Shown: positions 1 through 64,000 of the stretch, piece by piece
Layout: the number at the start of each line of letters is the position of its first letter
How positions within the stretch are numbered: the stretch's first letter is position 1
Origin: Buxus sempervirens
Lineage: Eukaryota > Streptophyta > Magnoliopsida > Buxales > Buxaceae
Assembly (NCBI GenBank): GCA_947561395.2
Contig: OX387185.1
Span: forward strand, 22,821,866 to 22,885,865
Reading direction: 5' to 3'
DNA length: 64,000 nt
Made by a program: the position numbers and the translations under genes
The notes under the pieces: generated by a model
What the model was told of the DNA's origin: nothing
Seen by the model: the letters and a program-made list of their open reading frames with translations, nothing else
Databases searched by the model: none

Positions 1-492
1 AGACCCAAAAGTGTGTGGAAAACCTCTCATTCTCCCGTGGAGTTACACGTATGCTCCCTCTTACCTTGGGAGACTTTCACATGATGAAAATGGAAAGAAA
101 AACACATGAAAACTATGTTGAAAAACCAATTTGAACAAAATGGGGACAAGGCTTTCTAAACATTACAAAATACTCCCATTCTTACATATATGATGTACAA
201 GGAGATAGGAAACATTACCTTGGGGGTTTAAAAGCCCTGGAATAGTGTGTGTGACCTCCCTTGATGCTAGGACAGTTGCTGGAAGCCCTCCTCCTCAACC
301 TTCCAACAAGTTCACAAGCTCTTTTTTCACTTGGATTCTAGAGGAAAGGACCAAGAAGGGGTGTTTAAGGAGGTTAAAGGGGCTTTGAAGGCTTGAGGGT
401 GGTAAACAAAGGTGGTTCGAAGGCTCAGGCAGTAGAGAGGAGGTGTAGGAAGCAGTAAAAACCAACCAACCCCTGTCTACTATTTGGATTTT

Positions 493-502
493 CTATTTAT
501 AG
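493..502 (-). promoter_or_regulatory. TATA box of LTR copy a
   Basis: Minus strand reads CTATAAATAG. It lies just downstream (minus sense) of the palindrome array, the same spacing as in the other beta LTRs. Confidence 0.55.
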
Positions 503-514
503 AACACAGAGACA

Positions 515-770
515 AAACTGCACATGCAGTGCGGTTCGGCCACGTCTTTTCAGCATTAAACAGGGGACAAATTGGCGTAGGTGCAGACTGACGAAAAGTC
601 AACCGCACTTACAGTGCGGTTGCTTTTCATCCACCGCCCGTTGTGATTGGCTCGCGCAAACGGTGGCCGAAAAAATCAACTGCACTCTATATGTGGTCGC
701 GAAGCGACCGCATATAGTGTGTGGTCGCGGCAAATCTTTCATATTTGCCTTTTTCTCTCCCCCTTTTGCT
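515..770 (-). repeat. Palindrome array upstream of the TATA box, copy a
   Basis: Contains CTGCACATGCAG (519-530), a perfect 8-bp stem at 602-620 (ACCGCAC...GTGCGGT), and a strong hairpin at 687-717 whose arms CTATATGTGGTCGC and GCGACCGCATATAG pair at 13 of 14 positions around a GAA loop. The block is CpG-rich in an AT-rich setting. The words are private to this copy. Confidence 0.8.
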
Positions 771-1743
771 TGAGTTGACAGTTGAGGTGATTCAGCTGCC
801 CACTCGAGCGAATCAAATTCCTCCGATTTATATATATTTTTATTATTATTTTCCATTTATCTTAGCTAGTTTAATTAAGACATTTTAAACTTTGACTGAT
901 TTGCCCCTGGGACTGTTTTGCTCATATCTTTTCCATCCGGGCTCAGATTCACGCAAACTTAATTGCGTTGAAACCATGTCAGGATATTCTACCCATTGGG
1001 ATAGGGTATAGCAATCAATTTGGGTTCAGGTAGAAAGTCACTTTCTGCTCCTTAGGGTTTTGTTGTTTTTTAGCACATTTTTTGGTTTGATCAAAATTTG
1101 GGTGCTTATAGGTACCATCATTCAGGATCTAATGGCAGCAGAGTTAAGGGACCTAAAGCAAACCCAGCCTACATACCAGTAGCTCAGTAGTAGCAACTGC
1201 AGTTCCCACTTCAAGCAGAGGTGGCACCACCCCCATATCCGGGGCATCCTCCACCAATGGCACCACCACAACCACCGCAAGCAGCACCATTTTAGGCCAC
1301 AATACCAGTCCACCCTCCACAGCAGGACTAGTACGTGCTTGTCCAACTGGGGGAGGATGAAGAGGATTGGTACCGAACTCATGAGGTCCAGTTTGAGGAA
1401 AGATTGGTGGCAATGAAAGAGGACAACAAGGCACAAATGGCCACCAGGAGGGAGGACCTACTGAAGCAGCTCTAGCCTAGTACAGTCCAGAGCGAGGCTA
1501 CCCTAGAAATCCTCTGCTTCTTCACAGACATCCAACTCCCGGTTAAGTTCAGATGCCCAGAAGTGAACCAATTGGATGGCACTGGCTGCCCACTAAATCA
1601 TCTAAGGTCGTACTCCGACGACATGTGCCAATACTCCAAGGAGGAGAAGATAATGGTGCAGTTCTTCTAGAAGTCGGTGACTAAGGCAGCTTACTCTTGG
1701 TTTTTGATTCTGGATAAAACCAAGATCAGGACATGGAACAACC

Positions 1744-4126
1744 TGTAACGCCTCGAACCTGGGTCAGTGCAAACCAGCACCCAACCCGAACCCGGTTCAC
1801 TACTGTAACAACCCGAATTCAGTTCAACAACCAAATCCGAGGTGTTACTGGCCCATATCAAATATACATCAAGAATATACCAAACAAGAGAATTAAATAA
1901 TCTATTCAATTAATTAACTATCAGAGTGCGGAACAAGTATGTGCGGAAGTGTAGTATAAAATCCTCAAGAACTAATATAGTTAATCATCAACATTAATAT
2001 CAAAGTCTGGTAAAATAAAAGGTCACTATCTCTCTCATCTCTCTAATACATCAAACCAAATGAATAATAGTCTAATCAAAGTAACTAAGTCTATATCAAT
2101 CCTCCACCTCAGACAATATCCTGGTAAAAGTAATCCTCCAGTGAATACTCAGCTACCTCTCCTTGGAAATCACTATGATCCCCCTCTCGCGTATCAGCTG
2201 AAAAATGAAATAAAAGTAGGGTGAGATACGAATATCCCAGTAGGTAACACATGCATGTTTAAAATGTTCATATAAGAAAAATAACAGTTCATGTACGATT
2301 AAGCAATATCGACTAAGCAGGCTCATCTAATCATTCGTATCGATCATGAATACAAAACAGTATAGTTAAACAGTTCAGAATATGAATTTCGGCAAGTTCT
2401 TTTATAGGAATCCAATATCAGAATGAATAACATAATTCATACTTTGATAGTTTGCACTAAACAGTTACATCCGACCAATATCTCAATCACATGCCTCCAG
2501 CATGTATACAATAATAATAACAAGTGTTTGTGATTTCAGTATCATTGTAGGACTCACAAAGATAGATAAACCTTTTGAGATGACTCTCGACGAATCGCTA
2601 TACCACTGTGCATCTTAGGAGCAATGCTACTAATGATACTCAAGTCCCATGCAGCGCAGCTTAGACAAGAGCCGTAGTCACTGACTTATTGCACACGTAC
2701 CCATCAAAGTTGGCATGTACCACCAGCATGCAGCACCATAATCAATACATGGAGATGGTCGCTTATCCACATGTACAGGGAATCACCAGCGGCTCACCGG
2801 GGTGTCCCTCCAGACATAGGACCTTCCTAGACAAACTAACTTGCAAAGGAAGCGCGTCGCACCAGGGAGAAACTCAATTCAAATGACATATCCCTCAGCT
2901 ATCTAACAACAACTATGGATCCATAACCAGTTATGCCCACTAGACTCCAAAAATTCCCTAAAATATAATATTTCTATAAGGGTTGGTGCCTAGCGGCATA
3001 TAAAGGTTAAATCTGTCAATTACTTCAATATTCAGGTTATCTGAGTTCTGAATTCTCTTTATGTAATTTTCTGGTTTATAGTGTAATTTAAAGTTGTTCT
3101 GATAATCAAATAGTAGTCAAGTTTTCCAAAGACTAGATTTCTCAATTACTTTCAAAGTTTGGCAACTAATGTCCTAAATATCTTCCTAATTTATTTTTCT
3201 GTAGAACAGGGAATTAGATAATTTATTTTGGTCTTAAAACATCTTAATTAATCATTAAAATTATCTAAAAATAGTTTAGAATTGAATCAGGTTCGAAATT
3301 ACAAAAATCTGGAATTTCTGCACATAGTGCCTAGGATCGCCCTGGTGGTCAAAGGTCGGAGGTAGTGCAATTTCGATCGCCGACAATAAGTCATCTCACG
3401 ATCTTCAGCGGTCTAAGAACTTTAACTAGCGCCTAAGAGCGCCGAGGATCGCCGAGCACAGTCGAGGTCGGCGGTCCCCCAAAAACGAACAGAAATAGTT
3501 TCAAAACGTGATTTTTTTTCGTCCAATATCATTCTAACATACATATAACATTGTTATCAAACTAAATACATCAATATATCATATAAAAACATGCTCTAGA
3601 GATTAAACGAATGTAAATACAAATCAATCAATCAAACGGTGTCACCTACCTCTTTCTACGATGGTTTCTCCTTCTCTTCTCTAGACAACTATGATCACTA
3701 TCACCCAGCAATACTCAGGAAGACAAAGAGCACAAGACCAAGTCCTCTCTTCCTCCTTCTTCTTCTTCTCTTCCAGGAGTTCTTGGTCGTTCACGTTTGT
3801 CGCTTGCGGCTGTTCAATACGAGCAAGTATACAATTGGTATTCCCAGCGTATAGAATTAGGTTATTTAATTGGTATATATACTCTTTGATCCCATGTATC
3901 TCACTTATAAACTTTCCTATACACACTGCCCAATCAGAATACATCAACTTAAAATATGAATCATACCACGATATCTCATGATCGGACGGTCGGATCTGCG
4001 TCCAACTCTGGATCTCCACTAATTATATCATCCCCTACATTAATAAAATATTTCCATCAATTAAAGTTCCCAAAGATATTATTTATTAATTTATTTTATT
4101 ATTTAAGGAAAATTCGGGGTTTCACA
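1744..4126 (-). mobile_element. Alpha solo LTR, copy A
   Basis: Plus strand starts TGTAACGCC and ends GGTTTCACA; sense is minus. Target duplication is [C/T]AACC (1739-1743 and 4127-4131), and removing the element restores the gag frame. Sense-strand features: TATATATA near 3873, donor-like GAG/GTAGGT (GT at 3649-3648), CpG-word block 3315-3480, hairpin at 2223-2238 (one mismatch), acceptor-like TTTTTCAG ending at 2198. No coding capacity and no internal retrotransposon domain. It shares its middle with copy F (GGATCCATAA...GCCCACTAGAC region near 2915-2945), so A and F form one subfamily. Confidence 0.85.
3315..3480 (-). repeat. CpG-rich word block in alpha copy A
   Basis: Imperfectly repeated words around GCGCCTAAGAGCGCCGAGG and GATCGCCGAG, embedded in AT-rich DNA. 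The same vocabulary occurs at 8515-8690, 19500-19680, 45950-46115 and 57455-57615 in other alpha copies. Confidence 0.75.
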
Positions 4127-4843
4127 TAACCTAGCGGCAATCTTTATCCAGCAGCACCAGTTGAACAACCAGATAGTACAGACAAGAGCAGAACTGCTGA
4201 GGTTGGCTAAGAAGAGCCAGGAATCCATAAGGGAGCATGCCAAGCGACAGAAGGAGCTGGCAACCCTGGTACAACCCCCACTCCTGGAACAAGAGATGAA
4301 ATCTCTGTTTATTGCCTCACTAGGGCAGCCGTTCTTCACTCTCCTACTGGGGCAGAGCACCTTTAACTTCAACAATCTGATCCTAACGGCAGATAAGATC
4401 AAAGATGCAGTAAGGGCAGGAAAGATCGATGGTAGCCGGCAGAGCGCCATGAAGAGGAGGTTGGTAACTTGCCAAGGAAGCAAAAGCTAGGGGCAAGAGC
4501 TCAGAAGGCAAGAGCCACAGGCATCAATTATGTCCAACCAAAAAGACCGTATCACTTCGCCCAAAGGCCCGAGGTAGTGGCACCTCAAAATTCGGGACAA
4601 GCATCAGCACCTTACCAAGGAGTAATGAGAATCAGAGAGGAACAAGAGGCTAGGTTCAGAAGGGTCTTCATCCCTTTGCCATACTCACCGGCAGAGTTAT
4701 TGCCGGCACTGTTAAAGAAGGGGTACATGCAAATCAAGCCCCCAAATCCCCAGTTGGTCAACTCGAAAAGTTATATTGAGGTAGAATGCTGCAAGTACCA
4801 TTCTGGTGATCCAGGGCACAACACCAACCGTTGCTGGGACTAG

Positions 4844-5620
4844 AGGCATGATATACAAGATATGATCAACAGCAAGCGCATCATGGTCGATTCCCCAGCA
4901 CCATCGGCACCGACTCTTGCAGCTGGCGTTTCCATGAACCCTCTCCCAGATCACTCAAAGGCATCCGCCAGTAAGTCCGCGAGCCAGGTGAACAATGACC
5001 AGGGCAGTGAAGGGCAATTCGACCCATCTGTACTAATCAGACGACCAGGACAGGTCATAAGGGTATATCCCCAGGGAGGGGTTGAGCATCAAATAGTAAA
5101 CGTCATTGGAGCAGAAGATGACGAAGGCATAACCCCAGATTTCCCTCTGGTGCACTTCTACCTGGTTGAAGAATCTAAGTTCTTCTACCCTTCTCCCATC
5201 CCAGATCCTAACCCATCCACCCTCAACATCTTTGACATGATGGATACTCCTCCACATGATCTAACCGCCCTCTCATTTGAACCATCCACCCTTAACCTTT
5301 CACAACTCCACCTCGAGCCTCCATTATACCACGCTGTGCCCCACATTGCCCTATCCGCCCCATCTGCCATCAATCCATCGCCATCACATTAGAAGCAGAA
5401 ATCGATCAAATAACTCGATCCGGCCAATACGTAAACACAGACCCTCCACCTGCACCAGAGGGAGAGACAAAAGAAGAAAGAAAGAGAAGAAAGAAAGGGA
5501 AGGAAGTGGCTACTAAATTACCACAGACCCATAAGAAGAAAGGGAAAGCCACGGAGGAGGAGATCACAGATCTCCACAATAGCCTCTACATACCGGAATA
5601 TGACCTCCTCCAGTAGCTGA
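4844..5620 (+). pseudogene. Element 1 gag tail and gag-protease linker
   Basis: Two overlapping reading frames cover this part. 4862-5392 follows the zinc knuckle after one stop (RHDIQDMINSKRI..., then AGVSMNPLPDH, which corresponds to VNPLPDN in element X and is typical of Tat gag C-termini). From about 5394 another frame gives EIDQITRSGQYVNT, a Lys/Arg/Glu-rich stretch and EEEITDLHNSLYIPEYDLLQ before a stop near 5613. The low-complexity charged linker lies where Tat elements have a non-conserved spacer before protease. Frameshifted, not functional. Confidence 0.7.
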
Positions 5621-6110
5621 ACAAGGTTCCTGCTCAAATCTCTATAATGCATCTTCTAATTGACTCAAACAAACACAAAGAGGCATTATTGAGAGTCTTG
5701 GATGATGCCCATGTGCCCGAGAATATTGACCCTGAACAGCTGGAAGCGATTGTGTTAGTGATTATGGCACATAAGGCCATCTCCTTCTTTGCAGTAGATC
5801 TGCCATTGGAAGGATACGATCACACTGAACCGCTATACATCACGGTGAAATATTTTAATCTGGTAGTAAAAAGGGCAATGATCGATAATGGGTCAGCATT
5901 AAATATTTGCCTGATGAGGATCTTCCACAGCTTGCAGTTGAATCCCTCACTAATAAAGCCAAGTGCCCATAATGTTAGAGGATTCGACAATGTCAGGAGG
6001 GAATCCCTGGGTGAGGTCACCCTGATAGTCGTCATTGCAGAAAGGTCCTTTACAATGGCCTTCGAACTCATGGATATCAACGCCTCCTTCAATTTGCTAA
6101 TTTAAAGACC
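5621..6110 (+). pseudogene. pro: Element 1 aspartic protease
   Basis: Retroviral-type aspartic protease that would cleave the polyprotein. LNKVPAQISIMHLLIDSNKHKEALLRVLDDAHVPENI is the usual Tat segment before protease (about 5615-5745). The catalytic loop is MIDNGSALNI (about 5880-5910), i.e. the Asp-x-Gly-Ser variant usual in this lineage. It ends with INASFNLLI, a stop at 6103-6105, then RPWLHQAGAVLYSLHRMVRF, the conserved segment after protease. One stop breaks an otherwise open frame. Confidence 0.85.
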
Positions 6111-6940
6111 CTGGTTGCACCAAGCTGGGGCAGTGCTATATTCCCTACATAGAATGGTTCGATTCATTTCAGGAAACGATTTGATTACAGTACATGCTGA
6201 GGACCATCGTGAATTTGAGAAGGTCGGAGTGCCCTATGTGGATTACGAGCTGCCCACTTCCCTAAACTTCCAAGCCGTGGAGATGGTGCAAGTGAACCAT
6301 ATCCCAGAATCTGAAAGGAGACAGCAATTGCCGAGAAGAAAAAGAGGCGAGATGTTTGGCCTTGCTGAAAGCGCCGACTGGGGCCTAAGGGCCGGAGAAG
6401 GATTGGGCAAGTACAAACAAGGAGTCAAGACAGCCATACAGCCTTACGAACATGTCACTGGATTCGGGCTTGGATTTAATCCACAGCCTGAAGACTACTC
6501 CAGACTCCTTGGAAGGCGCACTGAAAGTGTAACGCCCCGAACCCGGGTCTATGCAAAACAAGCACCAAACCCGAATCCGAAGTGATACTAGGCCCAAAGC
6601 TACTAATTACCAGACATTTAAATCCAACTAATTCTATTAATTATCAGAGTGCGGAGAATTTAAACATTAATTTCATCAATATGCGTGGCTAACTATAACC
6701 ATCAAACTAACTCATCAATATAAATTCATAAATCTAGTAAATGGGTTTTCTAGCACACTTTCTCTCATATCCAATTAAATCATAAAATATCCATCAAGAT
6801 ACATCTATATCAACCTCTAAAAGAAAGATCTAAACGAAATAATACAGATCCTCAGCTCAGTAATCTGCAACTCCCCCTCGCGTCAACCCCAAGGACACTC
6901 TCACATGAAACAGATGAAAAATAAGATAATGAAGTAGGGT

Positions 6941-6956
6941 GAGATACGAATATCTC
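6941..6956 (-). other. Conserved tetraloop hairpin of alpha LTRs
   Basis: In sense GAGATATTCGTATCTC: a perfect 6-bp stem closing TTCG. The exact sequence recurs at 52685-52700; a GTTG-loop version is at 21349-21364 and 48026-48041; one-mismatch versions are at 2223-2238 and 58716-58731; a degenerate one is at 12369-12381. Flanking words CATGCATGTGTTACCTACT and CACCCTACTT are conserved too. Confidence 0.8.
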
Positions 6957-7189
6957 AGTAGGTAACACATGCATGCTAGAAACAGTTTATATATAAAAGT
7001 AATCATTCATGCACGATAAAATAATCGGATAGTCACTGTCGATAATAAGAACGATTAATCACCATACGAAACCAACATTTATTCTGTGCTTGAAATAAAG
7101 AGAGTTTATTTAAATGTAAATCATGTCATTCATAATTAATAGGGAATCTCGTAATCTAATATCAACATTCTTCCATGTAGGATGCAATC

Positions 7190-7690
7190 ACGTAGTAATC
7201 ACATCCACCCTACATGAGGTCTCTCCTGCAGGAGTCATCACATCTCACCCACAGGTGGTCACATCTCACCCGCAGGTGGTAATCACATATATCTCCCTTG
7301 TGGGATGCAATCACATTATGATTACATCTTCCCCACAATAGGTCTCATCTCACCCGCAGGTGGTCACATATCTCCCCTGTGGGATGCAATCACATCTGAT
7401 TACATCTCCCCTACAAGAGGTCTCATCTCACCCACAGGTGGTCACATATCTCCCCTATGGGATGCAATCCAAACCGAATTACATCTCCCCACATAGGAGG
7501 TCTCATCTCACACGTAGGTAGCCACATATCTCCCCTGTGGGTTGCAATCCAAACCAGATTACATCTCCCCCAACATGAGGTCTCATCTCACCCGCAAGTG
7601 GTCACATATCTCCCCTGTGGGATGCAATCCAAACCGGATTACATCTCCCCCAACAGAAGGTCTCATCTCACCCGCAGGTGGTATCAAATC
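7190..7690. repeat. Minisatellite in copy B
   Basis: Tandem degenerate units of about 60-65 bp built from 'tctcacccgcaggtggt', 'cacatatctcccctgtggg' and 'atgcaatc', about eight repeats. It occupies the same slot, between CpG block and hairpin, as the unrelated cttggtggc minisatellite in other alpha copies. Confidence 0.85.
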
Positions 7691-9531
7691 TCATCTGCAG
7701 ATGGTATGAATCTCTTACAAGTATTTTGAGAAGGAAATAACCTATATAGAATCCTTGTAATCATTTCAAGTAAATTTGATCCTCTTTAAACCCCATATTG
7801 TACTAAATCATAGAACAAGGTTGTTAAATATCTAATATGAACTTTTTAGTATAATTGGCCTTTAGAGACACCTTAAGAATAATCTTAGAGAAGTGTTACA
7901 AGTGGTGGAAATCCAAATAACCTATTTTATAATGATTTGGGACTAATAATGTCATAAAATTCTCAAAATATATTTTGGATGAGTGGAATAGTCTTAGGAT
8001 TCCCAATAAGGTCACCATACTAAAAATCAATCGATTCCGAAACAAAAAGTTTCGGACCCCAATAATATTCCAAGTCTGGTTAAAAACGTTGACTTTTGGG
8101 TATATAATTTTTCTAGACCAATCCATGAGGAGTTTTCAGCTCAAATTCTGGTTATAGTCTAGTTACGGGTAAACAAATCTTCTAGAATTTTATGGGCTTT
8201 TAAATCACTCATTTGGGTACCAAACTCAAAACGGGATTTTTGATAAAAATCGGGAAAACTGGAAATTTAGGCATAAACTGAAAGGTTGACTTTTTATTGG
8301 TTGGGAATTGGGCCTTGGGAGTATTTTTATTGGTTCCAAATGGGGGGTAAAACCTTATTTACATGTAAAGACTTAAGTAAATGGAGTAATAAATACATAG
8401 GACATTTACTTAAATTTCAGGTGAATAAGGGTGCTATGTAGGAGGCTTGGGTTATTTGGAAAAGGGTTGGAAAAGAAAAGGGGATGAAAAACTATCAAAA
8501 TTACATTTTCTAGCTAAAGCGCCTAGGATGGCTTAGGATCGCTTGGGCGGTCAAAGGTCGGCAGTTGCTTAAATTAGAGCACCGACTGCCTGTCAGTAGG
8601 CGGTCAACGGCGGTCTAAACCCTTTTCACTAGCGCCTAAGAGCTCCGAGGATCGCCGAGCGCAGAGAGGTCAGCGGTCCCCCCAAAATCGGCCATACAGT
8701 GTACCAAAACTCAATTTTTCATGTTCTAATCAGTTCTAGCATACATATAACATCTCTACTATGCTAAATACATGTAAATACAACCTAAAATCATGCAACA
8801 CAATCGATTAACTTCCAGAACACAAAACGTAACGAAAAATTGGTGCTACCTACCTCTTATCGTGCGTTCTTCCTCTTCTTCCTCTAACTAGCAACACTCC
8901 ACACCTCTTCAAGGATGCAAATCAACTCTAGGACAAAGAGAGACTCAAGAACAGTGGCCTCTCTCCCTCTTTCTTCTTCTTCTTCGGTCATGCGTTTGTC
9001 TTCTGCAGCCGTCGAATACCAATAGCAGTACGGTGAGGATACAAATCGTATTCTCCTAGGGTATAAAACCTAATTATATATTTAAGATCCAACGCAACAC
9101 ACAAGTATCACCCACAATGCACTCACCCAATCAGAACACAGCAACATCAAAATTTAATTGTTATCTCGATATCTCACGATCCAATGGTCTGATCTGCGCC
9201 AAACTCCGGATCTCCGCTTGTAACGATATCCCCTACAATAATAAATTATTTCCATCCATAATAATCCTCAAGAATATTAATTATTATTTTATTTTAATAT
9301 TTGGGAAAATTCGGGGTTTTACAGAAAGGAAGGTAGAAGAAGTACCGCCGCTCACTCCCACCAGAGAGTCCAAAGCCGAGGAGGGCCCAATAATGTACAT
9401 ATGTATGATGGAAAGCCAAGGGAGTTCAGGACCACCCAACCTGAGGCTCAAGTCTCCACCTCCTCCCCCTCAGGCCAAAAGGAACCCCAGAACTCGTGAC
9501 TGGCTTGGCCAGATGTTTCAAGGCATGCCCA

Positions 9532-12500
9532 TGTGAAATCCTGCTTCTTATAATGGATTCATTAACTGTTGACCTTTGATATGTAGGAGAGGAGGTCCAG
9601 TGAATGGCAGAGGGCAGCTTAGCTGGTGAAGTGGTAAGCCAACAGTCTTATTTATGTTATTGTTGTATGGTAAGAAATTTGTGTATTTGAAATTAATCCA
9701 GTGATAATTGTAAATAAATAAATAAATAAATAAATAAACGAGATTTGATGAGGTGAGCTCATGAGAAATGATCATCATTTATTATGGTTCAATTATAACT
9801 TTTGCTGAACCAGTTTAATTAAAAGGGGACAACATTATGGGTTGATTGTATTAAAATTGTAGAAGTACAGTTTAGGGGCTTTATACAATGATAAAATTTG
9901 AGTTTGATTGGTGTGGTGTTGGTTTAGAAGGTTGGAGGTGATTAATGAATTAGAATTCTTATGGTTCAGTTAAGGCAAGCCTATGAACCTGGTTTCATTT
10001 TATAGTCTAAGTGTATAAGACTTGCACTATTTAATTGGGAAAGGATATGCTATTAATGATGGATGTCTAGAGGGCTAATAAGAGGTTTAATGAGGTTTTA
10101 ATTAAGGCTAATAAAGTGGGTTAAATGCTGATTGTAGTAATAACCCAAAGGTTTATGGTCTGGTTTAAGTGAACCTATGGTTCACTTGGTTTTGGTTCAC
10201 TATATATACTTGGAACCCTTAGTCTCTCTTCATTTTTTTGCTCCATACGTATGAGAAGGGTTTCATGGCTGATGGCTGAAGTGAGTCAAGGTAGAAAGAG
10301 AAGAAATTGAATGGGAATTGAAGCCTAAGGTGAGGGCTTTCGTAGTTCATGGTTAGGAGAGGCTAAAGGGCATAGTTTGATGAGTTGGGATGTTGAAATT
10401 GGTGGAGGCTGAAGCTATTAGGTGATCTCCAATCCAAAATCCAGCTGAGCTAAAGAGGTTTCTTGCTTATTGAGTTTCAAATAAAGTGATTCAGGTAGGT
10501 AGTAACCTTGGTAAAGATTTTTATCGAAACTACTTTAGTTTTGTCAAGATTTAGTGCTGTTTTGGCTAAATTTTCCCTTGTATCCGAATTTTTGTTTATG
10601 TCTTAGTTGCATGGTTTCATTTAGCATCTGAGATGCTAGTTTTTAGAACCATGAATGTTGGGTTGTGAATTATTTAAAGCGTGTTTCAAGCATGGTGATG
10701 TTCAGCCATGGTTTATTTGTAAAATTGTTCTGTTTCGTTGTTTTTGGTACATTGATGTTAAAAGTTTATATTGGTATGATTTGGCTGTGTATGAAGCAAT
10801 TTAGTCTTCTGGTTTGTTAAGAAACATTAGTGTTGATTGTGCTTTAAAATATACAGATCATGTTATAATTGCTAATTACACAAATCCGATTTTTGACCCT
10901 AAAAAAGGAGCTAAACCTGATCCAAAATGTATAGAATTAGCCTACATGCTATATACCTTTGGAAAGCTATAAGAGTCTAGTTTGCAATGCATCAAACGAT
11001 GCTCAATTTTGAGTTTTCTAGAAAAATTTATGATAAATTTACTAAAGGTGGTTTAACATTACTGTTTGTGAACGAATATCATGTTTTTGAACAAAATAAT
11101 CTTTTCATATCATGGTTCATTACTATTTGAATTAAAATATATAAAAAAGTAATTTTTGGGATTGATATATCATGTCTTAAGAAACTTAAAAACGTTATCT
11201 TAAAAATTTTACAAGTGGTTTAAGATTCTTGAAATTGAATTTAAAGTGTTGGAGCTGTGTTTTGTTTAAATCAATTTCAAATGGTTGTAGTAAATTATAC
11301 TTTTTGTTTATCAAATGAATTGGATTTCTTGTAATTATTTCAAGTGGATTTTCTGGTTTTGTGCTATAGAAAATCATCATTTAATATAAAAAGGTAAATT
11401 TTTATTATTTTGACATCATTTTCAACAAATGTAAATTTGATTTAGTATAGCTTGGTTTTGTTTTGTTTTAACCAAATAAAAGAATTGCTTTGTTTTCTAC
11501 GTTGCATATAACATTGGTATTTTGAAATGGTGGACTCTTTTAAACCCTTACCTAGATTTATATTTTTAACAAGATTTTACATAGCTAATTAATTTTTCTT
11601 TCCAAAGAATTGATGTTCAAATGATGAGGCTGAAGCCTATGAGATATGCTTATGACTTACTATGTTACTATGAATGTGGGATTCCACTAGTTGTGATATG
11701 ATGAATGAGACAATAGTAATCAGTTATTTTCCTGTCCTTGTTATGTTCTTTAGTGTCTTTGGTCTATTGTGGTCTAATAGGCATAAACGGGGTATGGATC
11801 CATTCCTAGGCTAGTAAATGTTATGGTATTGGCTTGTCAGGTTAACACTTAAGTCCAATCGCTATAAGCGGCAACCTTGTTGGGATGAGGTAACACAGGC
11901 CCAGTGTGGCTCCCTCATCGGATATGATATTGGAATGAGATACATAGACCCAGCATGGTTCCCTCATCAAGTTTGACATGAGATTGGTACTGGATCAGTG
12001 TTGTATTTGGGTTGTACTTGCCAACCCCAGGGAGGGGGTACTCCGTAAGAAGATTGCGAGGCTTTCTTCTAGTAAATCATGAGGTGGCAAAAGCTGGACT
12101 TATTTCTTAATCTGATTTATAGACTTACCAAAGACATGAGTCCTACTTGCTATGTTAGACTGTTCTTGCCTTATTTGCATTTCTTTGAACTGCATGCATG
12201 GTGTATATGTTATTTAATTGCCTGTTTTTATTCTATGTAGCATGCTTATGATAAGGATGCTCACTTGTGGATTTAGCATAGTTTTCTGATAAAACTTATA
12301 TCTTGTTGTATTTCAAACTGCACAACATGGTTTAGGATAATACTATATTTCGCATATTACTTCCTATTGAGATTATTTCTCACGTGTGTTTTTCCTTGTT
12401 TATTCGGTGTTTTGTTTTCAGCACCAGGAGAGCGACCTGGGGATATACATGAGGGAGATTAAGAATATAGACCAGAGGACTATTATCGTCCCTGAGGGTC

Positions 12501-12857
12501 TGTAGTTCAGTCAGTTATTTTCTTTTGATGTCATGGATGCATTTTGGTGTCGTTGTACATAGGTATTTTGGATGTCTGTATATGAATGCTGTGATAGAGA
12601 GTGAGAGTTAGATAACCCCTTTTGTTCATGCTTTTGGTAGATAAAATGATGTTGATATATAACTGTGATAAATTAGGTGTTAGAGTCTTCACACAACCTT
12701 ACTATTACAGCCGTTATATAGCTGTTTTTATATTAATTTAGGTTTATAATTGTCGTAGATTGTTTCTTAAGGTGACTTATCATGCTTTGGGCCCTAAATT
12801 AGCGCTCAGAAGCCAATATGAACCTTAACCGGGTGGACCTGGTTTCAGGGTGCTACA
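9532..12857 (+). mobile_element. Alpha-like solo LTR, copy G
   Basis: TGTGAAATCC...GGGTGCTACA with an imperfect duplication GCCCA/CCCCA (9527-9531, 12858-12862). TATATATAC at about 10201, donor-like CAG/GTAGGT (10494/10495), degenerate hairpin GAGATTATTTCTC (12369-12381) and acceptor-like TTGTTTTCAG (ends 12421) follow in the same order as in the other alpha copies, but the sequence is otherwise divergent. A short tandem duplication lies at 11860-12000 (two versions of a segment ending in ggttccctcatc). About 10500-11760 is AT-rich with nothing I recognise. No coding capacity. Confidence 0.75.
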
Positions 12858-13310
12858 CCCCATGTGATAGAACCACTTCTTGCAGAGGCGTACCATGAGA
12901 CCTACCGTAGGGGGCCCCCGGAGGGTTTCTCCACCACGAAACCAGGGGCACCACCCATAGCACTTGCTACTACCTCACAAGCAGGACTGAGCTTGACACA
13001 GCAAGTCACTATCACTTACATACTGCCTGGCACAGAAATACTTATGGCACTTCCCATCATGCCAATATCAATGAGGAGGTCATCACCAAGTTATGATCCC
13101 AGGTCAGAGGAAAGCCAGAACAAGCTGACTGGTGCAGCCAATGACCCTATTTGCATATCATCAGATGAAAGCGCATGGTCCTAACTGGGGAAGTTGAGTT
13201 AGAAGAGATAGCTACGACCAACAAGGAGGACCAATCACCAATGAAGAACTAGAGCACTGTGCCCTTTGCAACCAACAAGCCAATATTTCAAAGGGGTTTC
13301 CCTTAACTTC
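12858..13310 (+). pseudogene. Element 1 linker upstream of RT
   Basis: Frame HVIEPLLAEAYHETYRRGPPEGFSTTKPG... to a stop at about 13184. A Pro/Ser/Thr-rich spacer of the kind found before RT in Tat elements. It has no enzymatic motif. The frame differs by one nucleotide from the segment on the left of copy G. 13185-13310 is not open. Confidence 0.55.
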
Positions 13311-14051
13311 TGAGATTTCTGTTGTAGCAGTAGCTGAAATTTTTAATGAATATCTGAATGCTTTCTGCTATTTGCGTGTGACTAAAAATAAAAGCAAAAA
13401 TAACAAAAACAAACAAATTGAACCTTGCAATCTCAGTATCAATCTCGACACACACCCAGAAAGGTCAGAGCATGGGATGGGTAATGAGGCTGTCATAATT
13501 GAACAAAAAAAAGAAAAAGAAATTAAAAGCCTTGGCTCTGAACAAGCAATAATAAAGGAAAGGCATGAGCCAGTGCTTAGTACTGAAAATGAGCAAGGCC
13601 TCAACAAATCAGGCTGGGGCACTTGCCTATTGCAGCAAGAAGATTCAAACATCGTCCCTTGTAAGTCTTCCAAGCATGAGGATGATGATGAATCGTTGGA
13701 GATCCCGCTTGAAATCATATTTGCTTTGGAAAGGCATGAAAAGGGTCTCCAGGCCAACATTGAGGAAACTAAACCTATAGACATAGGTGAAATAGCACAA
13801 CCAAAGATATTCCAAATTGGTAAAAAGCTGTCGCAATTATTGAGAAAGCAGATGATTGAATTTTTAAAGTCTTATTCTGACGTGTTTGGATGTTCATACG
13901 AGGATATGCCCGAGTTAGACACGGATTTGGTTGTGCACCTGTTACCAACAAAGTTTGAGGCTACACCTTTGAAGCAAAAACTCAGATGCACGAAGTCGGA
14001 ATGGGCCCTAAAGATTAAGGAAGAGGTCACCAAGCAGTTGGATGCTAGATC
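13311..14051 (+). pseudogene. Element 1 RT amino-terminal region
   Basis: Long open stretch (about 13372-14080). The first part is Lys/Glu-rich and unconserved. From about 13790 it reads QIGKKLSQLLRKQMIEFL, SYSDVFGCSYEDMPELDTD, LLPTKFEATPLKQKLR and IKEEVTKQLDAR, the classic entry into the Tat/Ty3 RT. A single-base deletion near 14047-14050 shifts the frame, and the domain continues in the next entry. Confidence 0.85.
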
Positions 14052-14684
14052 TTGCAAGTCACAAATTATCCAGAATGTTTAGCAAACATTGTGCCGGTTC
14101 CCAAGAAAGACTGGAAGGTCAGGATGTGTGTCGACTACAGAGTTCTAAATAGAGCAAGTCCGAAGGACAACTTTCCATTGCCGCACATTGACGTACTGGT
14201 TGACAATATAGCAACGCATTCGATGTTCTCATTGATGGACGGGTTCTCTGGTTACAACCAGATAAGGATGGCACCTGAAGACATGGAGAAAACATCCTTC
14301 ATCACACACTGGGGCACTTACTGCTATCAGGTGATGCCGTTCGGACTGAAGAATGCAGACACTGCATATCAGCGTGCAATGACTCTGTTATTCCACGACA
14401 TGATGCACAAAGAAATGGAGGTGTACGCAGATGACGTGATCGTGAAGTCAAAAGAAGAAGAGGATCGTTTGGTGAACCTTGGAAAAGTGTTTGATAGACT
14501 TAGAAAGCATAAGCTCCGGCTCAATCCAAACAAATGTGTATTTGGAGTCACTTCAGGGAAACTGCTTGGATTCATCGTTGGCAAGAGGGGAATTGAAGTT
14601 GACCCCGTCAAAGCAAAGGCAACTTTGGAAATGCCTCCTCCATCTACAGAAAAGGAAGTAAGAGGGTTCCTTGGCAGACTATAG
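14052..14684 (+). pseudogene. RT: Element 1 reverse transcriptase core
   Basis: RNA-dependent DNA polymerase of a Ty3/gypsy element. Motifs in order: NIVPVPKKDWKVRMCVDYR (about 14085-14145), NRASPKDNFPLPHIDVLVDN, FSLMDGFSGYNQIRMAPEDM, WGTYCYQVMPFGLKNADTAY, the catalytic box VYADDVIVKS with Y-A-D-D at 14424-14435, then LRLNPNKCVFGVTSGKLLGF and VRGFLGRL before a stop at 14682-14684. All three catalytic Asp positions appear kept, so the domain died by frameshift and stop rather than by active-site loss. Together with the tandem RNase H domains this places the element in Tat. Confidence 0.93.
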
Positions 14685-15164
14685 TACATCAGTCGGTACA
14701 TCAGCGAACCAATATTCAAATTGCTAAAAAAGGACAACCCGATAGTTTGGAATGAAGACTGTCAAGAGGCATTCGACAAAATCAAAGCGTATCTGATGAG
14801 TCCCCTAACATTGGTCCCGTTAGTGCTAGGGCGACCCCTGATCATGTATCTGATAGTCTTAGAGACGGCTATAGGGTGTGTGCTAGGATAACATGATGAG
14901 AAGGGAAGAAAAGAACAAGCCATCTACTATCTAAGCAAGAAGTTCACCAACTTCAGAGTAAGATACATAGTGCTTGAAAAGACATGTTGTGCCCTAATCT
15001 GGGCAACTCAGAAGCTCCGACACTACTTGCTCAGCCACATAGTCTTACTAATCTCAAATCTCAATCCTTTGAAGTACATCTTTGAGAAGCCGATCTCTAC
15101 TAGAAGGGTAACAAGATGGCAGGTCCTTTTATCCGAGTTCGACATCGTCTACACAACTAGGTAG
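14685..15164 (+). pseudogene. RH: Element 1 RNase H (Ty3-type) with connection
   Basis: Continues RT: YISRYISEPIFKLLKKDNPIVW, CQEAFDKIKAYLMSPL, then the RNase H-like part (LETAIGCVLG, stop near 14889, then DEKGRKEQAIYYLSKKFTNF, CCALIWATQKLRHYLLSH) and VTRWQVLLSEFDIVYTTR with a stop at 15162-15164. In active enzymes the segment before GCVLG usually carries Asp; here it reads LETAIG, so a catalytic residue is probably lost. Confidence 0.82.
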
Positions 15165-15715
15165 GTGATAAAAGGGCAAGCCGTAGTGGATCACTTGGCA
15201 GAACATCCCTTACCAGACTACCAACAACTTCTGACTCACTTCCCCGATGAAGATGTGATGTGTACAAAGTCAGCAGAGGAGACCAAATGGCAGATGTTCT
15301 TTGACGGAGCAGTCAATGTTAATGGAAAAGGAATCGGAGCAATGCTAATTTCTCCAAAAGGTGTCCATCACCCGATAGCAGCAAAACTCTTGTTCGATTG
15401 CACCAACAACATGGCAGAATATGAAGCATGTGTGTTAGGCTTGCGAGCAGCAATCGAGATGCGTATACAAGAGTTGAGAGTGTTCGGCGATTTTATTTTA
15501 TCATCTACTAAGTGATGGGGGACTAGAAGACAAGATATATGAAGTTGGTGCCATATCAAGAACTGATTAAGGAACTAGAAGAGCAATTTGAGAACGTGGC
15601 ATTCAATTACATGCCACGAGATAGGAATCAGTTCGCGAATGCGTTGGCTACATTAGCATCAATAGCCACCATCACTGATAACACTTTTGTGTAATCCCTG
15701 GAGATAGAAGTGTAG
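15165..15715 (+). pseudogene. aRH: Element 1 archaeal-type second RNase H
   Basis: Begins with IKGQAVVDHLAEHPLPDYQ, the Tat signature between the two RNase H domains. The second RNase H follows: FFDGAVN (Asp codon 15303), NNMAEYEACVLGL (Glu codon 15417), LRVFGD (Asp codon 15489), then a frame disturbance with stops near 15513-15527 and RDRNQFANALATLAS at about 15620-15660. The last motif is normally FADALA in this family; here the fourth acidic residue is Asn (codon about 15638). The extra RNase H is known as a Tat-lineage acquisition. Confidence 0.85.
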
Positions 15716-16065
15716 TATCATCCTGTATATTGTTTCAGCATTGAGAAGAGCGTACTCGAAGAGGAACCATGGTATGCGGATATTGAAAGATACCTAAAAG
15801 ACAGGACTTTGCCAGAAGGCGCCACGGCTGCAGACAAACGGACAATCCAGAGACTAGCCGGGCAGTATTTTTGCAGCAGAGGTAGAATGTACAAGAAGTC
15901 ATATAATGACTCACTGCTACCATGTGTCAAGGAAAACGAGGCTAAAGAGTTGATCAATGAAGTACATGGAGGTTTTTGCGGTGCACACATGAATGGGCAT
16001 ATGTTAGCAAGGAAAATTCTAAGGATGGTCTACTCTGGACGACAATGGAGTCGGACTGCTACGTT
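15716..16065 (+). pseudogene. IN: Element 1 integrase, zinc-binding part
   Basis: EEEPWYADIERYLKDRTLPEG (15757-15820) and RLAGQYFCSRGRMYKKS lead into the H2C2 zinc-binding domain: VHGGFCGAHMNGHMLARKIL gives the two His. The domain is cut at 16065, in the codons just before the Cys pair, by alpha copy C; the Cys pair (K-C-T-L-C) is on the other side of the insertion at about 22450. Confidence 0.85.
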
Positions 16066-18159
16066 TGTAAAACCCTGGATTTTTCTAAAATAAAATAAAT
16101 AATTAGGAAATAAATTGTTGAGAAAATATTAAGAATAATAATAGTTGAAGAATTGGGAAGAAATTTATAGGTTAAGATAGGAAATCAAAGAGAAGTGTAA
16201 TTTGGTCAATTCCAATTAGTTAAATTCATGTAAGGAATAAGATAATTAATTATTAAGGTAACAAATTTAATTAGACCAGATTTTAGCTTGGTTGGATGTA
16301 AAGTAATGAATTTAAGGTTTAAGAGATGGATTAAGGGCCTAATGGTAAATATATTATTTAGGGTCCTTAATTTTGGCAATATGGATGGATAATAAGTGAC
16401 TAATTAGAATTAAAAATTTAGGATAAGAATAAGTACGAAAATTCATTAGGAATTCTTTAAAGAGAGTTTAAGAAAGATAAATTAAGAAGAAGGATAAAAG
16501 AGAGAATACACTTAGTGTATTAAAATAAGCTAAACCTAATTAGGGTTTTGTTTATTAGTGAGGATATAAAAGAGAGGTTTAAGAAGGGTTTTAGGGTTTG
16601 GAAAGTAAGAGCAAAAAGAGGAGAAATTTGTGCCTAAGTCTGGACAAAAAAGAAGGAAAGAAGAGAGAAAAGAAAGGAGAGATTTAGAAAGAAAAGGAGT
16701 TGCAGAGATGGCTGATCAGCCCTATTCGAGTGGAGCTCTAGGCAGATCTAACCGTTGGTTCATCTTGAAATTTTGAGGTTATGATCTACACATGAGAGAC
16801 TTTAATCTGAACGGTGGAGATCAGATTTGGTGAAGCTTAAAGGGGTGCGAACTAGCTTAGAAAATGGGCACAGAAAGAGATTTCGGTAGATCTGGGTTTA
16901 TCCAAGAGGCAAGTAGCAAACCCTTGAAACTGGAGAAAATGCATGTTTTCCTTGTGTTTTAGATGTTTTGATCGAGGTGTTAATTTAGTTAGACTTCGTT
17001 TGCAAAGCTTGGTGATTTATAAAACATATTTTTGGTGTTTCAAACTTTCTTTTAGAACTTAGAAATGATCATGGGAGATTAAGTTCGAAAGAGAATCTTG
17101 GATAAATTTAAAGATGATAGGATTAGATTAGGGATTGTCTTAGAATTAGTTTAGATTGAAATTCATATGATTAAACCCAAATTAAAATAATAGAAGAATT
17201 AGGAAGTTCGGAAAAATCAACAAAACCCAGAAAACTAAGTTTTGGTCGAGTGCTCGAAAGACCGCTCGAGCGCAACTACAGGCGCCCCACCTATGAAATT
17301 TTAACATAACTAAATTCTCTAACGCCCGTTAGGTCGCTTGAGCGCCCCTTCGAGTGACCTATGTCAGAATTTCCAGATTTTGGGATTCGAGCCCAGATTT
17401 AATTCTTAATGGTTTTTCTTGAAATTTTAAAGTTGAAACACTTGTAATTAGGATAATTTGAGATGTAGGAATTGGCGGAATTAAATTTGGATTAAAGGAT
17501 AGTAATTTGGGTAGATGATTGTAAAGATGAAATTTTTGGAGATGTTCTAGGTAGAATGAGGTCACAACTTATTTAGATCTGATTTTGGGTAACCTAACCT
17601 ATTCTAAAACTTCAATATAAACCTAGGTTACCTCCTGGATGTAATAAATAACAGAGTTAATAAATTTTGACACCTTGGGTTCTTATAAGGAGAACTTGGG
17701 TAATTATTAATGAACATCTAGAATAACAACCAACTAGGGGATGACTCTTAGTAAATATTAAGATAATGATTCAGCCAATAACTTATCATTTTCACACGAG
17801 TGAGTTAAGAGTGCTCACACTAATAATTTACGTTTTAAATAATTAATTAAGGAATTGTGCATGTTTCCATTTGTATCTTGTTATAGTGACCTGGAACTCT
17901 GTTTAAGACCTGAATTCAATTATTTTAAATATCTGATTGGTTTTCACCGAGATTTCTGATGGTCGTGGACATATTGTTTGACATGTCTCCTTGTATGGGG
18001 TTTATCACTGAATATTGCACCGTAAGTTTATTCAATGTTTTTTATTGTGAGTTGTGTCTAGTGGGCAGTGCTTAGTATGGATCCAATGCTTAGTTATGAA
18101 GTGGAATGAAATTGTCTAATAATTTATTTCCTGTTCAGTACTCCCCAATATGCATTTCC

Positions 18160-18400
18160 GTTGCAGTTGCGGCCTGGTCTTAGCCGAGTTTGTTGATCGA
18201 CAATAGTTTATAGGTTTGACCATCGTAGCTGTGACGATGGCAGCAATCCAGACCGTCGATTGGCAATGGTATTGTTGATCGGCTTGGTCTTAGCCGAGTT
18301 TGTTGATTGGCAATGGTTTGTTCCGTAGTTCCGGGTTTGTTATTGACACAGTTGTGTTTCCGCGTGTGCGGATTTCTTAGCCGAGTTCGACATTGGTTAT
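18160..18400 (+). repeat. Tandem block in copy C
   Basis: Repeats of 'cttggtcttagccgagttt' and 'gttgattggcaatggt' with variants. It sits in the same slot as the minisatellites of copies B, C-inner, D and E but is unrelated in sequence. Confidence 0.7.
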
Positions 18401-18541
18401 TTGGGTTACCACCGCGTGCTTCAATGAGACATCGACTTACACGAGCTTTATATTGTATTTTAGGTTACTTGTGACTCACACACTTGAGCTGTATTTTGGC
18501 CGTGCTTGTTGTTCACTTGTGACTTACACATGCATTGGTAT

Positions 18542-21500
18542 TGTAAAACCCCGAATTTTCACTAAATAAATAAATAAAAATTTAATACGAATATTTGGAG
18601 TGTCAATGAATTTGTCAAAATAAATTGGGATGTATAACGGACTAATAATGACAAAGAGAATAAACTTGGAAATTTCGGAAGAAATTGAATGGGTAGATGT
18701 GAAAATATTGAGAGAAGGGTATTTCGGTCAATTCACATTAATTATCGGTAAAATAATTAAATACATTAATTAAAATTTGTTATTAGACTTGAGAAATACT
18801 AATAGATTTAAATTGGGGTTTAGATTGTCTATTAACAATGATATTTAAAGCTTAGTAATTGGAATAATGGCATATTGGTAATTATGTTTGATTTGAAGCC
18901 TGAAGTCGAGGAGATGAGAATTTTATTGAAGGATATTAATTATAATTATAGATGATCACACTGATAGGGGAGATCTGGAGTTTGACGCAGATCTGACCGT
19001 TGGATCGCGAGATATCGAGTTAAGTATGGATTAAGGGTCCTTATTAAGTCTAATGGGTGGATGAATATGGAACCTGATCCTAGGGAGATGCGTGGGATCA
19101 GGGAAGAATAAAATAGGGTTGAATAGTTTTAGTTGTATTCGTAGGATGTCTTGTGCGTTGAAGTTGGAGGCTGTGGCGGAAGAGAAGAAGAACGAGAGAG
19201 AGAAAGGGAGACCGAGAAGAAGGAGGAAGAGGGCATATCTCTGGTTCCTCACCATTCCTGGAACATCTCTTGCCAGCGAAGAGGAGAGGAAGTCTCTGGT
19301 TGGAAGAAGAAAGGATTTGAGCGGACGGAGGTAGGTGGCACTTCGTTTTAACGCTTATTTTGTGTTTATGAGATTATTCGATTCAATTGCATGATCTTCT
19401 ATGTTGTAAATATGTGTATATTGATTGATATTAATTTATATGAATTTTAGAAGCGATTAGAACCCAAAAATTTGATGTTTAGAAACTCGGTTCGTCGTTC
19501 TGGTTAGAGCGCCGAGCATGCCTGTACTCAGCGCTCCTCGGCGATATTCAGCGTTCGTTGAAAAATTTCGAGCGCCCGAGACCGCCGAGTGACGGACGAT
19601 CGGCGCTCCTTTTATTTATAACGACATACGCGTAACGCTGAAGAGCGCCAGGTTCGTCTATCGGAGCGATCTTAGGCGATCAATGAAAAAAACGAATTAA
19701 TGGCTTGTAATGATTACAATAATGGCTTTTAATGATTACAAGCCTAAACCTTAAATATTTTTATATACTTTAATGAATTAAAACCCAAACGTAAATACTT
19801 CCATCTTACTTTATTGAATTAAACTAAACTCTAAATACTTTCATATGCCTTTTTGACCCTCACCAAACTTTAAATAAATTGAAAAACTTAACCTAAACAT
19901 ACTTAGATTTGTTTATGTACATGACTCTTTCACTAAACCTAAACTTTAACAATTTTTGATAATTTAACCGTATATTAATTAAATCTTAATACTTTAAAAA
20001 CGAACCACATATATTATTAAACAGTTGAATATTAATTAATACATGATTAGAACCGCACTTTAGCGTGCGTGTTATGCGTTCAACTTTTGATATAATTAAA
20101 TACCTGTTTAACACTAAATCAGGATGTCACGTTAAACTTATTTTTATATACTGAACAAAATATTATGATTAATAAACTAGGGAACTGTTTAGAACCGGAC
20201 CTTGAACATGAACCTAATATGTTATAAATAATAATGGAATTGAGAACTATCTGTGATGGCTTGGTGGCCAGTTTTATAAATAACCTGCTTGGTGGCAGAG
20301 ATACCCGCTTGGTGGCGGAGACCATAACCCGCTTGGTGGCGAAGACCCTAACCTGCTTGGTGGCAGAGATACCCGCTTGGTGGCGGAGACCCTAACCTGC
20401 TTGGTGGTGGAGACCCTAACCTGCTTGGTGGCAGAGATACCCGTTTGGTGACGAAGACCCAACCTGCTTGGTGGCAGAGATACCCGCTTGGTGGCGGAGA
20501 CCCTAACCTGCTTGGTGGCAAAGATACCCACTTGGTGGCGGAGACCCTAACCTGCTTGGTGGCAGAGATAACCCGCTTGGTGGCGGAGATACCCGCTTGG
20601 TGGCGGAGACATTACCTCCTGCAGGAGAGATTCATTACCTCCTTTGGGGCAGATGTATTTCTAATGGATTGCATCCTACAGGAGAGATACCTCATGTGGG
20701 GGAGATGTGATTATGCGTGATTGCATCCCACATGGAGGATGGGTGTGTGAGTTACCACTGGAAGGTGAGGAAGCTATCTCCTACGGTAGAGGTAGATGCT
20801 AGGTGTTCACATCCTGCAGTAGAGTTATGCTGTCTCCTGCAGGGGGTACCTGTAGTCTTAGAGATGTGCATTCTCCTGCGGAGCTTGTGTGGATACTACG
20901 TGTTTGCGTTCTAATGGTAGAGATAGGCTACTACCTGAAGGTTGGCTTTTATTACTGATATGATGATTGATTCTCAGGATGATGGATTGTTTATTTAAAA
21001 AGGAAATATTGAAATGTCATAACTGAATAGAATTGCTATGATTTAATGAGAACTGTTAAAATGGAATATTATGGAATCACGAATAAAATGTGGAACTGCT
21101 CTTAAGAAGACACTAAAGAAAATAAACCAGAAACCATGGGAATGTGAAATATAATACATTGTCCTTTAAATTGAACGGAAATGCACAGGATTAACTTATT
21201 TTATTTTGGGCACTGAGTAAATGTTTGTTTTATATTGAGATTATTTGTTTATCTTATTGACCATAATTAGTCGTCTATTTTACCGAGAATGAAACCACTG
21301 TTATTTTCTATATGTATAAACTGTTTCCTCATGCATGTGTTACCTACTGAGATAGTTGTATCTCACCCCTACTTCACATTCTACTTTTCAGGTCATCTTG
21401 GAGAGGACGCCACAGGTTAGACAGATAGTGGGTTGAAGTCTAGAAATTTCATATGAAAAGAGTAGGATGATTTTATATAGCTGTATTTATTTTATTGGAA

Positions 21501-21739
21501 TCGTAATAGATGATTGTGTAGGATATTAAGAGTTAGTTAAATTTGTAGTTGCCTTTCATTTAATTAGTGGATGTAATCGGATGATTCAGCTTCTAATAAA
21601 TGATTTAAGCTTCCTAGTACTCTGATAAATCTTAGTTCTTTATTTCCTTATATTTGAACTGACTGTAATGTACCACAAGTTAATGCCTTGATCCGAGTCA
21701 AAATGAAAAAAAAAAGAGACCCGGATTCGAGGCGTTACA
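18542..21739 (+). mobile_element. Alpha solo LTR, copy C-inner (nested)
   Basis: TGTAAAACCCC...GAGGCGTTACA, 3198 bp, with perfect duplication GGTAT (18537-18541, 21740-21744) inside copy C. Exon-like leader about 19110-19330, donor-like GAG/GTAGGT (19330/19331), CpG block 19500-19680, minisatellite 20280-20620, hairpin 21349-21364, acceptor-like CTACTTTTCAG (ends 21391). Very similar to copy D at both ends and through the minisatellite, so the two derive from one subfamily. Confidence 0.92.
20280..20620 (+). repeat. cttggtggc minisatellite, copy C-inner
   Basis: About 18 units of roughly 19-20 bp in two alternating forms, 'cctgcttggtggcagagat' and 'cccgcttggtggcggagac'. Homologous arrays at 46960-47290 and, inverted, 53455-53660. 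Confidence 0.9.
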
Positions 21740-22432
21740 GGTATTAGTCGTGTGGTCGAGGATCCATATATCTTTGATCGGATTGGTATTCCCCTGGTTT
21801 GTTCATTCCGCAGTTGCAGGTTTGTTGTTATTGACTTGGATTGTACGCACCAGCCCATCCGTGTTTATCGGGGGTGATCCGCATTGATAGTTGACGGAGG
21901 AAATGGAAGTGACTGTATGTGTGGGCTCATTTATCATGTAAGTCGTGAGGTGGCAACAATGGGGGCAGGAATATCTTATTTAGTGGTTTCAGTTCATGAG
22001 TCCTATCATGTCACACATGGTTCGGATTGTTAATTGCTTTATATATGTTATTATCGTGATTTTGTTTTACCGTATTACCTCATGACTTATTTTGTAAAAA
22101 TTATGGACTGTATTTACCTCATTTCATTGCTACTTGTTGAGATTTATTCCCACTCCAGTTTCCCCCATTTTTCAGGTACTCTTGACGAGGTCGACAAGCT
22201 TAGGGATATTTTGTAAAGGGTAGTCAGTAGTTGTGAACCAGTTATGAACTTAAAAGTTACTTGTAACTATTAAGTTTTATTATAATTGAATTTGTTTCCA
22301 CATAATAACTCTAATAATAAAAGAAAGAAAAAGTTTTAAATTGATCAAGATTTAGATACTTTTGCCTTAAATCAATAACACCTCGGGTCTGGGGTAATTG
22401 ACCCGGAATTGACCCGAAACCAGGGCGTTACA

Positions 22433-23350
22433 ACGTCCATGTCAGAAAGTGAACTTTATGCCAGATTTATGCGGATAACATCCATGCACCACCAAACACA
22501 CTACACTCCATGGCTTCGCCTTGGCAGTTCACCCAAAAGCTTTGAATAGACATCGATTCATCTTGGTCGTGACCAATTACTTTACCAAATGGGTAGAAGC
22601 CATGTCCTTTGTAGATGTGAAGAAGTCCCATGTGTTTAAGTTTATCAGAAACAACATCGTTTGCCGCTATGACATGCCTGAGGCAATCATCACAGATAAT
22701 GCAAAGAACTTGAATAACAAGGACATGGAAAAGATGTGTGAAGATTTGAGGATCAAACATTTGAATTCTACAGCATACTGACCCAAGATGAATGAAGCAG
22801 TAGAGATCGCCAATAAGAATCTGAAAAGGATACTTGAAAAAATGGTAGTCACCTACAAAAATTGGCATGAGAAGTTGCCCTATGCCCTGCATGCATACTG
22901 GACATTGATTAGAACATCGACTGGGGCAACTCCCTTTTCCCTTGTGTACAGAATGGAAGCAGTTCTCCCAGTGGAAGTACAGATTCCTTCGCTCAGAATT
23001 CTGAAGGAGGCTGAAATCAGTGACATTGAGTGGGAAAAATCCAGATTTGACCGGCTACAAATATTGGACGAGAAAAGAATCAAGGCTTTGTGCCATGGCC
23101 AACTATATTAGCAGAGTGACACGAGCCTACAATAAGAAAGTGAAGCCACGACACTTCAAGTTGGGAGATCTTGTGCTAAAGAGAATCTTTCCCACCAAGA
23201 AGACAATAGAAGGAAATTCAAGCCAAACTACGAAGGACCATTCTTAGTTCACAAGGTTCTGTCCAGAGGCGCACTAATTCTACAAGAGATGGACGAAGCC
23301 ATATTTCTTGAGAAGATAAATGCAGACGCGGTCAAATTGTACTACGCCTA
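22433..23350 (+). pseudogene. IN: Element 1 integrase core and C-terminus
   Basis: Resumes after copy C with the Cys pair and then WQFTQKALNRHRFILVV. The catalytic core shows Asn (codon 22575) in VVTNYFTKWVEA where the family has Asp, then TDNAKNLNN with the second Asp (codon 22695) and E in AVEIANKNLKRIL (codon 22803). The spacing between these two is exactly 35 residues, as expected for D,D-35-E. A stop (22779-22781) lies between them. The C-terminal part has YNKKVKPRHFKLGDLVLKRI and, after a frameshift near 23215, KFKPNYEGPFLVHKVL and the end LYYA before a stop about 23350. The first catalytic Asp is lost. Confidence 0.9.
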
Positions 23351-25738
23351 AGATCATTCTCATTGGGAAATGAAGAGAGGCCATCTTTGATTCTCCCGTA
23401 GACTATAAATCCCTTCGATCACCCTAAATTCTTCAACCCTAGTTAGACACTTTTAAGCTTAAATACTTTCTTTCAACCCAGTACAAGTGTGCTAGACATC
23501 AAACCGGGCATTCCTGGCAAAAAGAAAAAAAAAGGGCATTCCTGGAAAAGAGAACCCTAAAAAAGAAAAGAAAATGCAAGAGAAAATGAAAAGAGACAAA
23601 GAAAATGGGGAAGTGTTTACCCAACAAAAATAGAGACTAAAATAAACCAGGATGTAAGCCCCAACAACAATAAAAGTAGGACACTGTACGAACCTAGATA
23701 GTTGAGCCGTTTGAGCCGCTAACCATTTCTTCATAATCTAGACCAAGCCTACATTTTGTCCTATCTCCAAGACCTTTCGGATCCCAAAAAGAATGATCTG
23801 GGCAAACAGTCAAGTCTGCATTAGTTGGCGACGACGGAATTTAGAGTTTCCAGAAGGACCAGGCATAGTGAAAACCCGAAAAAAGGGCGCTGTGTACAAA
23901 AAGGGGTTAGTCATGGCAAGAGAAGAGAGAAAAAATGGTCAAGTCTGAAGCAAGTAGGATAGAAAGAACAGAAATATCGAAAAGCAGTGAGCCGAGAAAG
24001 ATGGATAAATCTGAAGGGTCCAGAGCGGCAGGTTGTGTCTGAGTTAGAACTTCACGGTGACCCATGATGACAATGCTACTAAAAATACCAAGCATACCAA
24101 GTCCCATCTGACCTTGGGATCAACTTTTGATATTGCAGACACAGACACACACTGACACGCCTGTTTTTGCTATAATTGTTCTGCTTAACTATTCTTGTGT
24201 TTCACTTGTGCTACTAACCTTAGCTAATAAGTTCACAACCATGACGGGAGCCATTTCTTGCTGTGATGGACAAAAGGCTCGAAAAAGAAAAGAAAAATGC
24301 TTTTGCATACACTCCCCCAGCTAGTCTTCAACTGAAATCCTATTTCCTTCCCTTCTTCACAAGTACGATTGAGGCAAGGAGAGAAAGATGGCTGAGGGTG
24401 AAAGAAAAGACAAACCCCTCAAAAGAAGACAGATACCCTATCCTCAATCCCCAGTGGAGTTTCTTTAATAACAGAGAGTGGTATCTAAAAATGGAGGATG
24501 ACAAGGAATCTGCCGACAATAAACGACGAAGACACTGGGCAAGCAAAAGAGCTCATAAAGGAAATGTGACATTCTCTCACCAATCCCCAGTGGAGCACCA
24601 TACTAAGAGAGGAGTGTCATGGCAATGGAACTGGCTGGATAAAGAGGGCTCCCACAAATCCCCATTGGAGTTTTCCCATACTCAACGAGAGCCCCCAAAA
24701 CAACAGGATAAGCCTGTAGCCAACTTAAAGAAACAGGTTGTACAGAAAGGATGACGGCGTGAGGGCTCCCACCAATCCCCAGTGGAGCATCCCCCCCCCC
24801 CCCCTCGGGCCCAAAAAGGAGTCCCCATGCTTGTCAAAAGGAGTCCTCATGACTGTTTGAAAAGTCCCCATGTTTCCCTAAGGATGATTCCCGACTTAGT
24901 GGAAGGCCCATCTCAGAAAAAACAGAGGTAGAGGCTCTCCACCCATCCCTAGTGGAGTTACTCCAAATCGGGAAGACCCTACCTCATTACAAAAAAGGGG
25001 ATCGACAGGAGAACGCTTCCCCAGTAAGAAGAGGACCTTCTCCCAGAAGAATAAGAGCAAGGATCAGACCCCACTTTCCCCAGCGGAAGAAGCTCTGTGA
25101 AGAAGAGTCTGGACTTAATCAAGCAAGGCCCCCTAGCAGAAAACAGAGATGATAGATCCCCCAAGACATGGAAAAGAATGAGCAGAGTGAAGAACTTCAA
25201 GGCAAATTGGCCCATTTTGTAATTTTTGATTTCCCACTTTTGCAAGTAGAATAGGACAGGTGTGCGAGCTTCCTTGAGGTACCAGACAGCAACAAGAGCA
25301 CCTCCTCCTCCTTCCTCCTTCCTTCCGTCCCCTTGCCGACCCCTAGCTATAAAAAAAAACAAAAAAAAACTGTCCTACTAAGTCAAAAGAAAAGGGTAAC
25401 AAGAATCAGAAGTCTAAAATCACCTAAAAGCTTTAATGGAAAAAACAAGAAAAAAGAATGTTGCCAAGTGTCTTGCATCAACATTGAAACAGGTTGGTGA
25501 GCTCAAGTCCAATCTCATCTCTTTCAAACATAAAATAAAGGCCAAAGAGTTGCTCCAGAAAACCTGAGAGACGAAAGGTAAGGAAACTCTGAAGACAAGA
25601 AGTGACACCATATCATTTGGCGCTTCTATTTCACTGAAAACATCAAAGGACTAAGCTCGTCGACCATGTCAAAAGAAATGCAAAGAGCAAAAACAAGGTT
25701 CTTTTTCTCTTTGCCGTTCATCCGCAAGGTGACTTTGG
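23351..25738 (+). other. Element 1 3' untranslated region
   Basis: Non-coding, purine-rich sequence between integrase and the polypurine tract. It has no enzyme motif. It contains the hairpin array at 24439-25090, a C14 run (24791-24804), and a stretch (25200-25345, 'ggcaaattggccc...' to 'cctccttcc') that recurs in element X at 52205-52311 plus 55486-55550. This ties the two elements to related families. Confidence 0.7.
24439..25090 (+). repeat. Hairpin array in element 1 3' region
   Basis: Five interspersed copies of CTCCCACCAATCCCCAGTGG-like units ending in GAG, near 24439-24459, 24575-24597, 24648-24670, 24764-24788 and 24935-24957, plus a weaker one at about 25068. Each can fold with arms CTCCAC/GTGGAG around 'caatcccca'. 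Some units keep only part of the stem. Confidence 0.65.
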
Positions 25739-25752
25739 CAAAGAGGGGCAGC
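25739..25752 (+). promoter_or_regulatory. Polypurine tract of element 1
   Basis: CAAAGAGGGGCAGC-type tract directly before the LTR terminus TGTAAGCACC; element X has the equivalent AAAGGGGGGCAGC at 55934-55946. It would prime plus-strand DNA synthesis. Confidence 0.85.
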
Positions 25753-26339
25753 TGTAAGCACCCCATTTTTGCACCCCTTAGAAGTGCTGAAAATGAAAAC
25801 CCTAACAAGCAGGTCAAACCGTAGAGGAACATAAATTGACTTTTTGCTCAAGCAAAATTAACTAACATACCCTATCCAGATGGATAGGAATTTCCAACAC
25901 GGTTCTGACGCAACTGAGTTTGCCAGAATCGAGGTCCAGACGAAGTTGTGGGCAGAATCAAATCCTAGGGAGCAGTTTTGGCTTTCTGCTCAAAACTTGA
26001 ATTTACCACCATACTCCATCTCAGTGGATAGGAAATCTCGACATGGTTCCGACGCGACTGAGTTTGCCAGAATCGGGGCTCAGATAAGAAAGTTATGAGC
26101 AGGTTAAGCCCTAGGGCAAAATGCAGAAAAACTGTCCATGTGGCAAAGAAAAGGACAAAATGACAAGAAAAACAAAATATTTGGAATATAATATTAATTT
26201 CTCTAAAAATATCCTAATTTTGCTAATTAAAATAAATAAAAAATCCTAAAATTCGGATTCTCTCATTAAGCGAGAGAATCCCATCAAATCAATCAAATAG
26301 GAGAGATAGAGGGGCAAATCTGGAAAAAATCATTTTTTA

Positions 26340-26590
26340 CTAAAAATAACTGAAATTAAATTTCGATTATACACAAAATATGTATAATTGAAATTAAATT
26401 TCGATTCTAGGGATAAGGTTCGAGATTTTCTGTCAGATTTTCTAACCTTATCCCTGCAATTTCATGATTGATGATTTGATATAAGTGTAACCGAAATATA
26501 ATTTTGGTTACACATGAAAGTAGTATAACCGAAATTGTATTTCGGTTATACTTGAAATAAGTGTAACCGAAATACAATTTCAGTTACAAG
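26340..26590 (+). repeat. Palindrome array upstream of the TATA box, copy b
   Basis: Units at 26485-26513, 26523-26551 and 26561-26589 pair GTGTAACCGAAAT with ATTTCGGTTACAC (small variations), and ATTATACA/TGTATAAT pair at about 26367-26389. An unrelated word set from the other LTRs, in the same position just upstream of TATA. Confidence 0.85.
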
Positions 26591-27064
26591 TATTTTCACT
26601 ATAAAAATGAGCAGTAGCTCATTTGCTCAAGGTTGGTGATTTTGGCTTTGCTCCCCCTCTCCCCCTGTACGAAATTCCTTTCTCTACCCTCCCAACTCCC
26701 ATTAAACCCTATTCAAACACACCTAAACCCTTCCCTCCCTTCTTCTCCTTGACTTTGAACTTTGAAGGAGGCCAAGGAGGTGTTGTGTGAAGCAAAGGAG
26801 AGTGCTCTAGCTATTGTGGAAGCCTTAATAAGTCATGAAAATACCACATTTTATCACATTAATTTCATGACTTATCTGGTTTTATCTCATATTCAATTCT
26901 CAATTTTTCTTAGAAATTACCAAATTCCTTCATCTTTGTATTTTATTTTCATTATCTAAATTGTGCCTAATTTGTTGATGAAGAGACACTCTTTGTGGTT
27001 ATAGGAGTCATGGTTCAGACGGCGTCAAAATCGGAATCAAATTGAAGAAGTTATGATCAACTTT

Positions 27065-27345
27065 AGATAGCCATTTGAAGCACCATTCGAACCTTTAGTG
27101 AAAAATACAATTGCAGACAAACCCGAGAGTTGCCTTGGATAGCGTGGGATGCACCGTTTGACCGTCCAAAGTCTGCAGAGAAACCCGAGAGTTGCGTTCG
27201 ATAGCGTTTGAAGCATCGTTCGAACGTTGGTATTGATTGAGACAAACGTGAGAGTAGCGTTCGAACAAGATGGGGTGAAGTGGTTTTACGAACTGAACGT
27301 TAGAGCCGCGTTCGATGCACCGTTCGAACGCTGAAGTCGTAAAAA
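27065..27345 (+). repeat. Downstream palindrome block, copy b
   Basis: Four to five degenerate units built on GTTGCGTTCGATAGCG and GCATCGTTCGAACG. The word differs from this copy's upstream array, so the 'same word twice' pattern is not seen here. Confidence 0.75.
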
Positions 27346-27504
27346 CATCTATAAAATTCCAATTTTTTCTGATTTGTTTCCTTTTTCTCCGGGATCTTCT
27401 TCTAACCTTGTAACGCCCCAGACCCATACCCAGCAAGATATTGTCCGCTCTGGGCCCACGGGCCCTCACGGATTTGTTCTCAAGGACAACACGAGAAAAC
27501 TTCC

Positions 27505-27570
27505 CAGGGGTCACCCATCCTAGCAGTGCTCCCACCCGAGCACGCTTAACTTTAGGGTTCCCAGGGGACT
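27505..27570 (-). other. 5S rRNA-derived domain in the Cassandra 3' LTR
   Basis: Minus strand contains AGTTAAGCGTGCTCGGGTGG and CTAGGATGGGTGACCCC, matching the pol III internal control region (A box and C box) of plant 5S rRNA. Known for Cassandra TRIMs. Not a 5S gene: only the 3' half is similar. Confidence 0.9.
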
Positions 27571-27934
27571 TAGTCCCGTGTTGTTCCTTAAAAGGCCTCT
27601 TGCTTAGTTGGGGGTCTTAAGACTACTTATAGTATCCCCGAGCGTTGTGGGACCCCAATCATATGCAAATCATCACCTGGTAGCTTGCCACTGTGGTAGC
27701 TCGCCCAGGTCTCTCACCCCGCCCACATCATAGCCGCCCACTTAGACAGTCAGGATGTCACATACTCCCCTCCATGGGACAACGCGTCCTCGCGTTGGGC
27801 TGAACCCCACACTTTCCAGTTGGGACAGGCTCTGATACCATTTGAAACGCCCCAACCCATACCCAGCAAGATATTGTCCGCTCTGGGCCCACGGGCCCTC
27901 ACGGATTTGTTCTCAAGGACAACACGAGAAAACT

Positions 27935-28003
27935 TCCTAGGGGTCACCCATCCTAGCAGTGCTCCCACCCGAGCACGCTTAACTTTAGGGTTCCCAGGGG
28001 ACT
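27935..28003 (-). other. 5S rRNA-derived domain in the Cassandra 5' LTR
   Basis: Same 5S-like segment as in the other LTR, with identical A-box and C-box words. In the 5' LTR it would be the copy able to drive pol III transcription. Confidence 0.88.
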
Positions 28004-28268
28004 TAGTCCCGTGTTGCTCCTTAAAAGGCCTCTTGCTTAGTTGGAGGTCTTAAGACTACTTATAGCATCCCCGAGCGCTGTGGGATCTCAACCATATGCA
28101 CATCTTCACCTGGTAACTCGCCACTGTGGTAGCTCGCCCAGGTCTCTCTCCGCGCCCACATCACAGCTGCCCACTCAGACAGTCAGGATGTCACAAACCT
28201 ATATAAGGATCTTTAAGGATTTTTAATTAGAGTGGAGGAGGTCATTTTTGGAACCCTAATTCATGATA

Positions 28269-30151
28269 TGTGTGCGTGCGTGAGAAATGCAGCACAGGAA
28301 AATTTGTAGTCGCCACCGCCTGATGGGGTGCAGGTGGACATCTGGGTGCCTAATCTTGTCGATTGGGCTAGTCTGCGGCTTGAGATTCTGAGAAAGGTCT
28401 CGGTTGCGGTCTGGGGAAGTCCGTAGACACCCCAGACCACCCCGTCGGATGACGGGTCTCGTGGGTTCCCTGGTTTGAGTCAACTTACTATGGTTTCTCA
28501 CCTGATTTCTAATCCAGCATGCCATTTGGTTAAGTCTGGTGGGACCACCTGAGTGGTGTGGGTCCCTTTAATTGATTTTATTTTGCTTAATTAGGTGATC
28601 TGAGTCTGATAGGGCGGGCCTCATTGGAAGGCCCATGGTGTCCCTGGTGGGCTTGGCTAAGCCCACGAATCCCTTGGTGGGCCTCAGTCTAACCTGAAAG
28701 GCCCTTTAGGTTTAGGTTAAATGAACTGATTTTACTTAACTGTTCAAATTGGAGGTTTAAGTGATTTACATGCCAAAGTGGGTTGGCATTGGTGTGCGGG
28801 CCCCTGGGTGGGCCCCCATGATGGTTGCCAAAGTATTTTTAGGTCATCTTGTTTAAATTTGCCAAAGTGCACTAGACATTGGGCTTGGGGCCCGTGGTCC
28901 AGTTTTGGGCTTGAAAGCCCAAATTCCTTGAAGCTTAGGGTTTGCACCCTTACTTGGTTCAGTTAATGGGCTTGGCGGGCCCGATAGGCCCTAGCCCTTG
29001 GTCTCAGCCAAACCATGCAATTCAAACATGTCAATTCCACAAAACAAGGTTCGGGTGGGCCGCATTGGGTTTGGCCCATCCGATTCGATTAGTTAATTTC
29101 ACTTAGCTTGCTTAGGTTGCATGCTTAAATTCCTTTATGTTTGTCGGGTTTGGTGGGCCCCATTGGAAGGCCCACTAATGTTTCGAGTTGGGCCGGCGGT
29201 CCAAGTCCCATGTGGGGTTGCCGGACGACCTGGAAACCCTATTGGTTCAAAGGTTCAATTGAACATGTCATTCCATCGTAGCAAAAATCACGCCCAACAG
29301 TGAGGCATTATGCCATACAGGCTTATCCTAAAAAGAAAGGGGCTGTAGACCCTTGGGACAGCACCCATTTGCTCTGAAGCCTAACATGCTAGGCAAGCTC
29401 AAACACAGAAATCCTTGTTGTAGGTGCTGGGAACAGCAACCTCTAAAGAAAATGGGGACATGCTTTCGGGGCTGGGAATAGTGGAAAATGGGGTGGGGAG
29501 CATGGCAACGGGATACTCCCTTCATGGTGTGTACACTAAGGCATGGCATGCGACTTTAAAAGGCTAAAACAAGGAACAATGGAGGGCTACGGCTGCTGCC
29601 AGCAGCAGCCCCAAAGATGCCTTACATGCTTGCTAATTTGACGTACAAGAAGCTAAAAGGGAACCCTTCATGCATACTAACTTGACACACACAAACAAAC
29701 AATGAAAGAAAGGGATATGTTGCATACCCGTTGAAAGCCAAACAAGGACCTGCTGTGACCAAGGGGGCAGCAACCATTAATCTTGAGTTTTATTGGGGTT
29801 TAACCTGCTGCTAGGGGGTAGGGGTGTTGCTGCTGTCTCCAGCAGCAACTTATGTGGCCACCACAGGTTACAAGGGGCAAGGGGAGCATGGCCGTAGGGT
29901 TGCCTTAGGCTACATGGGCACTAGAACATGTTGGAAGGGCAGCCATCAAAGTGGGTTGGGGTGCACGACAGTAGCTGGTAAGGGTGCACTTTGATTTACC
30001 AAAAGAAACAAAACAGCAAATTAAGAATGTATGGGGTGAGGGAGCATGCTAATCATCCAACCAGTAGCATAACAGCAAAGGCGGAGTGGGGAGCATGCAT
30101 TGACACATGGAGAAGACAGCAAATTACAAGTAAAAAAACACGCATTCACAT
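28269..30151 (-). mobile_element. Beta LTR c1, 3' portion, inverted
   Basis: Plus strand begins TGTGTGCGTGCGTGAG, the reverse of a beta LTR 3' end, then the signature 'gtcgccaccgcctgatgggg' (28303) and a long stretch dense in GGCCCA/TGGGCC. It is similar to c4. Cut at 30151 by c2, so the rest is expected to the right of the window. 29290-30150 is unique-looking with no palindrome block. Confidence 0.72.
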
Positions 30152-30888
30152 TGTGCACACCTAAATTTGACCTAGATCGCACACGGGGCGCACGTGAATT
30201 TGTGTGTGCCTCGGGACTTTCGGAGTCGCCACTGCCTGAGAGGTGCAGGCAGACACAAGGTTTGCCTATCCGAGTCTAAGTCTGGTCTGCAGCTTATTAG
30301 AGATCTAGCTAAGTCCTCGGTTACGTCCGGGGAAGTCCGAAGACACCCCGGCCCGCCCCGTCGGTTTTGATGGGTCCCTCGGGTCTCCTGGTTTTTGAGT
30401 CAATTTCACTCTTCCTAGACCAGCATGCCACTTTTTGGTCTGGGGGGGCCCTCTGGAGGTATGGGCCTCCGTTTATTTTATTTTTATCTTTTTATTTAGG
30501 TTAGGTGGGTCGGATACGGGCCCCATTGGAAGGCCCTTGGGTTGCCAAGGTTGGGCTTAAGCCCAGTAAGGTTATTGGGTAACCCTTTTAAGTTTATTTA
30601 TTTGATTAAATTATTTAAACATATTAAGGGCTTAGTGGGCTTGGATTTGGCCCATTAGCCAGGTTGCAAATGGCCTAGGCCCGTTTATTGAAAACGGGCC
30701 TGGTATAGGCCAGACAAAGATGGGCCCCATAAGTGGGCCCGTGAGGATCTTGGTGGACCCATCTAGGCCCATGGTCCAAAAGTGGACTTAAAGCAGTCCA
30801 TATTACCTATTGGGTCGGGTCAAAACCAATTAGGGTCGGATTAGGTCCAACTGGGCCAAAAATTACATTTTTTAAGTTATTTTTAAAG

Positions 30889-30973
30889 ATGCCCGTATTT
30901 GCCATACGGGCTGGCCTTGCCCGTAAATCCAATATGGTTTAGGCCTGCCCGTATAGTAAATATGGGCACGCCC
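30889..30973 (-). repeat. Downstream palindrome array of c2
   Basis: Unit 30890-30911 pairs GCCCGTAT with ATACGGGC perfectly; unit 30946-30968 pairs GCCCGTAT with ATATGGGC; a degenerate unit lies between. Confidence 0.85.
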
Positions 30974-31835
30974 AGATCGCACTGTAAGTACGATTTTCGT
31001 CCGATTTTACTGTTTGGCGCCGACTTCGGCCGGGAACAGTTTTGCTAGCCTTCTGGAGTGTCCGGCGATTTCTGTTGGGGGTTCTAGCACATTTTCGGTT
31101 GTGCCAACATCTTCATTTGTCTTCAAATCTCCATCTCTCCTCCTTGACATTTCATCACTTGCAAACCCACATGCATGGGATTTTAAGAAAGGATATAGAA
31201 AGGGGTTACAGGGTACAACAGATGTTATGGGAGGACAAAACCCCTCCTTAATGACTGATTAAAACAAACAAAGGAAAGAACGGTGTTAGCTTAATAATAA
31301 AAAAAATGGTATCAACTTAAGCCTTTTAACTAAAAGTTGCTCTCCTCTCCCTTCGTATGGAGATTCCTCACTTTCGTGAGGTCTCTCTTTCTCGTAATGT
31401 GCAAAAGAAAGCAAGATGTAGTTAGATATGAGATTTTAAGAATAAAATAAGGAAAAGAACCTTGAGAAGATACCAAAATCAATCGAATTCCACTTATGTT
31501 GAATACAAAGTTATAGAAATGCTTACAGTGTAACCCCTGGTTTGCTTTGATGTGTGGTTGTTCTTCCGAGTGAATTCAGCAGCGCCTCCGCACTCTGATG
31601 GATTTCACGAAATGAATTTAAAAGAGGTTTGCTGGGTTTCTATGCTAAGATGTTGAAAGGGCAGGGCTTAGACGGCAGTTTAGGGGCAAAATGGGAAGTT
31701 TTCTGGGCTAAATGGATTCTAACAGGGTGTGGACGTGTAAAATATCAAAGGGAGAGAGGGGGACCATGCAAGAGACTGGGGGGACCAGCTTACACAAATG
31801 GGGGGCTGGCCCCTCTATTTATAGGCAAAAAAGTC

Positions 31836-32056
31836 ATGCCCGTACTCAAAGTGCGGGCATGCCTTGCCCGTAATTGAGTTACGGGCGCGCCTTGCCCGTA
31901 TTTCAAATACGAGTGCGCCGCCCTCGTGCACAAATCTCGTGCGAATCGCCCGTACAGGACGCGTGTCCCGTCGTATGGTGACGCATGTCCCCTTCCAAAA
32001 GGCTTGCCCGTATTTGAAGTACGGGCATGCCCTGCCCGCACTTCAAATACGGGTGA
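31836..32056 (-). repeat. Palindrome array upstream of TATA, c2
   Basis: Five clear units at 31836-31860, 31866-31886, 31894-31914, 32005-32027 and 32033-32055, all with arms TGCCCGTA...TACGGGCA, separated by GC-rich spacers. The TATA box CTATAAATAG (minus strand, 31815-31824) follows directly. Confidence 0.9.
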
Positions 32057-32599
32057 GCACGTTTTAAAAATGTTGGATTTCAAACCACTATTCAATTTAG
32101 CTTTGAGCAAATATTCTCATCCGATTTTCTATTTCTTTTTTCATTTATTTTAATTCTGCAAATAAGATTTTTTAATAATAATTATTATTTTAATCCAAAT
32201 TTTTATTTTTCTGATTTTTGTGCCACACAGGCAGTTTTTCTAAAACTTTGACTGCCCATAACTTCTTCGTCCGGTGTCCGATTTCAGCAAACTTGGAGTC
32301 GTTGGAATCGGCTTGGAACCCACTATCCATTGGGATCAATTTAGGCAACTGCATTGGGGTCGAGCAAAAAGTCAACTTTTTGCTCCCCAAAAGTTTGACC
32401 AGTTCATAACTTTCTCATCCGGACTCCGATTCCAGCAAATTTAGTTGCGTTAGAATCGTGTCGAAATGCTCTTTTTAATGAGATTAAGTTTGATGGCCAA
32501 ATTTACTTGAATCAAAAAGTCAATTTTTTGACCCCCTCAGGGTTTGACTTTTAGTTTGACTTTTCATTTTCTTTCTTTTAGGGGTGCAAAAATCAGGTG

Positions 32600-33903
32600 T
32601 GTGCGCACCCGATTTCGGTCGCACGACGAGGCGTATGCAAAACGATGCGTGCCTCGGGATTGTTTGGAGTCGCCACTGCCTGATGGGGTGCAGGCAGACA
32701 CCTGGGTGCCTAAGTTCTTCTACTAAGGCTTGGTCTGCGGCTTGAGATTCTAAGTAGGTTCTCGGTTGCAGTCTGGGGAAGTCCGTAGACACCCCAGTCC
32801 ACCCCGTCAAGTGACGAGTCCCATAGGATTCCCTGGTTTGAGGCAACTCAGTTGGTCTCTCACTCACCCAATGCCTAATCCAGCATTCAATTTTGGTTAA
32901 GTCTGGCGGGACCGCCAAAGTGGTGTGGGTCCCTTTACTTGATTTTATCTTCTTATTATTGAATGAAGTGAGTCTGATTGGGCGGGCCCCGTTGGAAGGC
33001 CCGCGGATTCCTTGGTGGGCTTGGTTGAGCCCACGTGTCCCTTGTGGGCCTCAGTCTAGCCTGAGATGCCCTTTGGGCTTTGGTTCAAATGAATTGATTT
33101 TACTTTAGGGTTTAAGTTGGATTATTTAAATGGATTTCATGCCAAAAGTGGGCCGGGATTGCTTTGTGGGCCCTTGAGTGGGCCACACAGTTGATTGCCA
33201 AAAGAATGTTTTGATTTATCTTTCTTATCTATTCCAAAATGCGCCAGGCCTTGGGCTTGGGGCCATTTACCTGGGCTTGGGCTTGAGAGCCCAAGGTTTC
33301 TTGAATTAGGGTTTTGTAAACCCTAACCTTGGTTGGGTTCAATGGGCTTAATGGGCCCGACAGGCCCTGCCCGTGGTCTCGGCCGAACCACAACTTAACT
33401 ACGCATGCATGCCCCAAGTTGGGCTTTGGTGGGCCTCAAAGGGTCTGGCCCACTCAACTCTTTTAATTGTCTTATTTAAGCACAAATAGGTTGGTCGGGC
33501 CCCGTTGGAAGGCCCACCGGAAATCAATTTGGACCGGGTCGGTCCATGGCCCATCTTGGGTTTCCGGGTGACCCGGAAACCCTACTGGTTCACCCGGATT
33601 TGATCAAACAAGCCAAAACATAGCAAAAGATCAGGAAATGGCTCAAAATGACTTCTGGCAGTGTAGCCGGCCTGAGATGCCGGTTACACACAGGTCTCTG
33701 TGTATCCGGCATCTATTGCCGGCTACACATAGGCTTATGTTGATCCGGCCTGAGTTGCCGGATCATCCAAAAACTTGGTTTTTTCGGATCTTGGCATTGG
33801 GCTTGGATTCCTGGGCCTCTCAAGGTGTTCCAGGGGTTGTATGGGCTCCTGTGTGAACCCACATTGGTTCAGGTGAATGGGTGATCTCCCCCACATTGGG
33901 GAG
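32600..33903 (-). mobile_element. Beta LTR c3, 3' portion, inverted
   Basis: Begins TGTGCGCACCCGATTTCGG, the exact reverse of the end of LTR H (63955-63973). Signature 'gtcgccactgcctgatgggg' at 32670. Carries the palindrome block 33661-33765. Interrupted at 33903 by c4; the sequence right of c4 (37971 on) may be its continuation, but I find no beta-LTR end before 38662. Confidence 0.7.
33661..33765 (-). repeat. Palindrome array of c3
   Basis: Three units at 33661-33689, 33700-33728 and 33741-33765 with arms GTGTAGCCGGC...GCCGGTTACAC and TGATCCGGC...GCCGGATCA. The vocabulary is close to that of c4. Confidence 0.88.
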
Positions 33904-34949
33904 TGTGCGCGCGTCATAAACATGGCACGGGAAAGTTCGGAGTCGCCACCTCCTGATGGGGTGCAGGCGGACACCTGGGTGCCTAAGTTTGTCTATTTTG
34001 GGCTTTGGTCTGCGGCTTGAGATTCTAAGTAGGGTCTCGGTTGTGGTCGGGGGAAGTCCGTAGACATCCCGGTCCACCCCGTCGGGTGACGGGTCCCGTG
34101 GGTTCCCTGGTTTGAGTCAACTTACTTTGGTTTCTCACTCGATTCCCAATCCGATATGCAATTAGGTTAAGTCTGTCGGTACCTCCTGAGTGGTGTGGGT
34201 CCCTTTAATTGATTTTATCTTGCTTAATTTAGGTGGTCTGAGTCTGACTGGGTGGGCCCCGTTGGAAGGCCCACGGTGTCCTTGGTGGGCTTGGGTGAGC
34301 CCATGTGCCCTTGGTGGGCCTCTGTCTAGTCCTAGGAGGCCCTTTGGGCTTAGGTTAGTGAGTTGATTTTTACTTAATTGTTTTAAGTTGGAATTTTAGG
34401 TGATTTTCATGCAAGAGGTTGGTCGGTATTGGTTGGCGGGCCCCTGAGTGGGCCCCCATGGTGGATGCCAAAGTATTTTCAATTTACCTTCTTAAAATTG
34501 GCCAAGGTATTCTGGACATTAGGCTTGGGGCCCATAATCCAGCTTTGGGCTTGAGAGCCCAAATTCCATGCAGTTAGGGTTAAACCCTCCCTTGGTTTGG
34601 TTAGTGGGCTTTGGTGGGCCCGATAGGCCCTTGCCCTGGGTCTCGGCCAAACCACGCAATTTAAACATCATTCCGCACCACAAGGTTCTGGTGGGCCGCA
34701 TTGGGTTTGGCCCGCCCGATTCGATCAAGTGACTTTTGCTTAGCTTGTTTATTTTGCATGCTTTAGGATTTACTGGGCTTGGTGGGCCCCGTTGGAAGGC
34801 CCACGGGTATTCCGAGTTGGACAGGCGGTCCATGTCCCCAGTTGGGTTTCTGGGTGACCCGGAAACCCTATTGGTTCATTTGGTTTTGCTGGAAATAACA
34901 TGAAAATTTGGCAAGGAATCACAAGATCATAAAATTGCATTTCTGTGGT

Positions 34950-35013
34950 GTATCCGGCCTTAGTTGCCGGATACACACAGGCCATAGGTGATCCGGCCTG
35001 AGTTGCCGGATCA
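34950..35013 (-). repeat. Downstream palindrome block of c4
   Basis: Units 34950-34974 (arms GTATCCGGC/GCCGGATAC) and 34989-35013 (TGATCCGGC/GCCGGATCA). Same word as the upstream array of this LTR. Confidence 0.9.
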
Positions 35014-35950
35014 CCCCAAAAATGGCCTTTTTCGGGCTTTGGCCATTGGGGTGGTTTTCAGGGGCTTCCTAGGGCCTCCTACAAGTCTTGTAGGCCCCTA
35101 AGTGGGCCCACATTGGTTCAGGTTTGGGAGAAGCCTCATTTGGCTTCCTTTGGGACTTTCGGGAAATGGCAAAGGAGCTAGCCATGGTGCATGGGCCTGC
35201 TGCTCCACCTCTTTCCAGCAACCAGTAGCAATGATATGGGGGGCTTAGCACCGCAAATTTCATGACTTCACATCATTAATTAACCAATCATTAAAGCCAC
35301 AGCAAGCATGTATCCTTAGTTAAACCAAATAACCGCATGAACCCGCGTGTCATGAAGTGAGGAACAGCAACGCTAAAAAACAGTAGCTAACATTCAAGCA
35401 CTAGAACATTACTAAGGGGATGAGGGATGCATGGAGTTTGATGGCACTCACACGTGGCACTTTGGGGACTGATTTAAGGGTGCACACAGATGAGAATCTA
35501 CCGGAACAGCAACCATTTGGAGGGGATCAACATGCTTTCATGGGTTGAAAATAATGGGCAGGTGGGGTGGGGGAGCAGACTTGTGCGTGCACAAAAGAGA
35601 AGCGAGAAAGCAGCAGGTAAAGGGGGTTGGGATCATGTTCACACACACACCAAAAAAATAGCAAATGGTGAGGGGGAGGTTAGAGGAACCTACATGTTAG
35701 CACCAAATAGTAAACCCAACCGGGAGAATGACCATGCATCCCCATCAATCAGCAATAGGTCATAGGGGAACAGGTGACATGCTTGATATCCGAAAGTCAA
35801 TAAATCACCAAAGAGAAGGACGTGCACTTCCGTCTCAAAATAGAAAGGTAACCCAAACAAATAAACATGAGTATGACTACAGGTTAATGTGTTAGGTCTG
35901 CAAAACACAAAAAAAAAAGACGGAGAAAGGGAAGAGAGGGTCATGCACAT

Positions 35951-35977
35951 GGGGGGGGGGGGGGGGGGGGGGGGGGG
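35951..35977 (+). repeat. G27 homopolymer
   Basis: Uninterrupted run of 27 G followed by AGGAGG. The exact length may be an assembly artefact. Confidence 0.85.
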
Positions 35978-37137
35978 AGGAGGATTGAACTTGCTGGGAA
36001 CAGCAGTAGCACCAAGGCCTACCGCTGTCCCCAGCAGCAGCCTAAATGGGTTAACATGAGGGTGTAAAGGGGGCGGGTAAACACACAAAAAGACAAATGG
36101 TAAACAGAAAAAAAACCACCAAATAGCCATTGACAAATGGCAGATTATAGATGATATTGGTGAGTGTTTTGATAACACCCAAAGCATGTGCATGCAAGTA
36201 AGACATGGTCCCTAGGGACTGATTTCCTTGTAACAAAAAAAACAGCAGCTCACATATGTTCCTACTCAATCATACATGTGATTACAGCAAAAGAAAAGAG
36301 TGCTCATGAGACCCTATCATGCCCCCTAGAAAAATAAGCAAACTTCATGCATGCATACCACCATATGCCATTACAAAAAAAAGAATACAGCAAGAAGTAA
36401 AGAAAGGGTTGGGGTGCACGATTAGCAGTAAAATACCAAAGAAGTCTTAAATAAAAGTGAGAAAAGAGGAGAGAGGAGAAGGGAAATGGGGGCTGTTAGA
36501 GGGATACATAAGAGAAAAACTGAGAAGGGACATGCTCCTTCTTTTCATGCATAAAAAACACTGCTGTAAACCCCAAAATCCAGCAACCTCTCGGGACATT
36601 TGAACCTATTTCTACCAACTAGAAAACCTTCCCTTCCCTACTTCAAACCACCGGAGGCCTACCTCTCTTATCGTAGACGAAGCATATCCCATGGAAAGCA
36701 AGAAAAAATAATGGAGAGAGAAGGAAACTCACATTTCTTGCACAAGAAACTATCACAACATGCATGGGAATTTACATGCTCTAAATAGACTAAAACTCAT
36801 ATATGTGGAATAAAACCTTGCAAGGATGCTTACCTTGTGTCCACAAAATGTTTTTGAGGTATGCTTCAACCTCCCCTAGACTTGGACGGTTGCTGGAACT
36901 CCCCCTTGTAGCACCAACAGCAACAAACCTCTCTTTGTTTTCGTAGGAAAGTGAAGAAGAAGTAGAGAGCAAGGGGTTTAATGGTCTTGGGATGGGGTAA
37001 AGGGATTATGGAGGGCAAAGAGAGTTGAAGAAGGGAGGGTTTGGGTGGGAAAGTGTGGTGGAAGAAAGCTGAGAAACAACCAAAGAAGCCAACCCCCAGC
37101 CAGAGGTGGCTACTGTGCTTTTATAGACAAACTTAAT

Positions 37138-37382
37138 GTATCCGGCATTAAATGTCAGATACACTACATGTCCTTCGTATCCGGCATTTAATTTCAGATA
37201 CACTGAACCTCCTTTGTATCCGGCATAAAATATCGGATACAAACAAAATTATTTCAAAAATTTAATGCCGCCGCGAATTTGTCGGGGAATCGGTGCGAAT
37301 CTCGCCGAGCAAATCTTTGTATCCAACATTTGAGTCCGGATATGAAGAGGAGCAAGTGTATCCGGCATATTTGGTCGGATAC
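37138..37382 (-). repeat. Palindrome array upstream of TATA, c4
   Basis: Five 25-bp units at 37138-37162, 37177-37201, 37216-37240, 37319-37343 and 37358-37382, arms GTATCCGGCAT and its complement, centre AT-rich and variable. The TATA box (minus strand CTATAAAAG at 37117-37127) is adjacent. Confidence 0.92.
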
Positions 37383-37970
37383 AAATCAAAAAATTACGGA
37401 TTTGCCCCTCGACTTGACCGATTCGACCGATTTGACACTTTTGGATATCTACTGATTGCCCCCTGCGAAATTTTACTTTAAACCCTGGGATATTTTGCAT
37501 GTTTGGATATTTACGGATTGCCCCTCGAGATATTTTGCTGCGTTGGCTGCCACGTTTGCAGTTCCTGCGCCACGTGTGCAGTTTCCGATTTTGCTGCTCG
37601 GAAACTTCGACAGCTCATATCTTCTTCATTCGGACTCCAATTTGAGCAAACTCAATTGCGTTAGGCTCGTATCAGAGCCATCTATCCAATGACATAAGGC
37701 TAAGCACTTGGCACGGGGTTCGAGGAAAAGTCAACTTTCAGCTCATCCTCAAGTTTGACCGGCCCACAGAACCTTCATCCGAACTCTAATTCCAGCAAAC
37801 TCAGTTGCGTTGGAACCGTGTCGAGATTGTCTATCCATTGAGATAAATCAAGGTGGCCAATTATCACTTGATCAAAAGGTCAAATCTCGACCCCTCAGGG
37901 TTTGACTTTTTAGCCGGGTTTTACATTTTCGGCTTTTTCAGGAGCGCAAAAATGAGGTGCTTACAGGGAG

Positions 37971-38662
37971 GATAGAGTTCTCCAGATAGAAAACTCTTTT
38001 AAAGAATTATCACCATTTAGAAATAAATCTTACTTCTTAAAGAATTATCAATATTTGTAGATAATTTATTTATTTTGAGAATTATCAAAACAAATAATTA
38101 TTCAATGGGGCCCACAAGCAATTTAGTAACTTTTTGTGGAGAGAAAATTCTATTTATTTTATTTAAATAATTTTATCTCTAAATGGGGTCCACAAATTTT
38201 TTATGAGATTTTGCCATGTGGCATTTTTTAATCTAAAAAATTTCCCTTCCTAATAAGTAATAAAGTTGTTTGGTAACACGATCAATTCACTTTGAATTTA
38301 AACTTTCATATATATAGTGAAATAACTTTGATTTGCCATGTTGTTAAAATAATTATCTATACTATATTTAATGCGAGAAGGCCCCTTGGGAAGTGTGTCG
38401 AAAACTATGTACTATTTCCCCAAAAAGCTCATACCTTACTTTGTTTGGGTTTCAACATACATGGTTTCACCAGTCAAAAACTCTAAATCTTCTCTCAAAA
38501 TCCAAGCAGTTATAAAACTGTTCATTCCCTTTCCTTTCTGTATATGTGCGGTATTGCACGTGCACCTTGCAAGTATTTTATAATGTTATAATGTCTCTTG
38601 CAAGAAACTAATAATTCAAAAATAATTTTGAACTTTAAACTTTATAGTTTCCACATGTATAT
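37971..38662. other. AT-rich sequence, unassigned
   Basis: No open frame, LTR terminus or repeat family that I recognise. It contains repeats of 'aagaattatca' (38000-38095) and two similar 'ggggcccacaa/ggggtccacaa' words. Either the continuation of c3 beyond c4 or older flanking DNA. Confidence 0.5.
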
Positions 38663-39314
38663 TGTAAGCACCCAAATTTTGATCAAACCAAAATATGCTA
38701 AAATGAAAACCCTAGCTGAAAAGTCAAACCCTAAGGGGGCAAAAGTTGACTTTTTTATCAGGTTCAAATCTGCCACCATACTTCTTCCCTATGATTAGGA
38801 AATTCCGACACGATCCTAACGCAACTGAGTTTGCTCGGATCGAGGTTCGGATGAAGAAGATATGGCTGGTCAAACTTGAGGGGAGCAGAAATTGACTTTC
38901 TACTAAACCCCAGAACAGCTGACCAAACTTGTCCCAGTGGATAGGTTATCCTAACACGATTCCAACGCAATTGAGTTTGGTTGAATCGGAGTCCCGGATA
39001 ATAAGTTATTAGCAAAACAAGAAACCCTAAAAACTGCCAACGTGACAAAAACAGTAGAGAAAATAGCAGAAAAAGGTGTCTGGGGGCAAATCCCTAAATA
39101 TCAGGACATTCAAAAATATTTGAGGGCATTTTTGTAATTGCTTAAGGATGAATCCGTAAATATCCAAAATGTTAAAAATATCTCAGGGATTAATCTGTAA
39201 ATATCAAAAGTTCTAAAATATCTCAAGGATGAATATGTAATTATCTAGGGATGAATCTGTGAATATCAAATTGATGAGAAAATAGCTCAGGGGCCAATCT
39301 GCAAATATCAAGAT

Positions 39315-39566
39315 TTGCTCTCTCTCTCTCTCTCTCATGATTGGTGTTCCCCATGTGCATGCATGTGCATCCCATCATGCATACACCTCTCTCTCTCTCT
39401 CTCCCTCATGAGCACCCATGCATGCATCATGCATACATCTTTCTCTCTCTCTCTCTCTCTCTCTCATGATTAATGTTCCCCATGTGCATCCCCCATGCAT
39501 CAACTCTCTCCCTCTCTCTCCCTCCCCATGCATCATGCACCACACTCATGCATCACCCCATGCATC

Positions 39567-39637
<71 letters not shown>

Positions 39638-39650
39638 CATGCATGCATCT
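39315..39650 (+). repeat. CT microsatellite with CATGCATG words, X 5' LTR
   Basis: Four CT tracts alternate with words such as GTGCATGCATGTGCATCCC and CCATGCATGCATGCATC, ending just before the TATA box. CATGCATG is the RY element bound by plant B3-domain factors. The apparent Leu-Ser repeat frames here are microsatellite artefacts. Confidence 0.88.
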
Positions 39651-40643
39651 TCCATGCCATGCCCATTATAAAATCCCCCATAACCCCATACGTAGAGAGG
39701 ATGAGCTCATTTTTTGGCTCATGTCATTTCCTCTCCAACCTCTCTCCCAAGCTCTCTTCATCTCTCCCACTAGTTCATCCCACTTCTCCAAGTCCCTCCT
39801 TGCCTCCTAAATCACCTAAGCTCCATTCTAAGACACTTTGATCCCTCCCCAACCTATCCTCCTTCACAAAAAGTCTTGCAAGATCCCAAGAAGCTGCTGT
39901 TGGAGTCGGAGGGAACATCTCCAGCTCTTGTGGTGTTTCAAAGGACCTCAATCACATCTCAAAAGGGCTCTCAGCCCCCAAGGTAAAGCTTCCATATGTA
40001 TCTTGTTCACCATATATGGATATGAGCATGTTCCAAGCATTTCAAGGTGTTCTCCATTTTTTAACATGTTATCTTTCTCCCCAAGCATGTTAGTGCCTAT
40101 TTTCTTCACTTTTCTTCTTCATTTCGAATGAGAAAACCCCCATGGTAAAGGGGAATGCACGAATGGACCTAAGGGGGGAAGAGGGTTTTATTTTCATAAC
40201 CTTAAGGTCTTCAAAGTTGATGTCACGTTTCTGATTTTTCCTATTTAAACATGGGAGCTTGTTCCCTTCCTCTTAACTCTCATGTACCCCTTTTCATAAG
40301 CCCCTTTGTCCCTTCTCTTGCTTGTTTTTTTTTATCTTCATGGTAGCTAGTCTTAGCATGTTTTAGAACATTGATTTCAGCATTTTTTAAGCTCGATGAA
40401 GCATACGTATACATGTGTAAAGGATCCCATATGCATGCTCCCACACCCCCAAGGTACCCCAAGTCTTGTATGGACATCATGATAAGTCCCCTTGATTGGA
40501 TTTGTTAGCGTCCACTCATGTACACATGCACACTTTGTGTTTACCCACTGATTTCGGTAACTTCATGTGCCCCATTTGTTTGCTGCCATGTGAGTAGGGA
40601 AAACCCAAAAGGCAGGCCCATTCAAAAAAAGACCACTTTCAGA

Positions 40644-40786
40644 CTGATCCGACAACTCAGGTCGGATCAGTAGATTTTTGTTTGTAGCCGACTTGGGTGG
40701 TCGGCTACATGTAGTTCTGTGTGTAGCCGACACCCCAGGTCGGCTACATAGGCTTTTGTGTGTAGCTGACAACTCAAGTCGGCTAC
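40644..40786 (+). repeat. Palindrome array, X 5' LTR
   Basis: Four units at 40644-40670 (CTGATCCGAC...GTCGGATCAG), 40684-40708, 40723-40747 and 40762-40786 (GTAGCCGAC...GTCGGCTAC). Confidence 0.92.
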
Positions 40787-41816
40787 ACTGTGGAAATGTC
40801 AATTTTTGCATTTTCTTTGTTTTATGTTATTTTTATGATCTTTTAATCGAACTGAATGAACCAGTAGGGTTTCGGGTATGGGACTTGGACTATACTGATC
40901 CAACCGGATTCGTTGTGGGCCTTCCAACGGGGCCCACCAAGCCTGACAAACTCACTTGAGTGTAAGTAAGCAAATCTAATCAGATGAGTGGGTCATACCA
41001 TTGAAGGCCCACCGAAGCCCAATTTGTAGCATGCTGGATAGCCTAGGTGTGGTTTGGCCGCGACCATGGGCTTGGGTCTATCGGGCCCAGCTCCCTTCAA
41101 GGGAAGCCCACAAACCAAAGGAGGGGATCCGTTAGCCCCAACCCCAATGCCTTGGGCTTTCAAGCCCAAACCTAGATTATGGGCCCCAAGCCCATGCCTG
41201 GGCCTTTTGAAAAGACTAAACAAAGATAATTAAAGTATCAAGGCAACTACTGTGTGGCCCACCCAATGGGCCCACAAAACTATCCAGGCCCACCAAGCAT
41301 AAATCTTAAACTCTTTGGATCAAACCTTAAATAAAATCAACCAAATCAACCAAAACCGAAAGGTTTATCCAATGTAACCCCAAACGGGACTTGAGCTTCC
41401 ACTAAAGCCCAAATTGGTATCCGTGGGCCTTCCAACGGGGCCCACACACCAGAACCAGATCACTCAGGTTAGATAAGATAAAACAAAATTAATGGGACCC
41501 ACACCACTCAGGTGGTTCCACCAGACCCAATAAAATGTGCATACTGGCTTAGGAACCGGGTGAGATAGACCAAAACAAGTTGACTCAAACCAGGAAACCC
41601 ATGGGACCCGTCATTCGACGGGGGCGGACCGGGGTGTCTACGAACTTCCCCGAACCGTAACCGAGACCCTACTTAGAATCTCAAGCCATAGACCAGCCTA
41701 TTAGACAAACTTAGGCACCCAGGTGTCTGCCTGCACCCCATCAGGCAGTGGCAACTCCAACCTTCCCGAACTACCCTTTAGGAGGCACGCCTCGCCGTGC
41801 AACCATGCGCCCAACC

Positions 41817-41834
41817 TGGTAACTCCGCTGGGGA
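41817..41834 (+). promoter_or_regulatory. Primer-binding site of element X
   Basis: TGGTAACTCCGCTGGGGA three bases after the LTR. It resembles the Ogre/Tat primer site complementary to the 3' end of tRNA-Arg (TGGCGACTCTGCTGGGGA as I remember it) with a few mismatches. It marks the start of the internal region. Confidence 0.75.
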
Positions 41835-43380
41835 CTCTCAACCCAATAAAACCCCTGGTTAGAATGAGTCAACGTAAGAGGAATTTAGTCGATTTTAGGG
41901 ATTCCTACCGCCTTATCTTAGTAAAGCATAGAATACGCGCATATACGGATTCTGGGGAGTCCTGTCATAAAGGAGGAGATAATTGCCTAAGGCAATTGGA
42001 TTTTAAGCAGGACCATTATGACCCCTCCAATTACCTGGGGACTCTCCCAGAACATCGTATTGCATGCCAGTTCTGCACTTTACTATATAAGACACTAAAA
42101 ATTCCTTTATCAACAAAAATCCAAGTCAAAACTCACCCGTTTAGACACAGCACTCAGCCCAACTGCACACACGGGCACACCACTACATCGTGGATGGGTT
42201 TCTTTTATAGTTTTCATGATAAACTGCGTGTGGTGACATGCACAAGGGAGACTGCGTGAATGATCCGACCCTGAATGGATGGATAAGGATATTGTATCTT
42301 CTTTACCAAAACTTAGACCTCTCTAGCAGCCACCCTTCTGATTCCTATGAACTGACTTTGGGATTGTATTAGCCCTACACTCCCGTGGCTTGCCGGGGAA
42401 AGCAGGGTAAACCCATCTCCCCAGGTTTCTGGATTCCTATAGCACCACTGGTTTCTTGCCATGGTACGCGAGAGTCTAGTACTGGTCCAGACCCTTGTAG
42501 GCGTATGTCTCGGGCTGGGTATCCTTCCCCACCTATCGCTTCTGAATAAACCGCGTTTTGTGATTGTAATATGATGTGAATGATGAATACAAGAGGAGTA
42601 AAAGCAATCTAAAACCCAAGAGTCCATTAGGGGCAGCAACCTTCGCATTTTTGCATCCAATTGAGTAAACCCTAGATCATGGGCTACCTCAGCCCTAATT
42701 TAGGAAGCCAACCAAAATTTTATCAGGGGAACCACCCCATCTCCATGCATTGAGTCCTGTGAGCCGTGGGCCTCAACCCATTGAGTCCGCTAGAAGCACG
42801 CTAAGTCCGGGTCAGTCTTCAGGTAGATGAAAGCCAGCCAGATCAGAAAAAGCAGACGAAAGGAAGCCAGATCAGAGCAGGGGCAGTGAAACCCTAGATC
42901 TAGGACTTTTCAGCCTACCCCTTTGAATTCAATTGTATCCTGTCATAGGGTTCCCAACAACCCTGGGATTGAACACTGTTTTTAATTTTTTAGGCTTCAA
43001 GTGATTTCGCCCTCATTGGCAAGTTGTAAGCATTTCTTCGATCAGATTGCAGAGATTCTTCAAAACAGATGAAAGAAAAGGCTGATCAGGATTTAGATGT
43101 GCTTCCTCACACAAGTACGTCTAGGAGTCGTGCCTTCGATGGCACCAACCCTTTTAGGGCTACACACACATTTCAATTTCGTTTTGTGTGTTTTGTTTGA
43201 ACCTATGTCAGGGGATGGTAAGCCCCGCTACATTTGCCTTTACCTTCCTACACATGCATAAACCATTTGCACATCAAAGTGCACCCATTTCAAAATCAAA
43301 ACCACACCAACACTTTTGGTCAAAATTGCTTTAAAAAAAATTTTCAAAAAAATGAATTTTCAAAATCAAATCGCTTTCAG

Positions 43381-43534
43381 GCGTACATTAAAGTGCCTCA
43401 GGGCATACATCAAATTGCCTTCGGGCGTACATCAAAGTGCCTTAGGGCATACATCAAATCGCCTCAGGGTGTACATCAAAGTGCCTTTGGGCATACAGCA
43501 AATCACCTCCGGGCGTACATCAAGCCGCCTTCCG
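43381..43534 (+). repeat. 22-bp tandem repeat in X leader
   Basis: Seven contiguous 22-bp units of the form GCRTACATCAAAKTGCCTYNGG, partly alternating in pairs (gcgtac/gcatac). Each junction forms a mini-palindrome such as GCCTCAGGGC. Confidence 0.9.
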
Positions 43535-43724
43535 AGGTGCACATTGTTTTCAAAAAGCACAGATTAAAGTGGCCTCCAGGTCTACATAAAAATCGTCTTT
43601 CACGACGTACATTTGTAAAAATCTCCCGTGACCCACGATAAACCACTTTCCATGGTTATATTGTGCTATCATCCAGGAGAAACATCGAATTGTCCTTTCA
43701 TGGGTATATTCTTTTCAATCGAAG

Positions 43725-44295
43725 GAATGCCATCCACGGCATGACATGTGGAACCAGTTCCAATGGTCCCCCAATGTTGCTACTTCATAGCACTAATTCC
43801 AAAATTTGCCAGTCACGGCATGATTTCGGATTTCGCCATCAAATGGAAAAACCTTAGAAAAGATTTCCAAAAAGTGTTTTAAACCAATCTTTCAAAATCC
43901 TTGTGCCATCCACGGCACACTCACAAAATTTCCAAAGAATCATTATGCCATGCACGGCACAGTCCTAAAATTTTCAAACTCACTTTGCCATCCACGGCAT
44001 AAATCATAAAGTTTTTAAACTCCTGTGCCAGTCACGGCATAAAACAAAGGAGAAAGAGAGATTTCAAAATTCATAGTGCCATCCACGGCACAGTAAAGCT
44101 GTCAAGCCTGCAGTGCCATCCATGGCACTTCACCAGATTCTCAAAAAACTCATGTGCCATTCATGGCGCAGAACCAATAAAAGATTTTCAAAATTCACTT
44201 TGCCATCCATGACACCAAAACCAAGATTTCAAAAATCACTGTGTCATTCACGACACCCTAAAAATTTTCAAATGCATTTTGCTATACACAGCATT
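43725..44295 (+). repeat. GTGCC-ATCCAC-GGCAC hairpin array in X leader
   Basis: About twelve hairpin words, 14-16 bp, at irregular 35-80 bp intervals (43728, 43808, 43903, 43947, 43986, 44026, 44077, 44112, 44153, 44199, 44241, 44280), with A-rich spacers. Two late units show paired changes that keep the stem: GTGTCATTCACGACAC (44241-44256) and TGCTATACACAGCA (44280-44293). Confidence 0.88.
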
Positions 44296-44299
44296 CCTT

Positions 44300-44900
44300 T
44301 TTTAGCTACCCTTCCCATACACGGGATAACACAACTCACAAACCACCCTTGGGCTACCATTCTCGTGTTTGAGATAGCATAGCTTCGGCTACCTTTCTCA
44401 TGCACGGGATAGCACAGCTTTCAAGACGACCACCCTTGGGCTACCCTTCTCGTGTTTGGGATAGCACAGCTTCAACTACCCTTCCCCTACATGGGATAGC
44501 ACAGCTTTCAAGAAGGCCATAATAACGGCATCCACCCTTGGGCTACCCTTCTTGTGTTTGAGATAGCACAGCTTCGGCTACCCTTTTCATGCACGGGATA
44601 GCACAGCTTTCAAGACAACCACCCTTGGGATACCCTTCTCTTGTTTGGGATATCACAGCTTCAGCTACCCTTCCCCTACACGGGATTGCACAGCTTTCAA
44701 GAAGACCACCCTTCGGCTACCCTTGCCAATCCCCGGCATAGCACAGCTTTCAAGAAGGCCCTAATCACAGCATTCACCCTTGGGCTACCCTGCCAACCCC
44801 CGGCATAGCACAACTTTCAAGAAGGCCTTAATTACAGCATTCACCCTTGGGCTACCCTTGCCAACGCCCGGCATAGCACAGCTTTCAAGAAGGCCCTAAT
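44300..44900 (+). repeat. GCTACCC...GGGATAGC hairpin array in X leader
   Basis: About a dozen units 'ggctacccttctcgtgtttg' + 'ggatagcacag', grouped in higher-order repeats with 'tttcaagaaggccctaat'. Arms GCTACCC and GGGATAGC pair with one bulge; in later units the inner words become TTGCC...GGCATAGC. Confidence 0.88.
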
Positions 44901-45010
44901 ACGGCATTTTCCATGCATGGCTGCAGCACTATCCACAGTGCGAAGATTCTTTTTGCCATGCATGGCTGCAGCACTATCCACAGTGCGAAGATTATTTTTT
45001 GCCATTCACA
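44901..45010 (+). repeat. Two 45-bp repeats in X leader
   Basis: 'gccatgcatggctgcagcac' followed by 'tatccacagtgcgaagatt' occurs twice (from about 44911 and 44955). Contains the perfect palindrome GCCATGCATGGC. Confidence 0.85.
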
Positions 45011-45775
45011 GCACCAACTGTAAAACCCCGAATTTTCAGTAAATAAATAAATAATAATTACTTATGAATATCTTGAATGTCAATATATTTGTCAAAATAA
45101 ATTAGAGAATAAACATGGAAATTTCGGAAGAAATTGAATGGGTAGATGTGAAAATATTAAGAGAAGGGTATCTCGGTCAATTCACATTAATTATCGGTAA
45201 ATAATTAAATACATTAATTAAAATTTGTTATAAGACTTGAGAAATAATAATAGATTTAAATTGGGGTTTAGATTGTCTATTAACCATGATATTTAAAGCT
45301 TAGTAATTGTAATAATGGCGTATTGGTAGTTATACTTGATTTGAAACCTGAAGTCGAGGAGAGGAGAATTTTGTTGAAGGATATTAATTATAATTATAGA
45401 TGATCACACTGATAGAGGAGATCCGGAGTTTGACGCAGATCTGACCGTTGGATCGTGAGATATCAAGGAAAGAGTGGATTAACGGTCCTTATTAAGTCTA
45501 ATGAATGGGTAAGTATGGAACCTGACCCTAGGGAGATGCGTGGGATCAGGGAAGAATAAAATAGGGTTTAATATTTTAGTTGCATTCGTAGGGTGTCTTG
45601 GGCGTTGAAGTTTGGAGGCTGCGGCGGAAGAGAAGAAGAACGAGAGAGAGAAAGGGGGACCGAGAAGGAGGAAGAGGGCATATCTCTGGTTTCTCACCAT
45701 TCCTGGAACGTCTCTTGCCTGCGAAGAGGAGAGGAAGTCTCTGGTTGGAAGAAGAAAGGATCTGAGCGGATGGAG

Positions 45776-48068
45776 GTAGGTAGCACCGATTTTCATTTTG
45801 TTTTGTGTTCTGGAGGTTAATCGATTGTATTGCATGTTTTAGTGTTATATATACATGTATTTAGCTTGATATCATTCATATAATTATGTTAGAATCATCC
45901 TGGACATGAAAAATCAGATTTCTAAACATTGTATGTTCGTTTTTGGGAGACCGCCTACCTCTCTGCGCTCGGCGATCCTCAGCAATCCTCGGCGCTAGTG
46001 TAAAATTTAAGACTGCCGAATATCGCTTGAAGACGGACCACGGGCGACCTATTTTGTACTACCGCTGACCTTTGACCGCCTAGGCGATCCTGAGCGATCC
46101 TAGGCGCTCTAGCCAAAAAATGCAATTTTGAAAGTTTTTCATTCCCTTTTCTTCTCCAACCCTTTCCCAGACAACCCAAGCCTCTCGCATAGCACCCTTA
46201 TTACATGAAAGTAAATGTCCTGTGTATTTATTGTTCCATTTACTTAAGTCTTTACATCTAAATAAGGTTTTACCCCCCATTTGGAACCAATAAAAATACT
46301 TCCAAGGTCTAATTCCCAGCCAATAAAAATTCAACTTTCCAGTTCATGCCTAAATCCCGGTTTTTAATCAAAAAGCCCGGTTTGGGTTTAATACCCAGAT
46401 GAGTGATTCAGGAGCCCATAAAATTCTAGGAGATGTGTTTACCCTTCAATAGACTACAACCAAAATTTGAGCTCGAAACTCCTTGTAGATTTGTCTAGAA
46501 AATTATATACCAAAAGTCAACGTTTTTAACTAGACTTAGAATATTTTTGGGGTCCGAAACTTTTTGTTTCGGAATCGATTGATTTTTGGTATGGTGACCT
46601 TATTGGGAATCCTAAGACTATTCCACTCATCCAAAATGTATTTTGAGAACTTTACGACATTCTTAGTCGCAAATCATTATAAAAAAAAGTTATTTGGATT
46701 TCCACCACTTGTAACACTTCTCTAAGATTATTCTTAAGGTGTCTTTGAAGGCCAATTATACTAAAAGGTTCATCTTAGATATTTAACCACTTGAGTCTTC
46801 TATTATTAAGATAATCCCATAATCAATATGAGTACACACTAATGAACTGGTTATGGAACAAGACTTTGGATTACCGATTGAACATGGAAGAACTATGATT
46901 ATAAACAATATTGGAATGTGAATGATTGAACAATGGCTTGGTGGCCAGTTTTATAAATAACCTGCTTGGTGGCAGAGATTATTACCTGCTTGGTGGCAGA
47001 GATTATAACCCGCTTGGTGGCGGAGACCCTAACCTGCTTGGTGGCGGAGACCCCAACCTGCTTGGTGGCAGAGATAACCCGCTTGGTGGTGGAGATTCCC
47101 GCTTGGTGGCGGAGACCCCAACCTTCTTGGTGGCAGAGATAACCCGCTTGGTGGCGGAGATACCCGCTTGGTGGCGGAGACCCCAACCTGCTTGGTGGCA
47201 GAGATAACCCGCTTGGTGGCGGAGATACCTGCTTGGTGGCGGAGACCCAACCTGCTTGGTGGCAGAGATAACCCGCTTGGTGGCGGAGACATTACCTCCT
47301 GCGGGAGAGATTCATTACCTCCTGTGGGGCAGATGTATTTCTGATGGATTGCATCCTACAGGAGAGATACCTCATGTGGGGGAGATGTGATTATGCGTGA
47401 TTGCATCCCACATGGAGGATGGGTGTGTGAGTTACCACTGGAAGGTGAGGAAGCTATCTCCTACGGTAGAGGTAGATGCTAGGTGTTCACATCCTGCGGT
47501 AGAGTTATACTGTCTCCTGCAGGGGATACCTATAGTCTTAGAGATGTGCATTCTCCTGCGGAGTTTGTGTGGATACTAGGTGTTTACATCCTATGGTAGA
47601 GATAGGCTACTACCTGAAGGTTGGCTTTTATTACTGATATGATGATTGATTCTCAGGTTGATGGATTGTTATTAAAAAGGAAATATTGAAATGTCATAAT
47701 TGAACAGAACTGCTATGATTTATGTGAACTGTTAAAATGGAATATTATGGAATCATGAATAAATGTGGAACTGCTCTTAAGAAGACACTACAGAAAGTAA
47801 ACCAGAAACCATGGGAATGTGAAATATAATACATTGTCCTTTAAATTGAAATGAAACACACATGATTAACTTCTTTTAATTCGGGCACTGATTAAATGTT
47901 TGTTTTATCGTGATTATTCGTTTATCTCACTGACTGTGATTACTCGATTATTTTACCGATCATGAAACCACTGTTAATTTCCCTATCTATATAAATTGTT
48001 TTCTACATGCATAGTGTTACCTACTGAGATAGTTGTATCTCACCCTTACTTCATATTCTACTTTTCAG
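45776..48068 (+). other. Putative LTR-internal intron, copy D
   Basis: Bracketed by GAG/GTAGGTAG and a pyrimidine tract ending CTTTTCAG/G. Equivalent spans: 19331-21391 (C-inner), 57285-58758 (F), 10495-12421 (G), 16909-22175 (C, including C-inner), and on the minus strand 2198-3649 (A) and 52658-54740 (E). Inferred only from splice-site consensus and conservation among copies. Confidence 0.5.
46960..47290 (+). repeat. cttggtggc minisatellite, copy D
   Basis: About 17 units of 19-20 bp, same two forms as at 20280-20620 but in a different order. Confidence 0.9.
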
Positions 48069-48675
48069 GTTATCTTGGAGAGGACACTACAAGTTAGACA
48101 GATAGTGGGTTGAAGTTTAGAAATTCCATATGAAAAGAGTAGGATGATTTTATATAGCTGTATTTATTTTATTGGAATCGTGATAGATGATTTGTAGGAT
48201 ATTAAGAGTTAGTTAAATTTGTAGTTGCCTTTCATTTGATTAGTTAATGTAATCGGATGATTCAGCTTCTAATAAATGATTTAAGCTTCCTAGTACTCTG
48301 ATAAATTTTAGTTCTTTTATTCTATATCTATGAACTGATTGTAATGTACCACAAGTTAATGCCTTGATCTGAGTCAAAATGAGAAAAAAATGACCCGGAT
48401 TTGGGGCGTTACACCAACACCAGCACAGAGCAAAATTTACCTTTTTATTAAGAGCAGCACTTGCACACTGATCTCCGTGTCATTCATGGTGCCCATTCCT
48501 TTTCTGCCACACACGGCACTCTAAACCATGGCTGCCCTCGCACAGGAGCAAACCATTTTCGGAAGAAACTAACATTTTTTTGTTTTGTCTTTCCTTTATA
48601 TTTTGTTTTCCCAAGGTTGAAAGTGTTGCAACCATTGCTAACCGAAGCCCATATCTACTAAGATCCCACGCGAGG

Positions 48676-50242
48676 ATGAATCCAGAAGAGCCACCTGCGC
48701 CTTAGCTGCCAGTACCACAACCTCCAGCACTACAGCAACCTCCGCCTCAGTGCTAGATTGAGGATGAGCCGGTAATCGTGAACTTAACTCAGCAGATGGG
48801 ACAAATCACCCAGCTGCTCCAAAGCTTAATCAGGCAGATGCCACAACCGGTCATCCCTTAACCTCCAGGAGAACCACAACAATTGTCGCAGGGATCGCCA
48901 GGGCCACCACATGCCCACCGACACCTGTCTATCCTATGCCTCCACTGGCTTTCCCTCTACAAGTTCCACCTTGGGCGGTGCCACAAGATCAGCAGCCACA
49001 TCAGCCACCTCCTGAAGAAGCACTACATCTCCCACACATCTTGGAGATAAACTGTGAAGAAGAAGAGGAATGGCATAGACAAAGAGTCGAGGCAAGGGGC
49101 ATCTTGCCTGAAGTCAGTGCCATGATCAATGACCTTAGAGCAGAATGGCAAGAACTAAAAAGAGGGTCAGTGCTAGGAAGGATGACAGTTGACAATTTTT
49201 GTTTCTTCCTCGACATAAGACTTCCGGCAAAGTTTAGGTGTCCCGACTTCGAGAAATTCGACGGGATTGGCTGCCCAACTGCACATCTGAGATCATACTG
49301 TGGAGCCATGATGGGGTACAACAGGGATGAGCAGTTAAAGATACAGCTGTTCCAGAGATCCCTAACAGGGCAAGCACATCAGTGGTTTTCCACTTTGAAC
49401 TCTGCACAAATCCAGACTTGTTCTGACCCGGCACACCTCTTCATTGAACTGTTCAGGTTCAACTCTGAGGTTATACCTACAAGGATGGAACTGATGAGGA
49501 TGAGCAAGAAGGCAGGTGAGATAATCCGAGATTATGCTCGAAGATGGTGCGAACATGCAATGATGGTGCACCCACCACTGACGGAGGAAGAGATGGCTAG
49601 CCTATTCATCTCAACCCTGAGACAACCATACTACTCCCACATGATTGGCCAGCAAGCGACAAGCTTTAGTGCCTTGGTCTAGATAGCCGATAGGGTTGAG
49701 GGTGGCATCAAGGCAGGATTGATAGAGGCAGGCTCACCTAGGGCAATGTCAAGAAGACCTGTGAATGGAGGCAAGAAGCCTGAAGGTCAAAGGGAAGTGG
49801 CAAGTGTTAACTCTGCACAGGGGCAACAACCACTCCACTTGCAAAGAGGGTCACATCCACATGGCGCAAGGCCCACGGGGTCGGCACCACTGCAGGGTGT
49901 GCAAATGGAAGATAGAAGATAGAGGGTACTCACGCCTCTTCCCTATACAATGGCAGAGCTCCTTCCTACATTGCTAAAGGGACACTATTTAAGGTTGATA
50001 GCTCCCAACCCAAATGCAGCATTAGGGAGGAACTATGAACCTAAAGCAATTTGTGAATATCACATGGGGTCACCGGGGCATGCCACCAATCAGTGTTGGG
50101 CCCTCTGGCATGCAATCCAAGATTTGATTGATGCTAGGAGAATTACTGTAGACCCTCCTACTCCTACTAAGACACCACCCGCTGCCATAGAAGTGAATCC
50201 TCTTCCAGACAACAAGGGGGCATCTTCGAGTGGAACGGGCTA
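48676..50242 (+). pseudogene. gag: Element X gag
   Basis: ATG at 48676 (MNPEEPPAP, stop at 48703). IEDEPVIVNLTQQMGQITQL continues in the same frame. After a frameshift near 48910 a 248-residue open stretch (48936-49682) carries the capsid: DIRLPAKFRCPDFEKFDGI, HLRSYCGAMMGYNRDEQL, FQRSLTGQAHQWFSTL, RMELMRMSKKAGEIIRDYAR, LTEEEMASLFISTL. More stops lie at 49680 and 49920. The zinc knuckle ICEYHMGSPGHATNQCWAL (about 50047-50105) and QDLIDARRITVDP...AIEVNPLPDN end the protein at 50242. Tat/Ogre type throughout. It has few lesions, so coding loss is recent compared with element 1. Confidence 0.92.
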
Positions 50243-52316
50243 GAAAAGAGGCAAGGCAAGGTTGCAAGGTGCAACCAACTCCCAAGAATCCAAAATCTCC
50301 ACTGGACGCGGTCCCATGCTGAGTCCACCATTCCCAGGCTAAGTTAAAATTTACTTTTTGCATCAACCGTTCCTGGTGATTGGTCATTCTGTAAATATTT
50401 TTACATGCTTTTGCTGTCATGCAAACTTTTGTAAAAAAAAAAACCCTTTTTTGAAAAAAAAAAAGAGAAGAAAATACTTTTTGAAAAAAAAATGGCAAGT
50501 GCTTGGGTCGATGATGACATCATTTTGAGACCACACCTTTTTTGGCACGACCATGAACATTTGAAAATGCTGAATTGCTCAAAGGTGTCGTCAGCCGGGT
50601 GCAACATACTACTCCCATGAGAACCTTGACTAAGCCAAATGCAATCCTTCTTGATCCATGCCTTGATTTTCCTTCCAAACCTATCTTTACACTGGGGCAG
50701 AATGATCCTTGAGAGAAAAGAAAGGAAAAAGAAAATCAAGGCATGGATAGATTCTTGAATAAATTTGCATGAATAGATTCTTGAATAAAAAGGATGAATA
50801 GATTCTTGAATAAATTTGCATGAACATTTCAACCAAGTTGTCACAATTTCTGCAAAAGGATGAAAGGCCATCCTTGCTTTATTTTCCCAGTTTTCAAAGT
50901 CATATCTCTAGTCAAACCATTTGAGCCTAACTTTCTTCTTTCTAACCTATTGAGTCATGAGCACTAAATACGGTGCCTGGCAAAGAAGAAAAGACATGGA
51001 TGAGCAAAACAAAGAAAAAGAAAAGAAAGCAGAAAATACACTAGGGCATGCTAATCAAAGCAAAAAGCCAAGATAACCCCAGAGCAAAGGAAAGGGAAAG
51101 GAAAAATGCTAGAGGAAAAAGTGAAGGTCACAAAAGGCCTCAAAAAGAAAAGGAAAGAAAGTGAAAAGGCATTGACAAAGCCCAAGCAGTCAAGAAAAAG
51201 GGAGAACATGACTCGACCCATTTACAAAAAGAATTTGAGCTATATTCCCTTTCTTTCATAAACCAAAAACCTTAGCCTACATTTCGTCCCATCAGAAAGT
51301 CCTTTCTGATTGCAGAAGGTGTGACAATTGAATTCATGCAAATCTATAATGAAGGAATCTAAAAGGAAGAGCAAGCTTTGGCAAGACACAAAGTAAGACC
51401 TAAAAATGAAGAGATAAGAACTTGAGCCTTATGTCCCATCATTTCTCAGACTTAAAACTAAGCCAATGTTTCATCCTAATGTGAAGACCTCTTTGATAAA
51501 TGGGACATGATGAAAAAAAGTTGGCCAAAGACCTTCAAGTTGGGGCAGGCACTGACCCCGAGGGAAAACCCTCAATTGCAAAATCCTGAAACCACCATAA
51601 ATGGTTGGTTCAAGATGAGAGAAACCAAACTGGGGAAGGGAGAACACTCTTTGAGGCATCCCTCATCTTCTAAACCTTTGCATAACCTTTGAGAGCCAAT
51701 GCTAGCACAAGTCAAGAATTTCATGGGAATACATGTCGAACACACCTTCCCAGAACACTTCAAGCTAACAAGGCAAATCACCGTGGTCACTGGTCCTGCC
51801 ATTTCTTTTGAAGCACTTGTACAAAATTTCTGAAAAAGCTTTTGAAAAAAAATATATATTTCATTTCAGTCATGTGCACTCGCACACATAATAAAACCAA
51901 GTAAGCCACAAGTGCTTGCAGTGTGAATTTCAGATACCTCACCACGCTGTGAAAATTTTGCAGGCCCATGCGAGGTAGAAAAAGTTAGAGGATATCAAGA
52001 AGCATCCTTAAGCCGAAAAAAAAAGGAGAAGAAAAGAAAGGCAAAGCGGAGGAAAGCCATCCAAAGCACACCAAGAGGGAGTTTGCAAAAAGCTCACTTG
52101 TTCCCTACGGGTCTTTCCCAAATAAAGAATCCCCACATCCTCAGCGGAGAACCATCCAGAACAAAGCTTAAGCAAACTCAAGAACAAGAGAATGCGTGTT
52201 TTGAAGACAAAAGGGCAAATTGGCCCCTATGTAATTTTTGATTTCCCACTTCTGTAAGTAGAGTAGGACAGGTGTGTGAGTTTCCTTGAGGCACCGAACA
52301 ACGCCAGGAGCACCTC
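50243..52316 (+). other. Element X 3' region (pol absent)
   Basis: Non-coding. It lacks all pol motifs. It holds a 33-bp repeat (50745-50830), a perfect 9-bp-stem palindrome ATCAGAAAGTCCTTTCTGAT (51291-51310), and a segment (52205-52316) homologous to element 1 25200-25310. The long A- and G-rich stretches match the style of the element 1 3' region. Confidence 0.72.
50745..50830 (+). repeat. Short tandem repeat
   Basis: Three imperfect copies of 'agattcttgaataaatttgc' plus 'atgaat', 23-34 bp apart. Confidence 0.85.
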
Positions 52317-53454
52317 TGTAACGCCCTGAATCCGGGACATTTTTTTTTCATTTTTTTTACTTGGATCAAAGCATTAATTTGTGGTACATTGCAATCAGCC
52401 CAAAAGATAGAGAACTAAGATTTATCAGAGTGCTAAGAAGCTTAAATTAGTCATTTAAACCTGGATCTTCCTATTACATCAATTAATCAAATGAAAGGCA
52501 ACTACAAATTAACTAACTCTTAATATCCTACCAAATCATCTATTTTGATTCTAATAAAATAAATACAACTATATAAAATTGTCCTACTCTTTTCATCTGG
52601 ATTTTCTAGATTTCAACCCACTACTAGTCTAACCTGTGGCGTCCTATCCAAGATGACCTGAAAAACAGAATATAAAGTAGGGGTGAGATACGAATATCTC
52701 AGTAGGTAACACATGCATGGGGAAAAACAGTTCATATATATATGGAAAATAATAGAGGTTTCATGCTCAGTAAAATAAGCAAATAGTCACGATCGGTAAG
52801 ATGAACAATTAATCATTATATAAACCATCCTCAATTTAGTGCTCAAAATGAAAAGAGTTTAACATGTAAATTCATTACAATTAGAAGAACAATGTGTCAT
52901 AAATCACAATCACCTGGTTTCCAATTTATTCCAATTTGTATATTCCTAAGAACAATTTTACATTTTATTCATGATTCCATAATATTCAATTTTAACAGTT
53001 TAAATTAAGTCATAGCAATTCCGTTCAATTATGACATTTCAATATTTCATTTAATATAAACAATCTTGTCAAATACGTCTAACCCGATCATTCAATCTCA
53101 GAATCAATCATATAATCAGTAGAAGAAGTCCACCTTCAGGTAGTAGCCTACCTCTGCCGTAGGACGTAAACATATAGTGTCCATACTAACTCCGTAGGAG
53201 AATGCACATCTCTACAACTACAGGTACCCCTGCAGGAGATAGCATAACTCGACTGTAGGATGTGGACACACAGCATCTACCTGTACCGCAGGAGATAGCT
53301 TCCTCACCTTTCAGTGGTAACTCACACACCCATCCCCCATGTGGGATGCAATCACGCATAATTACATCTCCCCCACATGAGATACCTCTCCTGTAGGATG
53401 CAATTCATCGGAAATACATCTGCCCTATAGGAGGAAATATGTCTTTCCCACAGG

Positions 53455-53660
53455 TGGTAATGTCTCCGCCACCAAGCGGGTGAAGGTCTACGCCACCAAG
53501 CGGGTAAAGGGTCTCTGCCACCAAGCAGGTTAGGGTCTCCACCACCAAGCAGGTAATAATCTCTGCCACCAAGCAGGTAATAATCTCTACCACCAAGCAA
53601 GTAATATGCAATACATCTCTGCCACCAAGCAGGTTATTAATAAAACTGGCCACCAAGCCA
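53455..53660 (-). repeat. cttggtggc minisatellite, copy E
   Basis: Inverted, shorter version (about seven clear units) of the array at 20280-20620, here partly written as 'caccaagcaggt'. Confidence 0.88.
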
Positions 53661-54354
53661 TCATACCAAATATCTGCATTCAATATTGTTTACAAGGTAG
53701 TTGATTCATGTTTCAGTCATTAATCCAAAGTCCTAATCCAAAATCAGTTCCTTAGTTTATTTATTATAGTATTTCGTTCAGTATCAACAAGTAGGCCTTT
53801 GTGCTATCCGATTAAGTGTTAAACAAGTGCTTCATTCTTATTGGAGATTGGACCACTAACACACGCTAAGGTGTGGGTCTAATTGTGTATTAATTAATTT
53901 AATTTAAAATTTCCATCGATTAATGGTAAGGTGGGGTCGTCTTAAAGTAATAGGAATTAATTAAGGTTTTGTTATAGTGTCAAGAATTATTAAGGTTTAA
54001 GTTTAGTGATGGAGGATTTATATATATAAATTAATTTACCATGGATTAGGCATTAGGAATTATTATGGTTTGGCGATAGCCAAAAGATAATAGAGAGTTC
54101 TTAAGTTTTAGATTAATACATTAAAGTAAAAGCTAGTACCCCTAATAACCACCTCTGATCCCTAAACTTGCTTTTGCTAATATCTTCCTCAATTGATGTA
54201 AATTATGGTTATCTCCTAATCCCTACCCTTAATTAGTTTCTCCATAGGTTTCTAATAGTGTTTGGATGCTAATTAAACTTAGTTTAACTCAGTTGAAGTC
54301 AAACAATAGGTTAAAATCCAAAAATACACTCAAAAAGGGTTTAATTGCATGCTG

Positions 54355-54485
54355 ATGGGCAAGTAGGCGCTCCTGGGTGATCCTGAGCCATCCTAAGCAC
54401 CCAGCAAAAATTATAGAGAGCGTCTACCCTGGACAGGTGGGTGATCCTGGGCCATCCTAAGCCATCCTGAGTGCCCAGCAAGATT
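54355..54485 (-). repeat. Word block of copy E
   Basis: Repeats of 'gggtgatcctg' 'gccatcctaagc' 'acccagca'. It occupies the CpG-block slot but with partly different words and fewer CpG than A, B, D and F. Confidence 0.75.
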
Positions 54486-55485
54486 TCTGCACAGAACACA
54501 TTCTGAACATGCGGCAGTTTTAGTTTTTCAATTTCTAACTCAATTTCTTCCCTCAAATCACTTCCAACCCTTCTAAACACGATTGGATTTAATCGAACAA
54601 ATATTAAATCGGCATGTAGTTTAGATGCTCAAAATCAAACAGAGATATAATATTATTGTTCAAACAGTAATCATGCATTCGTTCGAGTAATCTTTAGCAA
54701 AGATCCAGTAAACCAACGATGAAAAGGGTGTGTCACCTACCTCTATACGCACAGATCACCTTCTTCCTCCTCTTTCTGCTTTGTGTGGCTTTGATCTCTA
54801 CCTTCGCAGCAGCCCAAGTTCTTCCAAGATGAAAATCTCTCTAGCTTCTCCTTCTTCCTTCTTTTTCTTATCCTCTCGCTCGTTCTTCCTCTCTTCAGCC
54901 GCAGCCTCCCAACACCAACGCCAAAGACACCATCAAACGAAATTGTTTTTATTTAAACCCTATTTTATGCTCCACGATTCCACGCATCACTCCACTATCG
55001 AATTCAATACTTATCCACCAATCAAGGCTAATAATGACCTTTAATCCACTCCTACCTTAATATCTCACAATTTGACAACCAGATCTACGTCAAACTCCTG
55101 ATCTCCTCTATTAGTGTGATCATCTAATAAATAAACTCCTCATCTCCTCAACTTAAGGCCCCAAATCAAACATAATTACCAATATGCCCTTATTCAAATT
55201 ATTAAGCTATAAATATCATTGTTAATAGATAATCTAAACCCCAACTTAAATCTATTATTATTTCTCAAGTCTAATAACAATTTTTAATTAATGTATTTAA
55301 TTATTTGCCGATAATTAATGTGAATTGGCTGAAATACCCTTCTCTTAATATTTTCACATCTACGCATTCAATTTCCTCCAAAATTCTCAAATTTATTCTC
55401 CATTTTATTTTGACAAATTTATTAACACTCCAAATATTCGTATTTAATTTTATTTATTTATGTGCTGAAAATTCAGTGTTTTACA

Positions 55486-55946
55486 ACCTCCTCACCAAGA
55501 GCACCTCCTCCTTCCTTTCTCCTTCCGTTCCTTGGCCCACCTCCAACCGCCATTCCTAAAAAAAAAAATGCTTACACCCTGAAAATTGCATCCTCACTGA
55601 AATCTGAGAAGCTGAATCATCCAAAAAAACTCAAAACCAGTGCACCGACATTAAAGCAATGCACGGGCATGTGCAAAGCGTCACTTCTTTCTCAAAACCG
55701 GAAAAGTGCAAAACGTCACTTATTCCCGAGAACCAGAATCTAGAAAAGGTGCAAATCACCACCTATTTCTAAGAACCAAAAACGGGAAAAGTACCACACG
55801 CGTAACAAGCTCGCGTTAATGTGCTTTATCCCACAAACCAAAAATCTACTCCCAGGCTCTCTCAGAAAGATGTGAGGAATGCAAAATTTGGGTTTCTTTC
55901 AACCTTTGTAATTCGTCAACAAGTGACTCCGACAAAGGGGGGCAGC
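55486..55946 (+). other. Element X 3' end with polypurine tract
   Basis: Resumes the 3' region after copy E ('ccaagagcacctcctcc', homologous to element 1 at about 25290-25320) and ends with the purine tract AAAGGGGGGCAGC (55934-55946) directly before the LTR. Confidence 0.82.
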
Positions 55947-56588
55947 TGTAAGCACCCAAATTTTGATCAAACCAAAATATGCTAAAATGAAAACCCTAGA
56001 TGAAAAGTCAAACCCTAAGGGGCAAAAGTTGAATTTTTGATCAAGTTCAAATATGCCACCATACTTCTTCCCTATGATTAGGAAATTCTAACACAATCCT
56101 AACGCAACTGAGTTTGCTTAGATCAAGGTCCGGACAAAGAAGATATGAGCTGATCAAACTTGAGGGGGAGCAGAAATTGACTTTCTGCTAAACCCCAGAA
56201 CAGCTGCCCAAACTTGTCCCAGTGGACAGGTCATCTTGACACGATTCCAACGCAACTGAGTTTGCTTGAATCGGAGTCCCGGATAATAAGTTATGAGCAA
56301 AACAAGAAACCCTAAAAACTGCCTACGTGGCAAAAACAGTAGAGAAAGGTGTCTGGGGGCAAATCCGTAAATGTCAGGACATTCAAAAATATCTGAGGGA
56401 ATATTTGTAATTGCTTAAGGATGAATCCATAAATATCCAGAATGCTAAAAATATCTCAGGGATTAATCTGTAAATATCAAAGTTCTAAAATATCTCAGGG
56501 ATGAATCTATAATTATCTAGGGATGAATCTGTGAATATCAAATTGATGAGAAAATAGCTCAGGGGCCAATCTGCAAATATCAAGATTT

Positions 56589-56589
<1 letters not shown>

Positions 56590-56642
<53 letters not shown>

Positions 56643-56688
56643 GATTGGTGTTCCCCATGTGCATGCATGTGCATCCCATCATGCATAC

Positions 56689-56757
<69 letters not shown>

Positions 56758-56758
56758 C
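56590..56758 (+). repeat. CT microsatellites, X 3' LTR left of copy F
   Basis: Two CT tracts (56593-56640 and 56692-56755), longer than the matching tracts in the 5' LTR; ends in C8. Continues at 59236-59490 after copy F. Confidence 0.9.
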
Positions 56759-56795
56759 CCCCCATGAGCACCCATGCATGTATCATGCATACACC

Positions 56796-59230
56796 TGTAA
56801 GACCCCGAATTTTCCTAAATATAAAAGTAAAATAATAATTAATATTCTTGAGGATTATTATTGATAGAAATATTTTATTAATGTAGGTGATATCATAATT
56901 AGTAGAGATCCAGAGTTGGGTGCAGATCCGACTGTCTGATTGTGAGATATCGAGGTATGATCAATAGTTTAATTCTGATGAATAGTGATTGGGCAAGGTA
57001 CATTGAGTTTTATGTAAATGTGTTGCGTGGGATAGGAGGTATATAAATACGTTAAAAATAACCTAGGAGAATATGTTGGTATTCTATTCGTATACCTTTT
57101 TGTTTGCTGAGTACTCGACGGCCGCAGAATACAGAAGTCGCGCGACCGAAGAAGAAAGGAAGAAGAAGAAGAAGGAAAATGGAGAGTATTGCTTTGATAT
57201 TCATCTCCCGAGCATTGCCTGGTATCAGTGAAGAAGAGTAAACACTGTTGGTTAGAGGAAGAAGAGGAGAAACGTTCGCAGGAGGTAGGCAACACTGTTT
57301 TGACGTTGGTTTTGTATTCACGATTGGTTTAATCTCCATTGCATGTTTTTATGTTGTATATTCATGTATTTAGTTTGATAACAACCTTATAAGCATGATA
57401 GTATCGATTTGAGCATGAAGAATCAAGTTTTTGAATACTGTATGTTCGTTTTTGGGAGACCGCTGAGCTTACTGTGCTCAGCGATTCTCGGCACTCCCAG
57501 GTGCTCGTTGAAATAAGTAGACCGCCTACTAACTTATCGTTGGCGATTGATTTTTAACTACCGCCTACCCTAGACCGCTTGAGCGATCCTAGGTGATCCT
57601 GAGCGCTCTGTGTAGAAAATGTAGATTTTTGTATTTTTAACCCTTGATTCAATTCTAAACTATTTTTAACAAATTTTAACCTTTAAATAAGATGTTTTAA
57701 GACCAAAATAAATTACCAATTCCCTGTTTTACAAAAGAATAAAAATAGGAAGGTATTTAGGGTAATTAGTGGCCAAGCTTGGTAAATAGCAAGAAACCTA
57801 AGTTTTGGAAGAACTGAACTTGTAAACTTGAGAGAATTAATTGACATGTAAATTTATACTGTCAACTAGAATATGATATACAGGATTTCGAGATCAGATT
57901 TTGAACACAGTTAACCCAATAAGGAAAGAAATTATAGATATAACCATTATATGCCGCTTGGCACTATTACATACAGAAATATTAGTCCTTAGGGATTGTT
58001 GGTGTCTAGTGGGCATAGCTGGTTATGGATCCATAGTTTTGGCTAGATAGCTAAGGGATATTTCATTTTGGTTGGGTTACTCCGTGTTGCGAACGCGTTT
58101 CCTTTGCAAGTTGGTTTGCTCTGGAGGATCCTATGTCTGAAGGGACACCCTGGTGCTCCGCTAGTGATTCCCTGTATATGTGGATAAGCGACCATCTCCA
58201 TGTATTGATTTCAATGCTGCATGCTACTGGTACTTGCCAACTCGGTTGAGTTCATGTGCAATAAGTCGATGATTACGGCTCTTATCTAAGGCGATCTTCA
58301 CGGGTTTAAGTATCATTAGTAGCGTCGCCCATAAGCCGCACAGTGGTATAGCATATGGTTGAGAGTCATCTAAAACGTGTATCTTTCTTTGTGAGTCCTA
58401 CAATGATACTGAGATCACAAACACTTACTTCTGATATTGTTCACATGCTGGACGCATGTATTGGATGCTATGGTTGGATGTGACTGTTTAATACATCCTG
58501 GATTGTTATATTAGATTTTATTATTGATTTCTGAGTCATGATCTTGATAAACTTTATACTGTTCACAAATACTTAAACTGTTTTACATACTGATTTGTAT
58601 TCCATTATCGATATGAATGTTTATACGAGTCTGTTTACTCGAGACTGCTTATTCGTGCATGAACATCTATTATTACTGATTATAAACTGTTTATAGCATG
58701 CATGTGTTGTCTACTAAGATATTCGTATCTCACCCTACTTGTTTATGTTATTTTTTAGCTGATACGAGAGAGGGGGATCATAGTCGTGATTTCCAGAGTG
58801 ATCTTGTTGACTATTTGCCAGAGGCGTATTATTATCCCGATTGATTTGAGGTTGAGGAAAGATGATTGATGAGACTTTAGATAGTTTGATATTATTTTAT
58901 TAATTAATTGATTTTGATGTATCTAAGAGATTAAGTGATTAGAACCTTTTGATTATTAGCAAACTTAAATGATTAATTGGATTGGATGGTTTATTTGACT
59001 TCTTTTATGAAGATGTTGGTATACACTTCCGCACATTAATGTTCCGCACTCTGATAGTTTATAAATAAATGATTTATTTAATTCTTTAGTCTGGTTAATT
59101 ATTGATGATTATTTGATATGGGCCAGTAGCATCTCGAATTCGGTTGTTGAGCTGGATTCGGGTTGTTACAGTAGCGAACTGGATTCGAGTTAGGTGCCGG
59201 TTTGCATTGACCTGGGTTTGGGGCATTACA
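56796..59230 (+). mobile_element. Alpha solo LTR, copy F
   Basis: 2435 bp, TGTAAGACCCC...GGGGCATTACA, perfect duplication ACACC (56791-56795, 59231-59235). TATATAAATA near 57039, donor-like GAG/GTAGGC (57284/57285), CpG block 57455-57615, hairpin 58716-58731, acceptor-like TTTTTTAG ending 58758. No minisatellite. Same subfamily as copy A. Confidence 0.92.
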
Positions 59231-59235
59231 ACACC

Positions 59236-59428
59236 TCTCTCTCTCTCTCTCTCCTCCATGCGCACCCATGCATGCATCATGCATACCTCTCTCTCTCTCT
59301 CTCTCTCTTTCTCATGATTAATGTTCCCCATGTGCATCCCTCATGCATCACACATCACCCATGCATCAACTCTCTCTCTCTCACTCCCCATGCATCATGC
59401 ACCACACTCATGCATCACCCCATGCATA

Positions 59429-59489
<61 letters not shown>

Positions 59490-59490
59490 A
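59236..59490 (+). repeat. CT microsatellites, X 3' LTR right of copy F
   Basis: CT tracts alternating with CCATGCATGCATC-like words, homologous to 39400-39640. Confidence 0.9.
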
Positions 59491-60699
59491 TGAATGCATG
59501 CATCTTCCATGCATTGCCCATTATAAACCCCCCATAACCCCATACGTAGAGAGGAGGAGCTCATTTTTTGGCTCATCTCATTTCCTCTCCAACCTCTTTC
59601 CCAAGCTCTTTTCATCTCTCCCACTAGTTCATCCCACTTCTCCAAGTCCCTCCTTGCCTCCTAAATCACCTAAGCTCCATTCTAAGACACTTTGATCCCT
59701 CCCCAACCTATCCTCCTTCACAAAAAGTCTTGCAAGATCCCAAGAAGCTGCTGTTGGAGTCGGAGGGAACATCTCCAGCTCTTGTGGTGTTTCAAAGGAC
59801 CTCAATCACATCTCAAAAGGGCTCTCAGCCCCCAAGGTAAAGCTTCCATATGTATCTTGTTCACCATATATGGATATGAGCATGTTCCAAGCATTTCATG
59901 GTGTTCTCCATTTTTTAACATGTTATCTTTCTCTCCAAGCATGTTAGTGCCTATTTTCTTCACTTTTCTTCTTCATTTCGAATGAGAAAACCCCCATGGT
60001 AAAGGGGAATGCACGAATGGACCTAAGGGAGGAAGAGGGTGTTATTTTCATAACCTTAAGGTCTTCAAAGTTGATGTTACGTTTCTAATTTTTCCTATTT
60101 AAACAAGGGAGCTTGTTCCCCTCCTCTTAACTCTCATGTACCCCTTTTCATAAGCCCCTTTGTCCTTTCTCTTGCTTGTTTTTCTTTATCTTCATGATAG
60201 CTAGTCTTAGCATGTTTTAGAACATTGATTTCAGCATTTTTTAAGCTCCATGAAGCATACGTATACATGTGTAAAGGATCCCATATGCATGCTCCCACAC
60301 CCCCAAGGTACCCTAAGTTGAGTTTGTATACATCTTGCATGGACGTCATGATAAGTCCCCTTGATTGGATTTGTTAGCGTCCACTCATGTACACATGCAC
60401 ACTTTGTGTTTACCCACTGATTTTGGTAACTTCATGTGCCCCATTTGTTTGCTGCCATGTGAGTTGGGAAAACCCAAAAGGCAAGCCCATTCAAGAAAAT
60501 CCCAAAAAAAGACCACTTTCAGACTGATCCGACAACTCAGGTCGGATCAGTAGATTTTTATTTGTAGCCGACCATGGGTTATTTGTAGCCGACCACCCAT
60601 GGTTGGTGTAAGCACCTTATTTTTGCACCCCTGGAATTGCTGAAAATGAAAACCCTGGCAGAAAGTCAAACCCCGAGGGGACAAAAAGTTGAATTTTTG

Positions 60700-61250
60700 A
60701 TTAAGTGATATTTGGCCACCTTGCTTTATATCATTGGATAGAGAATCTCGACATGATTCCAACGCAACTGAGTTTTTAGGAATCGGAGTCTGGATGAAGG
60801 TTCTGCAGGAGGTCAAACTTGGGCAAAGCCAAAAGTTGACTTTATACTAAAATCCGATCCAGCCGCCTTGCTTTATATCACTGGATAGAGAATCTCGACA
60901 CGATTCCAACGCAACTGAGTTTGTAGGAATCGGAGTCCGGATGAAGGTCCTGCGGGTAGTCAAACTTGAGCGAAGCCAAAAGTTGACTTTCTGCTAAAAT
61001 CCGATCCAGAGGCCTTGCTTTATATCATTGGATAGAGAATCTCGACATGGTTCCAACGCAACTGAGTTTGCAGGAATCGAAGTCCAGATGAAGGTTCTGC
61101 GGGCGGTCAAACTTGGGCGAAGCCAAAAGTTGACTTTCTGCTAAAATCCGATCCAGAGGCCTACCCCTAGGTCATGGGATAGAGGGCTCCGATACAATTC
61201 TAACACAACTGAGTTTGCCCAGATTGGAGCCCGGATGAAAAAAATATGAG
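60700..61250 (+). repeat. U3 tandem repeats in LTR H
   Basis: Four units of about 130-150 bp ('gatagagaatctcgacatg' then 'attccaacgcaactgagttt' then 'ggaatcggagtccggatgaa'). Two units are usual in the other beta LTRs. Arms GATTCC and GGAATC flank a core with the MYB-type word CAACTG. Confidence 0.88.
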
Positions 61251-61478
61251 CTGACAAAATTCCTGAGCAGCAAAACCGGCAATCTGCGCGCGTGGCAAAA
61301 AGCTGCACACGTGGCGAGTTGCACAGGAAAATATCTCAGGGATCAAATCCGTAAATATCCAAACATTCAAAAGATCCCAGGGACCAATCTGAAAATATTT
61401 GTAAATATCTGAATAAAATAATATTAAATCCAAATATCCCAGGGACCATATCCTAATTTTCGGATTTTTTAAACAAAC

Positions 61479-61572
61479 GAGCGGCGGCATTTATTGTTTT
61501 GTCATAATTATGCCGCTCGCGCGAACGTGGCAAGCGGTATGCGCTCACCTTGAGCTGGGCGCCAAAGTGAGC
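61479..61572 (+). repeat. Palindrome block upstream of TATA, LTR H
   Basis: Hairpin arms GAGCGGC...GCCGCTC (61479-61519) and GCTCAC/GTGAGC (61543-61572), just upstream of TATA at 61591. Confidence 0.75.
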
Positions 61573-62409
61573 AGATACCCCTTTTCCCTTGCCTATATAA
61601 GCCACGCGAGTCTTCATTGCAAGGGGTTGGGCATTTCTTGGGGGTTGGACATTCTTAAGGGTTGAAGATTTTTTTAAGGTCGGGAAATTTTTTGGTTCGG
61701 ACTTTTGGGGGTTCGGAAATTGTGGAGGTTGGATTTGAGGGTTTGCTGTTCTTCGGCATTCAAAGGAGAAGGAGGAGCTTGCCGAGTGAGCCCAAAGGAG
61801 GAGAGTTCAACCGCTGCTGGAGCTTCAAAGGGGGAGCCTACCTTCTCACTTCAGAAGGGTGTTTTGACACCCATGTAATGTTCCCGACCATCCCCTTTTT
61901 TCGAATATAAGCTCATTTCAAGCATAGCATGTCATGATGTTTTACATTCTACCATTTTGTTTACTACTACTGCTGGTGTGATTCGAAGGAGAGCATGTTC
62001 CCCGTGGTCATTTCATCTCGTGTACCCCATTATAAACCCCCTTGTCCCTTCACTGTTAATTTGTTGATGTGTGATTTTGAGGTTCGGTTTACGATATGTT
62101 AGGTTAGATTAATTCCAATACAAGTTTAAGTGCCTTCTGGGGGTGGTCGAAGCCCGGGGAAGTGTTCTGGGCAATATTATTCGTGATGTATTTTGATTGC
62201 ATGGTTGTATTGTGAGTTTTCTGGCTTCCTGGAACATCATGAGTCCGAGCATGAAAGGGAATTACAACTTGAGATAAAATGTGTTTAGATTAAATCCAAA
62301 ACTAGTTGGGAAGTGTTCTGGGCATATTAGGAGACTAGTGGAACAATTACAGGCCGAAAAAGATCGGCCAGAGATGGATATCTCGAAATAACAGAGAGTT
62401 GAAAATCAC

Positions 62410-62660
62410 AGTGAATAGCCGCTCACTTGCGCTCACTTAGGAAGTAGGCATCCCTTTTATTTCACTACCCGCCGAGCTGGCACCCACTTGGCGCTCAGCT
62501 CGCGCTCACTTAAAACCATGTGCAATTCTGGCGCCCATCTCGCGCCCACTTGGAGCTCAGCTCGCGCTCATTTTCCGCCCAGCTCGCGCTCACTTAGTAT
62601 CGAGTGAGCGCTAGGTCCAAATTTTGCCTGGTTCTTAGCGCCTACTGGCGCTCACTTCAG
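62410..62660 (+). repeat. gcgctcac word block, LTR H
   Basis: Many repeats of GCGCTCACTT, GAGCTCAGCTCG and GGCGCCCA; one perfect 9-bp stem GCGCTCACT/AGTGAGCGC at 62586-62611. Shares GCGCTCAC and GAGCTGG with the upstream block of the same LTR. Confidence 0.85.
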
Positions 62661-64000
62661 GAATTGAGTGCATACCCCTAAAACATGCCGAATTGCTGTA
62701 TTTTTGAAATTTTCCAAAAATACCCTTTACCGTACCGCGGGGGGCAAAGCCCCCTGCACCCCCACCCCCTTTGTTCGCTACGCATCCAACTAATTCCTTG
62801 GTACGGGGAGGTACCCCGCCCCGTGGGCTCCGCTTCGCTTCGCCCACAGGGGCCCCGGGTACCTCCCCTTGGACCCAGCATAATGAGCTAATCTCTCCTT
62901 GCTAAGTATTAATTTTGATATGTTTCTGTGGCCTATATTCTGTAACCTACTTTTGTTAAGTATGGGTGGCATTCCTAAATCATGCCAAATGAACCAATAG
63001 GGTTTCCGGGTTACCCGGAAACCCAACATGGGACATGGACCCTCGGTCCAACTTGATTTCCAGGGGGCCTTCCAACGGGGCCCACCAAGCCCGACCAATT
63101 CATTTTGCATAACTAAAATAATAAAAGATTTGAGTGGGCCAGACCACTTGAGGCCCACCCAAGCCCTAATTGGGCCATGCATGATTAAAGTAGGATGTGG
63201 TTTGGCCGATACCACGGGTAGGGCCTATCGGGCCCACTAAGCCCATGAACCCAACCAACTTAGGGTTTCAAAACCCGAACTCAGGAAGTCTTGAGTTTTC
63301 AAGCCCAAGCCCAGGTAAAAGGCCCCAAGCCCAACACTTGGCCATTTTGTCACAGATAAGCAAGATAATCAAAACCACTTGGCAACCAACTGTGGGGCCC
63401 ACCCAAGGGCCCACAAGGCAATCCCGGGCCACTTTTGACATGAAATCCACTTAACTAATCCAACCTGAACTTCAAAATAAAATCAATTCAAAATTGAACC
63501 AAAGTCCAAAGGGCCACACGTGGCCCACCAAGGAACACATGGGCCACACTTGACCCACCAAGAGATACCGTGGGCCTTCCAACAGGGCCCACCCTATCAG
63601 ACCCAGATCATCCTAATTAAAAAGGTAAAATCAAGTAAAGGGACCCACACCACTTTGGCGGTCCCGCCAGACTTAATCAAATTTCATGCTAGAATAGGAA
63701 TCGGGTGAGTGAGAGACCAGAATTGACTCAAACCAAGGAAACCTACGGGACCCGTCACTTGACGGGGTGGACTGGGGTGTCTACGGACTTCCCCAAACCG
63801 CAACCGAGCCCCTACTTAGAATCTCAAAGCCGCAGACCAAAAGCCTTAGTAGAAGAACTTAGGCACCCAGGTGTCTGCCTGCACCCCATCAGGCAGTGGC
63901 GACTCCAAACAAAACCCGAGCCACGCATCGTTTTGCGTGCGCCTCATTGTGCGGCCGAAATCGGGTGCGCACAGTCGGCTACATGTATTTCTGTGTGTAG

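Follow-up and report, generated by a model that had tools for sequence, protein, structure and literature searches.

Gal4-type sites in fungi (CGG-N11-CCG) contain two triplets 11 bases apart that are read by the subunits of a dimer, and such sites stand in upstream arrays; we know of no Gal4-type protein family in plants. In retroviruses, the kissing loops of dimer initiation are complementary hairpin loops on the genomic RNA, and the Tat/Ogre lineage of Ty3/gypsy elements has a primer binding site (PBS) of the tRNA-Arg type. VANDALs are DNA transposons. In the parts of the published accounts on which we draw, the VANC proteins are reported to bind arrays of short motifs that lie in several non-coding regions of a single element family, and to evolve with these arrays (PMC5735166). 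Which motifs a VANDAL has varies from family to family and among subgroups, and the motifs and the protein are described as coevolving (PMC5735166, PMC10398659).

The window analysed here is 64 kb of plant nuclear DNA from Buxus sempervirens, and its LTRs that carry paired arrays are of the Tat/Ogre type of Ty3/gypsy. Two features used to recognise Tat/Ogre-Retand elements were found, a second RNase H domain between RNase H and integrase, and a PBS directly after the 5' LTR (L124, e) together with a polypurine tract before the 3' LTR (g). The open frame of L125, a locus elsewhere in the genome, contains RT_RNaseH (77-181), RVT_3 (238-356), integrase zinc binding (449-504) and rve (523-620) domains, and the window pieces upstream of LTR b1 follow the same order, with rve at 31.4 bits, just under the 32.6 cut-off. 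The PBS after LTR e, TGGTAACTCCGCTGGGGAC, is presumably of the tRNA-Arg type, and L124 has a similar PBS-like motif after its LTR. A polypurine-like stretch precedes b1, which is therefore probably the 3' LTR of the element with RT, RNase H, second RNase H and integrase pieces at 14049-22778, and we infer that g belongs to the element of e, as its 3' LTR. The LTR 3'-end motif of the family occurs 9,971 times in this genome by pattern count, and a pattern search of IMG/VR with it gave 71 stretches, of which not one resembled the window at E 1e-5. The relevant features are as follows.

25752..27405, plus strand: LTR b1, with GTAACCGAAAT units in U3 (site at 26529) and GTTCGAACG repeats downstream; this copy b is cut at its downstream GTTCGAACG part by an insertion with 5S-like stretches
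30153..32605, minus strand: LTR c2, borders approximate, 5' end fused to the 3' end of c3 (reading and module alignments)
30678..30700, minus strand: extra CCG-N11-CGG palindrome in the c2 D module (GGCCCGTTTATTGAAAACGGGCC on the plus strand)
30889..30975, minus strand: c2 downstream array, TGCCCGTA units with a 28-bp period; CCG-N11-CGG at 30893
31835..32056, minus strand: c2 U3 array, five TGCCCGTA units (2+3) with a 28-bp period; symmetric CCG-N11-CGG at 31840, 31868 and 32008
33664..33767, minus strand: c3 downstream array, TATCCGGC/TGATCCGGC words as in c4, plus TAGCCGGC; CCG-N11-CGG at 33667, 33706 and 33745
33899-33903 and 37966-37970: 5-bp target duplication of c4, GGGAG (direct reading)
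33904..37965, minus strand: complete solo LTR c4, sense 5'-TGTAAGCACC...GCGCGCACA-3' (direct reading and module alignments)
34948..35015, minus strand: c4 downstream array, GTATCCGGC and TGATCCGGC units; CCG-N11-CGG at 34954 and 34993
36828..36839, minus strand: c4 splice-donor-like CAAG/GTAAGC, ~292 nt past TATA, upstream of the downstream array
~37118-37127, minus strand: c4 TATA
37138..37382, minus strand: c4 U3 array upstream of TATA, five units of the word TATCCGGC, some of them decayed; symmetrically flanked CCG-N11-CGG at 37362 (4/5) and 37220 (3/5)
38663..41813, plus strand: LTR e, 5' LTR of a Tat/Ogre-like element, TATA near 39668
about 39312-39660: e U3, CATGCATG and CT repeats upstream of TATA
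40643..40790, plus strand: e downstream array, four hairpin units; CCG-N11-CGG at 40649, 40688 and 40727
41817..41835, plus strand: PBS after LTR e
55934..55946, plus strand: polypurine tract AAAGGGGGGCAGC, immediately 5' of LTR g
55947..60606, plus strand: LTR g, running on past the window end, downstream-array site at 60529; two interruptions, one an insertion at about 56796-59230 and the other LTR H, at 60607
60607..63974, plus strand: LTR H, inserted within a g downstream-array hairpin, between flanks GTTGG and GTCGG
61479-61572 and 62410-62660: GCGCTCAC-type repeats of H

Hairpins similar to the c2 D-module palindrome were also seen at loci L103 and L104.

A preliminary description of this DNA had proposed that one private palindromic word is used at two distant places of a single LTR. 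The paired use was confirmed, as GTATCCGGC/GCCGGATAC units, some decayed, are found in c4 at 37138-37382 and again at 34948-35015, TGCCCGTA/TACGGGCA units in c2 at 31835-32056 and 30889-30975, and in H both GCGCTCAC and GAGCTGG are common to 61479-61572 and 62410-62660. Summed stem scores exceeded all 100 first-order resamplings in each of seven stretches tested, with a narrow margin over the highest resampling in the c4 U3 array (30.6 vs 29.3), the c2 downstream array (18.6 vs 18.3) and the U3 (17.0 vs 16.0) and downstream (27.1 vs 26.4) arrays of H. The two exceptions it had named also hold: copy b uses GTAACCGAAAT upstream and GTTCGAACG downstream, with no word common to its two arrays, and LTR e, which we take to be its second exception, has CATGCATG and CT repeats in U3. 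The best preserved copies have five sites before TATA, in a two-plus-three layout, and a further two to four ~0.9 to 2.1 kb downstream of it, where the array is expected to stand in the transcribed leader.

The words themselves are not private to a copy, as those of c4 recur in c3 (33664-33767), and what the paired arrays share beyond chance is a property of the subfamily. Array windows were the last 330-460 bases before TATA and the last 560-620 before D, set after the positions of the arrays had been seen. From the 20 loci L110-L129, L114, L118, L122 and L123 were omitted as they yielded no pair of U3 and downstream arrays, and neither L119a nor g was paired in the array comparisons. The k-mer test used 21 LTR copies, of which the window contributed five and 15 loci the other 16, counting both L124 and L125 (the two LTRs of one element) and leaving out L127; U3 and downstream arrays shared 6-7 CpG 8-mers within a subfamily and 1.2 across subfamilies. 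Own-copy matching was equalled by 4 of 6 permutations in the three c4-type copies and, in the seven of c2-type, by 796 (half-sites) and 426 (8-mers) of 5040, and hence the within-copy excess that the preliminary description wished to see checked is absent, own copies matching no better than sister copies. When seven groups were permuted instead, the true subfamily assignment was reached with CpG 8-mers by 1 of 5040 permutations (itself), with CpG 7-mers by 22, with CpG 6-mers by 104 and with G+C-rich k-mers by 1 to 2. The copies are related by descent, and such counts therefore overstate independence.

Most of the words can be read as variants of a single bipartite palindrome, CCG-N11-CGG, present in both arrays of only three types (c4, c2 and L120) and in one array of the e-, b1- and L116-types. 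Counts of CCG-Nk-CGG for k=0-30 in 21 copies, this time with L125 dropped and L127 kept, peak at k=11, where U3 arrays have 38 and downstream arrays 43, the runner-up k=24 giving 7 and 10, and the remaining LTR parts hold 2 and 3 at k=11. Across the whole window, sites with at least 4/5 symmetric flanks number 18 at k=11 (15 of them inside 1,609 bases of arrays) and 0-2 at every other k from 4 to 30, and 30 second-order Markov windows gave at most 2 symmetric sites at any k. The 18 loci sampled, 162 kb in all, contain 65 at k=11 and next 10 at k=24. Genome-wide, GCCCGT-N{3,23}-ACGGGC has k=11 in 47 of 50 distinct places among those listed, and the shorter AACCG-N{1,25}-CGGTT in only 6 of 85 distinct places among those listed; the latter has 33,121 matches in all (reversed control 20,746), and its other lengths, from other repeats, are commoner than k=11. 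Palindromes picked without reference to CCG (90) carry 1.04, 0.67 and 0.95 bits at positions -8 to -6 and at most 0.45 elsewhere. The opposite order, CGG-Nk-CCG, also peaks in the arrays (12 and 14 at k=9, 14 and 19 at k=11), as unit periodicity would produce. CCG-N11-CGG was sought and not found in e-type U3 (3 of 21 sampled copies, with no matched U3 array), in the array regions of H, in either array of L127 and in the U3 of L116, and H-type LTRs have none with symmetric flanks, with one asymmetric match each in the U3 of L115 and L119b.

Next to CCG, three outer and two inner bases largely agree between the halves of a unit, among units of the same array and between the two arrays of a subfamily, but subfamilies differ in them. 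In 79 sites from 16 copies, flank identity was 0.74 between halves of one unit, 0.71 within an array, 0.59 between the U3 and downstream arrays of one copy and 0.23-0.25 with another subfamily, against 0.38 expected from pooled composition; that units are nearly as alike as unit halves is expected if a protein reads half-sites. In a 15-copy comparison (H-type is in neither set), U3 and downstream flanks matched at 0.62 vs 0.24 across subfamilies, whereas central loops matched at 0.47 vs 0.45. Matched flanks, unmatched loops and stems without an excess of G·U favour the half-sites of a dimeric factor, and the data fit a DNA-binding factor better than RNA-level self-recognition.

We propose, as a reading to which we give about even chances, that the two promoter-flanking arrays are palindromic sites for one dimeric DNA-binding factor with subfamily-specific specificity, and that both arrays switch together. 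Each half-site would be contacted by one subunit, the protein fold would dictate CCG and the 17-bp geometry, and specificity would lie in the bases that flank CCG. A lineage that came to depend on a factor of new specificity, either element-encoded or a host paralogue, would have its sites replaced in both arrays, with unit duplication within arrays as the possible raw material, and the arrays, once bound, would activate or unsilence the promoter. A stronger version, a lock-and-key system in which every subfamily relies on a separate dimeric protein, an activator or an anti-silencing factor perhaps encoded by the element, that reads N3-CCG-N2 half-sites at fixed N11 and keeps subfamilies from cross-activation as both arrays switch, we regard as unlikely. 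A search for a candidate binding protein in 18 distinct ORF pieces gave retroelement enzymes, gag, or nothing. It also speaks against the proposed factor that c2-type downstream words, GACCGTA and AACCGTA, are mostly at least one base off the U3 word GCCCGTA.

A possible alternative, to which we give a minority share of belief, is that the sites serve ordinary transcription factors of the host, with interchangeable enhancers in U3 that recruit different host factors and a second enhancer in the downstream array. The U3 arrays do lie close upstream of TATA in the types examined, and the CATGCATG repeats of e-type U3 resemble RY elements for B3 factors, but unrelated factors alone would not explain why both arrays have a single CCG-N11-CGG frame, with flanks specific to the subfamily. 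Since the dimeric factor could be a host paralogue, this alternative overlaps with the proposed one and the two likelihoods are not exclusive.

Slightly less probable, in our view, is concerted evolution without function, in which tandem palindromic units are copied between arrays by template switching in reverse transcription or by gene conversion, leaving each lineage with one unit type at both places. The c2-type 28-bp period goes with a spacer, AAGGCA, that is often present in both arrays, and loops are also similar within one array (0.61). L125 has 24 identical bases, loop included, common to both arrays, and copying explains such whole shared units. The LTR blocks also seem to recombine, as H and L119 fall with L128, L115, L122 and c3 in a D-module tree (no support values read) although their upstream parts differ. 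Against copying as the whole explanation, loops are at background between arrays in which flanks are matched, the N11 spacing and CCG are kept under different words, and the two-plus-three layout before TATA recurs under different words although units repeat every 28 bp in c2-type LTRs and every 38-39 bp in b1 and c4-type LTRs.

The preliminary description had also proposed RNA self-recognition, in which hairpins at the 5' (downstream array) and 3' (U3) ends of genomic RNA pair, within one genome or between two, so as to circularise, dimerise or package the RNA; first-strand transfer would be a further possible role. Its geometry is sound, since in a full element the downstream array lies past TATA near the RNA 5' end and the U3 array near the 3' end, and one subfamily offers a fit: in several c4-type LTRs elsewhere (L124-L126 and others) the first downstream hairpin, with loop AACTCAG, recurs inverted in U3, with loop CTGAGTT, so that the loops are complementary. 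From 100 places listed, 41 with an anchor in reach, 12 of 13 U3-zone matches are opposite and 24 of 28 downstream matches same-sense; after merging, five independent U3-positive c4-type LTRs are all opposite, with one further same-sense. In the first downstream hairpin the loop ACTCAG recurs while stems vary with compensation (inner pairs in 100: GC..GC 43, GT..AC 18, AC..GT 17, other 22). A splice-donor-like site, scored with a matrix of approximate frequencies, lies upstream of the downstream array in one 30-nt window in 15 of 20 copies (maximum 12 in 60 shuffles), and that array may thus mark unspliced RNA. However, the two listed U3 loops of the c4 in the window, CAAATAT and ATTTTAT, are not the complementary loop, e-type LTRs have no matched U3 array, and loops are otherwise unmatched between arrays. 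Complementary loop pairs of at least 6 number 6 of 99 in c4-type vs 2 with U3 reversed, and 4 vs 5 of 484 in c2-type, no excess; the mean predicted hairpin-hairpin gain in c4-type is small (-3.1 vs -2.0 kcal/mol reversed). An excess of G·U was sought in Watson-Crick-defined stems and not seen (G·U 12 vs A·C 16 downstream, 11 vs 14 in U3), in small counts that decay of old copies may blur; the loop strand of the c4-type hairpin set has 17 G·U vs 6 A·C, in a set that includes antisense U3 units and inherited copies. D-module hairpins reach -165 kcal/mol vs -42 to -65 in 12 column-shuffled alignments, with two-sided changes in 23 of 134 pairs vs 2 to 13, but the antisense strand is at least as stable (-180 kcal/mol), so that the module holds no RNA-specific signal and RNA structure there was rejected. 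Self-recognition is therefore weakly supported, and we consider it improbable. Gene conversion between the arrays after insertion is unsupported because own copies match no better than sister copies.

If a matched protein reads the sites, these elements would be a second lineage with VANC-like coevolution of motif and protein, and the first LTR retrotransposon known to us to have it. A 17-bp probe (CCG-N11-CGG with the stated flanks) could then fish out the factor, and the system would suggest how related elements within one genome keep their control separate. If the arrays are not read by a protein, they are still a clear example of sites that turn over in concert while their geometry stays fixed, in a family whose LTR-end motif is so abundant here.

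Compared with Gal4-type sites, the arrays have the same two triplets 11 bases apart in upstream arrays, but the triplets point the opposite way and the flanks vary by subfamily. The loops of several c4-type LTRs, though not of the c4 in the window, resemble kissing loops in being complementary hairpin loops on genomic RNA, and differ in having been seen in one subfamily only and with partners at opposite RNA ends; pairing conservation at the RNA level, strand specific and tolerant of G·U, was not seen in these small counts. A literature search of titles and abstract openings, too incomplete to establish absence from print, found no such arrays described. The order RT - RNase H - second RNase H - integrase, the long LTRs and the 5-bp target duplication at c4 agree with the Tat/Ogre lineage, whose description, in the part used here, makes no mention of LTR palindrome arrays (PMC6317226). 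The closest likeness, as far as the partial accounts of it go, is with VANDAL/VANC of Arabidopsis, in which short motifs are likewise repeated in several non-coding regions of one family. VANDAL motifs are arrayed in one orientation and have a cognate VANC anti-silencing protein, whereas the sites here are palindromic, have two halves at fixed N11, stand in an LTR retrotransposon and are known as putative sites alone; the subfamilies with the site in both arrays share with VANDALs short motifs in several non-coding regions, with a sequence specific to the subfamily.

The palindromic words shared by the U3 array (the units upstream of TATA) and the downstream array, arr2, are a property of LTR subfamilies. 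The words noted in the preliminary description are present where it placed them, but its expectation that similarity within a copy would exceed that between copies did not hold, as the arrays have 6.43 CpG 8-mers in common within the same copy, 7.11 when taken from different copies of the same subfamily, and 1.22 across subfamilies. This comparison covered 21 related copies in seven groups, drawn from one chromosome stretch of one genome and 20 extra loci (16 usable), with array windows set after inspection. Among 5040 permutations of group assignment, none other equals the true one for CpG 8-mers, while its score is reached by 22 for 7-mers and 104 for 6-mers. Since the match is at subfamily level, and own-copy matching is not special within the c4-type (three copies) or c2-type (seven copies), the words belong to subfamilies.

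Judged from its elements, the window is plant nuclear DNA, and one large LTR family is abundant in it. On the sense strand its LTRs, if intact at the start, begin with TGTAAGCACC, and they finish close to GCGCACA; a 17-base motif near the 3′ end has 4968 + 5003 occurrences in the 676.5 Mb genome (control 0). Adjoining one c4-type LTR is an open frame whose domains follow the Tat/Ogre-Retand order (RNase H, second RNase H, integrase); pieces upstream of LTR b1 in the window show it too, and PMC6317226 gives it for both Ogre and Retand. We infer that e and g are the 5′ and 3′ LTRs of a single element; e is followed by a primer binding site and g preceded by a polypurine tract. The copy c4 stands by itself:

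33904-37965, minus strand: c4, clean solo LTR, target duplication GGGAG at both sides

Its insertion point is the edge of a CTCCCC...GGGGAG palindrome. LTR H lies in the downstream array of g, where it interrupts a hairpin, TGTAGCCGAC (60600-60611 and 63970-63979). In plant LTR elements, according to PMC6911290, the preference for palindromes is only weak.

The sense-strand order is a 350-bp start module, the U3 array, TATA, a leader, arr2 and a D module (0.4-1.2 kb) that reaches the LTR end. A splice-donor-like site, scored with an approximate matrix, falls in 15 of 20 copies within one 30-nt window beginning 279 bases after TATA (best window in 60 Markov resamplings: mean 9.2, maximum 12), and thus arr2 may be inside an intron and retained in unspliced RNA only. 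The U3 units have a two-plus-three layout that is complete in c2 and the sampled loci L124, L126, L112 and L129 and partial in L121 (two plus two), L117 (one plus two), and L110 and L113a (fewer); in b1 three proximal units are clear. The units repeat every 28 bp in the c2-type, and every 38-39 bp in b1 and the c4-type. The e/g-type U3 differs from those of the other subfamilies in consisting of CATGCATG and a CT microsatellite (39312-39660, 56590-56795, 59231-59500), and we take CATGCATG to be the RY element of seed-type promoters.

Other repeats accompany these LTRs. Some 30-75 bases short of the LTR end stands a hairpin, CTGCCTG...CAGGCAG or a variant of it, and after it TGGCGACTCC, for example at 33937-33965 (minus) and 63880-63908 (plus); these ten bases are also the first ten of the primer binding site that follows the L124 LTR, TGGCGACTCCGCTGGGGAC, and so form a PBS-like copy within the LTR. 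The motif surrounding them has 9,971 genomic occurrences. Conserved short palindromes that are stable on both strands, GTGGGCC...GGCCCAC and GGGTTTCCGGG...CCCGGAAACCC among them, are numerous in the D modules (e.g., 33904-34890, 62990-63974). At 27408-28198, two copies of about 358 bp (94% identical) each contain a minus-strand 5S rRNA-like stretch (26.3 bits, E 0.005, under the gathering score of 38), and a scan of this region at the gathering threshold gave no match; it is probably a Cassandra-type TRIM within b1. At G000:C1 8865071-8989391 the LTR hairpin pattern is present three times in steps of 61,027 bases, which suggests a tandem segmental triplication.

The units share a frame, CCG-N11-CGG, found in the c4-, c2-, e- (arr2 only), b1- (U3 only), L120- and L116-types (the last in arr2 only); the H-type has no symmetric site of this kind. 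Among spacings 0-30, spacing 11 accounts for 38 sites in U3 arrays and 43 in arr2 (next highest 7 and 10), compared with 2 and 3 in the remaining parts of the same LTRs. When at least 4 of 5 flanking bases are symmetric, the window has 18 sites at spacing 11, 15 of them within arrays, and at most 2 at each other spacing from 4 to 30. An isolated CCG-N11-CGG palindrome, CAACCGCACTTACAGTGCGGTTG, lies at 603-619, outside the arrays studied. Genome-wide, the c2 word, with 3 to 23 free bases permitted, has spacing 11 in 47 of 50 distinct places among the matches listed (15,139 places in total; 3,880 for a reversed control that can itself match the joint between units). For AACCG...CGGTT this spacing is seen in only 6 of 85 distinct places among those listed. 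In 90 palindromes gathered without reference to CCG, the CCG positions carry most information.

The flanks were taken as the three outer and two inner bases at each CCG. Across 79 sites, flank identity is 0.74 between unit halves and 0.71 between units of one array; for U3 against arr2 it is 0.59 within a copy and 0.52 between different copies of a subfamily. Across subfamilies it falls to 0.23-0.25 (0.38 expected from pooled composition). With flanks and loops compared alike, the two arrays of one copy agree at 0.62 in flanks and 0.47 in loops, and those of different subfamilies at 0.24 and 0.45. Hence between U3 and arr2 the flanks match whereas the loops do not.

Our preferred reading is a DNA-binding factor, which would entail protein binding to the arrays, promoter control through them, and coevolution. 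Copying of units ranks second. The hairpin preceding TATA in the U3 of several c4-type LTRs has the opposite orientation to arr2, and this could stem from copying of the last, inverted, arr2 unit. The inversion gives complementary loops which, with the recurrence of the first downstream hairpin's ACTCAG loop in several subfamilies, favor part of the earlier proposal that matched hairpins serve self-recognition of genomic RNA, but pairing between the arrays ranks third, as Watson-Crick-defined stems have G·U no more often than A·C (12 and 16 in 58 arr2 hairpins; 11 and 14 in 44 U3 hairpins) and so give no sign of sense-strand RNA selection, although decay of old copies may blur this, and the conserved D-module hairpins fold equally well on the antisense strand. 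Because the complementary loops are limited to one lineage, absent from the window's own c4 and explicable by unit copying, we place the DNA-binding factor first.

Gal4 sites also have triplets at a fixed 11-base spacing, but the triplets of the sites described here are in the opposite sense. The nearest system is VANDAL/VANC; we claim likeness to it at the motif level, and not membership. There, according to PMC5735166 and PMC10398659, an element-encoded protein binds short repeated motifs of the non-coding sequence, and the motifs are described as changing in step with the proteins.
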